Positions 1 to 64,000 of a stretch of 64,000 bases of DNA are shown here, piece after piece (positions within the stretch are counted from its first letter, which is position 1; every line of letters begins with the position of its first letter). The position numbers were made by a program, and so were the translations under genes. Source of the DNA: Nemopilema nomurai. Lineage: Eukaryota > Cnidaria > Scyphozoa > Rhizostomeae > Rhizostomatidae. The notes under the pieces are model-generated. The model was not told where the DNA came from, made no database searches, and saw only the letters and a list, made by a program, of their open reading frames with translations. The stretch spans positions 1,839,734-1,903,733 of the forward strand of contig ML133450.1 of NCBI GenBank assembly GCA_003864495.1, in the 5' to 3' direction.

Positions 1-189
1 CAAATTGATGTTTATTACTGCCTTTCGCTCTTGCTGGTCAATCTTTTCAAGTTGGGACTCCAACCATCTCTCGTCACGTTTTGAATGCCAGTAAGCAAAA
101 TCCCAATTGTACCTCAATGATTTCTCCATGCGAAACAGTTTTCTGTTCTTCACAATAACCGTTCCGTCTTCTAATTCGATAGTCGCCAT
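1..189 (-). CDS. 5' end of an unrecognised gene (partial)
   Basis: An open frame on the minus strand starts at an ATG at 189-187 (beginning MATIELEDGTVIVKNRK) and stays open for 63 codons to the window edge. The product begins with a short hydrophobic/acidic strand and then becomes highly charged (KRDERWLESQLEKIDQQERK), as in a helical or coiled-coil segment. I do not recognise the family. The codons look coding and there is no stop, but the exon end and the rest of the gene lie outside the window, so this could also be a chance open frame. Confidence 0.45.
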   Translation of the reverse strand, partial: MATIELEDGTVIVKNRKLFRMEKSLRYNWDFAYWHSKRDERWLESQLEKIDQQERKAVININL

Positions 190-1155
190 TCGTAACTGTG
201 GGGCACGCCAGTAACTAACTACTCTTTTATACTTATAAACTTTACCAAAGGAAAAACTCGAGAAGCTATCTTAACACACACTGAGTGATTCATTAAACTT
301 CGTTTGATCTATGAGTAACAAACTCGTGGCGGAAACCGTTCCTGTATTGAGCATTTAGAAAAAATTTCCTGTGCATACAGCAGTGACGCATGAAGATGTT
401 TCAATGCAAAAACAAGTGCGCGCAGGTGGTTTCAAAAAATCTCCTCATTTAAATTTGATCTCTAAACCTGTGAAGCTATCAAATTGCACAGCAAACACGC
501 AAAGTAGCTTGATATAAGACGTGTGAGTGCGGTTTTCACGAAAGCCAATTCGCCATTCGAAATTGGACCTTCTTGACGCCACGTGAGGTCGATCCTTTGT
601 TTACTTATGTTGCAGCCTACGTCATAATAGCCCGAATTGTTCATGAAACTAATGCTTTTGCAGTTGTTTATTACTAAAAATAAAGTAAGGCAGATTGTTG
701 TCCAATTTGCAGTTGCACAGCAGAAACTTGTTATGATTCCTGTATGGATTTTATTTGGAATATAATACTTTGAGCAATAACTATACTGATATTATTCCTC
801 TAAAACTGCTGTTACTTTGTAAACTGTAGTCTATATTCGATATAAGTTCCACTTGTAGACGATTTGTAATTATGACATTAGTTCCACTAAGTGCTTGAAA
901 ATGAAGCTGAGGACTACCTTGGTGTAAAGAGATGCATTCTGCAAAGCTGGTGTCAACGTTTTAAGGAAATGAAGAACAAATAGATATTCCAACCTTTTGT
1001 CTTTACTCAATATGGAGTAAAATAAATTGTAGGGAGGACTGTGTCACAACTGTACGTCATTTTTTTCAGGGCAGCCGAAAAATGTTTCATATCACTATGC
1101 ATAATTAGATATTTGGCAATACCTAGTAACCCCATGCCATGTGTTTTAATTCATG
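190..1155. other. intergenic, nothing recognised
   Basis: AT-rich sequence between the partial gene at the window edge and the 3' end of the first receptor-like gene. I see no conserved protein, terminal repeat or RNA gene. It should contain the promoter of the 1-189 gene. Confidence 0.5.
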
Positions 1156-1161
1156 TTTATT
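1156..1161 (-). terminator. poly(A) signal of the minus-strand Grl-like gene
   Basis: TTTATT on the plus strand reads AATAAA on the minus strand, about 25 bases past the stop codon of the 433-residue receptor-like gene. The position fits a very short 3' UTR. Confidence 0.5.
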
Positions 1162-1186
1162 AACAAGCAAATAGTATGCTAGATGG

Positions 1187-2488
1187 TTAAAATTGTGAAA
1201 ATGATAGCAACTTAATAGCACCCAAGAAACTAAGAAATATAGTAGTAACTGCAAAGTTACTTGTAATTCGAAAGCCAAATAATTTTATTCCCATGCTACT
1301 ATGAAGTAAAGATAACTCTGGTAGATTTTCAATTCTGCAGTACCTTGCGATTCTGTAATAGAAAACACTGTACCTAGTTGTAACCTGACTTGCAGAAAGA
1401 AATGGGAAAGAAAACTTGAAAGCAATAAACATGGAACCAGCAATCTGAGAAAGCAGCAGCTTGCCAAAACATGCTGTTTTCTGCTCTGTCTTATCCAGCA
1501 TTTTGATCCATTCAAAAATCATGGCCAACACCAGGAAGACAAAGAACATTGTATGTACATTAAACCACCATTTGAATGACAGTAATAATTTCCTTCCATA
1601 AATTTGGAGTGCCCTATGAGCCTCTTGAAAGTCAGCTCTGTCTTTTGCATCATTCAATATATAACTCTCTGTTTCTTCTATATGGCGTATGAGATCACGT
1701 GTTATGATATGATAAATACAAACTGCACAGACTGTTGCATAGAATCCAAAAAAACCTGTCGCAACTGAGAGATGATAATGCAATTTTCCAACTGGAGACA
1801 AGGCACCTAAAAATCCATGGTTATTTGTATAATCAAAAAAGGCATTGTAATGAAAGTCAATGAAGATCACAAAAGAGCAGCAGAAAAATCCAAAGAAAAG
1901 GAACACATTTGCATAAAACCAATCACTTCCTGTGGGACCCACGTTCAACTTTTCACTTGATTGGCCAGGAAGCCTGAATTCAAACACCGGGAAAATGCTA
2001 AAACTTCGATTTCTCGTCCCTCCACGTGTAAAGTTGTTCACTTTGGAGTAAAAGTAAGCTGTAGCAAGGCTGTAGGTACATGCTGCTGACGCTAAAAGGC
2101 CTATAAGAATGGCCTTCGTTTCTAATGGCATTGCAGTGCCGTATCTGGTGCCACTCCAAAAGACAGAGACAAAGTACACGTAGCTTGCAAAGCAGAACCA
2201 GTGCAACACTGTCAATGCTATAGTTAATGAAGAATGTTTGCATTTAGATTCATGCTTTCTGAAGCCACATGGTACCAAGCCATAAAACAATGATGTAAAA
2301 CATATCAATATAGCATCGGTATGTAGAAGTGAGCGAAACAATTTTAGGCCATGCCAGCAATCTGCTTCATGTTCGAGCTGTTCTCCATCCCATTGCGAAT
2401 TCTCGGCTTGGTGTTTACCATACTGCGTGTCCACCTCCTTTATTTTAATGGAAGTCTGGAAATGTGTTGATATTTCTAGCTCGCTCAT
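1187..2488 (-). CDS. gustatory-receptor-like seven-helix membrane protein, copy 1
   Basis: Intronless frame of 433 residues from an ATG at 2488. An N-terminal cytosolic tail of about 55 residues is followed by a hydrophobic pre-S1 segment ending LFYGLVPCGF, which resembles the 'GLxP' start of insect gustatory receptors. Seven membrane segments follow at about residues 86-108, 124-147, 189-212, 237-263, 307-327, 343-365 and 404-430. A long amphipathic, charged stretch between segments 4 and 5 (about 264-303) corresponds to the cytosolic anchor region of that superfamily. The C-terminus is very short (LLSFSQF). This architecture fits the Gr/Or/Grl ligand-gated channel superfamily, which has members in several non-insect invertebrates. 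No ligand can be inferred. It is a close paralogue of the divergently transcribed gene at 2659-3924, sharing for example KWWFN-HTMFF. An unrelated seven-helix family remains possible because the assignment rests on architecture and short motifs. Confidence 0.8.
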   Translation of the reverse strand: MSELEISTHFQTSIKIKEVDTQYGKHQAENSQWDGEQLEHEADCWHGLKLFRSLLHTDAILICFTSLFYGLVPCGFRKHESKCKHSSLTIALTVLHWFCFASYVYFVSVFWSGTRYGTAMPLETKAILIGLLASAACTYSLATAYFYSKVNNFTRGGTRNRSFSIFPVFEFRLPGQSSEKLNVGPTGSDWFYANVFLFFGFFCCSFVIFIDFHYNAFFDYTNNHGFLGALSPVGKLHYHLSVATGFFGFYATVCAVCIYHIITRDLIRHIEETESYILNDAKDRADFQEAHRALQIYGRKLLLSFKWWFNVHTMFFVFLVLAMIFEWIKMLDKTEQKTACFGKLLLSQIAGSMFIAFKFSFPFLSASQVTTRYSVFYYRIARYCRIENLPELSLLHSSMGIKLFGFRITSNFAVTTIFLSFLGAIKLLSFSQF

Positions 2489-2658
2489 ATTGGTTTGATT
2501 GAATTAACCACATGCAAGCCTGTGTCCAGACCGCCAGACAAGCAATCAAATAATCTCAAACAGAGCTGAAGGTTGAAAGCTCAAACAATGGTTCCGCGGC
2601 GCGACAAGCTAACCTCCGCGGCTTTACTTCCGCTTTGGGGAGAATCGAAAGGATCAAA
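2489..2658. promoter_or_regulatory. shared bidirectional promoter region of the two Grl-like genes
   Basis: Only 170 bases separate the two divergent start codons, so both genes must use promoter and 5' leader sequence from this interval unless there are distant non-coding exons. It includes a GC-rich patch around 2593-2625. I see no clear TATA box. Confidence 0.5.
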
Positions 2659-3924
2659 ATGATTTCTTTAGGCTACCAAGTCGACGCTGAACAAGAATTA
2701 ATAAATGAAAAGAAGGATCAAAGTCTAGTATCTACAAAAAGACAGAATGTGCTTAAAATGCAGAGCGGATCCTCCACGTGCCATGCACTAGAGCGACTTT
2801 TCTGTTCAGATTTGATTTTGAAGTTCTTCGTCTGTGCTTGTTTTGGAATACTACCTTGCAAGTTTAAGAAGCATGCTCACAAGCAGAAGGGTTCGCATTT
2901 AACAGCTCTGTTCTCTTTGATGCACTGGAGCTGCTTTCTCAGCTACGTTTATTTTGTCAGCACCTATTGGACAAAAAGCATGTACCAGAGTCAGATGCCA
3001 AGCACAGTGAAAGTTATTCAAATTGGGCTTGTTGCATCTAGTGCATTTAATTTGGTTCTGTTCGCTTGGTTTCTTTATTCGAAGGAAAACAATTTCTCGG
3101 ATAATGACAACAGAAACTTTCGGCTAGTCCCTCAGTTGGCCTTGGCAAACGATGAAAGCAGTCGTCATTCAGAACTCTCCAGTACTGATTGGCTTATCAC
3201 AAATTTATTTTTGCTGCTTGGATTTGGCTGCTCTTCCTTTCTCATATATGTGGATTTCGCCTATGATACATTCTACAGTTTTTCAGGTATCCACAAGTTT
3301 TTGGATTTTATCTCACCATGGCAGAAACTACACTACCATATTTCAGTTACAACCGAATTTTTTGGGTTCTACTCAACTGCATGTGCTGTTTGTGTGTTTC
3401 ATGTGATAACAGTTGATCTAATACGTCACATTGACAAAACTGAGTATTTCATCCTGCACATTGCAAAGAATAGAGAAGACTTCCAAAAGGCACACAACAA
3501 TCTCTTGCAATATGGAAAGAAATTGCTCCAGTCGATAAAATGGTGGTTCAATATTCATACCATGTTTTTCTTCTTCTTGGTTACTGCAATGACTTTTGAG
3601 TGGCTCCAATTTTTGGAAAACAGAGAGGATGAAAAATTGGCTATCTATAAGCTGATGTTGGCCCAGATCAGTGGCTCTTTGTTCATTGCCTATAAGTTTG
3701 CTTTCCCTTTCTTGTCAGCAGGGAAGGTTACAGCAAGATATGATGCCTTTTACTATGCAATTGCAAGATGGTCAAGGATACCAGATTTGCCAAAAATCTC
3801 ACTGATAAGAGATCGCTCTGGGATTAAAGTAATTGGTATACAGATAACTACAAATATTGCTATCATTGCATTTCTTTGCAGCTTTCTAGGGGCACTTAAA
3901 CTGATTTCTGGCTGGAGAGAATAA
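2659..3924 (+). CDS. gustatory-receptor-like seven-helix membrane protein, copy 2
   Basis: Intronless frame of 421 residues. I take the ATG at 2659 (MISLGYQ, A at -3) as the start. The frame extends 24 bases further upstream only with a TTG. The order of parts matches copy 1: a pre-S1 segment ending CFGILPCKF, seven hydrophobic segments, a long charged stretch between segments 4 and 5 (VDLIRHIDKTEYFILHIAK), and a tail of a few residues (KLISGWRE). The two proteins align along their whole length with most membrane segments conserved, so they arose by gene duplication in inverted orientation. Predicted role: chemosensory-type or developmental ligand-gated cation channel at the plasma membrane, inferred from superfamily membership only. 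Confidence 0.8.
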   Translation: MISLGYQVDAEQELINEKKDQSLVSTKRQNVLKMQSGSSTCHALERLFCSDLILKFFVCACFGILPCKFKKHAHKQKGSHLTALFSLMHWSCFLSYVYFVSTYWTKSMYQSQMPSTVKVIQIGLVASSAFNLVLFAWFLYSKENNFSDNDNRNFRLVPQLALANDESSRHSELSSTDWLITNLFLLLGFGCSSFLIYVDFAYDTFYSFSGIHKFLDFISPWQKLHYHISVTTEFFGFYSTACAVCVFHVITVDLIRHIDKTEYFILHIAKNREDFQKAHNNLLQYGKKLLQSIKWWFNIHTMFFFFLVTAMTFEWLQFLENREDEKLAIYKLMLAQISGSLFIAYKFAFPFLSAGKVTARYDAFYYAIARWSRIPDLPKISLIRDRSGIKVIGIQITTNIAIIAFLCSFLGALKLISGWRE

Positions 3925-3960
3925 ATCAAGTGGACTCAGAAGAAGCGGCCATATAATGTT

Positions 3961-3966
3961 AATAAA
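3961..3966 (+). terminator. poly(A) signal of the plus-strand Grl-like gene
   Basis: AATAAA 37 bases after the stop codon at 3922-3924, mirroring the equally short 3' UTR predicted for the divergent paralogue. Confidence 0.5.
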
Positions 3967-5819
3967 AACCGATGGTCCAAAAGAGAAAGATACCTGAAAT
4001 ATCATGTGTTGTGTGTAAATTCATTGCATTCTAGAGAGGCTGTCACTAAATTTTTCTTAAATCTCTAAAACATAATCCCACCTTTTTATGATTTTCCTGA
4101 TTTACTAGTAATAGTTTACCTTTGAACTACATTAATTACATCTTCTATGTTAATGTTGGTTAAAACCTTAACACTCACTATTCCAACTACATGAAAATTA
4201 TGATATGCTTTCTGGGAATTGGATGGTCTAACCTGACTAAGTACATTCTTATAAAGCAACTACAGGTTGAATACATTTTATGATAAAAAGATATATTGAT
4301 ATATTGATAGATTGATGATATACACAATTGTGATTGAAGGCTCTAGGACTGATAAATAAGGCGAGCTGTACTTTTGCTTATAGGTCTTCATTGAACTTGA
4401 AATTGAATTATCACAGGCAACAGAGAACAAATTGTATATGCTTACATTGTAAATTTCTTCTTGCTGCTTTTTTCATTTGTATATATGTACTTTGTTCTAA
4501 CACAAAGTGCATTTGGTGTTTACCCTTTTCAACTGCTCTTGAAACAGAAGTTTATAAGAATTTACAGTATCTTGATGAAAGACAATCTTCTGCATCCCCT
4601 GCATTTCCTCTCTTCACTTTAGATATCACATTAAAGTTTTGCGAACAGTTTGTATAAAGATAAGGCAATAAGAATGGCCGTGTTTCGAAATCTGGGTTTG
4701 ATTAAATCTTATAAAAAACTTCAACAGGTGGATTTATACTAAATATTTAAAAAGATAGAAACATGTCTCAATTCTCGTTAGCAACTGTGTATTCGATTAG
4801 TAAAGCGTTCTTTAGCGGCAATGATTTGTTAAAGCGTCAAAAACATTTTTGCAGAGCCTGCAACCTCTGTTTGAAAGACATTATAATCCATACTCCGACT
4901 ATCTTCTGAGCTTCGAACAGAAGTGATCATTAATGTTTATACCCATGAACTACTACCGGTAAAACTGCTAAAAATGCCTTAAGCGTATACATGTTGCTGT
5001 AACGAATATCTTCAAAATGTTTTGCCGAAAACTAGCTTGATATATATCAAATAAAAAATTACAGAAGGGTACACTATTTATATATACGCTAGATGTAAGC
5101 TACAGATGTAGCATTTGATTAACACGCATGTGACCCATACATTACGCTAATCGGTTAGATTCAAGTAAATTATGATTTCCATAAACGTCTCACGAAATTT
5201 GCATAGAAATAGACAGATCGAGCCTTAAAAGAAATATGGTAAGAATTTTCAAAGCACTTCCCTGCCTTGTATCGCGCGAGAGAACAGAGCATCTTCATCA
5301 TTAATGTACAATGCATACCTTAAAAAAAATTAGGGAGCCTCTGCAGTTTGACAGTATTGTTGATTTTTTTGTCCGATTCACACCTGTATTGTTATCAAAA
5401 TAAGAGGGGGGATCTTGCACAAAATATTGCAAAAAGCAGAAACTTGCCCGTTTTTTCATTAACAAAGAGGCCCCCTAGCTTTACACCCGGGATTGTGACA
5501 CAAAAAACGGTCACAAAATGCGATAGTGTAGGGCCTGCTTGAACTGATGTTATCATTTGTTCTGTAGTCAGTTAAAAAAGTCTTGGTATTTGTCAACTTT
5601 GTCTAATCCCTAATTTGTTCCATCGTTCTGCCATTTGGAGTAGGAGCAAGGGGCGCGTCCCCTTACCCAGTTTAGAAGAATAATAAGGTGAAATGCCCCT
5701 CTGCAGCCTATCAATTGTCCCTGCCAACTTGAAAACTGCATAACAAAAATTGCCCTATGTAATACACGAAATATGCAAAGGAAGTAGTGGTGGCCTTTGG
5801 AACCATGTTCTTAAATACC
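3967..5819. other. intergenic, nothing recognised
   Basis: AT-rich DNA with short simple runs such as the GATATATTGAT repeats near 4290-4320. Open frames here (for example 4334-4657) lack an ATG or any family resemblance. Confidence 0.5.
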
Positions 5820-5936
5820 ACCCTGGATACAAGACTCACTATATGTTATATGATAGAGTGGTAAGACATAATATAGTCTTAACGAGTCTCTAATAATAGA
5901 CTCTAGTTTGCATATAGTGAGTCTGGTACCCAGGGT
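5820..5936. mobile_element. short palindromic inverted-repeat element (MITE-like), copy 1
   Basis: A 117-bp element bounded by 26-bp inverted repeats at 5820-5845 and 5911-5936 (ACCCTGGATACAAGACTCAC... against ACCCTGGGTACCAGACTCAC..., two mismatches). It has no coding capacity. A second copy of the same terminal family lies at 45877-45939. I could not identify a target-site duplication here. Confidence 0.65.
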
Positions 5937-8362
5937 AATTTTCAAGCTGCAAAACATGTAAATTGTGCGCTCAGGGCGAGGAAGTTATAGCCTACGCGCC
6001 TTTCAACCGTGGGGCTATGTTACTAATTCTTTTGTTGCGTGCTTTGTGAAACCTGTGTAATAAGCTCGGTGGGCGAAGAAGCAAGTGCCCTTTGAGATAA
6101 TATGTTTTTCATACTTTCAGCCATAGCATTTTTGACACGACGGCTAACAGTCTATCGACCTTTGCCGTGTTGCTTTCAGAAGCTCTTTAATTTTGCTCTT
6201 TAAAGTTGTAGGACTTCGCACGTCTCTGTTTGTACCCGTTAAACTTTAAGGGATTAACCTAAGTCGGTTCAGTATTCTGATTCTCTTTTCGGCAAATAAA
6301 CTACCCTTGAATGAATGCTGATTAACGCTGATAACGGTGAGCAAAAAACTTATTTGTGCACGCAATCTCAAACAATATTTGTGCCCTAGGTGGTTTTGTT
6401 TCTTTCCTCGAGAGTTTTTATCCAGCTTATTTACCAAAAGTGCAGGTGTTTCTTCATAGTTTCCGTGACACTAGCATGAATTGTACCGAAGACATTTAAG
6501 ACAAATAAATTTCCTTGTTTATGATCATGGCAGCAAACAACATCAATTTACCTTACACTTTTTGTTGCTTTCTTTGCCGCATCTAGCTTGTCCTTTCTTC
6601 GCGTTATGCTCTATCTTCTCATGCATAGGGACCTGGTCCCGGACTATCTATACTACTTTTACTTTGCATGGGTGCTGCCGTTGGTATAGTTTAATGATGT
6701 TCTTCAATTGAGTATTCGTTTTGGAGGGGATATATCTAGTATTTTAACAAAATCTACTCTCATCTGAATATTTGCTACAGTTCATCAATCTTCCTAACTG
6801 GAAGTTTCGTATAATGTTGGTCTTGCTATGATCATTTGTTTGATGCAAAAACAGTAGTTTCATTTGTTTCCCATTCTTAGGAAGCAGTAATGCGATAGTT
6901 TTATTTCTTTATTATTGTTTGGAGGCATTTAAACGATAGTTTCATTTGTTTACCATTCTTAGGAAGCCCCTATCCCCATTCCTATAAAAAACCGTCACCC
7001 CCATCTAGAACCAGTCGCCATGAAATTTCACCATGAAAATTGACTCATCAACAGGATTTTCCTATCTTCAGATCACTAAACTTCCTCCTGAAAGCAGATG
7101 GACTGTTAGAATTTTATTAAACCCATTTGGAAAGTTTAACTTAAAAGAGCCTAAATGTTCTTAGACAAAACAGATGAATAAAACTCGTACTAAAAGGAGG
7201 TACGGTATTCATTTGCAAGCATACAATAATAGGTAATAAACACAGAGAAGGCTAAAAAATCTAAAATAAACGAAATATGCTACTTCTGCATAAAACACAG
7301 CATGAACTTTTAAAAATATGATTGCAAGACATCTAATTGAGCTCTAGGGGTTTAATTGCATATTAGTGAAAAAGGGACTCAGGCCTCAAGCAGTAGTCAT
7401 CTGAAAATGATGACTACTTTGGTCGATACAAATAAGATTTACTTCATATCGGTACCATCAACATATAACTTTATGGCCAAATTCGACAAAATTTGCGAAA
7501 GCAAACTATTCACCATTCCCACTGACATATACTAGTGATTTATAGAATGATGTAGTTTCTGCTGAGGATTTTAGTTGACGAATCTCGTCTTTGTAGGACA
7601 GCGTTTAAGCCTTTGACTAGCAAGAAGCTTATGTCGCTCTTGATTTTCATGTCACCTTTGTCACGGTAACTCAATAATTGCACTACAGGTTAGTATACAG
7701 TGAGCTGATGTTACACAGATAAGATTACGCAAACTACAAGTAAAATATAACATTATAGGATGTTTCTTACAAGTAAAACCTATCATTATAGTTAAAACGA
7801 TATCGCCACATTTCTCCCTCGGCATAACATGAGTAGGCCTAACTGGACATAAAGCCCCCGATAAAATATTCCTGGGATTTTTGTTTCTTTATAACAATCT
7901 CCAGTCCTTCACAAATCATCAAGAATTCATGATATTTAAGCTATAACATAAAATAATATTCTTGACATTTCAATAGTACCTCCTCTCGGCGAACACAACT
8001 CTTATTCTTCACGATAAAATTTTCCAACTTTTGCTTAATTTTTACCTGCAATATTCAAGGTGTCTTGCCTTTTCTCTAATCTAAGGCAAGCGTTTGTAAG
8101 TTTTCTAGCATTGAAATTGAATTTGGCACGTTTAAATAAAGTCAAAACCCATTTAAATGTTGAAGTGCCTTTCTAATGTTAGTGTCGGGGACTTGCATGA
8201 GATAAAAAATCGTCCAAGCGAATACATATCAAATAGATAAAAGCTAAATGAAAAAGAGCTAAAATAGTAAAAAACGTTTTTCTAAGAATCGTTATACATC
8301 AGACATTGGTCGCGAAGTTCCTCCAACTAGTACATCTGCCAGCCGTTTACCAATGTGGTAGA
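5937..8362. other. intergenic, including the 3' flank of the polyketide synthase gene
   Basis: No gene, terminal repeat or RNA is recognised. The 3' UTR of the minus-strand synthase gene should lie at the 8.3-kb end, but I found no obvious nearby AATAAA on that strand. Confidence 0.4.
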
Positions 8363-9360
8363 TCAAAATGGCAGCTTGATTCCATACACGGCCTCTAGCG
8401 TAGATATAAGTCGTCTGTAGTGCTGGCCATTCAAGCACATGAGTTTGAATTTACTGCGGTTTTTTCGTATCAAGCTTAAACCAGCAAACATTTTGTAAAT
8501 CTCGATGTTTCTCACGCTGTTGCTTTTTGATAGCAATGAATGCGTTTCCATCTTAGTAATGTTGACAACATCTGCAGAATTCAAAAAGACTAGTATTAAT
8601 TTTAATCTTTCTGAGGAACTCTCAAAGCAATTTATCTTAGCATTTGCACAAGCGTAGAGTCGCATAAATGAGTAGAGTAAGTCTAAGAGTTGGATGAAAG
8701 CTTCTATGAAATGTTTGGAGCATTATATTTTTCGTTATAGCGAAAGCAAAAAATTATAATTCAGCGTTAAGATTTGTCTGGTCTAAAGGGGAGCACAAGA
8801 GTCGATTTTTTATAGCAGCTTAAAGTAATTCTGATGGCACACTTATTAATTATTCAGAAAAATATTGGATTTTTAAGGGACACAAGAGAACCTGAGTTCC
8901 AAGAGAGACAATTTTAAATCTTAAAGAAGGCAAAGCTGAAAATTTCACATACCTTTCAAGTGTAGCTTTTCTTCAAAAAATTTGCCATTTGTGCAAACAA
9001 ACTTCAGCTTCTTTTGAGATTTGCTAATTTTTATTTTGCCCATAACAGCGGTTTCAATCCCAACTATGAAAAAAACAGTGAAATGTTTAAACGGCTTCTG
9101 ATAAATGCGCGGCAATGAAAGGCCATCTGTCTCCCATAGCTAATAATGGTGATTATGACTTTCTCAAAGTTGAACGCTTCTATAAGGCAAAATTAACAAA
9201 TAATGATCATAATATCAATGATCGTAATAATGATAGTCATAGCAATATCAAACTGTAGAAATACTTACGTCTCTTTTTTATCAGAATGGCTTCCATACCA
9301 CGTTTCTTGAAGTCTTCCAAAGCGTTCTTCTGACAACTGTTAAGTAATATTTTCCCATTA
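8363..9360 (-). CDS. exons 20-22: unknown C-terminal domain after the thioesterase
   Basis: The frame of exon 20 could run on to a TGA at 9239-9237, but it passes a strong AC|GTAAGT donor at 9269/9268. Splicing there joins exon 21 (9063-8953) and exon 22 (8571-8363) with matching phases, ending in TGA at 8365-8363. The added C-terminal part (about 3430-3554) is basic and looks beta-strand-rich (MGKIKISKSQKKLKFVC, then FKLMCLNGQHYRRLIS near the end). Animal FAS ends at the TE, so this tail is extra. I do not recognise a family. If these last two exons are wrong, the protein ends ten residues after the donor. Confidence 0.62.
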
Positions 9361-12300
9361 TTCGGAAACAGGAGTCTGAACTTGAGCATGGCGGCAACTG
9401 AGAACATCTTTCCTATCCCAGGACCTCTGCTGGCATCCATCATAGAGTAGTGGTCTCCGGGGCATGTTATGCATATGGGCTTTTTGTGCAGAACAGAAGC
9501 CCAACATTCTATGGGCTTTCCAAGTCCGACGATACTCTTACAAAACTTGTCGTCCTCCGCTTCTAAGTAAAGCGTGTCACCAGAATAAAGGTCCTACAGC
9601 AAATGGAAAGACTGCGTGAGTATACCTTGGTGTGACACTTCAACAAATAATATGGAAAATCCGCAACAAACATTGGAATACAACATGAAAGTAAATTTAC
9701 GACCACCTAGATTAGATTTGACTTTCTAGTTATCATATATGTTATGGTGCCTTTATCAATAACGACGATGGTTTTCATGAACTACAGACAGAAAATATTT
9801 TCAATCAACAGAAAAAGTTTGTTCAAATAGTCAGCAGTTAAAAGTCAGTCATGATTTAAAATGGAGCCTTGCTTGACAGATAAGTCAGTGTGAGACTGAG
9901 TGGGCCATAAAAATGGTCTTTCTTCGTAATTCACCGTCAAATCCATTATACACGTTCACAGCTCATATCTCAGGGATATTTAGTGGTGGCCCCTCACTCC
10001 AGCTTTGGCCAATGAAGCTTCATAAATATCACCATATTTTTCTACGAAAAGTGACTTTGTGTGACCTGTTGGTCTTATCAGATCGATGCTAATACCGACC
10101 ATGACCATGGACACAAGAGACACAAATCAATTGCGTACACACCCCTGGCACCCACTCGTCATGACACCTAGCTGACATCTGCTGGTCAAACGTCGTGGAC
10201 TCGAAAATCTTGTCGATATCTGGGATTTCAACCTTCAATTCTTCTGCTCTTTTGTTGAAAAAGTCCTTGATTTCTTCAAATGATTTATCTTGCCTGAAAC
10301 GGTCGTACTCTTCTAGAGTCATCTGAAGCTTCCGTGTGGCAATTTTACAGAAGAACGTCTTCATTTGTTCCTAAACAAATAATACTTAGTCGTAAATGTC
10401 ATAGCCAATATATCAATTTCAGCCACAGAGTAGTTTTTAGGTATACCAGAGCAGAGAGTGGAACAGGGGAAGGGTGACAAAGGCGAAATACTCAACAGTG
10501 AAACTGTACACAGTCTTTAATCAGATTAGACTGATCAGAATACTGAGCACATGATCAGTGTCCTTAGACAACTAAAAGTCACTGCTAAAACAGACCAGGA
10601 TACCTTAAAGTGTGTAAGTAGACTAGTTCTGGCAGCGAGATAGTATTCCTCATTGCTTAAGAAAACTGAAATGGAACTCACTTTTATGTGCTCCTCTGTC
10701 TCGTGTCTCGTTTCGATCATATTGATGAGCAACTGACTATTGTTCCTCCCCAGTGGCACCCACCTCACAGTGTCAATCATTATCACTAATGCCACCTCTT
10801 TGCCTGAGCGTTTCATGATGGATGCCATCTCAAGAGCGACAAGACCACCAAAGGAATAACCGCCAAGAAAATATGGGCCGTTCGGCTGTACCTCGAGTAT
10901 TCGCTCAATGCATGCTTTGGCTAGCCTGTTTACTGAGCCAATGTCTTCCCCAATCACTGAAGGCTCTATCCAGCCAAAAGCATATAGGGAGAAAATTTTC
11001 TACAAAAGAAGAGGGCAGTTTGATATCCTTAGAACCCACGCGTGTAACTACTTTCTTGTCCATTTAACAGTAAATCAGACATTACATTTCAATAGAATAT
11101 TCCGCTACCTCAAAAAAGAGATAGAGTCTGAAAGCCTCATCACTATTTTTCATTTGAACAGAACAAAAAATGAGCGACTTGTGGCCCACTTGCATTAGAG
11201 GCTTAAGATGATGCATTCTTCCCATTATTACACTGGAAAACACTAATTCAGAGACTCGATGACTTGAAAAGGCAGAAACTTGATACCTGATATCTCATCC
11301 CCATGCCGAGGATTTGAAGGACCCCAGAGTATCTGTGAGAGGGATGCACCATGAAAATATTTGCTTGTGCATCGCTGGGCTTATATATAACAGACAAGTA
11401 CTCTTTTGGTAGAACCAGTTTGTCATCATCCTCGTCTAAAAAGAGATCTTTATATTATTGAAATGACCATGGCGAGCTCTTGAAACCTGAATATGAAATG
11501 ATAAACTTTGTCGTAGGATCCAATCCTATCAACTATGACTAAATGTGGACATTTTTATCCCTTTTTCTCAAAAAAAATGGCAAATTGAAAGCCCTTCCAC
11601 TGGCTGTTAGTAATTATCGAATCCACCTGTTATGACCTGAAAGTGTGTTGCAATGTCCAGTACAATGGTACTAGCTATATGGTCTGAACTAAGTGTTTAG
11701 TTAGTATCTCCTCATGGGTTGTCGCTACTACGAATGTAATATGAGTGAAGCTGGAGGAAAGCTCTGTCCTGCATTTCTCAGAGACAATGCAGTTTCCTTG
11801 ATAGAAGCAAGTCTCCTGTTGATTAAGAAAATTGTAACACCTCTAAACAACAAAGAAACAAGGTATCTGTGCGCGAGAGATTATGACGAACCTTCCTCTT
11901 GAAGAAGTTTATCCTCTTCAGCATCTTTTTCATCTACTGCTTCTTCACCATCACCCTTCGAGTTTGGCTTGATGAACTTCTCATGGATCGCTGCTAGCAG
12001 GTCTTCTGCAAGCTTGTTTATAGTCGTCTCTGCTTGCATGAAGTAAAACACCTAACAAAAATTATGCATTGTTTCAGAAGCAGCCATTGAGAGCAATTCA
12101 ATTTTAAAATTTTGTTCGGTTACAAAACTGCTTGTAGAGCATCACTGTCACATAAACAAAAAAGAATTATCACTTCCTTTTCAAGGACTAGAATCGTTGG
12201 CTAGTTACAGCGAATGGCTGTTTAGTACTAGAAAGCTTTCTAGACAGACACAGCTTCCGAAACACTCACTTGAAAATCGATTTTCAAGTCTTTCTCAATT

Positions 12301-15300
12301 TGGCCTTTGATTGCTGTGGCACCAACAGAGTCGATACCGTAGGTAAACATTGGCACATTGCAGTCGATCTCCTCCGCAGATCCACTAATCCATGCGGCTA
12401 CCCAGCCTTTGATGTAGCCCAGTAGTATTGCCAGTTGTCTTTCTTGTGACTTCTCAGCCAGAATCATCTCCAGGATATTACCACTCTCTTCTTTCGTTTC
12501 AGGCAGCTCCTTCCGAATTTCGTCATAAATAATGCTGTCAGCTTTCCTCGGTGGGAGACTTCTTAAGAATGTTGCCCAATCTACGTCGCATATGCAAATA
12601 TTGGATTTTTCTGGCATTTGTGACAGCACTTTGTCCAACCATGTAAGTCCTAGAAATGAACTTAATTATCATTCTTAAATCTGCAACATTTATAGAATGC
12701 TATGATCCCACTTCTCTCAAAGACATAATGTCGGTTGAACAAAACGATTTCTTCAAAGTTAATTTGGTGGTTGTAATCTGCCTGCATAACTGGATCTGCT
12801 TATCTGGATATAATCAATTATTCTGTTAATGCTAATCAATTCATATTATAGGCAGTTTCTTGATGGATAAAAGCATATCGCTGAGTATGTTAAGACTGCA
12901 AATATATGGCGACTTTTACGCATTTTCAAAAGAAAATAATCTTGACTTAGTTCCAATTTAATATACTTCTAATGTGCTATCGAGCTTAATTGTATTTCCT
13001 GTTATGTTTCATTTATCAACTTGAAATCTCGTTCTAGGTACCGACTACAAGTTGATGATGTTTCCTGGCAAAAAGGACGGTTGAATGTTGTGTTAAAATT
13101 GCGAATCACCACCAGGCATTGCAAAGTCGTACATGTTTACGTTGAACTCATTGGCAATCGTTAAACTCAGAGATCACAGGCAACAAAGACAGGAGCTTGG
13201 CAGTCTATCATGCCGTTGATTCAAGATTCTGATTCAAGGCTCCCGTAAGTAAATATAGTAATTAGCTTAGCAAGGTATGACAAGATCATGGTAATAGAAC
13301 CTGTTGGGATATCTAGCAAATGCAAGCCAGATTTCTCTAGAAGCATTGCCACTTTGACGTTTCGCTCCAATATTCCTCCTCCACCCATTGCACCCCAACA
13401 AACAGCCAAGCACGGCTTCCCAAGAACCCTGGCTCGGTAATCGGCAAAGCTGTTCATGAAAGCATTTGCAGCAGAATACGAGCTTTGCCCTGAGTTGCCC
13501 ACAACTGCAGTGATTGATGAGTAAAGAACGAAGAAATCAAGTTGCTCGTTGCGATACTCCAGTATTTCGTGTAGTCTCAAAGTACCTGGAACAAACAAGT
13601 CGAAAGTCATTTTATAGTATTGGCAAGACAATATCGATCATACTCTGTAGATTGCCTCTTAATGCAAGATGTGAGAATAGTTGTCATCTCAAATTTCTTG
13701 CAGAACTCAAATGGCGTCTATTTAAGAGTCGACGCATGCGTGCATCTCAAATACACTTCTGCACATTCTGTCTGCGCTATTCAATTCAACCTTCTTCTGC
13801 ACGCGCATTGAAAATTTTAAGAGTGATAAGCAAGAGGCTTACCAGTTACTTTGGGCTGCATTACTTTCTGGTAACTTTCTCGATCGACTTCCGAAAAGAG
13901 TCGGTCATCAATGACAGCAGCGCTGTTCACTACCCCTGCAAGCCTGGGGTGCAGTTCCAATTCTTGCATCAGGTGATCTGCCCCCTTTTTCGTGCTTACA
14001 TCTGCTTTGACGAATTTAATCTCTGTGCCATGTCTCTTCTTTAAGCTCATGAAACTTGCAGCAGTTGCTTCCGCAGGCTCCGACCTTCCAACAACTATTA
14101 CGGTACCCGCGCCTGTATTTGAAGATTTAAATACAATTTAAGTACTAATTGCGGATTCACCTTGTTTTCAGCCCTTCAAATACAGGATAAGATTCGTATC
14201 ATCAAGTTCGCCTCATAACAGCGGTGTTTGCCTAGTTTTTCATTGCTTTTTTCGCCTCGTTTTGAAGTGGATCGAATTTTTTAAAGAACAGGCCACGTAG
14301 TTGATCACGAGTAAATCTTTTTGAAGGGACTTATTCTGTGAACAAGTGGCTCATCATCAACCAACTCAATAAACAAAGGTTGCTGAAATTGCATTTTATC
14401 CATCTGCATGACCTTGTGCAAAATCATCACTGACACAGTCCATTACGGAAAGGGTAGTCCGAATGTGCCAATGTTTTACGGGAAACTCACCTCTAGATGC
14501 CATCCACATCACTGTGTTTAAGCCAAGGCCTTTGGTGCCCCCGATCACAATATAACTGCGATCCTTTTTAAGGCCCTGTATATCCATCGAAGGCTTATGC
14601 AATGGAATCGTCTCTTCTTCGTCCAAACGTACTTTGATGCAGTCCAGTATAATAGACTTTTCAAAGATAGTATCGAGGTTGGCCGTGTTGCAGATCTTGG
14701 AGAGCGAAAAGCACCGGGACCGCGGCATAGAGCTTATAACACTCTGGCTCTGTGCACCTGCGAATCTGGCAATTGCTTTTAGGAGAACTGAACGGCCAAA
14801 TGTGATGTCCAGTAGCTTGACATTTACCACTGTCAATGACCTTTCAACGACATAGTGGCTTGTTGACGAGCTGAAGCCGTTATCAAGAATAACGAGTACT
14901 CCATCTACAAGGCAAGCAGAGATGATTAAAGAAGGGCTAATCAAACTAGCTACTTGTTATACCGACCAGATTCTTCTTCTTATCTACAAAAATCTTCTTC
15001 CAGATTCTTGTAGTTCATGAACGGTATGCACATTAATCACTGGGCCCGTTATTCGATAACAATTATTGACAAAATGCAGAAATATGGCCAAGAACTTCTA
15101 TTGTCTTAAGCATGTCATGCTGACTTGTAAGTTAAATTTTTATGACCAATGGGCTGGTGAAACTAACCATTGCTAGAATGTGTGTGCGTGTTTTAGAGCC
15201 GTTCAGTATTCTGTAATGCTCACCTTTCCTAGTTACATTGATCAAGGCAGCACGATCAACTGGATGGAGATCAGAGGGGCAAATTGCACAATCGATGTTC

Positions 15301-18300
15301 CTGTTGTTGTCGCCGCTTTTTTTCAGGTATTCCTCTGCAAATTTCTTCATTAATTGTGTGTCTTCCATTGTAACTTCGAGGCCTTCCGATGAAGCGACCA
15401 AAGAGAGCGCCCAGCTCAAACCTCGAATGGACTCATTTGAAGCAATGAAGACTGTTTTGATGTTATCACCCGTTCTCAAAATCTTTGATAGAATGCTTTC
15501 AGCTTGTGTGAACAAACCTGTTTTTCATGTAAAAATTCAGTTTAGTTTGATAGGATTCACCCATTAAATTGGTTATAAAAAATAAGATTTTTTATTGTTA
15601 AAGAAAATGGCTGCCGCAGCATAGAGAGAAGATGGACAAGTAAGACTTCAGCTTTACCTGGCAGAATCGCGGCTTCGTCTCGTGATAACATCGGAGGCTT
15701 CTTGAAGACCTGCTCCACTGGCAGCTGCACTCGATCCTTGAGCCATTTGTCATTATACACTGCAATGACCTCATCGCCAGGTTGCAGCCCAAGGTCGTCC
15801 CCTGCAATTTCGGTTACAGTTCCCAAGGCACACTGCACCAAACGCTGTGAGTCGACTTGTTGAATATTTTTCAAGAGATTCTTGGAAGATCCGGTTGGCG
15901 ATGAGATATACTGTAAGTCAATGGAAACGGTGCCGTGCGGTACTGAGTCCATTCCTGGGAAGCTCTTCTTCACGCAGTAAGACTCTTCTGTTGCTGACCA
16001 TGACACATAGAAGTTGCTGGCTGCCGACACTTCTTTAAGCTGCTTATCCACTGATGCCTTAAAGAAATAATGTCAGTTTTGAATTTGCAGTTCAATATTA
16101 AGAGCCATTGTCACGAAATGTCTAGTTAATGATCCAAGAAACCACAGAAAGCAGAATACGGGAGAAGCACTGGGATAGGGAAAGGTCAGAAAGCAAATAA
16201 AACTGATACCTTGGCTGGCTTTACTCTTTGAAGCAGTGGCTGGGATACCGCTGAAGATGAGACGATGAGGCCTTCATCTACTGATCGCAACTTGACAGAA
16301 AGCAGCGCAGTTTTGATCTCTTCTTTTGAAGGGTTCGTCTTCAAATCAATTGGGATGACAGGAATCTTTGTTTCTATGTTTGTAACTCTGGCTAGGCCGA
16401 GAGCAGTTGAACCCCAGGGAATCACGCGCTCCTCCACCCCGGTCGTGTTATACTCAAACGACTGCGTGCAGAAGACAACGATTTTGCTCTGGGTGAGCTC
16501 GGATTCGCTGAGGGTTTTCAGCATCATCAGAGTCGATTCAAAGCAAAGCCACTGTGCAGTGAGGGCCAAGTCGTCACCTAACGAGAGCCGGTGTGCAAAA
16601 GCGGGAAGAAGATTAATCACCATCACACGCTTTTCAAGATCTTTGGCTCCTTCCAGCTGCTTCATGAATTTCTTATCGAAGCTCTCAACCATATCCCCCC
16701 CTTTTACTTCACAGAAAAGAATGCGTTCATTTGAAACCCCACACTCTTGTAAACATTCCATTGTCATCTTTGCCAGAAGGCAATCCCTGAAACCGAGGAC
16801 TATAAATTCGTCATAGCCTTCAAGGCTCTCCAGTTTCTCTGGATTTTCTGTAGGAATCCAATTCATTTCATATAGACTGCTTTCTATCATTGGGCGCCTC
16901 AGTGACCTTGACATTTCCTTCACCTGCAACAAGAGGTGTACTTCTCAACATTTATCAGAGACATGTGCTGCTTCAATAGTCATGAAAAGGAGTGGCTTCT
17001 AGATTGAGCGGTGACGAATTATTCTTGCTACCTTAATTCAGTTTTAAAGAAAGTCAACCTACGGTGTTCTAACCTGCTATTTCAACACCAAGGCAACTTA
17101 TTTCGAGAGAAAGTTTCCGAAAGCCGGTGCTTTTTTATCATCAACTGTTGATAACTTTGTCACAAGCGTAATGTTACAAGAACCTCCCAAGTCTAACGCA
17201 CAAGACATGCACCCTTAATGCCGTTTGCAGGTATCTTGGTAAAAAGCTTATCTCTAATAACTAGTCATAAAGCTGAAAACTCCCAGTCATGGTTGTTAAA
17301 GCAATTTGCTCCCTTCTACCTCTAACAGCGAGCTTGATTCTGAAGGTTATTTGGCTATACTGCACCTGGAAACCTTGCATGATCAATATATCGTCTCCGT
17401 GCTCGTTCAATAGTTTTGTATTGCAACTATCAGGTGTCGTCGGGTCAATCTCTGCATACCCATAAAATGTGTGGAATTTCCGTGACACAGGGTTCAAACG
17501 CACTGCTTTGACTCCTAAAAACATCATGTCGGGTCAATCAATGTTCAACTTGATTTTCGTAATCATAACCAATCGTTATCGTAAAAATTCATGAATTGAC
17601 TGTCCTTTAAAGAAAGAAACAAATGCTTTGTGATACAAAACTGAACAATGACAAGAAAAAGCGGAACTAGGTCTGCATACTAAATATGAAAGAAACCCGA
17701 GACGCTGTATAGAGACGCACCTATAGGGATCACTTGGCGACTATTGTCTTTTGAGCCAATCGCAATGCACGACTGCAGGCAGGCATCTATTATACAGGGG
17801 TGCACAATGCAAGCGTCAAGGCCTTTTTCAAGCGCAGCTGGCAACTTCAGTCTCACTAACGCTTTGCTGTCTGCAGACCAAGCTGTCTGGATTAGACTGA
17901 ATGTCTCGCCGAAATCAAAGCCGGTTTGCACTGTGAGATCGTTGAATTGCTTTGAATTGAGCAACTCGAAATCATTGCCAAAGTTGAGCTTGGACAGGAC
18001 ATTTTCGTCTTCTGGTATCAACACTGCTTCTGGCTCAAGTTTCTCTGATTCTGTATCTGACTCAATTTTCTTTGATTCTGCTTCGCCGTCAGATTCCACT
18101 TTGATTTCATTTACTTCCACCAGAAACGGCGTCGTATTAGACACCCCAGAATCAGTTTCTGAGACACTTTCGTACGAAATCTTCGACTCCTCCACTATAA
18201 TAAAACCAAATTGTTTATCATCTTACATCTTCTTAGTGTTTTTACTGCTTTATATCTCTATTATATCTCTGTCTCCCTTAATTTCATAAATGTTCTCTAA

Positions 18301-21300
18301 TTTAAAGCTTGAGATATGTGCCTACATGCGAAAACGGGTGTCTTACGGTAAAAACCATCTATGCCACGAGAAGAGTTCTAAAGTGATGATGTCACAAAAA
18401 CGAATTTTAGGAATTTCCGATTTTCGATCCGGTGACCTGAAAAAGCATCATGAAATACCTCTTAATAGCTAGTGAAGTTAGTCCATTGTGTTACAAATTG
18501 GCGGAGATATTGTCACATGTGTATTGGCTCTTTTGTAACTTTACATACAGAGCCAAAATAACAGTGATTGCAAACTTCAAATCTTTTGTAAACCCACGGT
18601 AGAGCCCTATCGAGGTGATTACAGTTATATGCATATTGTGAACACGTATAAAATATATATCATCGGAGAAAAAATGTTAGTTATTCTCTCAAACAGGATT
18701 TTGATGACTTGAAATAAGGACAGCACTAGACGGATGACAAACAAGTTAGCTTTACATCCAGCGCTAAAGGGTCATGGCTGTTGTCAATGTAAAATGTTAG
18801 CATGGACTGTTTGCCTTGAGGTTTGGACATCTTTTAATCATTTTATCATAAAATTTAGCAAAGAAAGGTGATAGCCAGCAACGACTTTAAAGGCAGCCCT
18901 CAAACTCCTCGAAAATCAATTTCAGTGTTTCAACTTCCATCCATTATCATTAGCATCGCGCTTTAAATGCAAATCTGGGACGGATTTCCTGTCTACATAT
19001 TATGCAGTAACAATGTTTGAGAACAAATACAAAACGTCAACATACTAGCTTCCGCTATTGACATGGCATTCTCATCTGGCGTTTGATAAACATGGACCAA
19101 TGTCGCAGTGGATAGTGGGACATCTCCTTGCTCTGTGACGTGGATAACTTTGAATGCTTGGACCTCATCAGACGTCAGCCCATTCTTTGTACTCTTAACT
19201 CTCCTGACAATGTGCTCATTTAATGGAAGGATGTTTTGGAATGTTATGTCCTTCACTACCACTGGTCTGGTTTTGATGCTAATGGCTGACGCCTCCAGGG
19301 CCATCTCGATGTAACATGCTCCTGGCATTATTACCCCTGCGAACAGAAGCAACTGCATTTCTAAAAGGGCTGTTCACGTCATTGTTCAAAGCGCTGATTC
19401 TAGAATATCAGGCCCAACAAAAAGGCCAAAGTTATAGGTCGTGATGATGAAGTTTCGCCGTTCAACACATCATCTCAAACTACACCCAAAACGAATTCAC
19501 AATGCTTCAGGATTCCAGTGTGGATTCATGAGAAGCTAAGCGGGTTGCACAAATCACAGGAAAAAAGGCGAGCGGGCTTTTACGTACTTGCTACTGAGTC
19601 GTTAGAGAATGATCAAAGATGGCGGAGATTGAGGAGGAAATGGGAGAAGATCTGTGAAAAGTTGCAACCCAGTCGGGAAAATTGCTGTTTCCGCCCTTGT
19701 TGGCTTTGAATTTTTTGTGGAACCATTTTGACCCGCGTAATATTTTGGAAACTTCTACATGTTTATACTTCAGGTTCGAATTTTCTAAGGGCCGTATCTT
19801 CTAGTTTTGATTTACTTTGCGATGAACTCTCGTTTATTGCGGCAGCTTTTAAAATTACTATGACCAATGTAAGAAAAAATAGTTAAAGTTTATCTATTCG
19901 TTCCGCCGAAGAGTTTATGTTGGATTTCATGATTCAATTTTCAATTAATTAAAAGAGTCATTGAGATCGTTACCGTTTAAAAAGACTTGCATTATGGAGA
20001 AATTTTGAAAATGAAAATTAGCCAAGCTTTAGAAAAACACTTTCCCTTCCCTTCGTGCATAAACGTGTTAATTTTTCAAGAGCCGCCTTGAAAAGCAGTC
20101 TGCTTGTTTTATTTGCAGTTGTGTAGGGCATTGCCTTAATTCTTCGCAGTTTTGAAGCCAGCCGGAGAACATGGTCTAGGCCGTGATTGGCAATTAGTTT
20201 CGACTAACCTGCTTGCTTCATCTTGTGGTCGTTCAGGTAGCCGTAGTTGAACAGGTCGAACTCGTTTTCCCATGTGCATGTCTCTGAAGTTATGATCTCG
20301 GGTACGCCTATGAGGTTCATCGAATACGTCGGCGTGACAAAGTTATCCTTCACCCACAGGTCAGCCTCCTGCCAAGGATAAGTTGGGAATCGAAGGAGCC
20401 TGCCTTTTTCTTGATTTTGCAGCTGGTGGAAGGATACGTCATACCCAAGTGTGTACATCTGGCCAATGGTCTGTGCGTACAAATGTTGCAGCCGATTCTC
20501 TTCTCCTTTCTTCGGCAACGCCTGTTTGAGAAGATACAAATCACTGTCTTAGTTTGCAAGGGTGGGACTTAAATATCAAATCTTGTTGGACCAGATTTCA
20601 CACAAAACGTGAATCCAGGGCTGCTTTTTTAACCTTTCAAGAGTCTCACAAGGTTTGGAGTTTAACTATGACATTTAATGTAGTCTTGTGCGTCTATTTC
20701 TGTCGAGTGAAGATCTCTAAGTGCATACCTGAATGACAGAAGCGTTTTCAATCCCCATCTGGCTTGCAATAGTTTTGATGTAGTACGTCACAACGGGTCT
20801 CGGGCTAATTTCAATGAAAATCGAGATGCCATCGGACAGCATCTTTGTGATGCACTGATTGAAAAGGACCGGGTTTCTCAGGTTTCGCCACCAGTACTCT
20901 TCGTCGATTTCGTCCGCCTCCATCCTTCGCCCCTCAGTCGTGGAAACAAACACGGTACGCGAGTTCCTCGGCCTGATCTTACCGCTCCTTATGCGCTGCT
21001 TGAACTGACTCTCGATCGCGTCCATGTGGTGGCTATGGAATGCTTTGTGGGTGGCAAGCTTTCTCCAGAAGATCTTCTTGTCGCCCGACTCGATGTATTC
21101 TTCTACCTTTTGAATTGCATCCGCGTCCCCAGAAATGGTTACATTTGCCTTGTCGTTTTCAGCTGCGATGCAGATTTGATCGCTCACCGAAATCTCTTCA
21201 AGTATTGCTTCAACTTCTTTTGCAGACAAACCTGAAATGGGGAGTGAAAAGCTAGTTAACATCTAACAAATATTTAGAGATGATGCCAGTACATTTCATT

Positions 21301-24300
21301 TGGGCCTGAACTAACTAAGCTTTAGAGTGCGAATTTGAACCAGTGTGAAGTGTGCAGAAATGGTTTGCAGTGTAGTATTGAACGTGAAAGAGAATCAGTG
21401 CATTCTATAGAAAGACTGCGACACCATTAACACTGTACCTATCGCTGCCATTGCTCCGGCTGATCGGCACTCATCTTGCAGCGACGCCCTAGCCATGATG
21501 ATGTCCACTGCCTGCTTCATTTTGATTATGCCGGCCACGCAAGCAGCTGTTATGTCTCCCAGGCTATGGCCACCAACAGCTGATGGAACGATCGAAGCAC
21601 TTTTAACCAAGAAGTTAGCTACGGCGTACTGGACCGCAAAGATTGACAACTGCACAGTGACAAGACAGTCTTCATTGCACTCCTCTCCCTTCAGGTATGC
21701 CAATAGAGATTCTCGATGTCCTCTCTTTCTAGCGCGCTTCTCGACCTTCTTAATGTCTTTGAGCATTGCAGGACTTGATAGAATATCATCTGCCATTCCG
21801 AGCCATTGAGATCCCTGCCCGCCGAATACGAAGGCAACAGCCGTGCAGTGCTTTGAGGTCTTCCCACCTGTAATACCTACAGCCTTGTCATTAGGATTGC
21901 TTGCGAACCCCTCCATCAACTTCTTTGCTCCCTCCAAATTCTCCGCCGCAACCGCAAGTCGGACGTTGTGATTCGAGCGTCGCTCGCTCAAGGTGTAGCA
22001 CACCTTTGCAGTGTTGTCAGCGTTGTCCTCCAGCGTGTTGAACCAACGACCGAAAGACGTTGCAGAATCGACCAACCCTGCCAAAGATCTTGCTGACAAT
22101 GCGAAGAGCTTCATAGGCCCCTTGCAGATTGGCGCCTTCTTCTTGGAGCACTTGAATTTTTCAAGCTTTTTAGTAGGCTCTTGTAGGATCAAGTGGGCAT
22201 TGCTCCCTCCATAGCCAAAAGAATTGATGGCGGCAATTTTGGGCTTTCCAATTGCAGCTGGCCAGTCACACATCTTAGTGGCCACCACCAGTCCCTTCTC
22301 TTCAATGTCTAGTCTCACTGCCTGGTCTTCGATTCCCACAGTAGGGTACACTTTCTCATTTTTCATCATCAAGCAAACTTTGGCAAGGCCGGCTAGGCCT
22401 GCTGCTGATTCAGTGTGATTTATGTTCGACTTCACGCTCCCTGAAACCAAAAGTCATTCAATTAAATGTTTTGCTCTGAAGTGTCAAAATATTTCTGCAA
22501 AAAACCTGCACCAAAGAATGATGCCGGTGAATCATTCGCTACAATACTTTTATCACCCCTACCGCTATCCACATTGTCTTATTGTCTCATAAGGGCAGAA
22601 ATCTCAGTAGAAACATTTAAAACAGTTCAGAAGACATTTTCATTTAAAAAACATTTTAGCATAAACAGTGTATTATGTTTCATTAAATTTTCTCTTTTAG
22701 TTGTAAAGTGTGTAATGCGCCGTTGAGCCCCGATGAGATACGGTGAAATAACAGTTCCTTTATTATTATAAGTATTATTACCTTTATTATTATTATACTT
22801 ATTATTTTATCTACGATGTGTGAAAAGAAGGGAAAGAAGCCTGGTTGAATCTAAATTACGACATATGTCAAAAACTCACATACCACATAATGTAAAAAAC
22901 CGAGGTCTTACCTATCATAAGAAGATTATCTGGGGTCCTTGCCTTTCCGTAGACAGCACCAACCGATTTGGTCTCGACCATGTCGCCAATGATTGTGCCA
23001 GTGCCATGCATTTCAACGTATTGAACATCCTGCGGATCGACTTTAGAGTGCTGCAGCACTTCAAACATCAGATCTCGCTGCGACTCGACACTCGGCGCAG
23101 TGATCGGAGCTGCGGTTTGTCCATCGTTGTTGACTCCCCAGGAAAGAATGTCGCAGTAAGGCTCGTCTTTGCAGCTTACTAGATCGCTTGCCTTCAGGAC
23201 GAAAGCGACCACCCCTTCTCCGCGACCGTACCCGTTGGCTCTCTCGTCAAACACCTTGCATTTGCCATCAGGAGCGAGCATATTGGTCCTGCAAATAGTG
23301 ATTTGCTTTCTTGGGCATAGCACTAGATTGGCTGCAGCAACGATGGCGACATCCACGCTGCGTCGTTCCAAGTGGTCACAAGCAACACTGAGGGCAGTGA
23401 GGGACGACGAGCAGGCTGTGTCTATGGCAATACTCGGTCCGGTCAGGTTGAGTGAGAACGAAATCCGGTTGGCAGCAATGGAAAAGGCCGTTCCCGTGCT
23501 TGCAAACTGATCAATGGACAGTATGGTGTCATCTTTGAGCACAACGGAGCTGTAGTCAAGGTTCATTATTCCCACGTAAACCCCAGTTATGCATTGCTGC
23601 AGCTCTTCTAAGGTCACGCCCGCATCCTCGATCGACTCATACACCCCTTGCAGCAGCATTCGTTGCTGTGGATCCATGCTCCTGGCCTCTGTCGCAGATA
23701 TCCCGAAAAACTGGTGGTCGAATCTTTGGATGTTTTCTAGGTATGAGCCATCAGAGACATACGCTCGTCCTGCAACTGGCCGCGTAGGATTGAACACACT
23801 TTCAAAGTACCTGTCCCGTGCATGCCTGTCTGTGGGATATTTCCCCAAAGTGTTCTGGCCTTCCTGTAGCAGATTTTCAAACTCCTGGTTGCTCCTGGCT
23901 GTAGGAAACCGTGTGGACATGCCGGTAACCGATACGGAGAACCTTTCTTTGCTCAGGACAGCAGACTTTTTGGACCGTTCTTTTGGTGGTAGAACTTTGT
24001 CAATATCTTTCGGCGACAGCTTTTCTTCGTTGGCTAGAAACCTTGCGAAAATTGAAAGCATCACTGGAAGTACAGCAAGTCCATTGTAAAGTCCAAAAAG
24101 TATGATTCCCAGGAACATTTTGAAGAAAATCTACGATGAAAAAGTTCAATCGGCAATTGAATTCAAGAGTTAAAAAATCTTTGATCTAATTGTCTTGTTT
24201 TGCAAAGTGGTAAAAAGGTGCGTAATCTAACTACTTGAAGTCGGCAGTTCTACATTTCGGGCTTTTTGTTGCCAGCGTGGCGAACAGTAGCTTAGGTGAA

Positions 24301-27300
24301 GGTTTAAAAACTTTGGCCTGTCAAAGCCTTTTTACGTGTATCGCCCACTTGAAATGCGCATAAAGTTTTACAGTAGAGCGATTTAATATTCGTTGACATT
24401 TATACGAGGCAATATTCGTTTTTCCAATGTCTAAGCCACGGCCTTCAACCTAAAAAATTATCCAGCATGCAGAGGTGAGAAGGCGATCAGGGCGGCTATC
24501 AGAGTATGCAAACGTCGGAAAATGACCAAAAGCTGACAATATAAATAGTCAGTTGCGGATCGAAAACGCTAAAGGTGGTGAGATGTTTACATGCATTGAG
24601 GGGTGTCTAAACATGCAAAACTAGTCTGTGAACAAAGCACTTGCTTGCAGACTATTTAAAAGACGTGAATGTGATTGCTAAACATTGCTAAAAGTGTTAC
24701 ATTGAGACAAGATATCTAACTGAATGTTGATAGAAAGACTTAAAGAAATCAGAACTTACCTATCAGATATCTAACTTAATGTTGGTAGAGAGACTTAAAG
24801 AAATCAGAACTTACCTATCAGATATCGAACTGAATGTTGGTAGAGAGACTTTAGCTTACCTGAAAAATGGTGGACGAAGCAAGCCCAGTGAGGGACATTC
24901 CAAGGAACGTGCTTACACCACCCAGCACAACACTCCCGCCAACTGTCGAGAGAGCGTGGATGATTCGGTCGTTGACGCTATCGGCGGTGGATGTGGCGAA
25001 GGCATGGGCAATGTGGGCACTGTAGTCTACGGCGAAGCCGATGGACATGACGATGTTGATCATTGATATCGCGTTCAGCTGGATGTCCCAGAAGTACATC
25101 AGGCCGAATATCTCCACTATAAGAGTTGTGAAGCCGAGGTTCATCAAGACGACGGTCACTGGGTGAATGCAGAAAGGAATGACCATAATTGTAATGACGG
25201 CCGACGCCGCCACGAGATTCCTCGTAACCTCCTTAATGACCGCGGCATACTGCTCGAAGTAGATAAACGGATCTGAAGCAACAGTGCAATCCAGCCGGCT
25301 GTACTTTTTCAGGGCTTGTCGTAGAGTCAACATGGCATCCTTCTGAAACGTAGCCTTGGAATTGTCTTTCAGGAACACTATCACGCGACTGGCGACAATA
25401 TCGTTGTCCTTGTTAAGGATGACATCCAGGTTGTGCTGGTAGTAAACAGGCAAAGAGAGGAAGGCCTTAATGTTGACTGTGAAGTTGTTTCCTTGAGTAT
25501 ATGGCCCAAACATTCTGATAAAATCATCGTAATAGTGGACCCAGGTAAAGTTTTGCTTAATGTAGTAGCCGGTATTGTGGGCAATGCTTGCGAGATCAGA
25601 AATCTGTCTTCGCACGGTTGGATCCGAGTAATTGACCTTATTTGTCAATTGTATGCTGACTGGAATCGTCTGCGGAAAATTTCCTTCAAATGTGGCAATG
25701 TAATCCGAATAGTAGCTTCCCTTCACCGCCAGGCTCTTTCGATTGAACTCATTCTGAATGTTAAGACAGCCGTATATGCCGAAAGCAATGATTCCCAGCG
25801 TTGACACAACCACGAGTGTTTTGCCACATGTGGAAAGAAGATACTTGCCGTATCGTGCCATGAACTTCTGAGCGAAGGAGAAGTCATTCGGAAGCCTACA
25901 GCACGTGCGATCACGGACCTCAAGAGCCGGACAGCAGTCGTTTCTGTTAGCGAAGATTCGTCTGGCGTCGAACGTCAAGAAGGCAATAAACAGGCTGATT
26001 TGCAACAGAAACTCGATGTTGATGCATATGGCAGTGTAGATGCAGAAGTATCGGATTGCAGGGAACGAGCTGGTTGCGCTGACAAAGAAGGCGACGACGT
26101 CAGTGAGGGTGGTCATCGTGATTGTTGCACCTACCTTGGACAAGGCGTATGCGACACGATTTTCTGGAGCATTGCTTTTCAACTGGCGGTCGAACTCGTC
26201 AACAATAATGAACATGTCGTCGATGCCGATGCTGACAACTAGAAACGGAACAACGCCGACGAGGTTAATGAACGGGACGCCTAGGCCTATTGTTATGCTG
26301 ATGCCAGCCAGGATGCCCATTCCAGTGCATAACACTCCCAGTACGGACAGCCAACTGTGACCACGAACTGGGTTTATGAACTTTGCCAGCATCAGGCACG
26401 AAAACGTAATCATCACTGCAAACGTTATACTAACGAGCGAAATGTCACGAGTCGAGCTTTCAGATATTGCATCGTCCAAACTTCTCTCTGCTGAGAAGTA
26501 TAGATCAATATGTTTCAGACTGTTCTTGGCTGACTTCATCTTCAAAATGAAGCTCTTTTCCCAGTCTAAGATCTTTTGAGCGTCGGCACTTTTAACTCCT
26601 TGTTTCAAAAATATTTGTATTTTAAGTGCTTTCGCTAAAGGAATACGTTTTCTGTGATCCAGCTTAAAGTCTACAAAGCCATCATATATATTGAAGATTG
26701 CAGCTCTTCCATTCGACATTAAGACACTCGTGGATTGCAAGGCCCTCTGAAGTTTCCTATATAAAACGATCAGGCTTCTCTCCGTCCCTGTGAAGATTTC
26801 CAAAGGATTCATTTGCGCACATAGTCTATTCCTTATGTACTTCCTTTGTGCTTTCCTGACAAAACCTGGGCTTAACCTGCAGATATCTTCATATCCAGAT
26901 ACATTTACAGCCAGATTCGAAACCCATAATGCTTCTCTAATGCTCTTCACATCGAATACATTGCTTCCGTTTTTTGGCACTATGATCAAATCTTCTGTTC
27001 TCGTGTTCATGGTATTAGGGAAGAAGCTACTACCAGCTTTTAACGCTTGCTCAGCCAAGGAGTTTTCCGGTACAAAAAGCTTTGATGATCTTTTCTCATG
27101 GTGCATCTGTAACAAGCCGGTAGTTGATAATGCCACTCCCAAAAGAGCTATGAGAACCGTTTTCTTTGGGTTTTTGGCAACCTTCTTCCCCAAAATCTCG
27201 AAAAAAATTTCGCAGTGAGCAAGAAATGAGCGAATGGTGATGATGTAGGCATACCACCAGACTGTAAGGCGACCTCTCTCAGAGACCGGCTTCAAAGGGA

Positions 27301-27316
27301 CTGCATTCTTCCTCAT
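8363..27316 (-). CDS. Patched/RND permease fused to an iterative FAS-like polyketide synthase (22 coding exons)
   Basis: Exons, 5' to 3' on the minus strand: 27316-24860, 24130-22912, 22440-21439, 21231-20729, 20521-20209, 19336-19046, 18194-17721, 17514-17366, 16923-16210, 16057-15658, 15517-15224, 14904-14491, 14112-13843, 13585-13301, 12649-12270, 12051-11892, 11435-11287, 10999-10682, 10370-10143, 9593-9269, 9063-8953, 8571-8363. Every intron is GT...AG and every phase matches, giving 10,665 bp and 3,554 residues. The ATG at 27316 is the first after an in-frame TAA about 40 bases upstream. Domain order with approximate residues: Patched/RND 1-850, KS 881-1320, AT 1335-1730, DH 1775-2136, pseudo-KR 2137-2374, degenerate ER 2375-2700, KR 2715-2930, ACP 2990-3075, TE 3110-3420, unknown C-terminal domain 3430-3554. 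The known animal FAS-like enzymes lack the permease. Predicted role: assembly of a polyketide or modified fatty acid in the cytosol with handover to the attached permease (inference). The exon structure is manual and not supported by transcripts. Confidence 0.85.
9269..11435 (-). CDS. exons 17-20: type I thioesterase (TE)
   Basis: Alpha/beta-hydrolase TE resembling the chain-terminating TE of animal FAS. Exon 17 has the first strand IFMVHPSHRYSG. Exon 18 has ILEVQPNGPYFLGGYSFGGL with nucleophile S3207, then a candidate acid in IMIDTVRW. Exon 19 gives the lid and the charged helix LEEYDRFRQDKSFEEIKDFF. Exon 20 has GDTLYLEAEDD and the catalytic histidine H3388 in PGDHYSMMD. The triad appears complete, so the chain is probably released by hydrolysis or cyclisation. 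Confidence 0.85.
11892..12649 (-). CDS. exons 15-16: acyl carrier protein (ACP) and acidic linker
   Basis: Exon 15 (12649-12270) ends the KR-ACP linker and carries the phosphopantetheine site FTYGIDSVGA with S3036. Exon 16 (12051-11892) gives the last ACP helix (INKLAEDLLAAI), then a strongly acidic linker into the thioesterase. A single ACP is seen, as expected for an iterative enzyme. A separate phosphopantetheinyl transferase would be needed and none is in the window. Confidence 0.85.
13301..14590 (-). CDS. exons 12-14: ketoreductase (KR)
   Basis: The NADPH motif GGTKGLG (2727-2733) lies in exon 12, followed by GTVIVVGRS in exon 13. Catalytic residues in exon 14 are S2857 (YSSIT), Y2870 and N2874 (SSYSAAN); the active-site lysine lies in QPKVTG at the exon 13/14 junction. 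All are canonical for short-chain-dehydrogenase KR domains, so beta-keto groups should be reduced to hydroxyls. Confidence 0.88.
14600..16057 (-). CDS. exons 10-12: enoylreductase-like domain, degenerate
   Basis: Exon 10 (16057-15658) has the medium-chain-reductase N-terminal part: GTVTEIAGDDLGLQPGDEV, then SRDEAAILP, as in PKS/FAS enoylreductases. In exon 11 (15517-15224) the Rossmann region reads KTVFIASNESIRGLSWAL, where an active ER has a GGVGxA-type NADPH loop. The following strands are still recognisable (NIDCAICPSD, then GVLVILDNG at the start of exon 12). The fold seems retained while the dinucleotide-binding glycines are lost, so enoyl reduction in cis is unlikely. Confidence 0.72.
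16210..16923 (-). CDS. exon 9: pseudo-ketoreductase structural subdomain
   Basis: 238 residues (2137-2374) starting after SLYEMNWIP. The stretch ending VIPWGSTALGLARV is the conserved structural element of the truncated KR half in animal FAS and reducing PKSs. There is no glycine-rich cofactor motif, and I see no methyltransferase S-adenosylmethionine motif, so a C-methyltransferase appears absent. Its role would be to support the catalytic KR encoded by exons 12-14. Confidence 0.72.
17366..20521 (-). CDS. exons 5-8: dehydratase (DH), with irregular N-terminal motif
   Basis: Exon 5 (20521-20209) carries the post-AT linker RFPTYPWQEADLW and the start of the first hotdog fold. Exon 6 (19336-19046) continues VIMPGACYIEMAL. 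Exon 7 (18194-17721) has an acidic, serine-rich insertion at about 1930-1990, then the second hotdog motif HPCIIDACLQ with D2065. Exon 8 (17514-17366) completes the fold. The usual HxxxGxxxxP box reads HKMKQAGVIMP (H1826 to P1836), one residue longer and without glycine at the fifth position. The irregularity falls at the exon 5/6 junction and no alternative GT/AG pair restores the usual spacing. The histidine and aspartate are present, so activity is possible but uncertain. Confidence 0.8.
20729..22115 (-). CDS. exons 3-4: acyltransferase (AT)
   Basis: AT domain at about residues 1335-1730, across the 3' part of exon 3 (ending 21439) and exon 4 (21231-20729). FGGQGSQW lies at 1430-1437, the nucleophile S1518 in GGHSLGD, and the second active-site histidine H1625 in HKAFHSHHMD. 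The AFHS form is the one usually seen in malonyl-specific AT domains, so malonyl-CoA is the likely extender (inference from family knowledge). The exon 3/4 junction splits a glycine codon (G1560). Confidence 0.88.
22160..24130 (-). CDS. exons 2-3: last permease helix plus ketoacyl synthase (KS)
   Basis: Exon 2 (24130-22912) opens with residues 820-847, beginning IFFKMFLGIILFGLYNGLAV. This matches the last transmembrane helix of Patched-family proteins, which also begins FFKMF. After about 30 charged residues the KS begins (SVSVTGMSTRFP). The catalytic cysteine is C1059 in DTACSSSL, and the histidines are H1194 in EMHGTGT and H1234 in NINHTE (usually NIGH). The KS C-terminal motif NSFGYGGSNAH is present at 1298-1308. 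The helix and the KS share one uninterrupted exon, so the fusion does not depend on a predicted splice. Confidence 0.92.
24711..24859 (-). repeat. 55-bp tandem triplication containing 5' splice sites in intron 1
   Basis: Three tandem copies start at 24711, 24766 and 24821 (period 55). On the minus strand each carries a donor: GTAAGT at 24759-24754 and 24814-24809, each preceded by GATAG, and GTAAGC at 24859-24854 preceded by TTCAG, which is the real end of exon 1. The third copy lacks about 13 bases beside its donor. Two decoy donors with a better consensus than the authentic one therefore lie within 105 bases downstream of it. Confidence 0.85.
24860..27316 (-). CDS. exon 1: Patched/RND-type permease module
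   Basis: One exon of 819 codons. The first membrane helix lies near residues 53-70, followed by a large extracellular domain starting LFVPENS, typical of Patched-domain proteins. A sterol-sensing-domain-like five-helix block spans about 291-450 and carries GIDDMF at 364-369. A second half starts near 498, with a second extracellular loop and a closing helix bundle carrying GFAVDYSAHI at 760-769. The acidic residues D366/D367 and D764 sit where RND and Patched transporters carry their proton- or cation-coupling residues. The reading frame runs to CAG and then a GTAAGC donor. Continuing into the intron gives a stop after two codons. The module still lacks the final helix, which exon 2 supplies. 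Known family roles are sterol/lipid transport or Hedgehog reception; the fusion partner makes lipid export the likelier role here. Confidence 0.9.
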
Positions 27317-28194
27317 ATTTGCACCTTTAGGGAGAGAAGTGGGAAGATTCGGTTATGTTTAAATCGACTGCAAGAGATCTACGCGACGTGATGAGCATAC
27401 AATTTTTTCAGTTTTTGAAACGTTCCTTGATCATTTTTGATAAAGCCTTTTTATATGTCCTGTGTGAGATGAATCAGAGTTACTTGGAAATGCAGTCGTT
27501 GTATGATTCTGAAGTTTTTCAAAACTAGAGCTGTCAACACGTGTGTGCTAATAACTAGTGCGAAAAAAGATGCCTAACTACAAAACGAATTGTGACTTGA
27601 TTGGAAATTTCTTACGTGTTTCCTAAAATTCCACCTAAAGGAAAGTAAAGGGTAGATAACAGGCTTAAGCAACTTTAGAACTAATGGCTGTTAACCGATT
27701 CGTTAATGTAGTAGAGGTAAAAAAATTAATAAGATAATCTTTTGACTTCTTCTGACTCCTTTGAGAGAGTTTAAAGAAAATAAAATGATATTCAATCAAA
27801 ATGTTAATGTAGTTGAAACTTGAAATACTGGAGTAGTTTCTTATATAAGTCTTTTTGTGTCATTTTCCCATTGTGCTGTGTTCCTTTGAAATATTTTTAT
27901 GACAGCAGGCGGAATTATAATAGAAAAATAGACGTAAATGGATGCCTGGATATTCATTTTTGCTTTCTTTGCTGCCACCCCCGCGAATCAACACGAGACC
28001 TTGATAAATCTTTATCTAACTAACTGAAGGGATGTGTTGCGAATTGTAACTCAATTGATACTCTAAAAGGTGTGTTGCAAAATATATGACTTTTGTTATG
28101 TTGATTACTGTCAAATTTAATGGTCAACAGTTTAAGATTATCTTCAGTATTTCCTTTTGATCTTTTATCAGACTTCTCTAGCTTTTTCTATCAA
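27317..28194. other. 5' flank of the permease-synthase gene
   Basis: AT-rich, with an in-frame stop upstream of the ATG. The promoter and 5' UTR should lie here or beyond a non-coding exon. No core promoter motif is convincing, and the Grl-like, UPF0547-like and transposon sequences do not extend into it. Confidence 0.4.
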
Positions 28195-31100
28195 AATAAT
28201 AGCCCCGGACATCCAAAAACAAAGCTTCGATATGAAAACATTTATAGTTTTTATAAAGTTTATAAATATTTATAAAGTATATAGTTTCTCTGCAGTTTTC
28301 ATAAAGTACAACACATAACATATGGAATGCTAAGTCTTTGGAATGCACTGAATTCAATAGGCCTGTTCCTGTACAACTGCAATGGTGCCAATTTGAAGTG
28401 ACTTAAGCAACAAAATAAGCTATGCGTTAAGCTCTTGCAATAGCCTTCAAAGAAAAATTGCAACTATTAAAGCATGGCATGCGTTCGAAAGTCAAACGAG
28501 AGGTTTTTAACCCGCATCCTGCAGCGTTAGTTTGAAGGAAAACATCGTCAAAAGATGGAAGTAATCCATGCCTCGGATTGATCAGCTCCATGCCTCGGAT
28601 TAGTCAGCTCCATGCAACTAAATGGCACGAGACTTACAGGAGATTTCAAATCTTCTATGTGCTAGCTGAGGCCCGTCTACCGACGTTGTTATAGGACCCC
28701 CTATCAGAAGTCGATAAAGTTTTAGGGGAGTTATCAACGTAGCATAGAACGGTATTCGACATCACCATAGTCACAGAAAAACACGGTGCTAATGCGGAGG
28801 ATCGATAACAGGAAAATCTTTTAGAGGCCGACGGCGTAGAAAGCCTTCACAGTAGCCCATTGTACCATACCTGGAATCTGGATGAATGTTTTTGTAGTAG
28901 CGATACTCTATGTGGCCCTTTTTGTATTGACTTCGGAACCTTGCCAACAGACACCATTGTCTAGAAACCTATAAATCTTGAACTAAAATATGGAAAAAGC
29001 ACAAATACAGTTTGGAATTTTAGAATCAAAGCGTCGTTATCATGACAGGAGCTCCCTTCAAATTGAACAACATAGAGATTTTCCTGGCTAGTAATTAAGC
29101 TGGTTTTACAGACAATGAGGTCGGCTGAAAAACGAAAATCCTCTTTGGAACATTTTTGAAAGATTAAATATTTGAAAAACAAAATGAAAATGGAAAGCTG
29201 ATCTCTTTTCACTTTGAATTAAATGAAAAAGCCATGTTTACTTCATTTTGCAAGGGTTTTCTGGTGCCTTTCAATTCGGTTTCACTTTTTTCAGTTTATT
29301 TACTTAATTTTTCGCTGAAATAGTTTAATCCGATTTTTCGCTCCTTCAAGTTTAATCCTGTATCACTATTGTGACATAAGCCTGGAAAAGGAGCTGAGCG
29401 ACCTACCCTACAACTGTTTTAGCCATTTCTTAGTGTTCTATCATATTAGATTTTTATTGAGGAAGTGGAAGTCCCATTCAAGTATAAACTTTTAAGTGGT
29501 TATTCAGAGGGGCCAAAACAAAGTCAATGCTGTTGTTTCCAACTTAAGTAAATGTTTTTAGCTTCGAGACCATGATGAAAAGATTGTAAAATGGAAATAA
29601 TAATAGCCCCGGACATCCAAATACAAAGCTTCGATATGAAAACATTTATAGTTTTTAGAAATTCATAAAGTTTTATAAAGTATATAGTTTCTCTGCAGTT
29701 TTCATAAAGTACAACACATAACATATGGAATGCTAAGTCTTTGGAATGCACTGAATTCAATAGGCCTGTTCCTGTACAACTGCACTGGTGCCAATTTGAA
29801 GTGACTTAAGCAACAAAATAAGCTATGCGTTAAGCTCTTGCAATAGCCTTCAAAGAAAAATTGCAACTATTAAAGCATGGCATGCGTTCGAAAGTCAAAC
29901 GAGAGGTTTTTAACCCGCATCCTGCAGCGTTAGTTTGAAGGAAAACATCGTCAAAAGATGGAAGTAATCCATGCCTCGGATTGATCAGCTCCATGCCTCG
30001 GATTAGTCAGCTCCATGCAACTAAATGGCACGAGACTTACAGGAGATTTCAAATCTTCTATGTGCTAGCTGAGGCCCGTCTACCGACGTTGTTATAGGAC
30101 CCCCTATCAGAAGTCGATAAAGTTTTAGGGGAGTTATCAACGTAGCATAGAACGGTATTCGACATCACCATAGTCACAGAAAAACACGGTGCTAATGCGG
30201 AGGATCGATAACAGGAAAATCTTTTAGAGGCCGACGGCGTAGAAAGCCTTCACAGTAGCCCATTGTACCATACCTGGAATCTGGATGAATCAGCTCGCTT
30301 TGTCTAGTGGCGAAACTCTATGTGGATATTTACTTCTTTGATATACACGCTTTTTTTATAAGGAACCACTTTATAAGGAACCACAGAAGGCCGGAATATT
30401 TAAAGAACTTATACTACTAGAAACGAAATCGTTAAGGAACTTTTCGATTTGAAAAATGTTTTTAACTGCAAGCATCAAGAACTAAAAAGCCCGTTCCATT
30501 CATTTGCAGCCAATACTTGCATAGATTGTTTGCTATTCGTGTGTCAAGTGCTTTATCGAGTAGTTTCCGCATAGTCTATCTCGCCCCTCTCTCTATTAAG
30601 TGTTAAAGCTTATTGATGTGCAGTGAAAACTAAGAAACTTTTAAGGAACTTTTGGTACTAAAATCTGATGACTTGAGGTCTACGAATAGGGAACTTTTGG
30701 AACTAGGCCTTATGGTAAGTTCCTTATAAAGAAGCGTGTAGTTAACAAAGTCGTCTTGTTTTGAGATCGACTTAGGAAACTTGCAAACAGACACTATTGT
30801 CTAGAACCCGAAAACCTGGAAATTGAAAATCCTAAGTTGATTCTAGTCTAATTGATCTTAGGAGGTTTAACATATCAATTTTGGACTAAAGGCAGAAATA
30901 ACATAAGTACAGTTTGGAATTTTTCTCCAGGAACAGAATCAAAGCGCCGTTACCATGACAGAAGTTTACTCAAATTGAACCGTTTAGAAACTTCTCTGGT
31001 TAGTAATTAAGCTGGTTTTACAGACAATGAGGTGGGCTCAAAAACGAAAATCCACTTTGGAGCTTTTGTGAACATTTAATATTTGAAAAATGAAAATGGA

Positions 31101-31514
31101 AAATGGAAAGCTGACCTTTTTCACTTTGAAATGAAATGAAAAAGCCATGTTTACTTCATTTTGCAAGGGTTTTCTGGTGCCTTTCAATTCGGTTTATTCA
31201 CTTAATTTTTCGCTGACATAGTTTAATCCGATTTTTCGCTCCTTCAAGTTTAGTCCTGTATCGCTATTGTGACATAAGCCTGGGAAAGAAGCTGAGCGAC
31301 GTACCCTACAACTGTTTTAGCCATTTCTCAGTGTTCTATGATGTTAGTTTTTTTTATGAAGTGGAAGTCCCATTCAAGTATTAACTTTTAAGTGGTTATT
31401 CAAAGGGGCCATACTCTTCGTCCAAAGATTTCTTGCAAAACAAAGTCAATGCTGTTGTTTCCAACTTAAGAAAATGATTTTAGGTTGGAGACCATGATGA
31501 AAGGATTGTAAAAT
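28195..31514. repeat. large tandem duplication, about 1.4-kb unit
   Basis: Unit A (28195-29598) and unit B (29599-31514) start with the same sequence (AATAGCCCCGGACATCCAAA) and stay almost identical for about 690 bp. They then diverge moderately while staying collinear to the end (both end near GAGACCATGATGAAA). Unit B is longer mainly because of a 393-bp inverted-repeat insertion at 30346-30738. Neither unit contains a convincing gene. The contrast between the near-identical first half and the more diverged second half suggests gene conversion or more than one duplication step. Confidence 0.85.
30346..30738. mobile_element. non-autonomous TIR element with TA target site (Tc1/mariner-like MITE)
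   Basis: 393 bp with terminal inverted repeats CACGCTT...TATAAGGAAC (21 bp left, 20 bp right, differing by one T and one base), flanked by TA on both sides. It lies in unit B of the tandem duplication and is absent from the matching place in unit A, an internal empty site. The TA target and short TIRs fit the Tc1/mariner superfamily. There is no transposase. Confidence 0.75.
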
Positions 31515-32424
31515 GAGATCAGTTCAACTCGAGATTAGGTATAACGAAATTGAAATGCAAGTGGGGTGCAACAATCTTGAAACTGGCTGGATTCGCGGAA
31601 GAAACCTTGCGAACCACTTTTCACGCTGCTGCACTCTACGCAGCCCTTATCTTCCATAGTAAACTTGATCAAGATTTGCATCTGCAAATCATCTACCCTA
31701 AATACATGTATTTGTCATTTTATTGCACCGTGAATTCCGTCCTTTGTGGAAAGAAATGGTTGTTAATTTTACAACAATTAAAAGTAACGTCAATTAGCTA
31801 TTCACGACCGAAGGAAGATACACAAGTTAAAATGTATTTGCCAAAGTATTACTTTGCAAAAAGGCAAGAGGTTTCAGTTAGTTAAAAAAAAGTTTACATT
31901 AAAATGATCCTGGTGGCCATTAAAAAGGGGTTAATAGTCATTACTGATCTGAACAAATATACAATCGAGCAACCTATCATTTTTGCACGCCAAGCTATGA
32001 CGATACCTCTGGGCAAGATCGGTGCCCCAGTATATATGATTTGAGAAAACAAAAGTTTGAGTGCAGCCCGAAGAAACAGAAATCAAAATGCGGAATTCGA
32101 GGATCTTTCATTTGGAAGAAAAACCTAGCTGTTTCCCTACCAGGCTTCGGAAAAATTTCATGTAAACAATCGCAAATGTCCCTGTTAATGTGTCTGCTTC
32201 ATCATAGTCAATGGCTTCATTAACAGGCGTCAGAGATCCACCAGGCTTTCCAAAAAACAAACCATTTTGCTGAAGAGTGTTAATTCAATATAAAAATTCA
32301 ACATTTCCGTATTGCAATTCAAAAAAGCCCGGTACACTAGGAATTGTATAGCCCATCAATTTTGGTTGAATGGATTTTATAAAGCATAGAAGCAATCAAA
32401 ATGAAAAACCTATGGTATAACAGA
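31515..32424. other. intergenic, nothing recognised
   Basis: A 111-codon frame at 31550-31885 and a 60-codon frame at 32041-32223 show no family features. No terminal repeats were seen. Confidence 0.4.
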
Positions 32425-32432
32425 TTTGCGAC

Positions 32433-33266
32433 TAGGGCCCTGCGAATCGGCAAATTTTCATATCGAATCGAATCGGCCTGAAGATTTGATTTCGAATCGA
32501 ATCTCGAATCGAATCGGCCGTAAATTTTGAAAAGCCATTTTTACCCATTTTAACTAAAAAAATTGGTTTTTTGACTCATTTATTTTGTATTTTCTTTAAG
32601 AAAAAAACGAAAAGCAAATTTTAAACAAATAACATGAATTAGAGTCACGTCGCCCCTTATGGAACCCAAAGAATAGCTTCCACAATTTTCATTCACCTAG
32701 TGGCTTATTCGATGGAACGGCGGGCTTCCTGTTCACGTGTGACCCGTGATAAAATCTCATTCAAGTAAGAAAACCAAACTGGGGGATAACTTTTTTTCTT
32801 TACTCTGAATTTGAAAACAAATGGCTCAACGAAAGTCTAATTTGATACTGACGAATGATAAAGGTAGAAGGAAAGAAGGCAGATAATAATTCCCGGTTTT
32901 TCTCCATAATGCGCTTTTCTGCATGCCTAAATTTGAGTCGTTCCAAAAGGGGCGATGGCCTAAGTCCAAAAGGGCGGAGTCACAGATTACTCGTTGTACC
33001 TGATGCGTTCACAGTAAGAGTTGATTTGCATCTGTTGCAAATTTAAACTTCCGGTTTTCGGAGAGTGTGAAATAATTACTCAGTATGACTGACATCTTCA
33101 CACTGTGAAACTGTGTGTGTGAGCACTTGATAATAACGCTTTTTCAGGTCACATGTGGAATCTTTTAAAAAAATTGAACGATTTGGTTTGGAATTTTTTT
33201 TCCGATTCGAAAATTCTCGAATCGAATCGGCCAGTGCTCGAATTCGAATCGATTTGCAGGGCCCTA
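32433..33266. mobile_element. hAT-type non-autonomous transposon, 834 bp
   Basis: Ends TAGGGCCCTGCGAATCG and CGATTTGCAGGGCCCTA form 17-bp terminal inverted repeats with one mismatch. Both flanks carry the same 8-bp target duplication TTTGCGAC (32425-32432 and 33267-33274). Subterminal regions are full of GAATCGAATCGG repeats in both orientations. An 8-bp duplication is diagnostic of hAT transposons. No transposase frame is present. Confidence 0.9.
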
Positions 33267-33305
33267 TTTGCGACCTCAACTTTGGAGCAAGTCTGTTGAG
33301 CAAGT

Positions 33306-33843
33306 CTACTCTTGTGTGCTTAATTGTAGGGGAGGGTCATATTGCATTTTTCAAAATTTTTACCCTTTATAGCATTTTATAATGACCCCCCCCCATTTTA
33401 TGGAAATTGCAAAGGACGGCCAACCCCCTCATTTTATTATCAACCCTCCATATTAGACATTTTAAACTTCTCAGAAAAAATGGCTTGGCTCCGTCCAAAA
33501 CTCTTTTAAAGAAAAAATAAATCAGACCCTAAAATTTCAAAAGCGTTTACTCATTGTCGTCAGCCATACTTAAATTGTCTTTTAACTCTGTTATTTTGCT
33601 TCTTGTTCTTGAGCTCTATGCCTCTGCCGTTCACCAGCTAACATGTTTTCGACTCTGACCAAAAGTGCACTTGCAATATCTCACCCCCCTCATTTTATTT
33701 TCACCCTCCCATTTTAGATGCTTAATTACGATTTTCCCTGTAGTTCATTTTATTATGACCCCTCCGCTTTATGAAAATCTAGGAAAATGTCCACCCCCCT
33801 CTTTATTCGACCCCCCCCCCTACAATTAAGCACATAAGAGTAG
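33306..33843. mobile_element. inverted-repeat element with homopolymer-rich ends, 538 bp
   Basis: Left end CTACTCTTGTGTGCTTAATT and right end, read in reverse complement, CTACTCTTATGTGCTTAATT continue inward as GTAGGGG...GGGTC, giving terminal repeats of about 33 bp with one clear substitution plus G-run length differences. Inside are several copies of CCCCCTCATTTTATT-like segments. It has no coding capacity and I see no certain target duplication. Confidence 0.7.
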
Positions 33844-34819
33844 TTCTGATAACGCCAAGATGACCACTGTAATGGCTTCAGTGATAAAGTCATGTTACTC
33901 GATCCACTCTTTTACTAGACCAGTGATAGTCACTAAGTTTTGCCTGTGTGTTATGCATAAGGTGTAGTGCACCAACCTTTTCATCTCATTTTCAATTTTA
34001 TACATATGAGAAGTCCCCTCTGAACGATATTTCTGCTAATAATATGCAAGATGCTATTAAACTGCTCAGAAATACAGAAAACATTTGATTCAATCAAGCG
34101 GTTGAAGTTTCATCAAGCCCGACACTTTCTCGAGTCACCAGTTAATCCCTGAAAGGCAAAAATAAGGTCGTTTGTGTTGTTGACCTTTTGCACTCTTTTC
34201 ATAAAACGATGTTCTAATTATTGCGAAAGGACTTACCAAGATACTTAAAAGTTTTCAGATTTTTGAATTAAATTACGAGAAAAAATATTGACTGCTTGGC
34301 CACCAAACAGAACCAGTATTGCATTTGGTTGACTCAATAGAAAATCAAAGCGTGCAACTTCGGATTTTACGTCGTTATTTTCATCGTGAAACTGTTAAAT
34401 TACTATAGACATCATCATAATCGTGATAGTTGTTGAGCCTTTTAGAAATGCCGTAAACGGCTCTTTATAGAGCAGCTTGATATCTTGGTAGCAACAACCT
34501 GCTTTTCTTATGCGTTAAATGAGCACGAATTGAGAAATTATTGAGCTATAACATCAATACACGTCCATCGGGAATCCTCGCGTGCCACCATTTTGACTAC
34601 ACAAGCTGCGAAAGTTACTTGACTTCTAGGCGGACACGAAGAAGAGGCCGGTATAGTCCAGGGCTGCCAGGTGTGGGTTGGCTTTCTACGCTTCCAGATA
34701 CAGCTGGATAGTAATTATAATATTTGGCAGACTTTCGTTTTGCATTTCAAAGGGTTTTGAAAAGTTTTCTACTTACATATTATAACTTCGGTTTTTAATT
34801 TACAACATTAGATAACAAA
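33844..34819. other. intergenic, nothing recognised
   Basis: AT-rich spacer between the inverted-repeat elements and the truncated 5' end of the LINE remnant. No open frame or repeat stands out. Confidence 0.4.
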
Positions 34820-35527
34820 TATAGGTAGGACAAGGGGTGAATTGTCAAAAGAGCAATTTGAATTCATGTCAGATAAGGGAACAAGAAATGCAATATTCAT
34901 GCTTCGAAAGATAACAGAGAGATGTGTAGAGATGCAAAAGGATGTATATATATATATATGTTTTATCGACTACGCAAAAGCTTTTGATAAATTTCAACAC
35001 GTAACGTTATTTGAGATATTTCAAGAACTGGACGTTAACGGCAAAGATTAAGAACTAATAAAGAATCTCTACTGGCAACAACAAGCAGCAGTACGCATTG
35101 GGTAGGCATAGCAAGAGGTGTAAGACAAGGGTGTGCTTTGTCACCAGAGCTCTACTCTCTACACACAGAGATGATAACGAGGTAAATCAACCGCATGGAA
35201 GGAGTGAAAATAGGAGGACATAATGTAAATAATGTCCGATACGTAGATGATACTGCCATTAGCTTCAGAAGAACAGCTACAAAACCTCATTAATGTAAAA
35301 GCAACCGAAAGTAGACAATTTGGCCTAGAGATTAATAAAAAAAGACTTTCAGTATGACCATTTCAAAGAAGAATGCAAGACCAAAGATTGAATGGAATCA
35401 AACAAGTAGAAAAATTCGAATCTCTAGATGCGAAATCAGATCAAGAAATAAAACGAAGAATTGGAATCGCAAAAACAGCATTTAAATATACGTCCAACAT
35501 GTTCACTGCAAGAAGCATCAACAACCA

Positions 35528-36324
35528 CAGGGGCGGATCCAGAGAAAAATCTGAATGAGTATCGTAAGGGCGTGGTCAAAAAAATTTAACAACATGGCAG
35601 AATTATTAAACTATATGATAACTTCATGTTCCCGAAATGCTGCATGAGTATTATCTCATCTTGGTAGAGGTTCTATGGCCAATACACTGGATGTTTCTAT
35701 GTTTCTGTGACAAAATTATGACAAAATTCGAACTATGTTTCTGTGACAAAATTATGGAGACTCTGGCACCCAAAGTTTATAGTGTACAATACATTCCCTG
35801 TTGTTTACAACGTTTACAACTTTAAACTAAAGTTGTTTACATAAAAAATTATTAATTTTGTATTGCAGAAGTTTTGAAATAGTATTGCTTATATAAGCAA
35901 AGATGGGGAGGGGGCAATTGAAGAAATCAATTTCTTTAAATTTTAAGGTTTATTGGAACCATACTTGAAATAGAGCCGCTTTATGCTTATAATTGCAAAC
36001 ACTTTTTTTAAACAGATATTTACAATTTTGTTCAACTGTGTAAAGTCCAAGTTTGTGATTGGATCAGCCCATAACAGGCACCAAGGGGCGTTGAGAAAAG
36101 TGGGGGTTTAAAAAGTGAGGGGCTAAAACCATATAAAAAGAGGCTTTACTGGTAGTTTATTACACAACATTTGGATTTTTTTGCAAAAAGTGGGGGGGGG
36201 GGGGCTCAAGCCCCTATTCCGCCGTGCTTAAATGTATTTATGTTATATCAATCTTTCTATACATTGACTCTGGAAAGCTGACTGAGTTCCGGGCATCTAT
36301 GAACGCACTCTGGATCCGCCTCTG
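35528..36324. mobile_element. TIR DNA element inserted in the LINE remnant, 797 bp
   Basis: Ends CAGGGGCGGATCCAGAG and CTCTGGATCCGCCTCTG form 17-bp inverted repeats with one mismatch. The flanks share AACCA on both sides. Removing the element with one copy of AACCA restores a continuous LINE reading frame (ARSINN followed by QTKLRLIK), so the boundaries are certain. The interior has a long G run near 36190-36205 and no transposase. Confidence 0.88.
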
Positions 36325-36378
36325 AACCAAACCAAGCTAAGGCTTATCAAGTGTTATGTATGGAATGCCATGACAATA

Positions 36379-36465
36379 AGAAATGAAGAAATGAAGAAGT
36401 GAAGAAATGAAGAAATGAAGAAATTGAAGAAATGAAGAAGTGAAGAAGTGAAGAAGTGAAAAAGT
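36379..36465. repeat. GAAGAAATGAA-type simple repeat
   Basis: Purine-rich imperfect repeat of AATGAAGA and AGTGAAGA units inside the LINE remnant, just after its IRNEEMKK codons. It probably arose by slippage at that purine-rich site. Confidence 0.75.
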
Positions 36466-36920
36466 TAAGGTGTTGAGGTGTTTAGGTGTTTAGGTGTGAT
36501 GTGGAGCGTGAACAATAAGCGAAGCAACGAAAAAGCAACCCGAAGCGGCAGAAATGTTGTTTTTACGAAGGATGGTGAAGATCTCTTGGATAAAGAGGGT
36601 TACAAATGAAAATGTATTGAGAAGAGCCCAGACTAAAAGACAATTAATAAAACAAATAGTGCAGAAACAGTGAAGCTTCTTGGGACACATATTAAGGAAA
36701 GGAGGCATCGAATACCAAGTGGTAACAGGGAAGGTAGAAGGAAAGAGAGATAGGACGACAAATACAGACATTTCTTGGTTGGTTGGGCAAATGTTTAGAC
36801 AGGAGAGGAGTGGACATCATTCGTTTGGAGGAGAATAGACGTATATATTATGCTGTGACAGCCAATGTCAGAATCTGACAAGGAACTATGCGACGATGAT
36901 GGAGATGATGATGAAGCCAC

Positions 36921-37557
36921 TTTCAAGAGTAATTCAAATGTTTGTCTTAAACCATAATTTGGTGCTTTAAAAGATTCTGTTCCTGAAGACAAAGCTTAAG
37001 GGTGTTTTCAACGTTTCCAGTACGCGGACCAAACAGCACCTTAGGCAAGGAATTTCGTTATGATGTTTCCATGCGGTTAGTTACTATGCTCGAAAGAATC
37101 TTCAGTTTACTGCAAAAGACTGTAACCGAATGAGGCCCAAACAAAACATAAATACGCTTCTGAGTTCCTAGACTACTGATTGGCAGGAATACCGCGGGGA
37201 AAACGCATGGAAATACCGGAACACATTAAAGAAACTTTTTACCGATGCTTAGCTTTTAAAATTGAGCAGAACTTTGCAAGGTTTTGCGTAGATATAGTCT
37301 CTCTATTAGCCGCTTTACTAAACACACACTCTTACCAGTTCCAGATGGCTTTCCATTGCAATGAATTGCAACTCAGGAAATGTTTCCTCTTGACCACTCA
37401 CTTTATTTCATTATATCATATTTTATTATATCATAATTTTACTATATAAGAAAGTCATTTTATTAAGAGTATCTTAATTACTATAGCATCTTGATAAACA
37501 TAAAAAAATATCTAACATATATTTGATAATTTAGTCGGTTACGCTCATTACACAGAG
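36921..37557. other. intergenic, nothing recognised
   Basis: AT-rich spacer between the LINE remnant and the LTR element. An 89-codon frame at 37180-37449 has no family features. Confidence 0.4.
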
Positions 37558-37561
37558 CAAG

Positions 37562-37898
37562 TGTAACGTGTTAGGGTTTTGTTAATTAGCTGTGTTGCGT
37601 GCAGTGTCTGTAATTGATCTTAATCTTGTTAACAAGTATGTATTGTCTTATGTCAATGTGTCGTTTCCGTTATTGTGATCACGTTCATTGTTGTAGAGTG
37701 ACGTATTACTGTTGATTGTCATCTCCAATATGCTCAGTGTTATATTCAGTATATTTCGTGACCATTAGTCAGTCTTGTTTGAAACAGATTGGAAATACGT
37801 TGTTCTGTTACTACGCTGTTGTCTTACTTGGCTTAGGCCTTCGGGCCTAAGCATGCCATCTTCCTTCCACGCTAGCAAAGAACCACAGAATCGTTACA
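37562..37898 (+). repeat. 5' LTR, 337 bp
   Basis: Starts TGTAACGTGTTAGGG and ends GAATCGTTACA, with TGTAACG/CGTTACA inverted ends. It contains a strong hairpin at about 37834-37856 (GCTTAGGCC, short loop, GGGCCTAAGC), a likely transcript-level structure near the 3' part of the LTR. Confidence 0.75.
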
Positions 37899-38383
37899 AT
37901 TGGTGACAGAGTCGGATGGCGTGGAAAGAAGATGAATTGGTTCAATTAATTCGAATGGAGTGGACTTTCCGGGTGAAGTTGATTTTCTTTGATTGTTTAT
38001 TCACCACAACATGCTTTGGAGAACGTTTCATGTAGAAATTGGTCGTTGGTACCCTGACGATTTTTCAGAGGAACTTTTATTAAATTTGATGTTTTGAAGG
38101 CCTCACGTCACAGGACTTTTTCAAGCTTTTACACGTGTCACACCACCGCCGAGTCGGACATGGCTCATATGTCTTTGAAAGCTCCGTTAGCCACCAAGAA
38201 TTTTTGGAGTGCTTGGCAAACTAGAGGCCAGCTGCGAGGACGAGAGTGTCCTGGAAATTGGATATCGACCTTCACCTGCCGATTTTCGCCTCCGGGCCTT
38301 CATGAACTTTGGACAGGACGATTAATAATTATGTTTATTTTTGTAATGGCTACTCGGACACTCAATTTGATTTTGTGAGTTTG

Positions 38384-40276
38384 TTCTTTAAAGAGGAAAT
38401 GAAACCATTTTTTTTATTCGTTTAATCGATTTCTCCACCCACAATTGTGTAGGAAAATAGTTCGCATTAGCTATTTCAAGCAAGAAGACTATTAAAAACA
38501 AACTTAAACACCGCTAAACTGACAATAATTTTTCAACCAAAAAATGGCGAAGGGGGACTAGACACTAGCGAGCTGTGACGTAAAGTTATGGACACGAAGC
38601 GCGCATGTTCGAGGACAACAAATTTTCTGGCAGAGTTGGCGATCGCATGCTTAGTTTTTGAATTATTTCTAATTATTTTCAGATTTTGGCGATTCACTCA
38701 AGTTTTTCAATCTCAAGGTTTTCACCTTGCAATCTTGACAGGCTAAAGTTGACACATCTGGAAATGAAGTTGCTTCCATGCTGGTTTCTGTAAAGACTGT
38801 CTGCCATTTATCAGTTTTAGAAGATGTTGCTTCGTCGAATAATTGCTCTTGAATAGTTCTATTTGTGTATCCGCAACAGAAGCCACATTGTATTGTATCT
38901 CTTACACCCTGAAAAACAGAATGTGAATTTGGGCCACTACATTTATGGAATCCAGGGACGCCACCAAAGGGGGTTTGGTAGGTGTGGTACCCCCCCCCCC
39001 CCTACATTGGTTATTTTTGCCAGGAAACTTGCTGGATACTCTACCTGTAACTTTTTTGCAACAATTATAACATACTAACATTTGAAACAGAAACACATAA
39101 AAGCAGCCTTTATATGAGAGTATTTATCTTGACCACACCCTTAATGAGTGAGATACACCCTTTTTGTCAGCAAGAACTAATCCTTTTGGCTGCGCCCTGG
39201 GTGAATCTATACAATTTGATAAATGTTCTATATGCATATATGTATTTTGTAAACCTTCAAATTGGAAGGGCTCGACTTTGTAGAAGATACAAAATGTTTT
39301 TTTTAATTGCAATGCCAACATGCTAAAAAATATGTCACAATAAACACCAATTGTTTGTTATGAAAACTTTTATCACGTTGAGATTTTGATAAAACCAATT
39401 GTTTTGTTTAAATAGACAAAAAGTAGCGAGTTGTGTTTACTTTTATTCTGTTGTACCCAATCTACTTATTTTGAGGGGGAAGATTTAAACACGAGCTCCA
39501 CGTTTATATATTGTAGTTAACCTTGTCATTTTATGTATCGTATATTTTGCTTTATTTACACATTAATTAAAGGAATATATTGAAAATGAAGTAGGCATAA
39601 AAATTAAATCTTACCTTTCTTTTTTCCCGTTTAGACTAAGAGGTTGAATTTCCTTCATTTCTGGTATAATGCCAGAACGTATAATGCCAGAACAGCATCT
39701 CGTTGAAAAAACTTTTTGTTTGTGAAACGTCGTCCCCCTCTAGTAGACTAGCTACGCTCCTTGTATAGCAACCTGGTTCAAAATGATCTGAGCAAAGGAC
39801 GGGGTTTGAAAAGTAGCTTTGGTCAAAATTTGGCCTACGCTTTCTAACAAATTTAGTTCACTGCCGGCGTACAGTAGGGTCCTTTGGAAAGCGATGGGTG
39901 TTTAAACCCTTGGTATAACTGTCATTACAACAGCTTTTTATTGTCTAGAGTGTGTACAACACATCGTAGACCACCACGAACCTTGGTTTTGTTACCTGGC
40001 TCCATAGCTAATCTAAAGTTTCAGTACGTAGAAACGGGATGTAAATATTACGAAACGCTGCGCGTGTCCATAACTTTACGTCACAACATTCAAAACGAGG
40101 CTAGTTAAACAGGGCGCACCGGTGCCACTTTTTGATTGAAAAATTGAAGTCAGTATTGTCCTCGTAGTTTAGCCAAAATTTCTCTAAACACATTGAAATT
40201 CTGGGTTATAAGGTAATTCATTACGGGGATTCAGAATTTAAAATAGAAAATTTGGTTTCATTTCCTCTTTAACGGA
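38384..40276. repeat. inverted repeat arms inside the LTR element
   Basis: The segment 38384-38615 recurs in reverse complement at 40048-40276. Shared blocks include TTAAAGAGGAAATGAAACC at the outer ends and TGACGTAAAGTTATGGACAC at the inner ends, with a diverged middle. The region just upstream of the polypurine tract therefore exists twice in opposite orientation. The roughly 1.4 kb between the arms has a C13 tract at about 38990 and no gene. Confidence 0.75.
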
Positions 40277-40284
40277 GGGGAGAG

Positions 40285-40421
40285 TGTAACGTGTTAGGGT
40301 TTTGTTAATTCGCTGTGTCTGTGATTGATCTGCAGTGTGTTGCAATCTTGGATCTAAGATTAAGATCAATCACAGACACTGCACGGAACACAGCTAATTA
40401 ACAAAACCCTAACACGTTACA
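40285..40421. repeat. palindromic 3' end made of two opposed LTR starts
   Basis: From 40285 the sequence follows the start of the LTR (TGTAACGTGTTAGGGTTTTG) for about 60 bases, then turns back. The reverse complement of 40421 down to about 40356 matches the first 66 bases of the 5' LTR with about two differences. The 3' LTR is thus 137 bp instead of 337 and lacks the normal LTR 3' half, yet it still ends in CGTTACA. Confidence 0.82.
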
Positions 40422-40425
40422 CAAG

Positions 40426-41831
40426 GAGCAGCCCCCCTAGCTGGCACACCCGCTCATCTTACAGAAAAGCGCCGATCACATAGATTTCTATGCGATTATC
40501 AATCAGATATTCAACTTACTCCTGGCTACTCATCCAGCAAGCAGCCGAAGTGACGAGACTTGTTCCAGATTCAGTACATTTACGCAACTGCTACCTGAAT
40601 GTTGAGCTTGCGGTGCTGTTCCACCAGATGCCAATCTATATTAAAAACAAGCGCCAGGACAGTAGCAACATTTCAGGCTATATTCCTGCGCATGTGAAAA
40701 CACAAAACAACTTTATCGGTTGGCTGTTACGTTGCAGCTTATCGGCTTAAAAGCAAGCTATTTGTAAACGCTGCATTTTCTAGAAACTTCCCGTACCGAT
40801 TAAAAAAGCCGATTATGGAAGCTTTAAGTCATATGGACCGTTTGTTGCCATGTTTTAGCCTTTTGTCTGTATCTGGCTTGCATCAAAACACTTTTAAACC
40901 AAAAACACAGCGATTTTTAAAGTAGTTTACTCTAGGCACTGTAAGCCCTAAAATTCCCATTCATTGGTGACCAAGATAGATTGATCATAGAGCGACTGTA
41001 CAAAACAAACCTTAAAGGCGTGTGTGAAAGTCTGTAGCATCCATACATCCTGTCTACAGCAGTCTAACGAGATTCAAACATGCTAACAAGACTTCACCCA
41101 GCAGTAACAAGGGATTCCGAAACGATCAAAATGCAGAAAAAATCTTATGCAGAGAACGGTGTTTTATTTCTGACTGTGCAAGAGCTAAAGCGCAGGCTGA
41201 CCGAGGAACTAAACGATTAATTCGTCTCTATCTATTTTCTATCCAAATTGTATGAACGAGTGTACTCGACTTGTATTGTAATTTGCTGTGGACGCCTACA
41301 CACGAGTGGGCTGCTTGACAGTAGACAGTAAGATTACCCATTTTATTATTATTTATCATATACCTAACGTAGGTTAGAAAAAAGGTTAGCTAAATTAAAG
41401 CTAATAAAAGCCGACTATTCACTGTAAAAATAATTGAAAATAAAAATTACTAATAAATATTACCAGATAAAAAGTGCTAATGATCTTATCCCGTAAGAAA
41501 CTCAACTTTCGCAATATATACATTGCAAAGCCTACAGTTACATTTTCTACTATTGTTACATCTAATTATTTCTTTGAAGGTGAAAAAGGCTGTTATACTG
41601 TTTCATCTCTTGCTGTAAAACCTGTCTTAGTTCATTTCCGAGGTTAGCAATGGGCCCATCAAGGACGTTGTCAATTGGACAATTTTGGCAGCTGAGCGTC
41701 ACCATCAGGCCTTAGAATGTTCTCACATTTCGTTGCATGACAAACTGCTTCATGATTAGTGGATTCAGACCGAATTTTGCTTAATTTCGGTCATGAGCAG
41801 CTGTAGATTTCTTACATGGATTCGCACCGAC
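40426..41831. other. intergenic, nothing recognised
   Basis: An 86-codon frame at 40490-40750 has mixed composition and no recognised motif. No terminal repeats were found. Confidence 0.35.
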
Positions 41832-42780
41832 TTAGATTGGTCCAAGAGGAAACCAAAATCTCGTGATCTTTGTATCCAATGCGCAATGAATATGATTTAT
41901 TCCATAATTCAAAGTACTATTATAGAACATCGAAACAAGCGGACAGTAGCTGAAGTGAGACAAAACGAACGCCCTCGTTAAACGCTTTGGTTTTTCTGTG
42001 TCTATGTATGGAGAAATTCGAACAAGAGCATGGGGCATTTCTCTGGCCATTTTACAAAAGAGCCTTGGCGCGTGGTTTGAAAGAAAGTGATTGATCAAGC
42101 GTCAAGCCGAGAGAATTTCCCACTGTCTACTATCTTTCGCACATGTCTAACCTACTTACATTTTCTTTTTCACTTCTCGCAAAAGATCCGGACCTTTTAG
42201 GTACGATGTGGGTACGATCCACAAGCGTTTACACGAGATCGTATCCTAAACTATAAAGCGTTTACACGGGAACGCTTGTCGCGCAATGACAAGGTGATTG
42301 TTAATTTTCATTTTGGTGGTCTCGTTTCACTGCCGTGCCTTTGCGGATCCGTATCCACCCGTTTACACGGCGCCGATGAAGGAACGGATCCAAATGGATT
42401 CGCTCTCTAATCGTACCCAAAAAGGTACGGATCTCTCCAAGAAAAGATACGGATCCTACCGTGCCCGTGTAAACGCAAGGCCTATCGTAACCAGTTTGGG
42501 TGTGGATCTATGCGGATCCGTTCCTGTGTAAACGGGGCCTTAAGCTCAAGGGCATCATTCTCAAAATGCGAAATGGTTGTTGGGGCCACACGCATCAGTA
42601 GTCGTGTCGTCTGCAGACTTACAGATTTCGGTCTCCTCCAGGAACATATAGAGGTCGCCCAGGTTTATGTTAAACGAAAGGGGCCCAATAACGAGCCTTG
42701 TGTTACTCCTAGGACGGTTTCTGAAGAGCGAGCTTATATCTCCTGCTTTCAATTCTTTGGAAAAAGTACCCTTGGATAAA
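41832..42780 (-). pseudogene. decayed LINE reverse-transcriptase fragment, split by a MITE
   Basis: On the minus strand, 42752-42541 encodes the RT core (IGPLSFNINLGDLYMFLEE, then ICKSADDTT, a variant of the YADD box) followed, after a frameshift, by FENDALEL. After a 345-bp repeat, 42180-41832 gives LTLDQSLSFK and then MPHALVRISPYIDTEKPK and AFVLSHFSYCPLVSMFYN, the thumb region of CR1/jockey-like LINEs. Frameshifts and stops separate the pieces, and part of the region between them is missing. Confidence 0.78.
42196..42540. mobile_element. GTTTACAC-rich MITE-like repeat within the LINE remnant
   Basis: The block separating the two LINE pieces contains at least five copies of CGTTTACAC or GTGTAAACG and several GCGGATCCG/ACGGATCC words in both orientations. 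It ends at 42540 with TGTAAACGGGGCC. The left boundary is uncertain and no matching terminal repeat was found there, so the copy may be truncated. Confidence 0.55.
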
Positions 42781-45403
42781 CCAGAGTTAAAAAACTCTAT
42801 ATGGCGAGGGAAAAAACGTCAACATCTTTCATTAGGATTTTTGCCGGTGCGCAGACCGCTGAAGAGACTTTTCTTGGATTAAGTTGTGCGGTCTTTTTAA
42901 GCAACCTCTTCGGTGGTGACCTTTCTGAATTCAAATTTGTCACAAAATTTCATAATGTTGTTGTTTTGAAAATGCTTGAATTAGCTACATATTTCCTAAC
43001 AGATTTGTAAATTGGATGTAGTATATCGCTTGTTGGTAACAATAGTGATTCATTTATAGTGATACTTATACTATATGTTTGCGAAATACTGGTTAAAAAT
43101 TTCTGTAATTTAAGTGACCTGATTTATCATATTTCCGTGTTTGATCAAAGAGATTCTAACAATTAAGCCAACAATTTCTGGCTCAATGTTGGATTTTCAA
43201 TAATGGGTCGTTTAGCCACTATGTTGGGTGACCCAACAATTGTTGGATCAATGTTGGAATATGTTGGGTCAATGTTTGAGAGCGTTCAAAATTGTTGAAT
43301 GGAGATAACTCATTATATGTTGTTTTCGAATGCTTATCTGTTGTTATGTTAATATCTAGACTTTTCTTCGTTGGGCATGACGTTTTATCTTGAAAAAAGC
43401 CTATCTAAATATATCGTTTAACAGAAATTCAACACCTTAAAACGAACATGAAAGGACGTTAATCAAAGTCCGATGGTCAAAAGCAAAAGAAACTTATGAT
43501 TCCAGCACCATATATTTATATTCTGCTTCATATATTCTACGCTCCTTTTGCAACACTATTGGTTGCTTAAAGGCAAGGAGCTTTTGGCAAATGAAAGAAG
43601 GCGACTCGCGAAGAACCATCTGGCGGGGCGGTAAACCGAGGGACGGATACTTGGACCACAGTAGACCAAGCAAAGTTCATAGCAGAGAGAGAGCACCAGT
43701 AGAACAGACAAGTATTAAAGCTCTATCAAACGTGAGTTTGATTGTGAGAAAATCGCATCATTGGCTGTGCTCAGAACTTGCATTGTCTCGAATCTTACAT
43801 AATGATTTTCTCAAATAATCTAATTGTGACAGTATGAAGGTTCACGTTTGTTCTCGCTCGTGTGTGTGTCTTCAATTGTCAAATGTTTTCAAAGTGCGCG
43901 TACAGTTGTCTGCGCTGGCTTAAAATATCAGCGAATCAAATCAAGCACTTCCGATTGTCTCATCAAGTGATTAGTTTCACTGCAGCGACCATGACTAAGA
44001 TGGCGAAGAGTGATCAGCATTCGCTACTAGCTAAGAAAGCTCCAAAACGTAAAAATTTGGAATAGCGATTTTCTTAGATGTAGTGAGGCTGCAAGGATTA
44101 CATTTGATAAATTAAAAAGAGTCGCGCACGAAATCGCGCTATAAAATTTGCCGATTCACGTTTCCGCGGTCCAAAAAAGTCCAATCCATTAAGACTGTTT
44201 TACACTAGTCGGAAAATTTCCACGTGAAATGGTGACGATCTCGTGACGATATCGCTACACGTAGTGTGTATCGAAAGTAGATCGACAAATATGGCTGCTT
44301 TGATCGAAGAAGACTGTTACTGCTAAAATCGAATTTGTTGTTAATGCTTTACGTTGTTTGTCGAATGAAAAGGCTGAATTTTAGAAAGAAAAGGAAATGT
44401 TGGGTTCGAAAAATTTATCAAGACCGTGAAAAAAAGGGGAAGTATCATTTACTTGCAAAGGAAACCAAATATCTGTGTCATTAACCTTTTCCTACTAACC
44501 TAACATCACCGAAGTATCTAACTTAACAGGTTCAGGAAAGAGATTAATCTTCCTTTTGCAGAGTCAAGTGACTTGAACAAATGTGTTTTTGCCCTTGACG
44601 TCTGTTTGAATGTTAATTTTCACATACTTTCTTCAACAATGGCAGGATCACCTAAAAATTTATTCACATAAAACATTTCCCAACGCTAGGCTTGGAAGAA
44701 AAAAAGGCTTAAAGCTTTTAGAAACAAGAACCACCTCAATTTTTAGAAACACCTACCTCAATTTAGAAGCCCAGTGCAGCTTCTTTGCAACAAGATGATG
44801 GCTTCAAGATGTGCGAGATCCGTTAATAGATGTCTTCTCAAACATGTTACTTGCTATGAACTGCGATAGCGGCGAAGGTTTCCGTCTGTTTGTACCCAAG
44901 TGTGTACCACGTGCCATTTAACTGTCCAATAAAATTGAGTCGACCGTAGAATTTCCGGTTCTGTGAACGAATCGCCAGCGAATACATGACCCTGTACCAC
45001 GTTATATAATGTGTTCTTCCAGTATCAAGTTAAATTGAACGCATATTGAACTTAGCCCTTTAATAAGCATAGATCGTTCTTCGAAAGTTGAAGGAACCGT
45101 GGATATCGTTGTTTGCCAATTCAATTACATTCCTTGTAACTTTTATTTCTCATTTTGTGGGTTAATCTTCTCTGTTCACTGAAACTACCCGATGCACACC
45201 GTTTTCAAAAGACCTCGGAGTGTGGTAAAATAGATCTGACATTGTGTAAACAATTGGATTCCAGTCTCAATGAAACAGCACTTGATTTTTTATTGAAAGC
45301 CATTCGCTCCTGGCATGTAGGCTCAATCAAACGATGAAAATTTGGCTTCCGCATGGACCATTCAGTCGCGAAATGACTAAAAATACAGCGGTTAAGAATT
45401 TCG
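42781..45403. other. intergenic, repeats only
   Basis: No host gene recognised. It contains the TGTTGG cluster listed separately. Small frames (42801-43010, 43591-43818, 43862-44065) show no family features. Confidence 0.4.
43165..43310. repeat. cluster of TGTTGG / CCAACA words
   Basis: About ten copies of TGTTGG, TTGTTGG or CCAACA occur within roughly 150 bases in both orientations, including the palindrome CCAACAATTGTTGG. It looks like a fragment of a diverged satellite or of a MITE interior. Confidence 0.55.
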
Positions 45404-45411
45404 CGCAGAAG

Positions 45412-45618
45412 CAGGGGTGGATTTAAGAGGCAACGATTGAGAGGGGGGGGGTTAGATTGTACAACTGACTCGACGAGAAGATAATTAAGGAAGAAACTGG
45501 CGTCATTTCATCACTACTGACTACCAAATAAGCTATTTACCGAATCAAAACAAAATTTACCGGAAAGCACAGAAATATTGGGGGTGTCGCACCCCCACAC
45601 CCTGTAAGTCTGTCCCTG
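45412..45618. mobile_element. small hAT-type MITE, 207 bp
   Basis: Flanked by the 8-bp target duplication CGCAGAAG (45404-45411 and 45619-45626). Ends CAGGGGTGGATTT and, read in reverse complement, CAGGGACAGACTT are similar. The 8-bp duplication supports the hAT superfamily. It contains G- and C-runs and no coding capacity. Confidence 0.78.
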
Positions 45619-45876
45619 CGCAGAAGCCATACACACACACACATGAAGATTGGCCTGGTTATAGTGAGCTCTTGTTGGGAGCGTATACTCAACAGTTCCT
45701 TTTTGCATAACAGCTACTAGTTGTGCATCAGTCATTTCTAGCTTTGCGTTAACAATGGTTTCTTTCAAATGATTACCAAATATCAGCAGATAGTCTTCTG
45801 TTTACAGATTCAGATTAATCTTAATTCACAAACGTGGATTGTTCTTGTAATTGGTGTCACGTGTATGGGTCACTCT

Positions 45877-45939
45877 ACCCTGGGAACCAGACCCAGTATG
45901 TACTATTCCTTGATACATAGTGGGTCTGGTATCCAGGGT
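45877..45939. mobile_element. short palindromic inverted-repeat element, copy 2
   Basis: 63 bp consisting almost wholly of 25-bp inverted arms (45877-45901 and 45915-45939, three mismatches) around a 13-base loop. The arm ACCCTGG...CCAGACYCA...TAT is the same as in the element at 5820-5936. The direct repeat GGGTCACT lies just outside both ends (45867-45874 and 45941-45948), a possible 8-bp target duplication. Confidence 0.65.
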
Positions 45940-45948
45940 AGGGTCACT

Positions 45949-47069
45949 TCAAAACCTACAAAAGTATTAAACGGTTTGCCTCATCTTGTTCTTGGCATCA
46001 ATCCACAGCACACAAATCACGCCAACTATGAACCTAAGAAGCGTATTGTAAGCCATAACAATAAGAAAAATTAATCATTACAATAAATGCAGCAACTTGT
46101 TTGATTACAACCAACCAGATCCAGTTCCCGTACATTATGAAGACTTTGCAAAAGAACAAACGGGGATTTTACTTACTGAAAGCAAATGTGTGGGAGTAAA
46201 GCAAAGAGGTGAAGTGAAGAAAGTGACACTTATCTTCGTGAATAGACTTCTTGAGAGTGGACGATGTAATCACGCCGACCTAATGGGATCTTGTAATTAG
46301 TTATTTAAAAGCGTTGTTTTCCATACAGTCAACGGTCGTTATTACAGAAACCGTATGGCCCAGGTCTATAAAAATACCAGTCCTTACTATTGGGATGCGA
46401 AAAAATTACAAAGTAATTAATTGGAAAACTATCAATAGCAACCATAAAATCTTAATAAAAGATATGAAGCTCTGTGGTAGAGAATCAGAAAATTGTAGAG
46501 ATTGACATGCTATGGGATGGAGACATCCCTTTTGGGGTGTCCGAAATTATATTATATTTCTTGTATGTATTTGCTAGGCCCATGTTCAGATTTCACCTGA
46601 TACATGTATGGCGTATGTTATGCACCTATGTATGGCGTTGTAATAACAGTGCCATGAACAAATGTCATCGCGACAGCTAGTATGCTCTATTTACACACTA
46701 GGATCGTGCTCAGAACTCTATTTTCGTGAGTAAAGCCTTCCAATCCATAGTGTCATGACAATCGATCGATTCTCAAAAGAATAAGGGATCTTACATGCTA
46801 TTGATCACGTGGAACGTATTCAGATCGTTAGCAATCATACTGCTTAGGCCATTGACCTGCTTACACGTCAGGTGATTATATAACATTATGGGTGACTGAT
46901 GTAACGACGTACGTCACAGCAGGACAAGCAGTTCAGTACTGGAACACTATAGATGGAAAAAGGTCACGTTTGCGCAAGCTGTGGCGGGATTTTCGCCAAA
47001 AGTTATTCTGGGCTGCTAAACGCGGTGTCATTTCAGCGACCAGAAGGTTACATGACCTATTAGATAAGT
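45949..47069. other. intergenic, nothing recognised
   Basis: Several short frames without family features. Nothing else supported. Confidence 0.35.
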
Positions 47070-47457
47070 TTTCACTGAAGCTTCAGACTGCGCAAAGAAG
47101 ATCAATATATAACTTTTGCAAAAGGCGATCCTTCGAAACCGATCTTTGAAAAGCTTTATTTGCTTGATCTTGATAATAAATACAAGTGCGAACTAGGAAA
47201 ATTCATGTTTGACATAAACTCAAAGAACATTCCTTCTCTCTTCAGTAGCCTGTTCAAAAAAGCAGCGATGTACACCATCACAATACTCGTCAATCCTTTT
47301 TGGATTTGTTCTCCCTTCCTTTTGGCGCTACTGACTACCGTCTCAAATTTATTTCTTATCAGGGTGTTAAATTCTGGAATTTTCTTCCTCTTGATTTGCG
47401 TAATAAAAATAAACAAACGTTTAATAAGTACCTAAAGATAAATCTCAACAAAAATTA
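47070..47457 (+). pseudogene. 3' end of a decayed LINE (RT C-terminal region)
   Basis: After a region matching LQTAQRRSIY, the frame reads ITFAKGDPSKPIFEKLYLLD, then GKFMFDINSKNIPSLFSSLF. After a frameshift near 47265 it continues DVHHHNTRQS, ISYQGVKFWNFLPLDLRN and FNKYLKINLN before a stop. The order 'NTR ... G-x-x-W-N-x-L-P ... F-K-x-x-L' is the classic C-terminus of CR1/L2-like LINE polymerases. Pyrimidine-rich 3' sequence and a (GTT)5 run follow. Confidence 0.78.
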
Positions 47458-50400
47458 ATAGGCCTTCGAATAGCACTTTATGATCAACTTTTGACTTACA
47501 CTCCACTTTTCTTACGCTCTCTATTGTCTTTTCTTTCTATTTCACTTTTAGTTCTTTTATTTTCTTTAAGTTGTTTCCTTTTTTATCTATTCTTGTTGTT
47601 GTTGTTGTTGACAAAACTTCATATATATGTTTTTCCGTGAATCTGTTTCTTTTAATAAATACAATGTAACCTGAAGTATCACAAAAGGGTGCATAGCTCG
47701 AAAGCTCCTCTGAGCTATCTCTACGTGTTCTTCAATATATCAATACATCTTTGCTGACAATTTTATGTAAAATATACTTTTTAAATCTTTTAATCGTTTA
47801 TGTTGGCACTATCGTATCACTTGTAATTATTTAAACTATACTGATAATGAAATGTTGAAGTTGAAGTGCAAGCTTTTTCAAAGTGCCGTTCTTTCAAGCT
47901 GCTTCGAATGCAGATTATGCCATCGTCACAATTTTAATCCCATCACATAGAATTGGTATTTAGGGTATGTTCTTAGTAAGATGTTGAAAGCAAATAAGTA
48001 TGTGTAATAACGTAATAACTACTTACATCTACATAAAACAATTTATCATTTCGGAATGTAATCACAACATACAACAGAACAGGGTTCAAAAGTTGATTCC
48101 GATATATCTTCCGCTTTAGTTATCCCAAAGTACCCATCTACCAAGGAGCCGAAAGTACTTTAAGCATGCTATATTATGATTCCAATTTTTTCGTTACTTT
48201 GCAGCTGCTTACATTAATGCATATTGGAATTTTTGAAAGGTAAAGGCCTTTTTCGATCATTCCAAGGCGTACACAAGCTGCTTCATTTCTGAATTACAAA
48301 AGCCAGTTCTCTTTTCTGTCGCAGCGTGGCAATTTTCTGTCGCGAAAAAAACAACCTGGAGCAAGTTGGAGTAAACTTTCTCCGGGTATTTTCTCAGTCA
48401 TATATTTTGACATGTTCAGATCCTTGAGAAATCTGTTTTTCAACAAAGGATCTTCTAACTGGTGTGGAACATGTAGGTGCATGTATTGTTCAAGAAACGT
48501 AAATACAAACAGTTTAAGGATAGCATAATTCATTAGACACCTTTCCAAAAGCTAGTGACCTCAGTGTTCGCTTTTAAGCTAGGATTACTTTACTTTATAA
48601 CTCCTATTTGCAGGTTTTTCGGGAGAAGTAGCCTAGATCAAGCGTCCTTCGAGTTTTGTTCAAGAGTGTAAAAAGTCAATGAATAAAAACTGATAACAGC
48701 CAACTATGGAGTCCGTGATAATTACAATCCGAAAAAGCGGGACGTGAGAAAGTTACTGATTGGAAAACAATTGATTTTTACAATCAACAGCAATCATACA
48801 ATATTAATAAAAGTCATTAAGCTCTGTTATGGAGAGTAAGAAAATGGTAGAGACCGTTATGCCGAGGCAATCACTAAAGAAAACGTGCGAGTAGATGGAT
48901 ACATCCCTTTTGGGTTATCCAAAGTTATTCCTTCTTTCTTAAGTTGAGAAGACAACAGTAGGGCTTTTTCCATCAAGCGAGTTGAGACTATATATTCCAC
49001 AAAAATGTAAGCATGGAAATCTCGTTTAAATATTTACTTTTATGTATGCCTATTTTGTAAAGCAAACTTGCGTGATTTCGCTGTCTTGTACTCACGTCTG
49101 CCTAATCCCATTCTGAAGGTCATTTCGGTACTCGTTTGCCGTTCAGATATGCTATTTCTTAAGGTCAGGTGTCATCAGACACTTCTAAGATGACAGATAC
49201 CAAAATATCATCACTGATCAGGCTGCTAATCACTCATCTTTCTTGAAATAAGAAATTCTGTTTCTTGTTCAACTCTTTGTGACTGGAATGCTTATTTCAC
49301 ATACTGGATTGCTTGACCGTGGTCCAGAGATAGGAAAGGCCAAAATGGCGCTTGGTAACAAGCTGTGAATTTTCTTTCTGGTCCTTTGTAGTTTCTTTAA
49401 ATAAGAAAATTTAGAATTTGATGAAAGAAGAACAACACCATAACAAGCTATCTAATAACTCTTTTACACGTAAAAATGTTTAACAGGGTCGTTTTTCGCG
49501 CAAACGTACCCATAGTGTACAAACTTGTCACTACAGCTTCAGTTTGCGTTAACCTCAAAGTGTTAATGAAGAGCCAAAGCAGGTCGTGGAGTGGATTTGG
49601 CTCACCAATATAGCTGTCTCAAGTCAGTTTATTATATGAACGGCTATTGTTGTGTAACAAAAATTCGGCATGCCGTGACATGGGTGCATTGAACAATTTG
49701 AAAAGGTTGTTAATCTTGTAAAAAAACGGCAAATAAATCTTTTCAAAGAGACCAGCTGGAGCTGCCAATGTATAAAGTATAGAAGCTTTGCAAAAAAGCA
49801 TCTTAAATCCTTTTGATTAACTTAAGATAGGTAGGTTTACTGTACCACTTCGAAAAGAAAATTAATTGTCTTCATTGCGGTGTCACAATTCCGGAGAATA
49901 GTTGTTTTTAAGCGGTGTCATGCGGATTTTGTTCTTGTAAAGTGTTTTTCAACAGCAAAGAGAACTTGCTGCGCCCTCCAAATTAAAGAGACAAAGGCTG
50001 CGTTCACACTGCACACGCATTTACCGGCTTCCAAGCGCAGTAGGTGGCAACGCATCTTTGCGAGCGCTTTCCTGTTCACATTGGCAGGCTTTTAAATGCG
50101 TGCATTTTATCAGCACTTTAATCAATTTTAACAACGTTTTTGGAAGTGTATCGCCTAGTACTTAGAGAAAACTCTCATTTTTGAATATGCATCAGAGATT
50201 ATGATATTGGGAAAACGCAGATTTGGTGTTCACCCTTTGAGAAAAAACGCGGGAGCTGCCAGGGGAATACCATTACTCACTACTGTGGGAAAAAATCTTA
50301 GAGAGAAGTGAGCTTTTCAACAACGAGCTTGTCGGGGTAAAAATAAGCCTGGAAAACAATTTTAACAGTTCGTCAGGAAACGTTCCACAGCAAAAGAAGT

Positions 50401-51303
50401 ATAAATAATTTGGAAAATTGATTTCCAACATGTGAAATTCCACTTTACCTTGTCACTGCATTATATCTGCGACTTCTTCCCAACATTTTGATGTAAAATC
50501 GCGATTACAACGCTTTTTTCAATTTTGGTCACGAGGAGCTCGCAATCCAACGCGCTTGTAACTAATCCTTGCTTTTCCAAAGCCAATTGGCCATATTTGC
50601 AATGTTAGAAGCCAGGAAACAATTTATCACTCAGATATATACTTTCTTAGCACTTTAGTAGAGGCGGGCTTCATAGTGTCTCCAAAGAGAAAGGAAGCAG
50701 TCAATGAGATGAGACAATTCAGTGACAGGAGCACCATAGTTCAAAAAATAGTCAAGCCTGAAAAACTGGCACCACCAACACGCGCAAGGTAAATATGACC
50801 AATAAAGGTGACAAGTGACAACTGTCAGATGTGCCAAAAAAGATACAGCGTTTGACTGGAAATGTCCCTAGAAGTAAGGGACCGTGTTTTTTCGGAAATT
50901 TGACACAAGCCGTGGGACAGTAAATGAATCTCTTTGTATGCTCTGTGTTGGTGTGGAGAGGGAAATGTTGACATGCTCATATGATAAATTAAACAGGTAC
51001 CTAAAAACTATGTAAATAATAATTTCCATATGTTTTTATAATCATCAAAAATAAGCTGTCCGTTACAAAATGTAGTTACTTTAGCTTGTTGAAGAATTCT
51101 TAAACCTGTAGAAGTAACAATTTCTTGTCTCCTGAAAGCTTCCTCAAACTTGTGGTAGATGGGTTGGCGTCTTTGTGGCCAGGGCGCCACTGTTATCGAA
51201 AGGGTTGTTGTTGTTGCCGCTGCTGTTGTTGTCGCTTGTTGGGGAACAAGGGAGCGCGTGATAGCGATGAGAGGGTGATTCTTCAAGCGAGAAATTCCTT
51301 GTC
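47458..51303. other. intergenic, including the upstream region of the UPF0547-like gene
   Basis: No gene or complete mobile element recognised. The last 200 bases before the ATG at 51304 hold a GTT/GCT-rich stretch (about 51206-51240) and are probably 5' UTR or proximal promoter. Confidence 0.4.
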
Positions 51304-54300
51304 ATGGTAGTCAAACATTGCCCAAGTTGTAACAATACGGTAGGTATCCTGCATCTCTCTCTAAGCTATATTTTAAACCCGGTAATATTTTAACAGAATT
51401 GAGGCCTGCACGTTCCTGAAATGCCTGTTTTAACGAATTAGGGCCTAAGCCTTTAATTCTCACCGGCTTAACACATTGTGTTTTAAAATGGAGTTTTAGA
51501 CGCTTTTTATCAAAGCTTTGCCAAATAACAACTATATGATAGTTTAGCTGCTGTTGTAAATTCTGCAAAGTGTTGTCTCAATGTTTTTGTAAAAATTAAC
51601 GACTGGTTGTGTTCTCGATTTTATCGTTTTCATACCATTTAGAAAACATTTAGTTTACTTCTTTCGTAATACATTCAATATTTTCTGCATTTTATTTTTA
51701 CTATTTGAAATTTACATTTGGTGTACATTAAATTACTAAGGTTTAAGAATTTTGTTTAGGAATGTTTTTAACGCCTTGGTGTATTTCACAATGTAACCTA
51801 CTTCAGAAATGTAATACATGAAAAACAATTATACAGGTTTTTTATTGCAATTTTTGTATAGAATAGCACAGGTGTTCACTAGTCATGCTTCTCATTTTTG
51901 CTTTGAATTATTATATTTCTACTGAAACCAAAGCAATGCATTGTTGATGTAGTGACCTAAACATTGACATAATGATACATGATGACATTCAAACAAATTT
52001 GATTTTGTTATCCTGAAAAGTAGCATTGTTTTAGGCATAGCCTAAAATTGCTGGAGATTTCATTGCCTTTTCAATCTTTCTTTGTTCTGAAAAGGTGTTT
52101 GACATTCCGTTAATCTTTGTAAAATTTCTCAGATGTACTTCACCTAAGATTACCTGAAATATACCAACATTTATCAGTTGTGAATGTTAGTTTACCAGAA
52201 AAATTAATTCATTAAATCATGGTAAATATCCATTTTCAACCAGGGGTTTGTCTGTTTTCATGTGATAGATTTGTTTTGATGTGATCAGAATTAACTGCCA
52301 GGTTATAATACCATATATATTTGCATGACAGCCAATCATGTCTGGGAGGCTATCATAATGTCTCAGCAATTTGCAATTTGGGTATCTACTCCTCATTTAC
52401 CATGACTAAATGCCTTTAAGTCACAAATAAACATCCAAACACAGTCCATATTTCACTGTATGTAAGACAGTGTTGTAAATGTTTGATATTCTGATTCCCC
52501 TAATTCCATGTTTGAAAACTGAGGTAAAAGCTATGTCATAGTAAATTTCACCATGAGTAAGACACACAAACAAAGTCATAATAGTTAAACAGCAAAATTT
52601 TGTCTTTCACATTCCATTGGCAGCAAAGTTTACACACTGCTTCTACGAAAGCTATCAATCCTCAAATATTCATATGATTCTTGAAATTCATGAAATTTTG
52701 TCTTTGCTTCTAAGCGTTGGCCATATTCTTTCAGTTTCCTCTTGTGGTACAGAAAATAAGCCAATTCTATTGTTTATTTTCCTGGTACAAAAGTTGTGCA
52801 TCAAAGAGAAGAGCACTGCCTAAAAGTTAATTTTTGTCCCTGAAGGCTCCTCCTTTCTTTTCTTGCTGATCTACTGTTTTTCTGCTAAATTTCTTTTTTC
52901 CAGTTCTTATCTGCTCCAAACATTCCTCAACTCCCATGAAAGCAGGAATGATGCCATTTTTAATACCATTCAGTTTAAGTGTGATTTCAGTATGCTAGAA
53001 AACAGTTTTTTGGACAAGAACCTTGACTTTAATCTAGTCTTTTGTTTGAAAAGTAGCTGAAAATTCAGAAATGTTGCCAATTTCGAACAGGTTCAATACA
53101 ATTCCCTTTTTGATCTTTGCAATACCTCATTGAGGTATACCATTCCCAGTTAATAGAATACTTAAGCATCTATGGCGAAAATTCCATTTTATCATTAACT
53201 GAAGAAGACTGTAGCTTGCACACAAACACTTTTAAAAGCCAATGAGAACATAACAATGTCATAAATGATGTAAACTACGATTTGAACGCTGGTGTATATA
53301 ACGTATTTCAACGTATTTCATCGCAATTCAGACTTCCGTTATTTGAAAACCGACCAAATTTTATGACAACCGCCTAACGTAAATAATCCTAATAGAACGT
53401 AACTCAACGTAATTCATCGGAAGAAATAAAAATGTTTCTCCCGACAAAATACGACGAATTAAGACGAATTACGGTCGATAAATTATATGAAAATCAGAAA
53501 TACGTCAAATACGTTGAAATACGGTAGCCCAATCTTGTTTCGACGAAGTAGCTCTCGATCTGAAAAATGCACACCTTGATTCCAACATGGCATCATATAT
53601 CCTCAGTTCTTAAATGAGTGTTTGAAAGTTGCCTGCGTTCATGGAAAATTTTTCTTAATCCAAAATCTCTTCTCCCAATACTTTTTTGGTGTAAGCAATT
53701 GTTTCTTCTTGCTCAAAATGGCTATAATGACTATCAAACTGCGCTGCAGCATTAACCTATGATTTATTTTGCCTGACATAGTATGTGATTTTCCTGTTTC
53801 TTTTAGTCCCTTGTCTTTTTTGCCGCCAAATAATTTAAGATGACGCGCCATATTTTATCCAAAGACCACATGTTACTGTAGACACGTGATCGTATACCGC
53901 CTTTTCGGGTAGAATTACGACGAATTAAGATGAAATACGTTTTGCAGTTTTCATATGTCGTAAAAATCGTGAACCCTGTATTGCGATGAAATACGTTGAA
54001 ATACGTTTTATGAGAACCAGCCTTAACGACTACACCTGAGTTTAACTACTAATTACTTTGTCTGTTTCTACAATAATTTTGGGAATTTTGCAATAAATTT
54101 TATATCGATAGGATAATGTATCGGCCAGACTGGCTCATTCCTTCTTGACTGTGTTCCATTTTCATAATCAAAATCAGCGAACGCTATTTCACATTTTGTG
54201 CATTCCTTTTTTGCGCGGTAGTGGGGGATTTGAGTATCTTACCACTTTGCATTATGGACATACTGATGTGTTAGTTTGTGACTCAAGCCATGTTCTAGCT

Positions 54301-57300
54301 CGGTCGCCATATTTGTTAATTTAAGAGACTTAACTGCAAACTTCAACTTGCTGTGTTTCAGGTGGCAAGTATTTTACAGAAATCCAAGTCAAGAATATAT
54401 CTCAAATTATTATTAGGTCCATTATTCCTGAACCAACTTAATGCAGTTTTACCACTACGTTTTTAGTTGTCCTTTCATTATGTAACACATGTACGACTGT
54501 TCATATAGCCTGATTTTTTCAGACTCACTTGTGCCTAAAGTCGAGGGAGGACGCTTTTTTACTGTTGGAGCGAGCGTGAGAAGCACTGTTTCGAAATTTA
54601 AAGTTCTTTTAGTCCTCTGTTGCATTTGGCAGTGTGCTAAATTCTCCATTAGAAATCACCGCTTCTCTTATTGCTGATGCATTTTTACTTTTGGGTCATC
54701 TGAAGCCATAAGTAAACTCGGTCTTTCCTTGACAACATTGGATTATTTCGCATGATAATGAAAACTCCCACATATTGTCAAAGTTTATGGCCTTTAGCAA
54801 ACCCAAAGGGCTAATCAATAATGCGTCCTCATTAGAAGAAAATCAAGTTACGTTATTTCGAAAACCACAACACAACAGTCTGACGTCACAACGCACGTTC
54901 TTCTCTGGATGACTCTGCACACAATTTTGACATTCATTCACCAGCGTGTCATGAGACCAAAGCCTAGTTTATTTCATTCATTCATTCGTGAAACTATCCT
55001 ACTTATACGCAGTCGAAATTGTTTTTTATTTTAACCTCCAATTGGTGATGCAGTAGACAGACTAGATGCATAAAATATTATTCTTCCTTTTCTAATAATC
55101 GTTTTCTCTTTAAATTTTCAGTTAGCTGTTGCTTGTAAAACCTGTCCTGCATGTGGTTACATCTTTCAAGCAAAGAAACCGCTATCGGCTAAGTCGAGCG
55201 AGCGTAAGTCTCCTTGCCAGGAAATTTCTTCTATTTGTGAGTGCTATCTATTTCAAACAGCGTGTTGCCTTTGGCGCAGCTGGAAAATCCGAATTAGTTT
55301 AACCAAAGTTTTCCCCTCTCGTCGCTTTTCTATCGTTTTTTGATATCTCAAGATATGAATTAAGGGATCGCGACCATCAGATGATTGTTTGGAAAGTGGT
55401 TTGCTGGCCGGCAGGGGGACTGGCAGGGGGGAACTTGCCCCATCTTTAGACCGAATACGAGGTGCGCCGAAGTTAATGTTCACCGTACAGGGGCGCCAAA
55501 GGTGTCCCAACTCTGTTTAGCACTGCGACAGATTTGCATTAAAGATGGGCTTCTTGTAAAAGTATCCCGTCACAGTACTTTTTAAAGCAAGTGAGTAACT
55601 TTGCTTATCTATCTCCTTGACATACCTCTATTTCACAAAGACACATGAAGAATGGCTTCAGAACTATTGCAGTGTTATTCAAGGATACCCTATTAACCGC
55701 AACTTGAAATCAACGACCATCGATTTTTGGAATGCACTTGCAACTATTGATGGTCGTATCAGTCAAATCCAGAGGCTCCAACCTCTTCCAGAAATTGGGA
55801 TCCAGATGACACACAAAATTTTCAAGGCAGAGCACATTAAATGGAGTAGCTTTGGAATATGACAACGTCTCTAAATGCCTACAATACCTGGTTTTGACAT
55901 TTTCCATTTATTTGACGCGCCGGTGGCTATTGATCCCCTTCTTCCCCCCTGAAACAATGTTGGTAACAAAGTATAGCACCCAGTTGATCAGAGTAAAAAA
56001 TTTGGGCCCAAAATGACGCTTTATTTTGCAGCAGGACAACATTGTTCGTAGGCGGAGAAAATGAATGAACTCGAGTCAAAGAATTGCCGTTAATGTTCCA
56101 AAATTTTTGGCAGGCATTGTAGAAAACAAGTAACAGAAGAGCCGGCAGAAACACAAAAAACGACGTATTGGGAACATGCATTTGATGTTGTTATGGACAC
56201 AATAAGAGATATGTGTTTGAATCGATGAGAAGTCGCTTCGAAATGAACGAGAATCTCCTTGCCACATTCCACCTCTTCCCTCCTACCAAATTTTATTCAC
56301 TAACCAACCATTATTATACAACCTGTTCTATCAATAATAAATATTATAAAAACAGTAGTGAATCTGATCCGATAAATAGAAAGCACACTGGGGAAGATAG
56401 CTACTTTCCAAAGCCTTACGCCCGCCTACCATCTCATGGATTTATAATCAACCTTACTGCATGTTGAGGCTGTTGCAGTTGCCATCCCAGAGAGTTCATG
56501 TGGTAGAATAGAGAAAGACTAGGTCATCGACAGTTTGGAACCAATATCCCCCGAATTTGAAAAGGCCCTTTTTACCATGAAATATTGTTGGCCTGTTTTT
56601 GAGAAAGTCACTCACAAAGTTCGATTAAGGCTATTTATTTGTACTTAAAATTAAGTAGCCATGCATTTCAAAATTATCTTTTTATTGATTGGTAGAGATT
56701 TCCCAGTGACACTTTGCGTGGTATGATCTTATGTGCTTAAGGTAAAAGTTGGCCTGTTCCAACGAAGGCTTAGATAATCCCAGCTGATCCTATTATTTTG
56801 CATTGCACTTATTTTCAAACAAGGACGTAGAAAATGAGCTAAACTTCGAAGATCTTTTATTCATAGACACTGATCACTTTCAGTCAAGGATTGTGCTAAG
56901 TTTTCATGTCGATTTTCAGTTTTTCGTGGTCATAATCATTGAGAATATCTTTGATAATTTATTCTCTCTTCTTATAGGTTCCAAAACTCATTTCATAAAT
57001 GATAATCTGTAAAATAAACCAGACCTGCAGGTTGTAAAATAAGTAAAGGGGGTAGTGTTATCACCCTTTCTCCTTTGCAACCTCATCCTCAGCACCCCAT
57101 TGTTTTGTCATTATGGAGCAAACGGTTTCTATTCCAGATTTCTTGCACAATAGTTATACTTTGAATTTTTCAGCCTTTCAATTTTTTCATTCCAGTCTGA
57201 TAATCCATTCATTCAAGTCTTTGTTTTTCATTCATTTGCACTATTTGTCTAATTGTCTTATATGACTGATTAAGGCTCTGAGGGTTAAAAGGTCCCACGT

Positions 57301-60300
57301 CCGAAGTTTGTACAAATATAAGCACAAATCGATAATAAACGCAACAGCTGTGTAATTTGCCGTAAATGATAAGATCATTTTCATCCATACTTTTGTTCAT
57401 GATAAAAAAATCTAGGTAAATTGACCTAACTATGGGTGTCATCGGTCCAGCTAAGGTGGGGGAAATGAGCCTCACTTCGCCATCATTTAGTGTCCTGCGA
57501 TGTGCACTGAGAGTTGGGAAAGGGGCATTTCTAAAGCGTACGGTTTGTGCACTTGTCATGATAATGGAAGTTTTAGACGGCCCTAGAAGTTTTAGAAAGG
57601 CTTCTGTTTTGATAGGCAAGCCAGTGATACTGGGTGATCGTCTTCGTCCGGAAAGAAGCAAGAAAGAGTCACAGAAAGGGAATGAGTTCCCCTGCCAGAA
57701 TGCATCTGGGTTTGAAGGCGACGTGAAGAAGGGGACGGAGCCGATGCTATCCCCTACCGATTCGCATATCGACATGCAGCAGCAGTTGGCAAAGAAGAGC
57801 GTCACAACGGAGAGTATGAAGACAACTGTAAGTACTACATAGTTTGTGTTTCTATTGCCCGTCCTCGGCAAACCTATTCGGTCACAATTAGTTTAATTAT
57901 GGTCTTCTAATGCAAAAGGAGGCCTATGTGTAGAGGCTTGAGTATAATGATGCAGGCAAGCCGTGTTGAGATTTCAAAATTAGTAACATTTCGGCCTGTG
58001 TGACGAGTTGCAGACGCGTGACTGAAAATGGGGATTTGCGTAGCCAGTTGAGCAAGAAGGTCCATTAACTTTTGTAAATATCATGAATCAGTGTTATTTC
58101 TTTAGCCTTGCTGTCAATCAGCCGTTTGTTGAAGCTTTCCGTTGATCATCCTTAGAAGCACGTCATGTCTGTTTTTTATTAGCTTTTTTACACCGGGAGC
58201 GTTAGAACATTGCTGATCTTTGACAAATATGCAACCATACATTAGCTTTTTTTGAAAAATAGTACCCTAACAGATGCCCCAATATTTGTAACGCAAATTT
58301 TATTTACCAAACTCTGGTATGGTGTGATAATAAACTTTCCATGTTCTAATTTTAAATATTTGTTTGCGTTAATGTTTAAACAATATTTTCATTGTGTACC
58401 CATTTTTGATTATATATCTTCGTATTTAATTAAGAAATGTTAATTCAAATTCGGAACCTAGCCAGAAGCGTCTTTTGCCGTTCTTCTACTGCCTACTGAC
58501 AAACCTAGAGCCGACCACTGTTGCGGCATCACTACTTGCAAGACAGGCCGTGTTTGCATGTGTTTCCCGTTTACCTGATCGTCAACTGGTTGTCAAAATG
58601 CCCTAAATCATCAAATATGTCTATAATTGTAAGCCATGTAAAACACTTTAAGGACATCGTCCACCGCACGTTACGAACAGTTAGAAGAACTTTAATCTGT
58701 ATTCTAGTTGCTCAACTACATTGAAAAGCATAAGAATGGTTTTAAAACTTTGACGTGCCAACACTTTGATATGTAGAAAAGAATGATAGAACAGTCTAAC
58801 ACATAAAATTATGGGGCAACATTCGTGCTAATATTGATCTTAAGAAAGATGGATTGACAATATGGTTATAACTTAGTGACAGGATTGTAGAAGCCCAGAC
58901 GTTGAAATAGATATAATGCCTTTCACTAATAAAATATTACAGTGTTTTTTATCGATTTTACATGTCCTAGCTTTGTTAGAGAATGGGGTACTGAGCTTGG
59001 GAATATTCGGCTGTTTTTGTTTTTTATATTTCTTATTTATTCAACACTTTGATATGTAGAAAAGAATGGTAGAACAGTCTAACACATAAAATTATGGGGC
59101 AACATTCGTGCTAATATTGATCTTAAGAAAGATGGATTGACAATATGGTTATAACTTAGTGACAGGATTGTAGAAGCCCAGACGTTGAAATAGGTATAAT
59201 GCCTTTCACTAATAAAATATTACAGTGTTTTTTATCGATTTTACATGTCCTAGCTTTGTTAGAGAATGGGGTACTGAGCTTGGGAATATTCGGCTGTTTT
59301 TGTTTTTTATATTTCTTATTTATTTTTTTATACATCTTCTTTTATTAGTTACAGAGAATCGGTCTTTTCTTCATCTTCCTTATGGCTCCCGTATCCATAA
59401 TTCATTAGTTAATGGACGGGTAATCTATTGTAGATCCCTGTTAAAAAACGCGGTAGACCAAAAGGCTCTAAAGACAAGCAGAAAAGGCTGCCAAAAGGCT
59501 TTAAGCAGCTGAAGCTTATCAAGAACTCAAATTCGCAGTCAGACGCTGATTGGATAATCAAAGCTAGGAACATGGTTTGTAGATTTTTTCAAATATATGT
59601 GTTGTGACGTCAGTCTAGTGTACACTCCAGATTTTTATCGGCATTTTTTTTGTCTTGAAGCAGAATGCCGTACTGTGTTCAGTCAAAAAACAAGATTCTG
59701 TAATCAAACATGTTATATATTTTTTTTCTGTGACTGTCAAAAAAGATCCCTCTACGTGCGGTGACAAGCGACAGTATTCCTTAAGATAAAATGGGCTCGC
59801 CAGTCAGCGTACGGTCACCACTCTGTGACAGCATTATGTCTCAAACTGGTAGGGAAAGCTGACGAAAATCGAAGTGCGGCCTGTTGGAAGTGATTGGCGA
59901 GAAATATCGTGCCGTGATGGGGGCCTTGCTCTCGTGTCGGACGTTGCTGGTTTGGCAAATAGGAGCGAGTCGTGTAGTTTGTTTGTTTTATGAAGCTGGT
60001 GGGTTGTCTTGCGAAAATTCCTTGCAGGATGTTAAGATTAGTGAGCGATCTACTTGATTAGGGGGACATGCGACATCATGATTTTTCTTGTGTTTTTTAA
60101 AAAGTAAGATAGAGGATCTTGGTAATGCTGTTGACAATGAAAGTTCAATGTGAAGTAGAGACAATTCGATTCAGCCAAGGAATGCTTTTAGCGAGCACCG
60201 CTGGTTTCATGGTCAAGCTGAATTACTTAATTTATTTTGATTGTTACCTAAAAAAATTGAAAGTTTGAGCATGGGTAAACGATATCTTTTTAAAACAGAA

Positions 60301-61423
60301 GTCTAGTACCAGAAACCTTGCCGCATTGGCTTTACGTCTTCTGACAAAATACAACAGCCCCCTAAACTACCCGCAAAAGTTGGGCAGATAAGCCTTCGAA
60401 AGCCCCTCAAATCGAAGCCTAAAATGACGTGTCAAACAACTGGAAACTTGGAAGGGGGGAAAATTTGAAAAAAAATTGTCAACAAATTTATTTGAAAACA
60501 TTGCTCGTACTCCTAAGAAAATGGCTAGGGCGGGGGAGCCTCTTCACTCTCTTTTGCGAACGTCAATTTGAGGCTCGTCTTACCTTTCCGAGGGTAATCT
60601 GACTAGCTTTTTAGCGTAGTTTTAGGGGCTGTTTAAAACGTTAGTTAGTTTAAAACTTTAGTTACAGCATCCTATGGATTTTGCAAAGCAAGGGTTGTAT
60701 TGAAATGGTATCCAAAGGGTAGCAAAGTCGAAATTTAAGCTACGGAACAAAATGGCTGAAGCCTTGGTCTACCAAATGGTATCGGGGTAAATTGTAAAAA
60801 TGAAAAAAATGAAAAATGAAAATGTATGCCTTAAAAAATTAACACCTAAAACGGGGTAAGGTGTCACATGTTTCTGCCACAACTGTGGGGATCCCCTAAA
60901 CACGTTTATCCTCAGTTGACTAGAAGGGCAACAGTTTCGTTTCACTGTGCGTTTAGCAATGTTCTGTCGTTTTGGAAAAATAGGCATTGCCACGAAAGAT
61001 TAGTATTTCAGTTACAATGTTGTAAAAACGTTTATTATCACATAGCACTAGAATATTGCTGCTAAAAAAATTTTACGTAATAATATTTAACTGAAAAAAG
61101 CTTTCATGAATAATTTGTTTATCATTTCAAACGTCGCTCCAAAAAGATGTTTGTTCTCGAAATAGCTAACTCAAAATGAAGGAGCCGCAGGGGAACCTAA
61201 AGTTATCCGAAAGAGAGGAAGGCCGAGGGGATCCAAGAACAAGCCAGTGCTGCCGCCCTTATTTTATGCTGAAGATTTTGACGAATTTGACAGTGACGAA
61301 AAGGAAGATTCAAATAGTCGTGTTGTGGACGCATTTTACATTCCTTCTGAGAAAAGGGAAAAGTTTTCGTTGATATTGGAAGATATCAATCAACGGATTT
61401 TGGGTCAGGCTTTTCAAGCGTGA
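51304..61423 (+). CDS. UPF0547/C16orf87-like zinc-ribbon protein with two AT-hooks (5 exons)
   Basis: Exons 51304-51339, 55122-55203, 57616-57827, 59434-59574 and 61166-61423. All introns are GT-AG, phases match, and the total is 729 bp and 242 residues. The start is an ATG with G at -3 and +4. The N-terminus has CPSC in exon 1, then ACKTCPACGYIFQAKKPLSA in exon 2. This is the four-cysteine zinc ribbon typical of UPF0547 proteins, with the intron between the cysteine pairs. Exon 3 is polar and low-complexity. Exon 4 has an AT-hook core KKRGRPKGSK and exon 5 a second, RKRGRPRGSK. The C-terminus (PSEKREKFSLILEDINQRIL) resembles the conserved end of the family. AT-hooks bind the minor groove of AT-rich DNA, so a nuclear role is likely. 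The family's molecular function is not something I can state. Confidence 0.82.
53288..54021. mobile_element. foldback element with 26-bp perfect inverted repeats, in intron 1 of the UPF0547-like gene
   Basis: 53302-53327 and 53980-54005 are perfect inverted repeats of 26 bases (CGTATTTCAACGTATTTCAT... and its complement). The match continues imperfectly outward to GCTGGT at 53288 and ACCAGC ending at 54021. The interior holds further ACGTATTTC / AATTACGACGAATTA words. It lacks a transposase and I see no clear target duplication. Confidence 0.7.
54022..57615. other. introns 1 (3' part) and 2 of the UPF0547-like gene
   Basis: Apart from exon 2 (55122-55203) I recognise nothing here. A G-rich patch at 55400-55440 and several short antisense frames lack family features. 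Confidence 0.4.
58759..59324. repeat. 283-bp recent tandem duplication in intron 3 of the UPF0547-like gene
   Basis: Copy 1 (58759-59041) and copy 2 (59042-59324) both start CAACACTTTGATATGTAG and end CTTATTTATT. By eye I count two substitutions. Copy 2 ends about 110 bases before the acceptor of exon 4 (59434). Confidence 0.88.
59575..61165. other. intron 4 of the UPF0547-like gene
   Basis: No recognisable gene or terminal repeat. Donor ATG|GTTTGT at 59574/59575 is weak; the acceptor at 61164-61165 (GAAATAG) is short of pyrimidines but keeps the phase. Confidence 0.4.
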
Positions 61424-61483
61424 AAATGTCGTCACGCTGAGTCTAGATGATTGAAAATCATTTCAGACAGAAGCCCTTGCATA

Positions 61484-61580
61484 ATATTGTATGATATATA
61501 AATATATATATGGTATATATATTTAAATATATTTACAAGATACATGATATGATATGTGCGATATATTATATGATATATAC
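61484..61580. repeat. AT-rich TATATA/GATAT simple repeat
   Basis: Imperfect ATATAT, TGATAT and TATATGG units over about 100 bases, some 60 bases past the stop codon of the UPF0547-like gene. It may fall in its 3' UTR. Confidence 0.6.
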
Positions 61581-63289
61581 CATTGTAAGACCTGAGGAGT
61601 TTGGGCTTTCGCGTATTTGGCGTGAAGGCCATTAATAGCTCGAAACGTATGGCCGCTGTTATACATGCCAATAAGAAGTATTTTTATACACGTTCCTAAT
61701 GTAGTACCCTGTCTTCTGATCGATAACTGACCTTCTGATTGGCAGGGAAGCTCTTGTTGTCTTAGTTCAGTATCATGAAACTAATTAATACAGTATGGTA
61801 TTTTAAGCTTCTTTGGATCGAGTGAAATTTTTAGGGTTAATCTCGCAGTTCATTCTAACGGTAGGTTTTCTCTTTGAAGGAAAAGAGACCCAAATTAATA
61901 ACCTATTTGTGTTCGATGTTTTTTATATTCTTTCAATGCACGCAGTCACAGAAGCGCAATCAAAATATATGCTTGTATTATGCATGCGGACACTAGCATG
62001 TCAAGAAGCTTCTTATCCGATAATCCGAACGATGGGCGTACTTTGTCTTATGTAATAGAAACGACGTCTGGCTCTTCTTGTTGTGTAACCATATTCTGGT
62101 TACATAACGACCTAGCACATTGAATAATGAGTTCGAACTATGCCCATTGATTCAATACAGGTCGGCATTTATTGATCGTTTTAAAACAAATGTGACTTGC
62201 GACCCCGCTTTCTTCCGAGGAAGACGTGCGGAGCCGGGGCAATAACTCCGTTAATACATTTCTTTAATTTGGATTAATGAAGGAGGTTGAATGCTTACTT
62301 GTTAATCCTATTAAGACACGTCTCATTGACCAAGTGTATCCCTCGTGTTTATGTCTTTGTCTCTTTTTTATTGGGCTTGAGCTTTAAACTGCCTCCTTTG
62401 TAATTTGGAACATCTTTACTTCCCATAGTCCCAAGGCAGTTTCAGAAAAGGACATTATGAGACCTTGTAAACCATATTAAAAAACCCCCTGTAACGAAAT
62501 TGAATCTGCGTTCAGGGTTCGGCAGGGACACGAGTGAGAGATAGGCAACCGTTGTTTCTAAAAGACTGAACACTCCAAGAACACCCTAAGAACAAGCGAT
62601 TAAGCGGATGAACACCCTTTAAAACATATCGAAATCGGCATATCATTCGAAAAATAATTTGGTCAATCAATAAAAATTAATTTTGGGGCGGGAAAGGGCC
62701 TGATAAGTCTAATGCTGTTGGTGTTGTTACAACCAACTGATGTTTTGCGCGTCAAAAAGTGTGAACGGGGGTTTGTACACGGGAGCAATTTCGAGTTTGA
62801 CTCTCTTTGTGCATTCAAGCAAATTCCCGCATTATCAGTAGAAGCTGTTCTAGTTAACGTTTCTAGAAGCTTTTCCTCGTGTGTAGAATCACAAATTTCC
62901 AGTCAATCACGATTTCGCTTATAGATTCCACAGAACAATACCACCTGTATTCCATCAATAAAAACTTTTATTGTCACAATAAAGGATTGATTGTTTTTGC
63001 GAAAAGCCGTTCCAACTTCCCTTCTGGCAATGATACAATACTTTTTTGCATAATTGACTTCGTAATGACGTTTAGTCAACGTCATTTCGTGGTCGCAAGC
63101 AATAGAAATCGGTACCGTAATTACAGGAAAATGCATGCCTTGCATAGCAAAAAAGTTACGGAAGAGCTTCTACTGATAATGCGTATGCGTAGAAAAGCAT
63201 TTGGAACGCCCTGTGTTCAATGGGCGTAGCGGATGCTATGAAACTGCCGATAAAGCATCAACAGAGTAACGGCATTCTTCTGTAGTGAT
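61581..63289. other. intergenic, nothing recognised
   Basis: Small frames only (for example 61813-62055, 62712-62924). The 5' LTR of the Pao/BEL element should lie here if the element is complete, but without its 3' LTR in the window I cannot define it. Confidence 0.35.
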
Positions 63290-64000
63290 ATGGATTTAAC
63301 AGAGCTCGAAAAAAGCTCTCACGCATCTTTGCCTCGTCATGAAGTTTCTTCTGTCCGTTCGAAACTTCCGGATCTAAAATTGCCAACCTTCGACGGAAAA
63401 ATAACAGATTGGAATGGCTTCTGGGAGCGTTTCCAATCCCAGGTTGGCAACGTAACAGAACTTTCAAATTCAGCAAAGTTCACGTATTTAATTGGTCAAT
63501 TGCGAGGGGAAGCTTTAAAAACGGTGCAGGGCATAATTACATCGGAGCAAAACTACTTCGTTTTGGAAGAGACCCTTAAGGAGAATTTCGGCCACCCTCG
63601 GCGCATCATCCGCGCCCACGTCAATAGCATTTTAAGGCTACCAAAGCCAACACTATCAGCTCTCAGTCTGTGACAATTTTATAATTCTTTAATGGGAGAC
63701 ATTCGTTCGTTGGAGGCACTCAAGATCGACGTCGCTGCCTGTGCCCCCTTTATCATCCCCATCGTTGAGGAAAAATTGCCGGGGAAAGTTCGCAGTTCGG
63801 TTGGCGATTCTGGCCAGGGAGTGAATTTGTATTTTAAAACGTTTTACGGACAATCTCAAAGATCACATTTTACGTGAAGAACAAACACAAACGGGATTGT
63901 CTACACCAATCCAGTCGCCCCCGTCGCAACATGACACTTACGAGCCTTACGTCTCGAGCACTAGTACGTTGTCCGCCCCAGTGCACAAAGCTTGCCAACT
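63290..64000 (+). pseudogene. Pao/BEL retrotransposon gag region, damaged, runs off the window
   Basis: The frame from ATG 63290 reads RSKLPDLKLPTFDGKITDWN, then FWERFQSQVGN and KFTYLIGQLRGEAL, the start of the gag-like domain (DUF1759) of Pao/BEL elements. An in-frame TGA at 63671-63673 interrupts it. The same frame continues QFYNSLMGDIRSLEALKIDV and PFIIPIVEEKLPGKVR. A frameshift near 63830 moves the frame to DNLKDHILREEQTQTGLSTP, open to the window end. The damage is a nonsense change plus one small indel, so the copy is recently dead or the sequence has errors. Confidence 0.82.

Follow-up and report, generated by a model that had tools for sequence, protein, structure and literature searches.

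In the 64,000-nucleotide window analysed here (Nemopilema nomurai, contig ML133450.1), a single gene reads from a Patched/NPC1-type RND permease directly into a complete polyketide synthase (PKS). In the comparative gene model it runs from position 27316 to 8363 on the minus strand and comprises 22 exons joined across 21 GT-AG introns, with 0 internal stops. The domain order is RND permease, ketosynthase (KS), AT, dehydratase (DH), a degenerate ER-like stretch, ketoreductase (KR), acyl carrier protein (ACP), thioesterase (TE) and a C-terminal domain of unknown family. One polypeptide carrying a permease followed by a complete synthase, as put forward in the preliminary description, is thus supported, and the arrangement is common to related genes and species.

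The length of 3,554 codons was obtained after five boundaries had been adjusted by hand (the donors of exons 2 and 18 and the acceptors of exons 3, 6 and 12) and with the identical figure of the preliminary description in view; with these adjustments the comparative model bore out its 22 exons without phase conflict. For exons 8–9 and 14–15 two versions of the model differed, and the first was used. The least certain joins are those of exons 6-8, 10-12 and 20-22, which are weakly conserved stretches. An additional exon of 93 bases, which the first models had placed in intron 1, was removed, as the paralogues have no counterpart.

Exon 1 (24860..27316) is one open frame that encodes the N-terminus and the RND (Patched/NPC1/sterol-sensing) part, by homology up to helix 11. 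It matched the Pfam Patched family with E 3.2e-32 (111.9 bits, cut-off 23) and the sterol-sensing family with E 4.6e-39 (134.2 bits, cut-off 22.3); sequence matches were to NPC1/Patched, and the top match among solved structures was NPC1. The assignment of eleven helices to this exon follows from homology; plain hydropathy gave 10 segments in residues 1-860, and 3 more within the synthase part that are false or doubtful. RND transport involves a relay of acidic residues in TM4 and TM10, which the window gene keeps as GIDD (D366, D367) and D764. Among 34 fusions other than those of stony corals the TM4 motif was found in 31 (once as GIND) and the TM10 motif in 30, whereas 3/3 stony-coral proteins covering the site have lost the Asp of TM10 and the first Asp of TM4. 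The nearest named relatives of the RND half that are not fused are cnidarian patched domain-containing protein 3-like (PTCHD3-like) proteins.

The join between exons 1 and 2 is the best supported of all. Exon 2 (22912..24130) begins with IFFKMFLGIILFGLYNGLAV, its first ~27 codons supplying helix 12, and continues through a linker into the N-terminal part of the KS, which starts 63 codons downstream (at about 23941) and contains DTACSSSL (Cys codon 23413), with no intervening stop. The earlier claims that the last Patched-type helix and the KS share one uninterrupted exon, and that exon 1 precedes it in matching phase, were both confirmed, the junction being phase 0 on both sides. In both further copies of the gene in this genome (C91 copies A and B) the join lies at the identical place, with introns of 330 and 352 bases versus 729 in the window gene. 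All 11 exon-1-like frames from other sources end just beyond the same IFQ or IFK, and in EukProt protein P0001 and other fused proteins IFQ reads directly into helix 12. The exon 1 frame stays open for two codons past the donor and then meets a stop. Intron 1 contains repeats, with a 55-bp tandem repeat just within it.

The synthase occupies the remaining exons, all on the minus strand. Exon 3 (21439..22440) carries the end of the KS, the KS-AT linker and the first half of the AT with GHSLG (Ser codon 21565), exon 4 (20729..21231) the second half of the AT, and exon 5 (20209..20521) its end together with the start of the DH (His1826, codon 20227). The DH continues in exon 6 (19046..19336; GVIMPGACYIE, hand-set acceptor), in exon 7 (17721..18194), where a variable acidic linker precedes the second half of the domain with HPCIIDACLQ (Asp codon 17787), and in exon 8 (17366..17514), where it ends; measured against the usual spacing, His-to-PG is one residue longer. 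Exon 9 (16210..16923), between the DH and the ER-like part, is without a Pfam match. The degenerate ER-like region lies in exon 10 (15658..16057) and exon 11 (15224..15517) and ends in exon 12 (14491..14904; hand-set acceptor), which also holds the start of the KR with GGTKGLG. In this stretch no Pfam match exceeded its cut-off (only TOBE appeared, E 0.04) and no nucleotide-binding motif was recognisable in the window gene, so that a functional ER, which is optional among type I PKSs, is probably lacking. The KR extends through exon 13 (13843..14112) into exon 14 (13301..13585), its catalytic part (Tyr codon 13478). The ACP follows in exon 15 (12270..12649; YGIDS, Ser codon 12329) and ends, with a linker, in exon 16 (11892..12051). 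The TE starts in exon 17 (11287..11435), has its nucleophile in exon 18 (10682..10999; GGYSFGG, Ser codon 10855, hand-set donor) and its middle in exon 19 (10143..10370), and its His is found in exon 20 (9269..9593; codon 9452), where the C-terminal domain of unknown family begins. This domain continues in exon 21 (8953..9063) and closes in exon 22 (8363..8571) with IKLPF and a stop codon.

Catalytic residues of KS, AT, DH, KR, ACP and TE were located by pattern or alignment in the window gene, in C91 copy A, in P0001 and in P0134; KS, AT and ACP with their catalytic residues on one chain identify a type I polyketide synthase. The preliminary description had called the synthase 'FAS-like', and here it was not upheld. 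Against solved sequences, the KS of the orthologue P0001 scored 307-320 bits with CurL and PksL and 524 with 7zma, which has two KS stretches, but at most 242 with animal FAS; by match scores the KS appears nearer to microbial type I PKSs than to animal FAS, and the FAS-like (AFPK) label was rejected on these scores. The two sacoglossan FAS-like PKSs EcPKS1 and EcPKS2, likewise animal megasynthases, were absent among the best 60 of 61 KS matches to the P0001 query; we know of no transporter half on either.

The fusion recurs well beyond the window. P0001 (3,629 aa) aligns with the window gene end to end at 51% identity; KS and Patched/SSD domains occurred together in 33/120 matches listed and, in a second listing, in 3/120 matches listed, plus P0138 by alignment. 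Patched/SSD matches listed with an organism name were cnidarian without exception. As to the search for Patched followed by ketoacyl-synt in other genomes, suggested earlier, databases contain dozens of homologues, among them the stony-coral proteins Stylophora pistillata LOC111325863 (P0134) and LOC111328543 (P0138) and Oculina patagonica ACROYT_G022737 (P0221). By sequence, stony corals have the same fused protein, as, probably, do soft corals and jellyfish. Judged by its Pfam row, P0138 seemed to be an unfused member of the clade of fused ketosynthases, but this was rejected because residues 1-560 could be aligned with the RND halves of P0134 and P0221; P0152 begins within the KS and is uninformative on fusion. 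Ka/Ks between copies A and B was 0.44 for exon 1, 0.28 for exon 2 and 0.31 for exons 3-21 without exon 5, with no significance test, and copy B may be damaged, which would weaken these figures. In an exon-wise search of the species' own genome, from which absences carry little weight, PPTase and COX1 were not found. TTAGGG repeats are present in the genome and TTAGGC repeats absent.

The three stony-coral PKSs P0134, P0138 and P0221 share with the window gene an RND/SSD half followed by KS-AT-DH and belong to the same KS clade; P0134 also has KR-ACP-TE and a C-terminal domain. Unlike the window gene, they have lost the TM4/TM10 acidic residues and retain GPG(P/L)AAV in the ER-like region. They are annotated as uncharacterised or hypothetical, P0138 and P0221 being incomplete models. 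Cnidarian PTCHD3-like proteins (sea-anemone and coral rows) are ~37-42% identical to the soft-coral-like fusion P0002 but, among the models listed, have no attached synthase. Compared by description, the animal type I PKSs of medaka (OlPKS) and sea urchin (PKS2) have the same KS-AT-DH-KR-ACP(-TE) order without a transporter half in the domain orders listed, and the same source places animal PKS KS domains closer to microbial PKSs than to FAS (PMC4604110). In Mycobacterium tuberculosis the RND permease MmpL7 binds the polyketide synthase PpsE, for which coupled synthesis and export was proposed (PMC1238737); there, unlike in the fusion, permease and synthase are two separate bacterial proteins.

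In the KS tree the fused ketosynthases form one clade, to which the window KS belongs. The fused label took 5 changes in a first, quick RND tree because 11 exon-1-only frames, which were taken without proof to be parts of fusions, and a long-branch Clytia protein lay among the fused rows. In a second quick tree, from which the Clytia protein was left out, fused and exon-1-like rows did not fall on one side of a branch, and three further Patched loci from this genome were placed, not firmly, among these rows. Forcing the fused and exon-1-like rows together cost 1.18 log units (p-AU 0.37). These trees neither reject nor establish a single origin for the RND half.

The single open frame and its conservation are direct observations, as are the catalytic residues; from these we infer a mechanism to which we lean with some reserve: a single membrane-bound enzyme in which an RND permease and a cytosolic iterative type I PKS module would couple synthesis to export. 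The membrane part would be a lipid permease from the Patched-domain-containing (PTCHD3/NPC1) group, and the other part one iterative module of KS, AT, DH, KR, ACP and TE, placed in the cytosol because RND proteins of the Patched/NPC1 kind have both termini there. The chain would be built from units that are probably malonyl-CoA and would be reduced and dehydrated but not saturated because the ER region is degenerate; the product would therefore be an unsaturated, polyene-like acid. Once released by the TE close to the membrane, this acid would be moved out of the cytosol by the attached permease, which would use an ion gradient through the TM4/TM10 acidic residues, to destinations such as the cell surface, a vesicle or a mineralising matrix. 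Export by the attached transporter fits the retention of these residues, yet stony corals have lost them, so that transport cannot universally explain the fusion, and their loss in 3/3 stony-coral fusions makes an anchor or sensor role a real rival. The RND/SSD half would then not pump, but tether the synthase, sense sterol or product and control stability or activity. Sterol-sensing domains are also found as regulators in enzymes; HMG-CoA reductase joins such a membrane domain, there a regulator, to a cytosolic biosynthetic enzyme as the fusion does, although it has neither a full RND fold nor a synthase. The sterol-sensing match of exon 1, the persistence of the fusion in stony corals despite the lost residues and a very long RND stem point the same way. 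We nevertheless regard this role as rather unlikely: the window gene matches the entire RND fold and retains acidic residues needless for a sensor, and 30-31 of the 34 fusions other than stony-coral ones retain these residues too.

Transport in the opposite sense, with the RND half taking a lipid or starter acid from the membrane or lumen and passing it to the KS, is consistent with the linker that ties helix 12 to the entry point of the synthase, and with NPC1, which carries sterol from lumen to membrane; it is improbable, as no sequence feature indicates it and the TE at the far end would free a product that must still exit. Two separate products, with the fusion a minor form, are considerably less probable again. 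Retention of intron 1 would yield a stand-alone RND protein of 821 aa and other starts a stand-alone synthase; the stop two codons beyond the donor, the neighbouring tandem repeat and eleven predicted proteins ending near this site are compatible with that, though the latter resemble unspliced genomic frames. Such an RND protein would be without helix 12, exon 2 begins within the RND fold and not at a domain border, and fused proteins from other sources continue straight through. Chance read-through of adjoining genes was rejected, given an intron inside the RND fold and relatives with the same order. The false assembly join against which the preliminary description had cautioned is contradicted, and an assembly accident ruled out, because two other loci of the genome and proteins of other species carry the same fusion; with TM12 and KS in one exon and the same order at three loci here and in dozens of proteins elsewhere, an artefact of assembly or gene modelling is highly improbable, even with repeats in intron 1 and five hand-set boundaries.

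The preliminary description knew of no described animal example. Dozens of homologues already lie in databases, but no RND/Patched–PKS fusion was found described among the titles and abstract openings retrieved from the open-licence PMC literature on PKSs, transporters, cnidarians, the organism and polyenes. Three Acropora digitifera PKSs were tabulated in 2015 as 'other-KS-AT-DH-KR-...', a label also used for a turtle protein (PMC4604110); in the Acropora proteins 'other' may be the pump half. The same study tied animal PKSs to biomineralisation and reported them in coral and as absent from Hydra and Nematostella (PMC4604110). A large survey of animal PKSs is described as analysing KS domains only (PMC10764717); this may explain why the fusion escaped notice. 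Polyenals have been reported in octocorals (PMC11280045).

A possible, still doubtful history is a single fusion of synthase and exporter in early cnidarians, predating the split between the window species and corals. The fused protein would deliver a polyene-like polyketide directly across the membrane to the exterior, for instance as a pigment or to aid nucleation in sclerites, skeleton or statoliths, and in stony corals the pump would later have become an anchor that no longer pumps. Megasynthase-exporter coupling, proposed from interaction data in mycobacteria, would here be one covalent chain in animals, and with one protein, one gene and two acidic sites the idea is directly testable. 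The fusion gene is a concrete candidate source of cnidarian-made polyketides, including the octocoral polyenals, and in such cnidarians one molecule may both synthesise and transport a lipid-like product.

The window gene was modelled by a Viterbi procedure that took account of GT-AG sites and codon usage and drew on two paralogous loci for homology, and five exon boundaries were shifted by hand, guided by the paralogues and a EukProt protein. The resulting comparative model is a single gene on the minus strand, running from 27316 to 8363, with no internal stop and with the 22 exons and 3,554 codons of the preliminary description. Pfam placed the Patched and sterol-sensing domains in exon 1, the ketosynthase in exons 2–3, the acyltransferase in exons 3–4, the ACP in exon 15 and the thioesterase in exon 18. 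DH and KR were recognised in P0001, a full-length EukProt homologue, and matching residues align in the window gene. In a sequence search against solved structures, exon 1 matched NPC1, NPC1L1 and Patched (best E 4e-47). A C-terminal domain of approximately 135 residues downstream of the thioesterase is present in the window gene, both paralogues and P0001, and two stony-coral proteins can be aligned over it; no Pfam family scored above its cut-off for it.

Exon 1 ends in STIFQ. Exon 2 opens with IFFKMFLGIILFGLYNGLAVLPVML (helix 12), followed by a linker of approximately 35 residues and the ketosynthase, which bears out the earlier claim that the last RND helix and the KS share an exon. Intron 1 lies within the RND fold, and its retention would place a stop after two codons in the frame of exon 1. 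We regard the fusion polypeptide as almost certainly real. Intron 1 carries in its opening stretch a 55-bp tandem repeat of 2.6 copies (24710-24851) that repeats the donor-like GGTAAGTT, and also holds a dispersed repeat (24502-24597) with another copy near a C91 gene.

Elsewhere in the window, two minus-strand copies of one repeat upstream of the gene (28181-28402 and 29527-29805) were near-identical across the first 200 bases. A head-to-head pair of open frames, 438 and 456 codons long (1190-2503, minus; 2554-3921, plus), appeared by eye to be related and membrane-spanning, and gave no Pfam family above its cut-off. A reverse transcriptase-like fragment (34812-35048, plus) and a retroelement gag-like fragment (63254-63670, plus) were noted by eye alone.

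Searching beyond the window for Patched and ketosynthase gave two more loci with the pair in this order in the same genome (212.9 Mb, 226 contigs), as well as fusions among database proteins. The two loci, copies A and B, lie on contig C91 at 1279714–1297043 (minus) and 1398803–1416718 (plus), an inverted, near-identical pair approximately 100 kb apart, with 96–98% DNA identity in three blocks covering most of their length. The copy A model has 3,541 codons and no stop, and shares approximately 47% protein identity with the window gene across the RND part, compared exon by exon. Exon 5 of copy B is one base shorter, which either disables the gene or is an error in the sequence. Between the copies, Ks was 0.05 in exon 1 and 0.02 across exons 3–21 without exon 5, against 0.68 in exon 2 and saturation in the last two exons; the far greater divergence of these latter exons suggests that gene conversion homogenised the remaining parts. 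In the exon-wise search, the fusion loci, three in all, and a single site on contig C129 accounted for every ketosynthase match. That search found no canonical cytosolic FAS, a weak absence because it likewise missed PPTase and COX1. TTAGGG repeats are present in this genome, whose introns and size mark it as eukaryotic; the repeats and the relatives found suggest a jellyfish.

The RND region was searched against 5.8 billion proteins, restricted to long ones, and all 3 matches among the 2,183 scored were fusions. One of them, P0001 (3,629 aa), was 51% identical, from residue 21 to the end, to a 3,569-codon version of the window model. With an alignment as query, 8,000 proteins were scored and 200 of them reached E 1e-10 or better; ketosynthase and Patched/SSD domains occurred together in 33 of the 120 matches listed (P0002–P0032, P0036 and P0038; 1,531–1,989 residues in 30 of them), and the remainder carried one or the other. 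No bacterium-named row among these 120 carried Patched or SSD. Many of the listed proteins, mostly from ENA, have ragged, dissimilar tails past a common GK-like point, which makes them probable unspliced frames with RND and KS on a single exon. The P0002-like rows are termed soft-coral-like here, given the 81% identity of the fused protein P0022 to two models named Dendronephthya gigantea that carry Patched alone. A search with the synthase part returned 678 proteins, and among the 120 listed SSD and KS co-occurred in P0001, in P0134 (3,533 aa) of Stylophora pistillata and in P0221 of Oculina patagonica; alignment makes P0138, also from Stylophora, a fusion too. Every named organism with a Patched/SSD domain among the matches listed was cnidarian, most rows being nameless.

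A quick KS tree built on 45 rows gathered P0138 and 14 fused rows into one clade (support 100). The clade sits on a long stem and divides into a window-like branch (85) and a stony-coral and soft-coral-like branch (95). Quick RND trees separated the fused rows from sea-anemone and coral proteins named PTCHD3-like (support 99). Interspersed among the fused rows were exon-1-only frames and a Clytia protein in the first RND tree, as were three other loci of the window's genome in the second, where a single clade of RND halves was not rejected (p-AU 0.37). Together, the KS and RND trees fit one old fusion, short of proof.

The catalytic residues of KS, AT, DH, KR, ACP and TE are all present, and the AT motif, AFHS, belongs to the malonyl type. 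No nucleotide motif was recognisable in the ER-like region of the window gene, copy A or P0001, so double bonds should remain in what the window enzyme makes, and its product is predicted to be polyene-like; stony corals retain GPG(P/L)AAV-like letters there. Polyenals with 6–14 double bonds are described from octocorals and also from mollusc shells and pearls (PMC11280045).

The RND and PKS halves are each already known, and enzyme–transporter fusions occur elsewhere. Among the titles and abstract openings listed in searches of open-access PMC papers, none described an RND–PKS fusion. A 2015 table shows an unexplained 'other' part ahead of the KS in three PKSs of Acropora digitifera and in one of a turtle (PMC4604110). 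The fusion protein would be a membrane synthase–exporter, its single chain coupling synthesis to export, a reading towards which we lean slightly. The logic is analogous to that of mycobacterial MmpL7 and PpsE, although those are separate proteins (PMC1238737). The main rival has the RND half serve as an anchor that senses sterol or product, on the model of HMG-CoA reductase. Leaving out the stony-coral proteins, the pattern of acidic residues was found in 31 of 34 fusions for TM4 (once as GIND) and in 30 for TM10; the misses may come from too strict a pattern or from damaged models. In the three stony-coral proteins covering the sites (P0134, P0221 and P0138), Thr or Ser takes the place of the first TM4 Asp, and Asn or Gly that of the TM10 Asp, with the second TM4 Asp retained, and the stony-coral RND stem is very long in the second RND tree. 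Judged by these residues and that stem, pumping would be plausible in most members and is doubtful in stony corals, where the RND half may be a pump turned anchor, still fused to its synthase.
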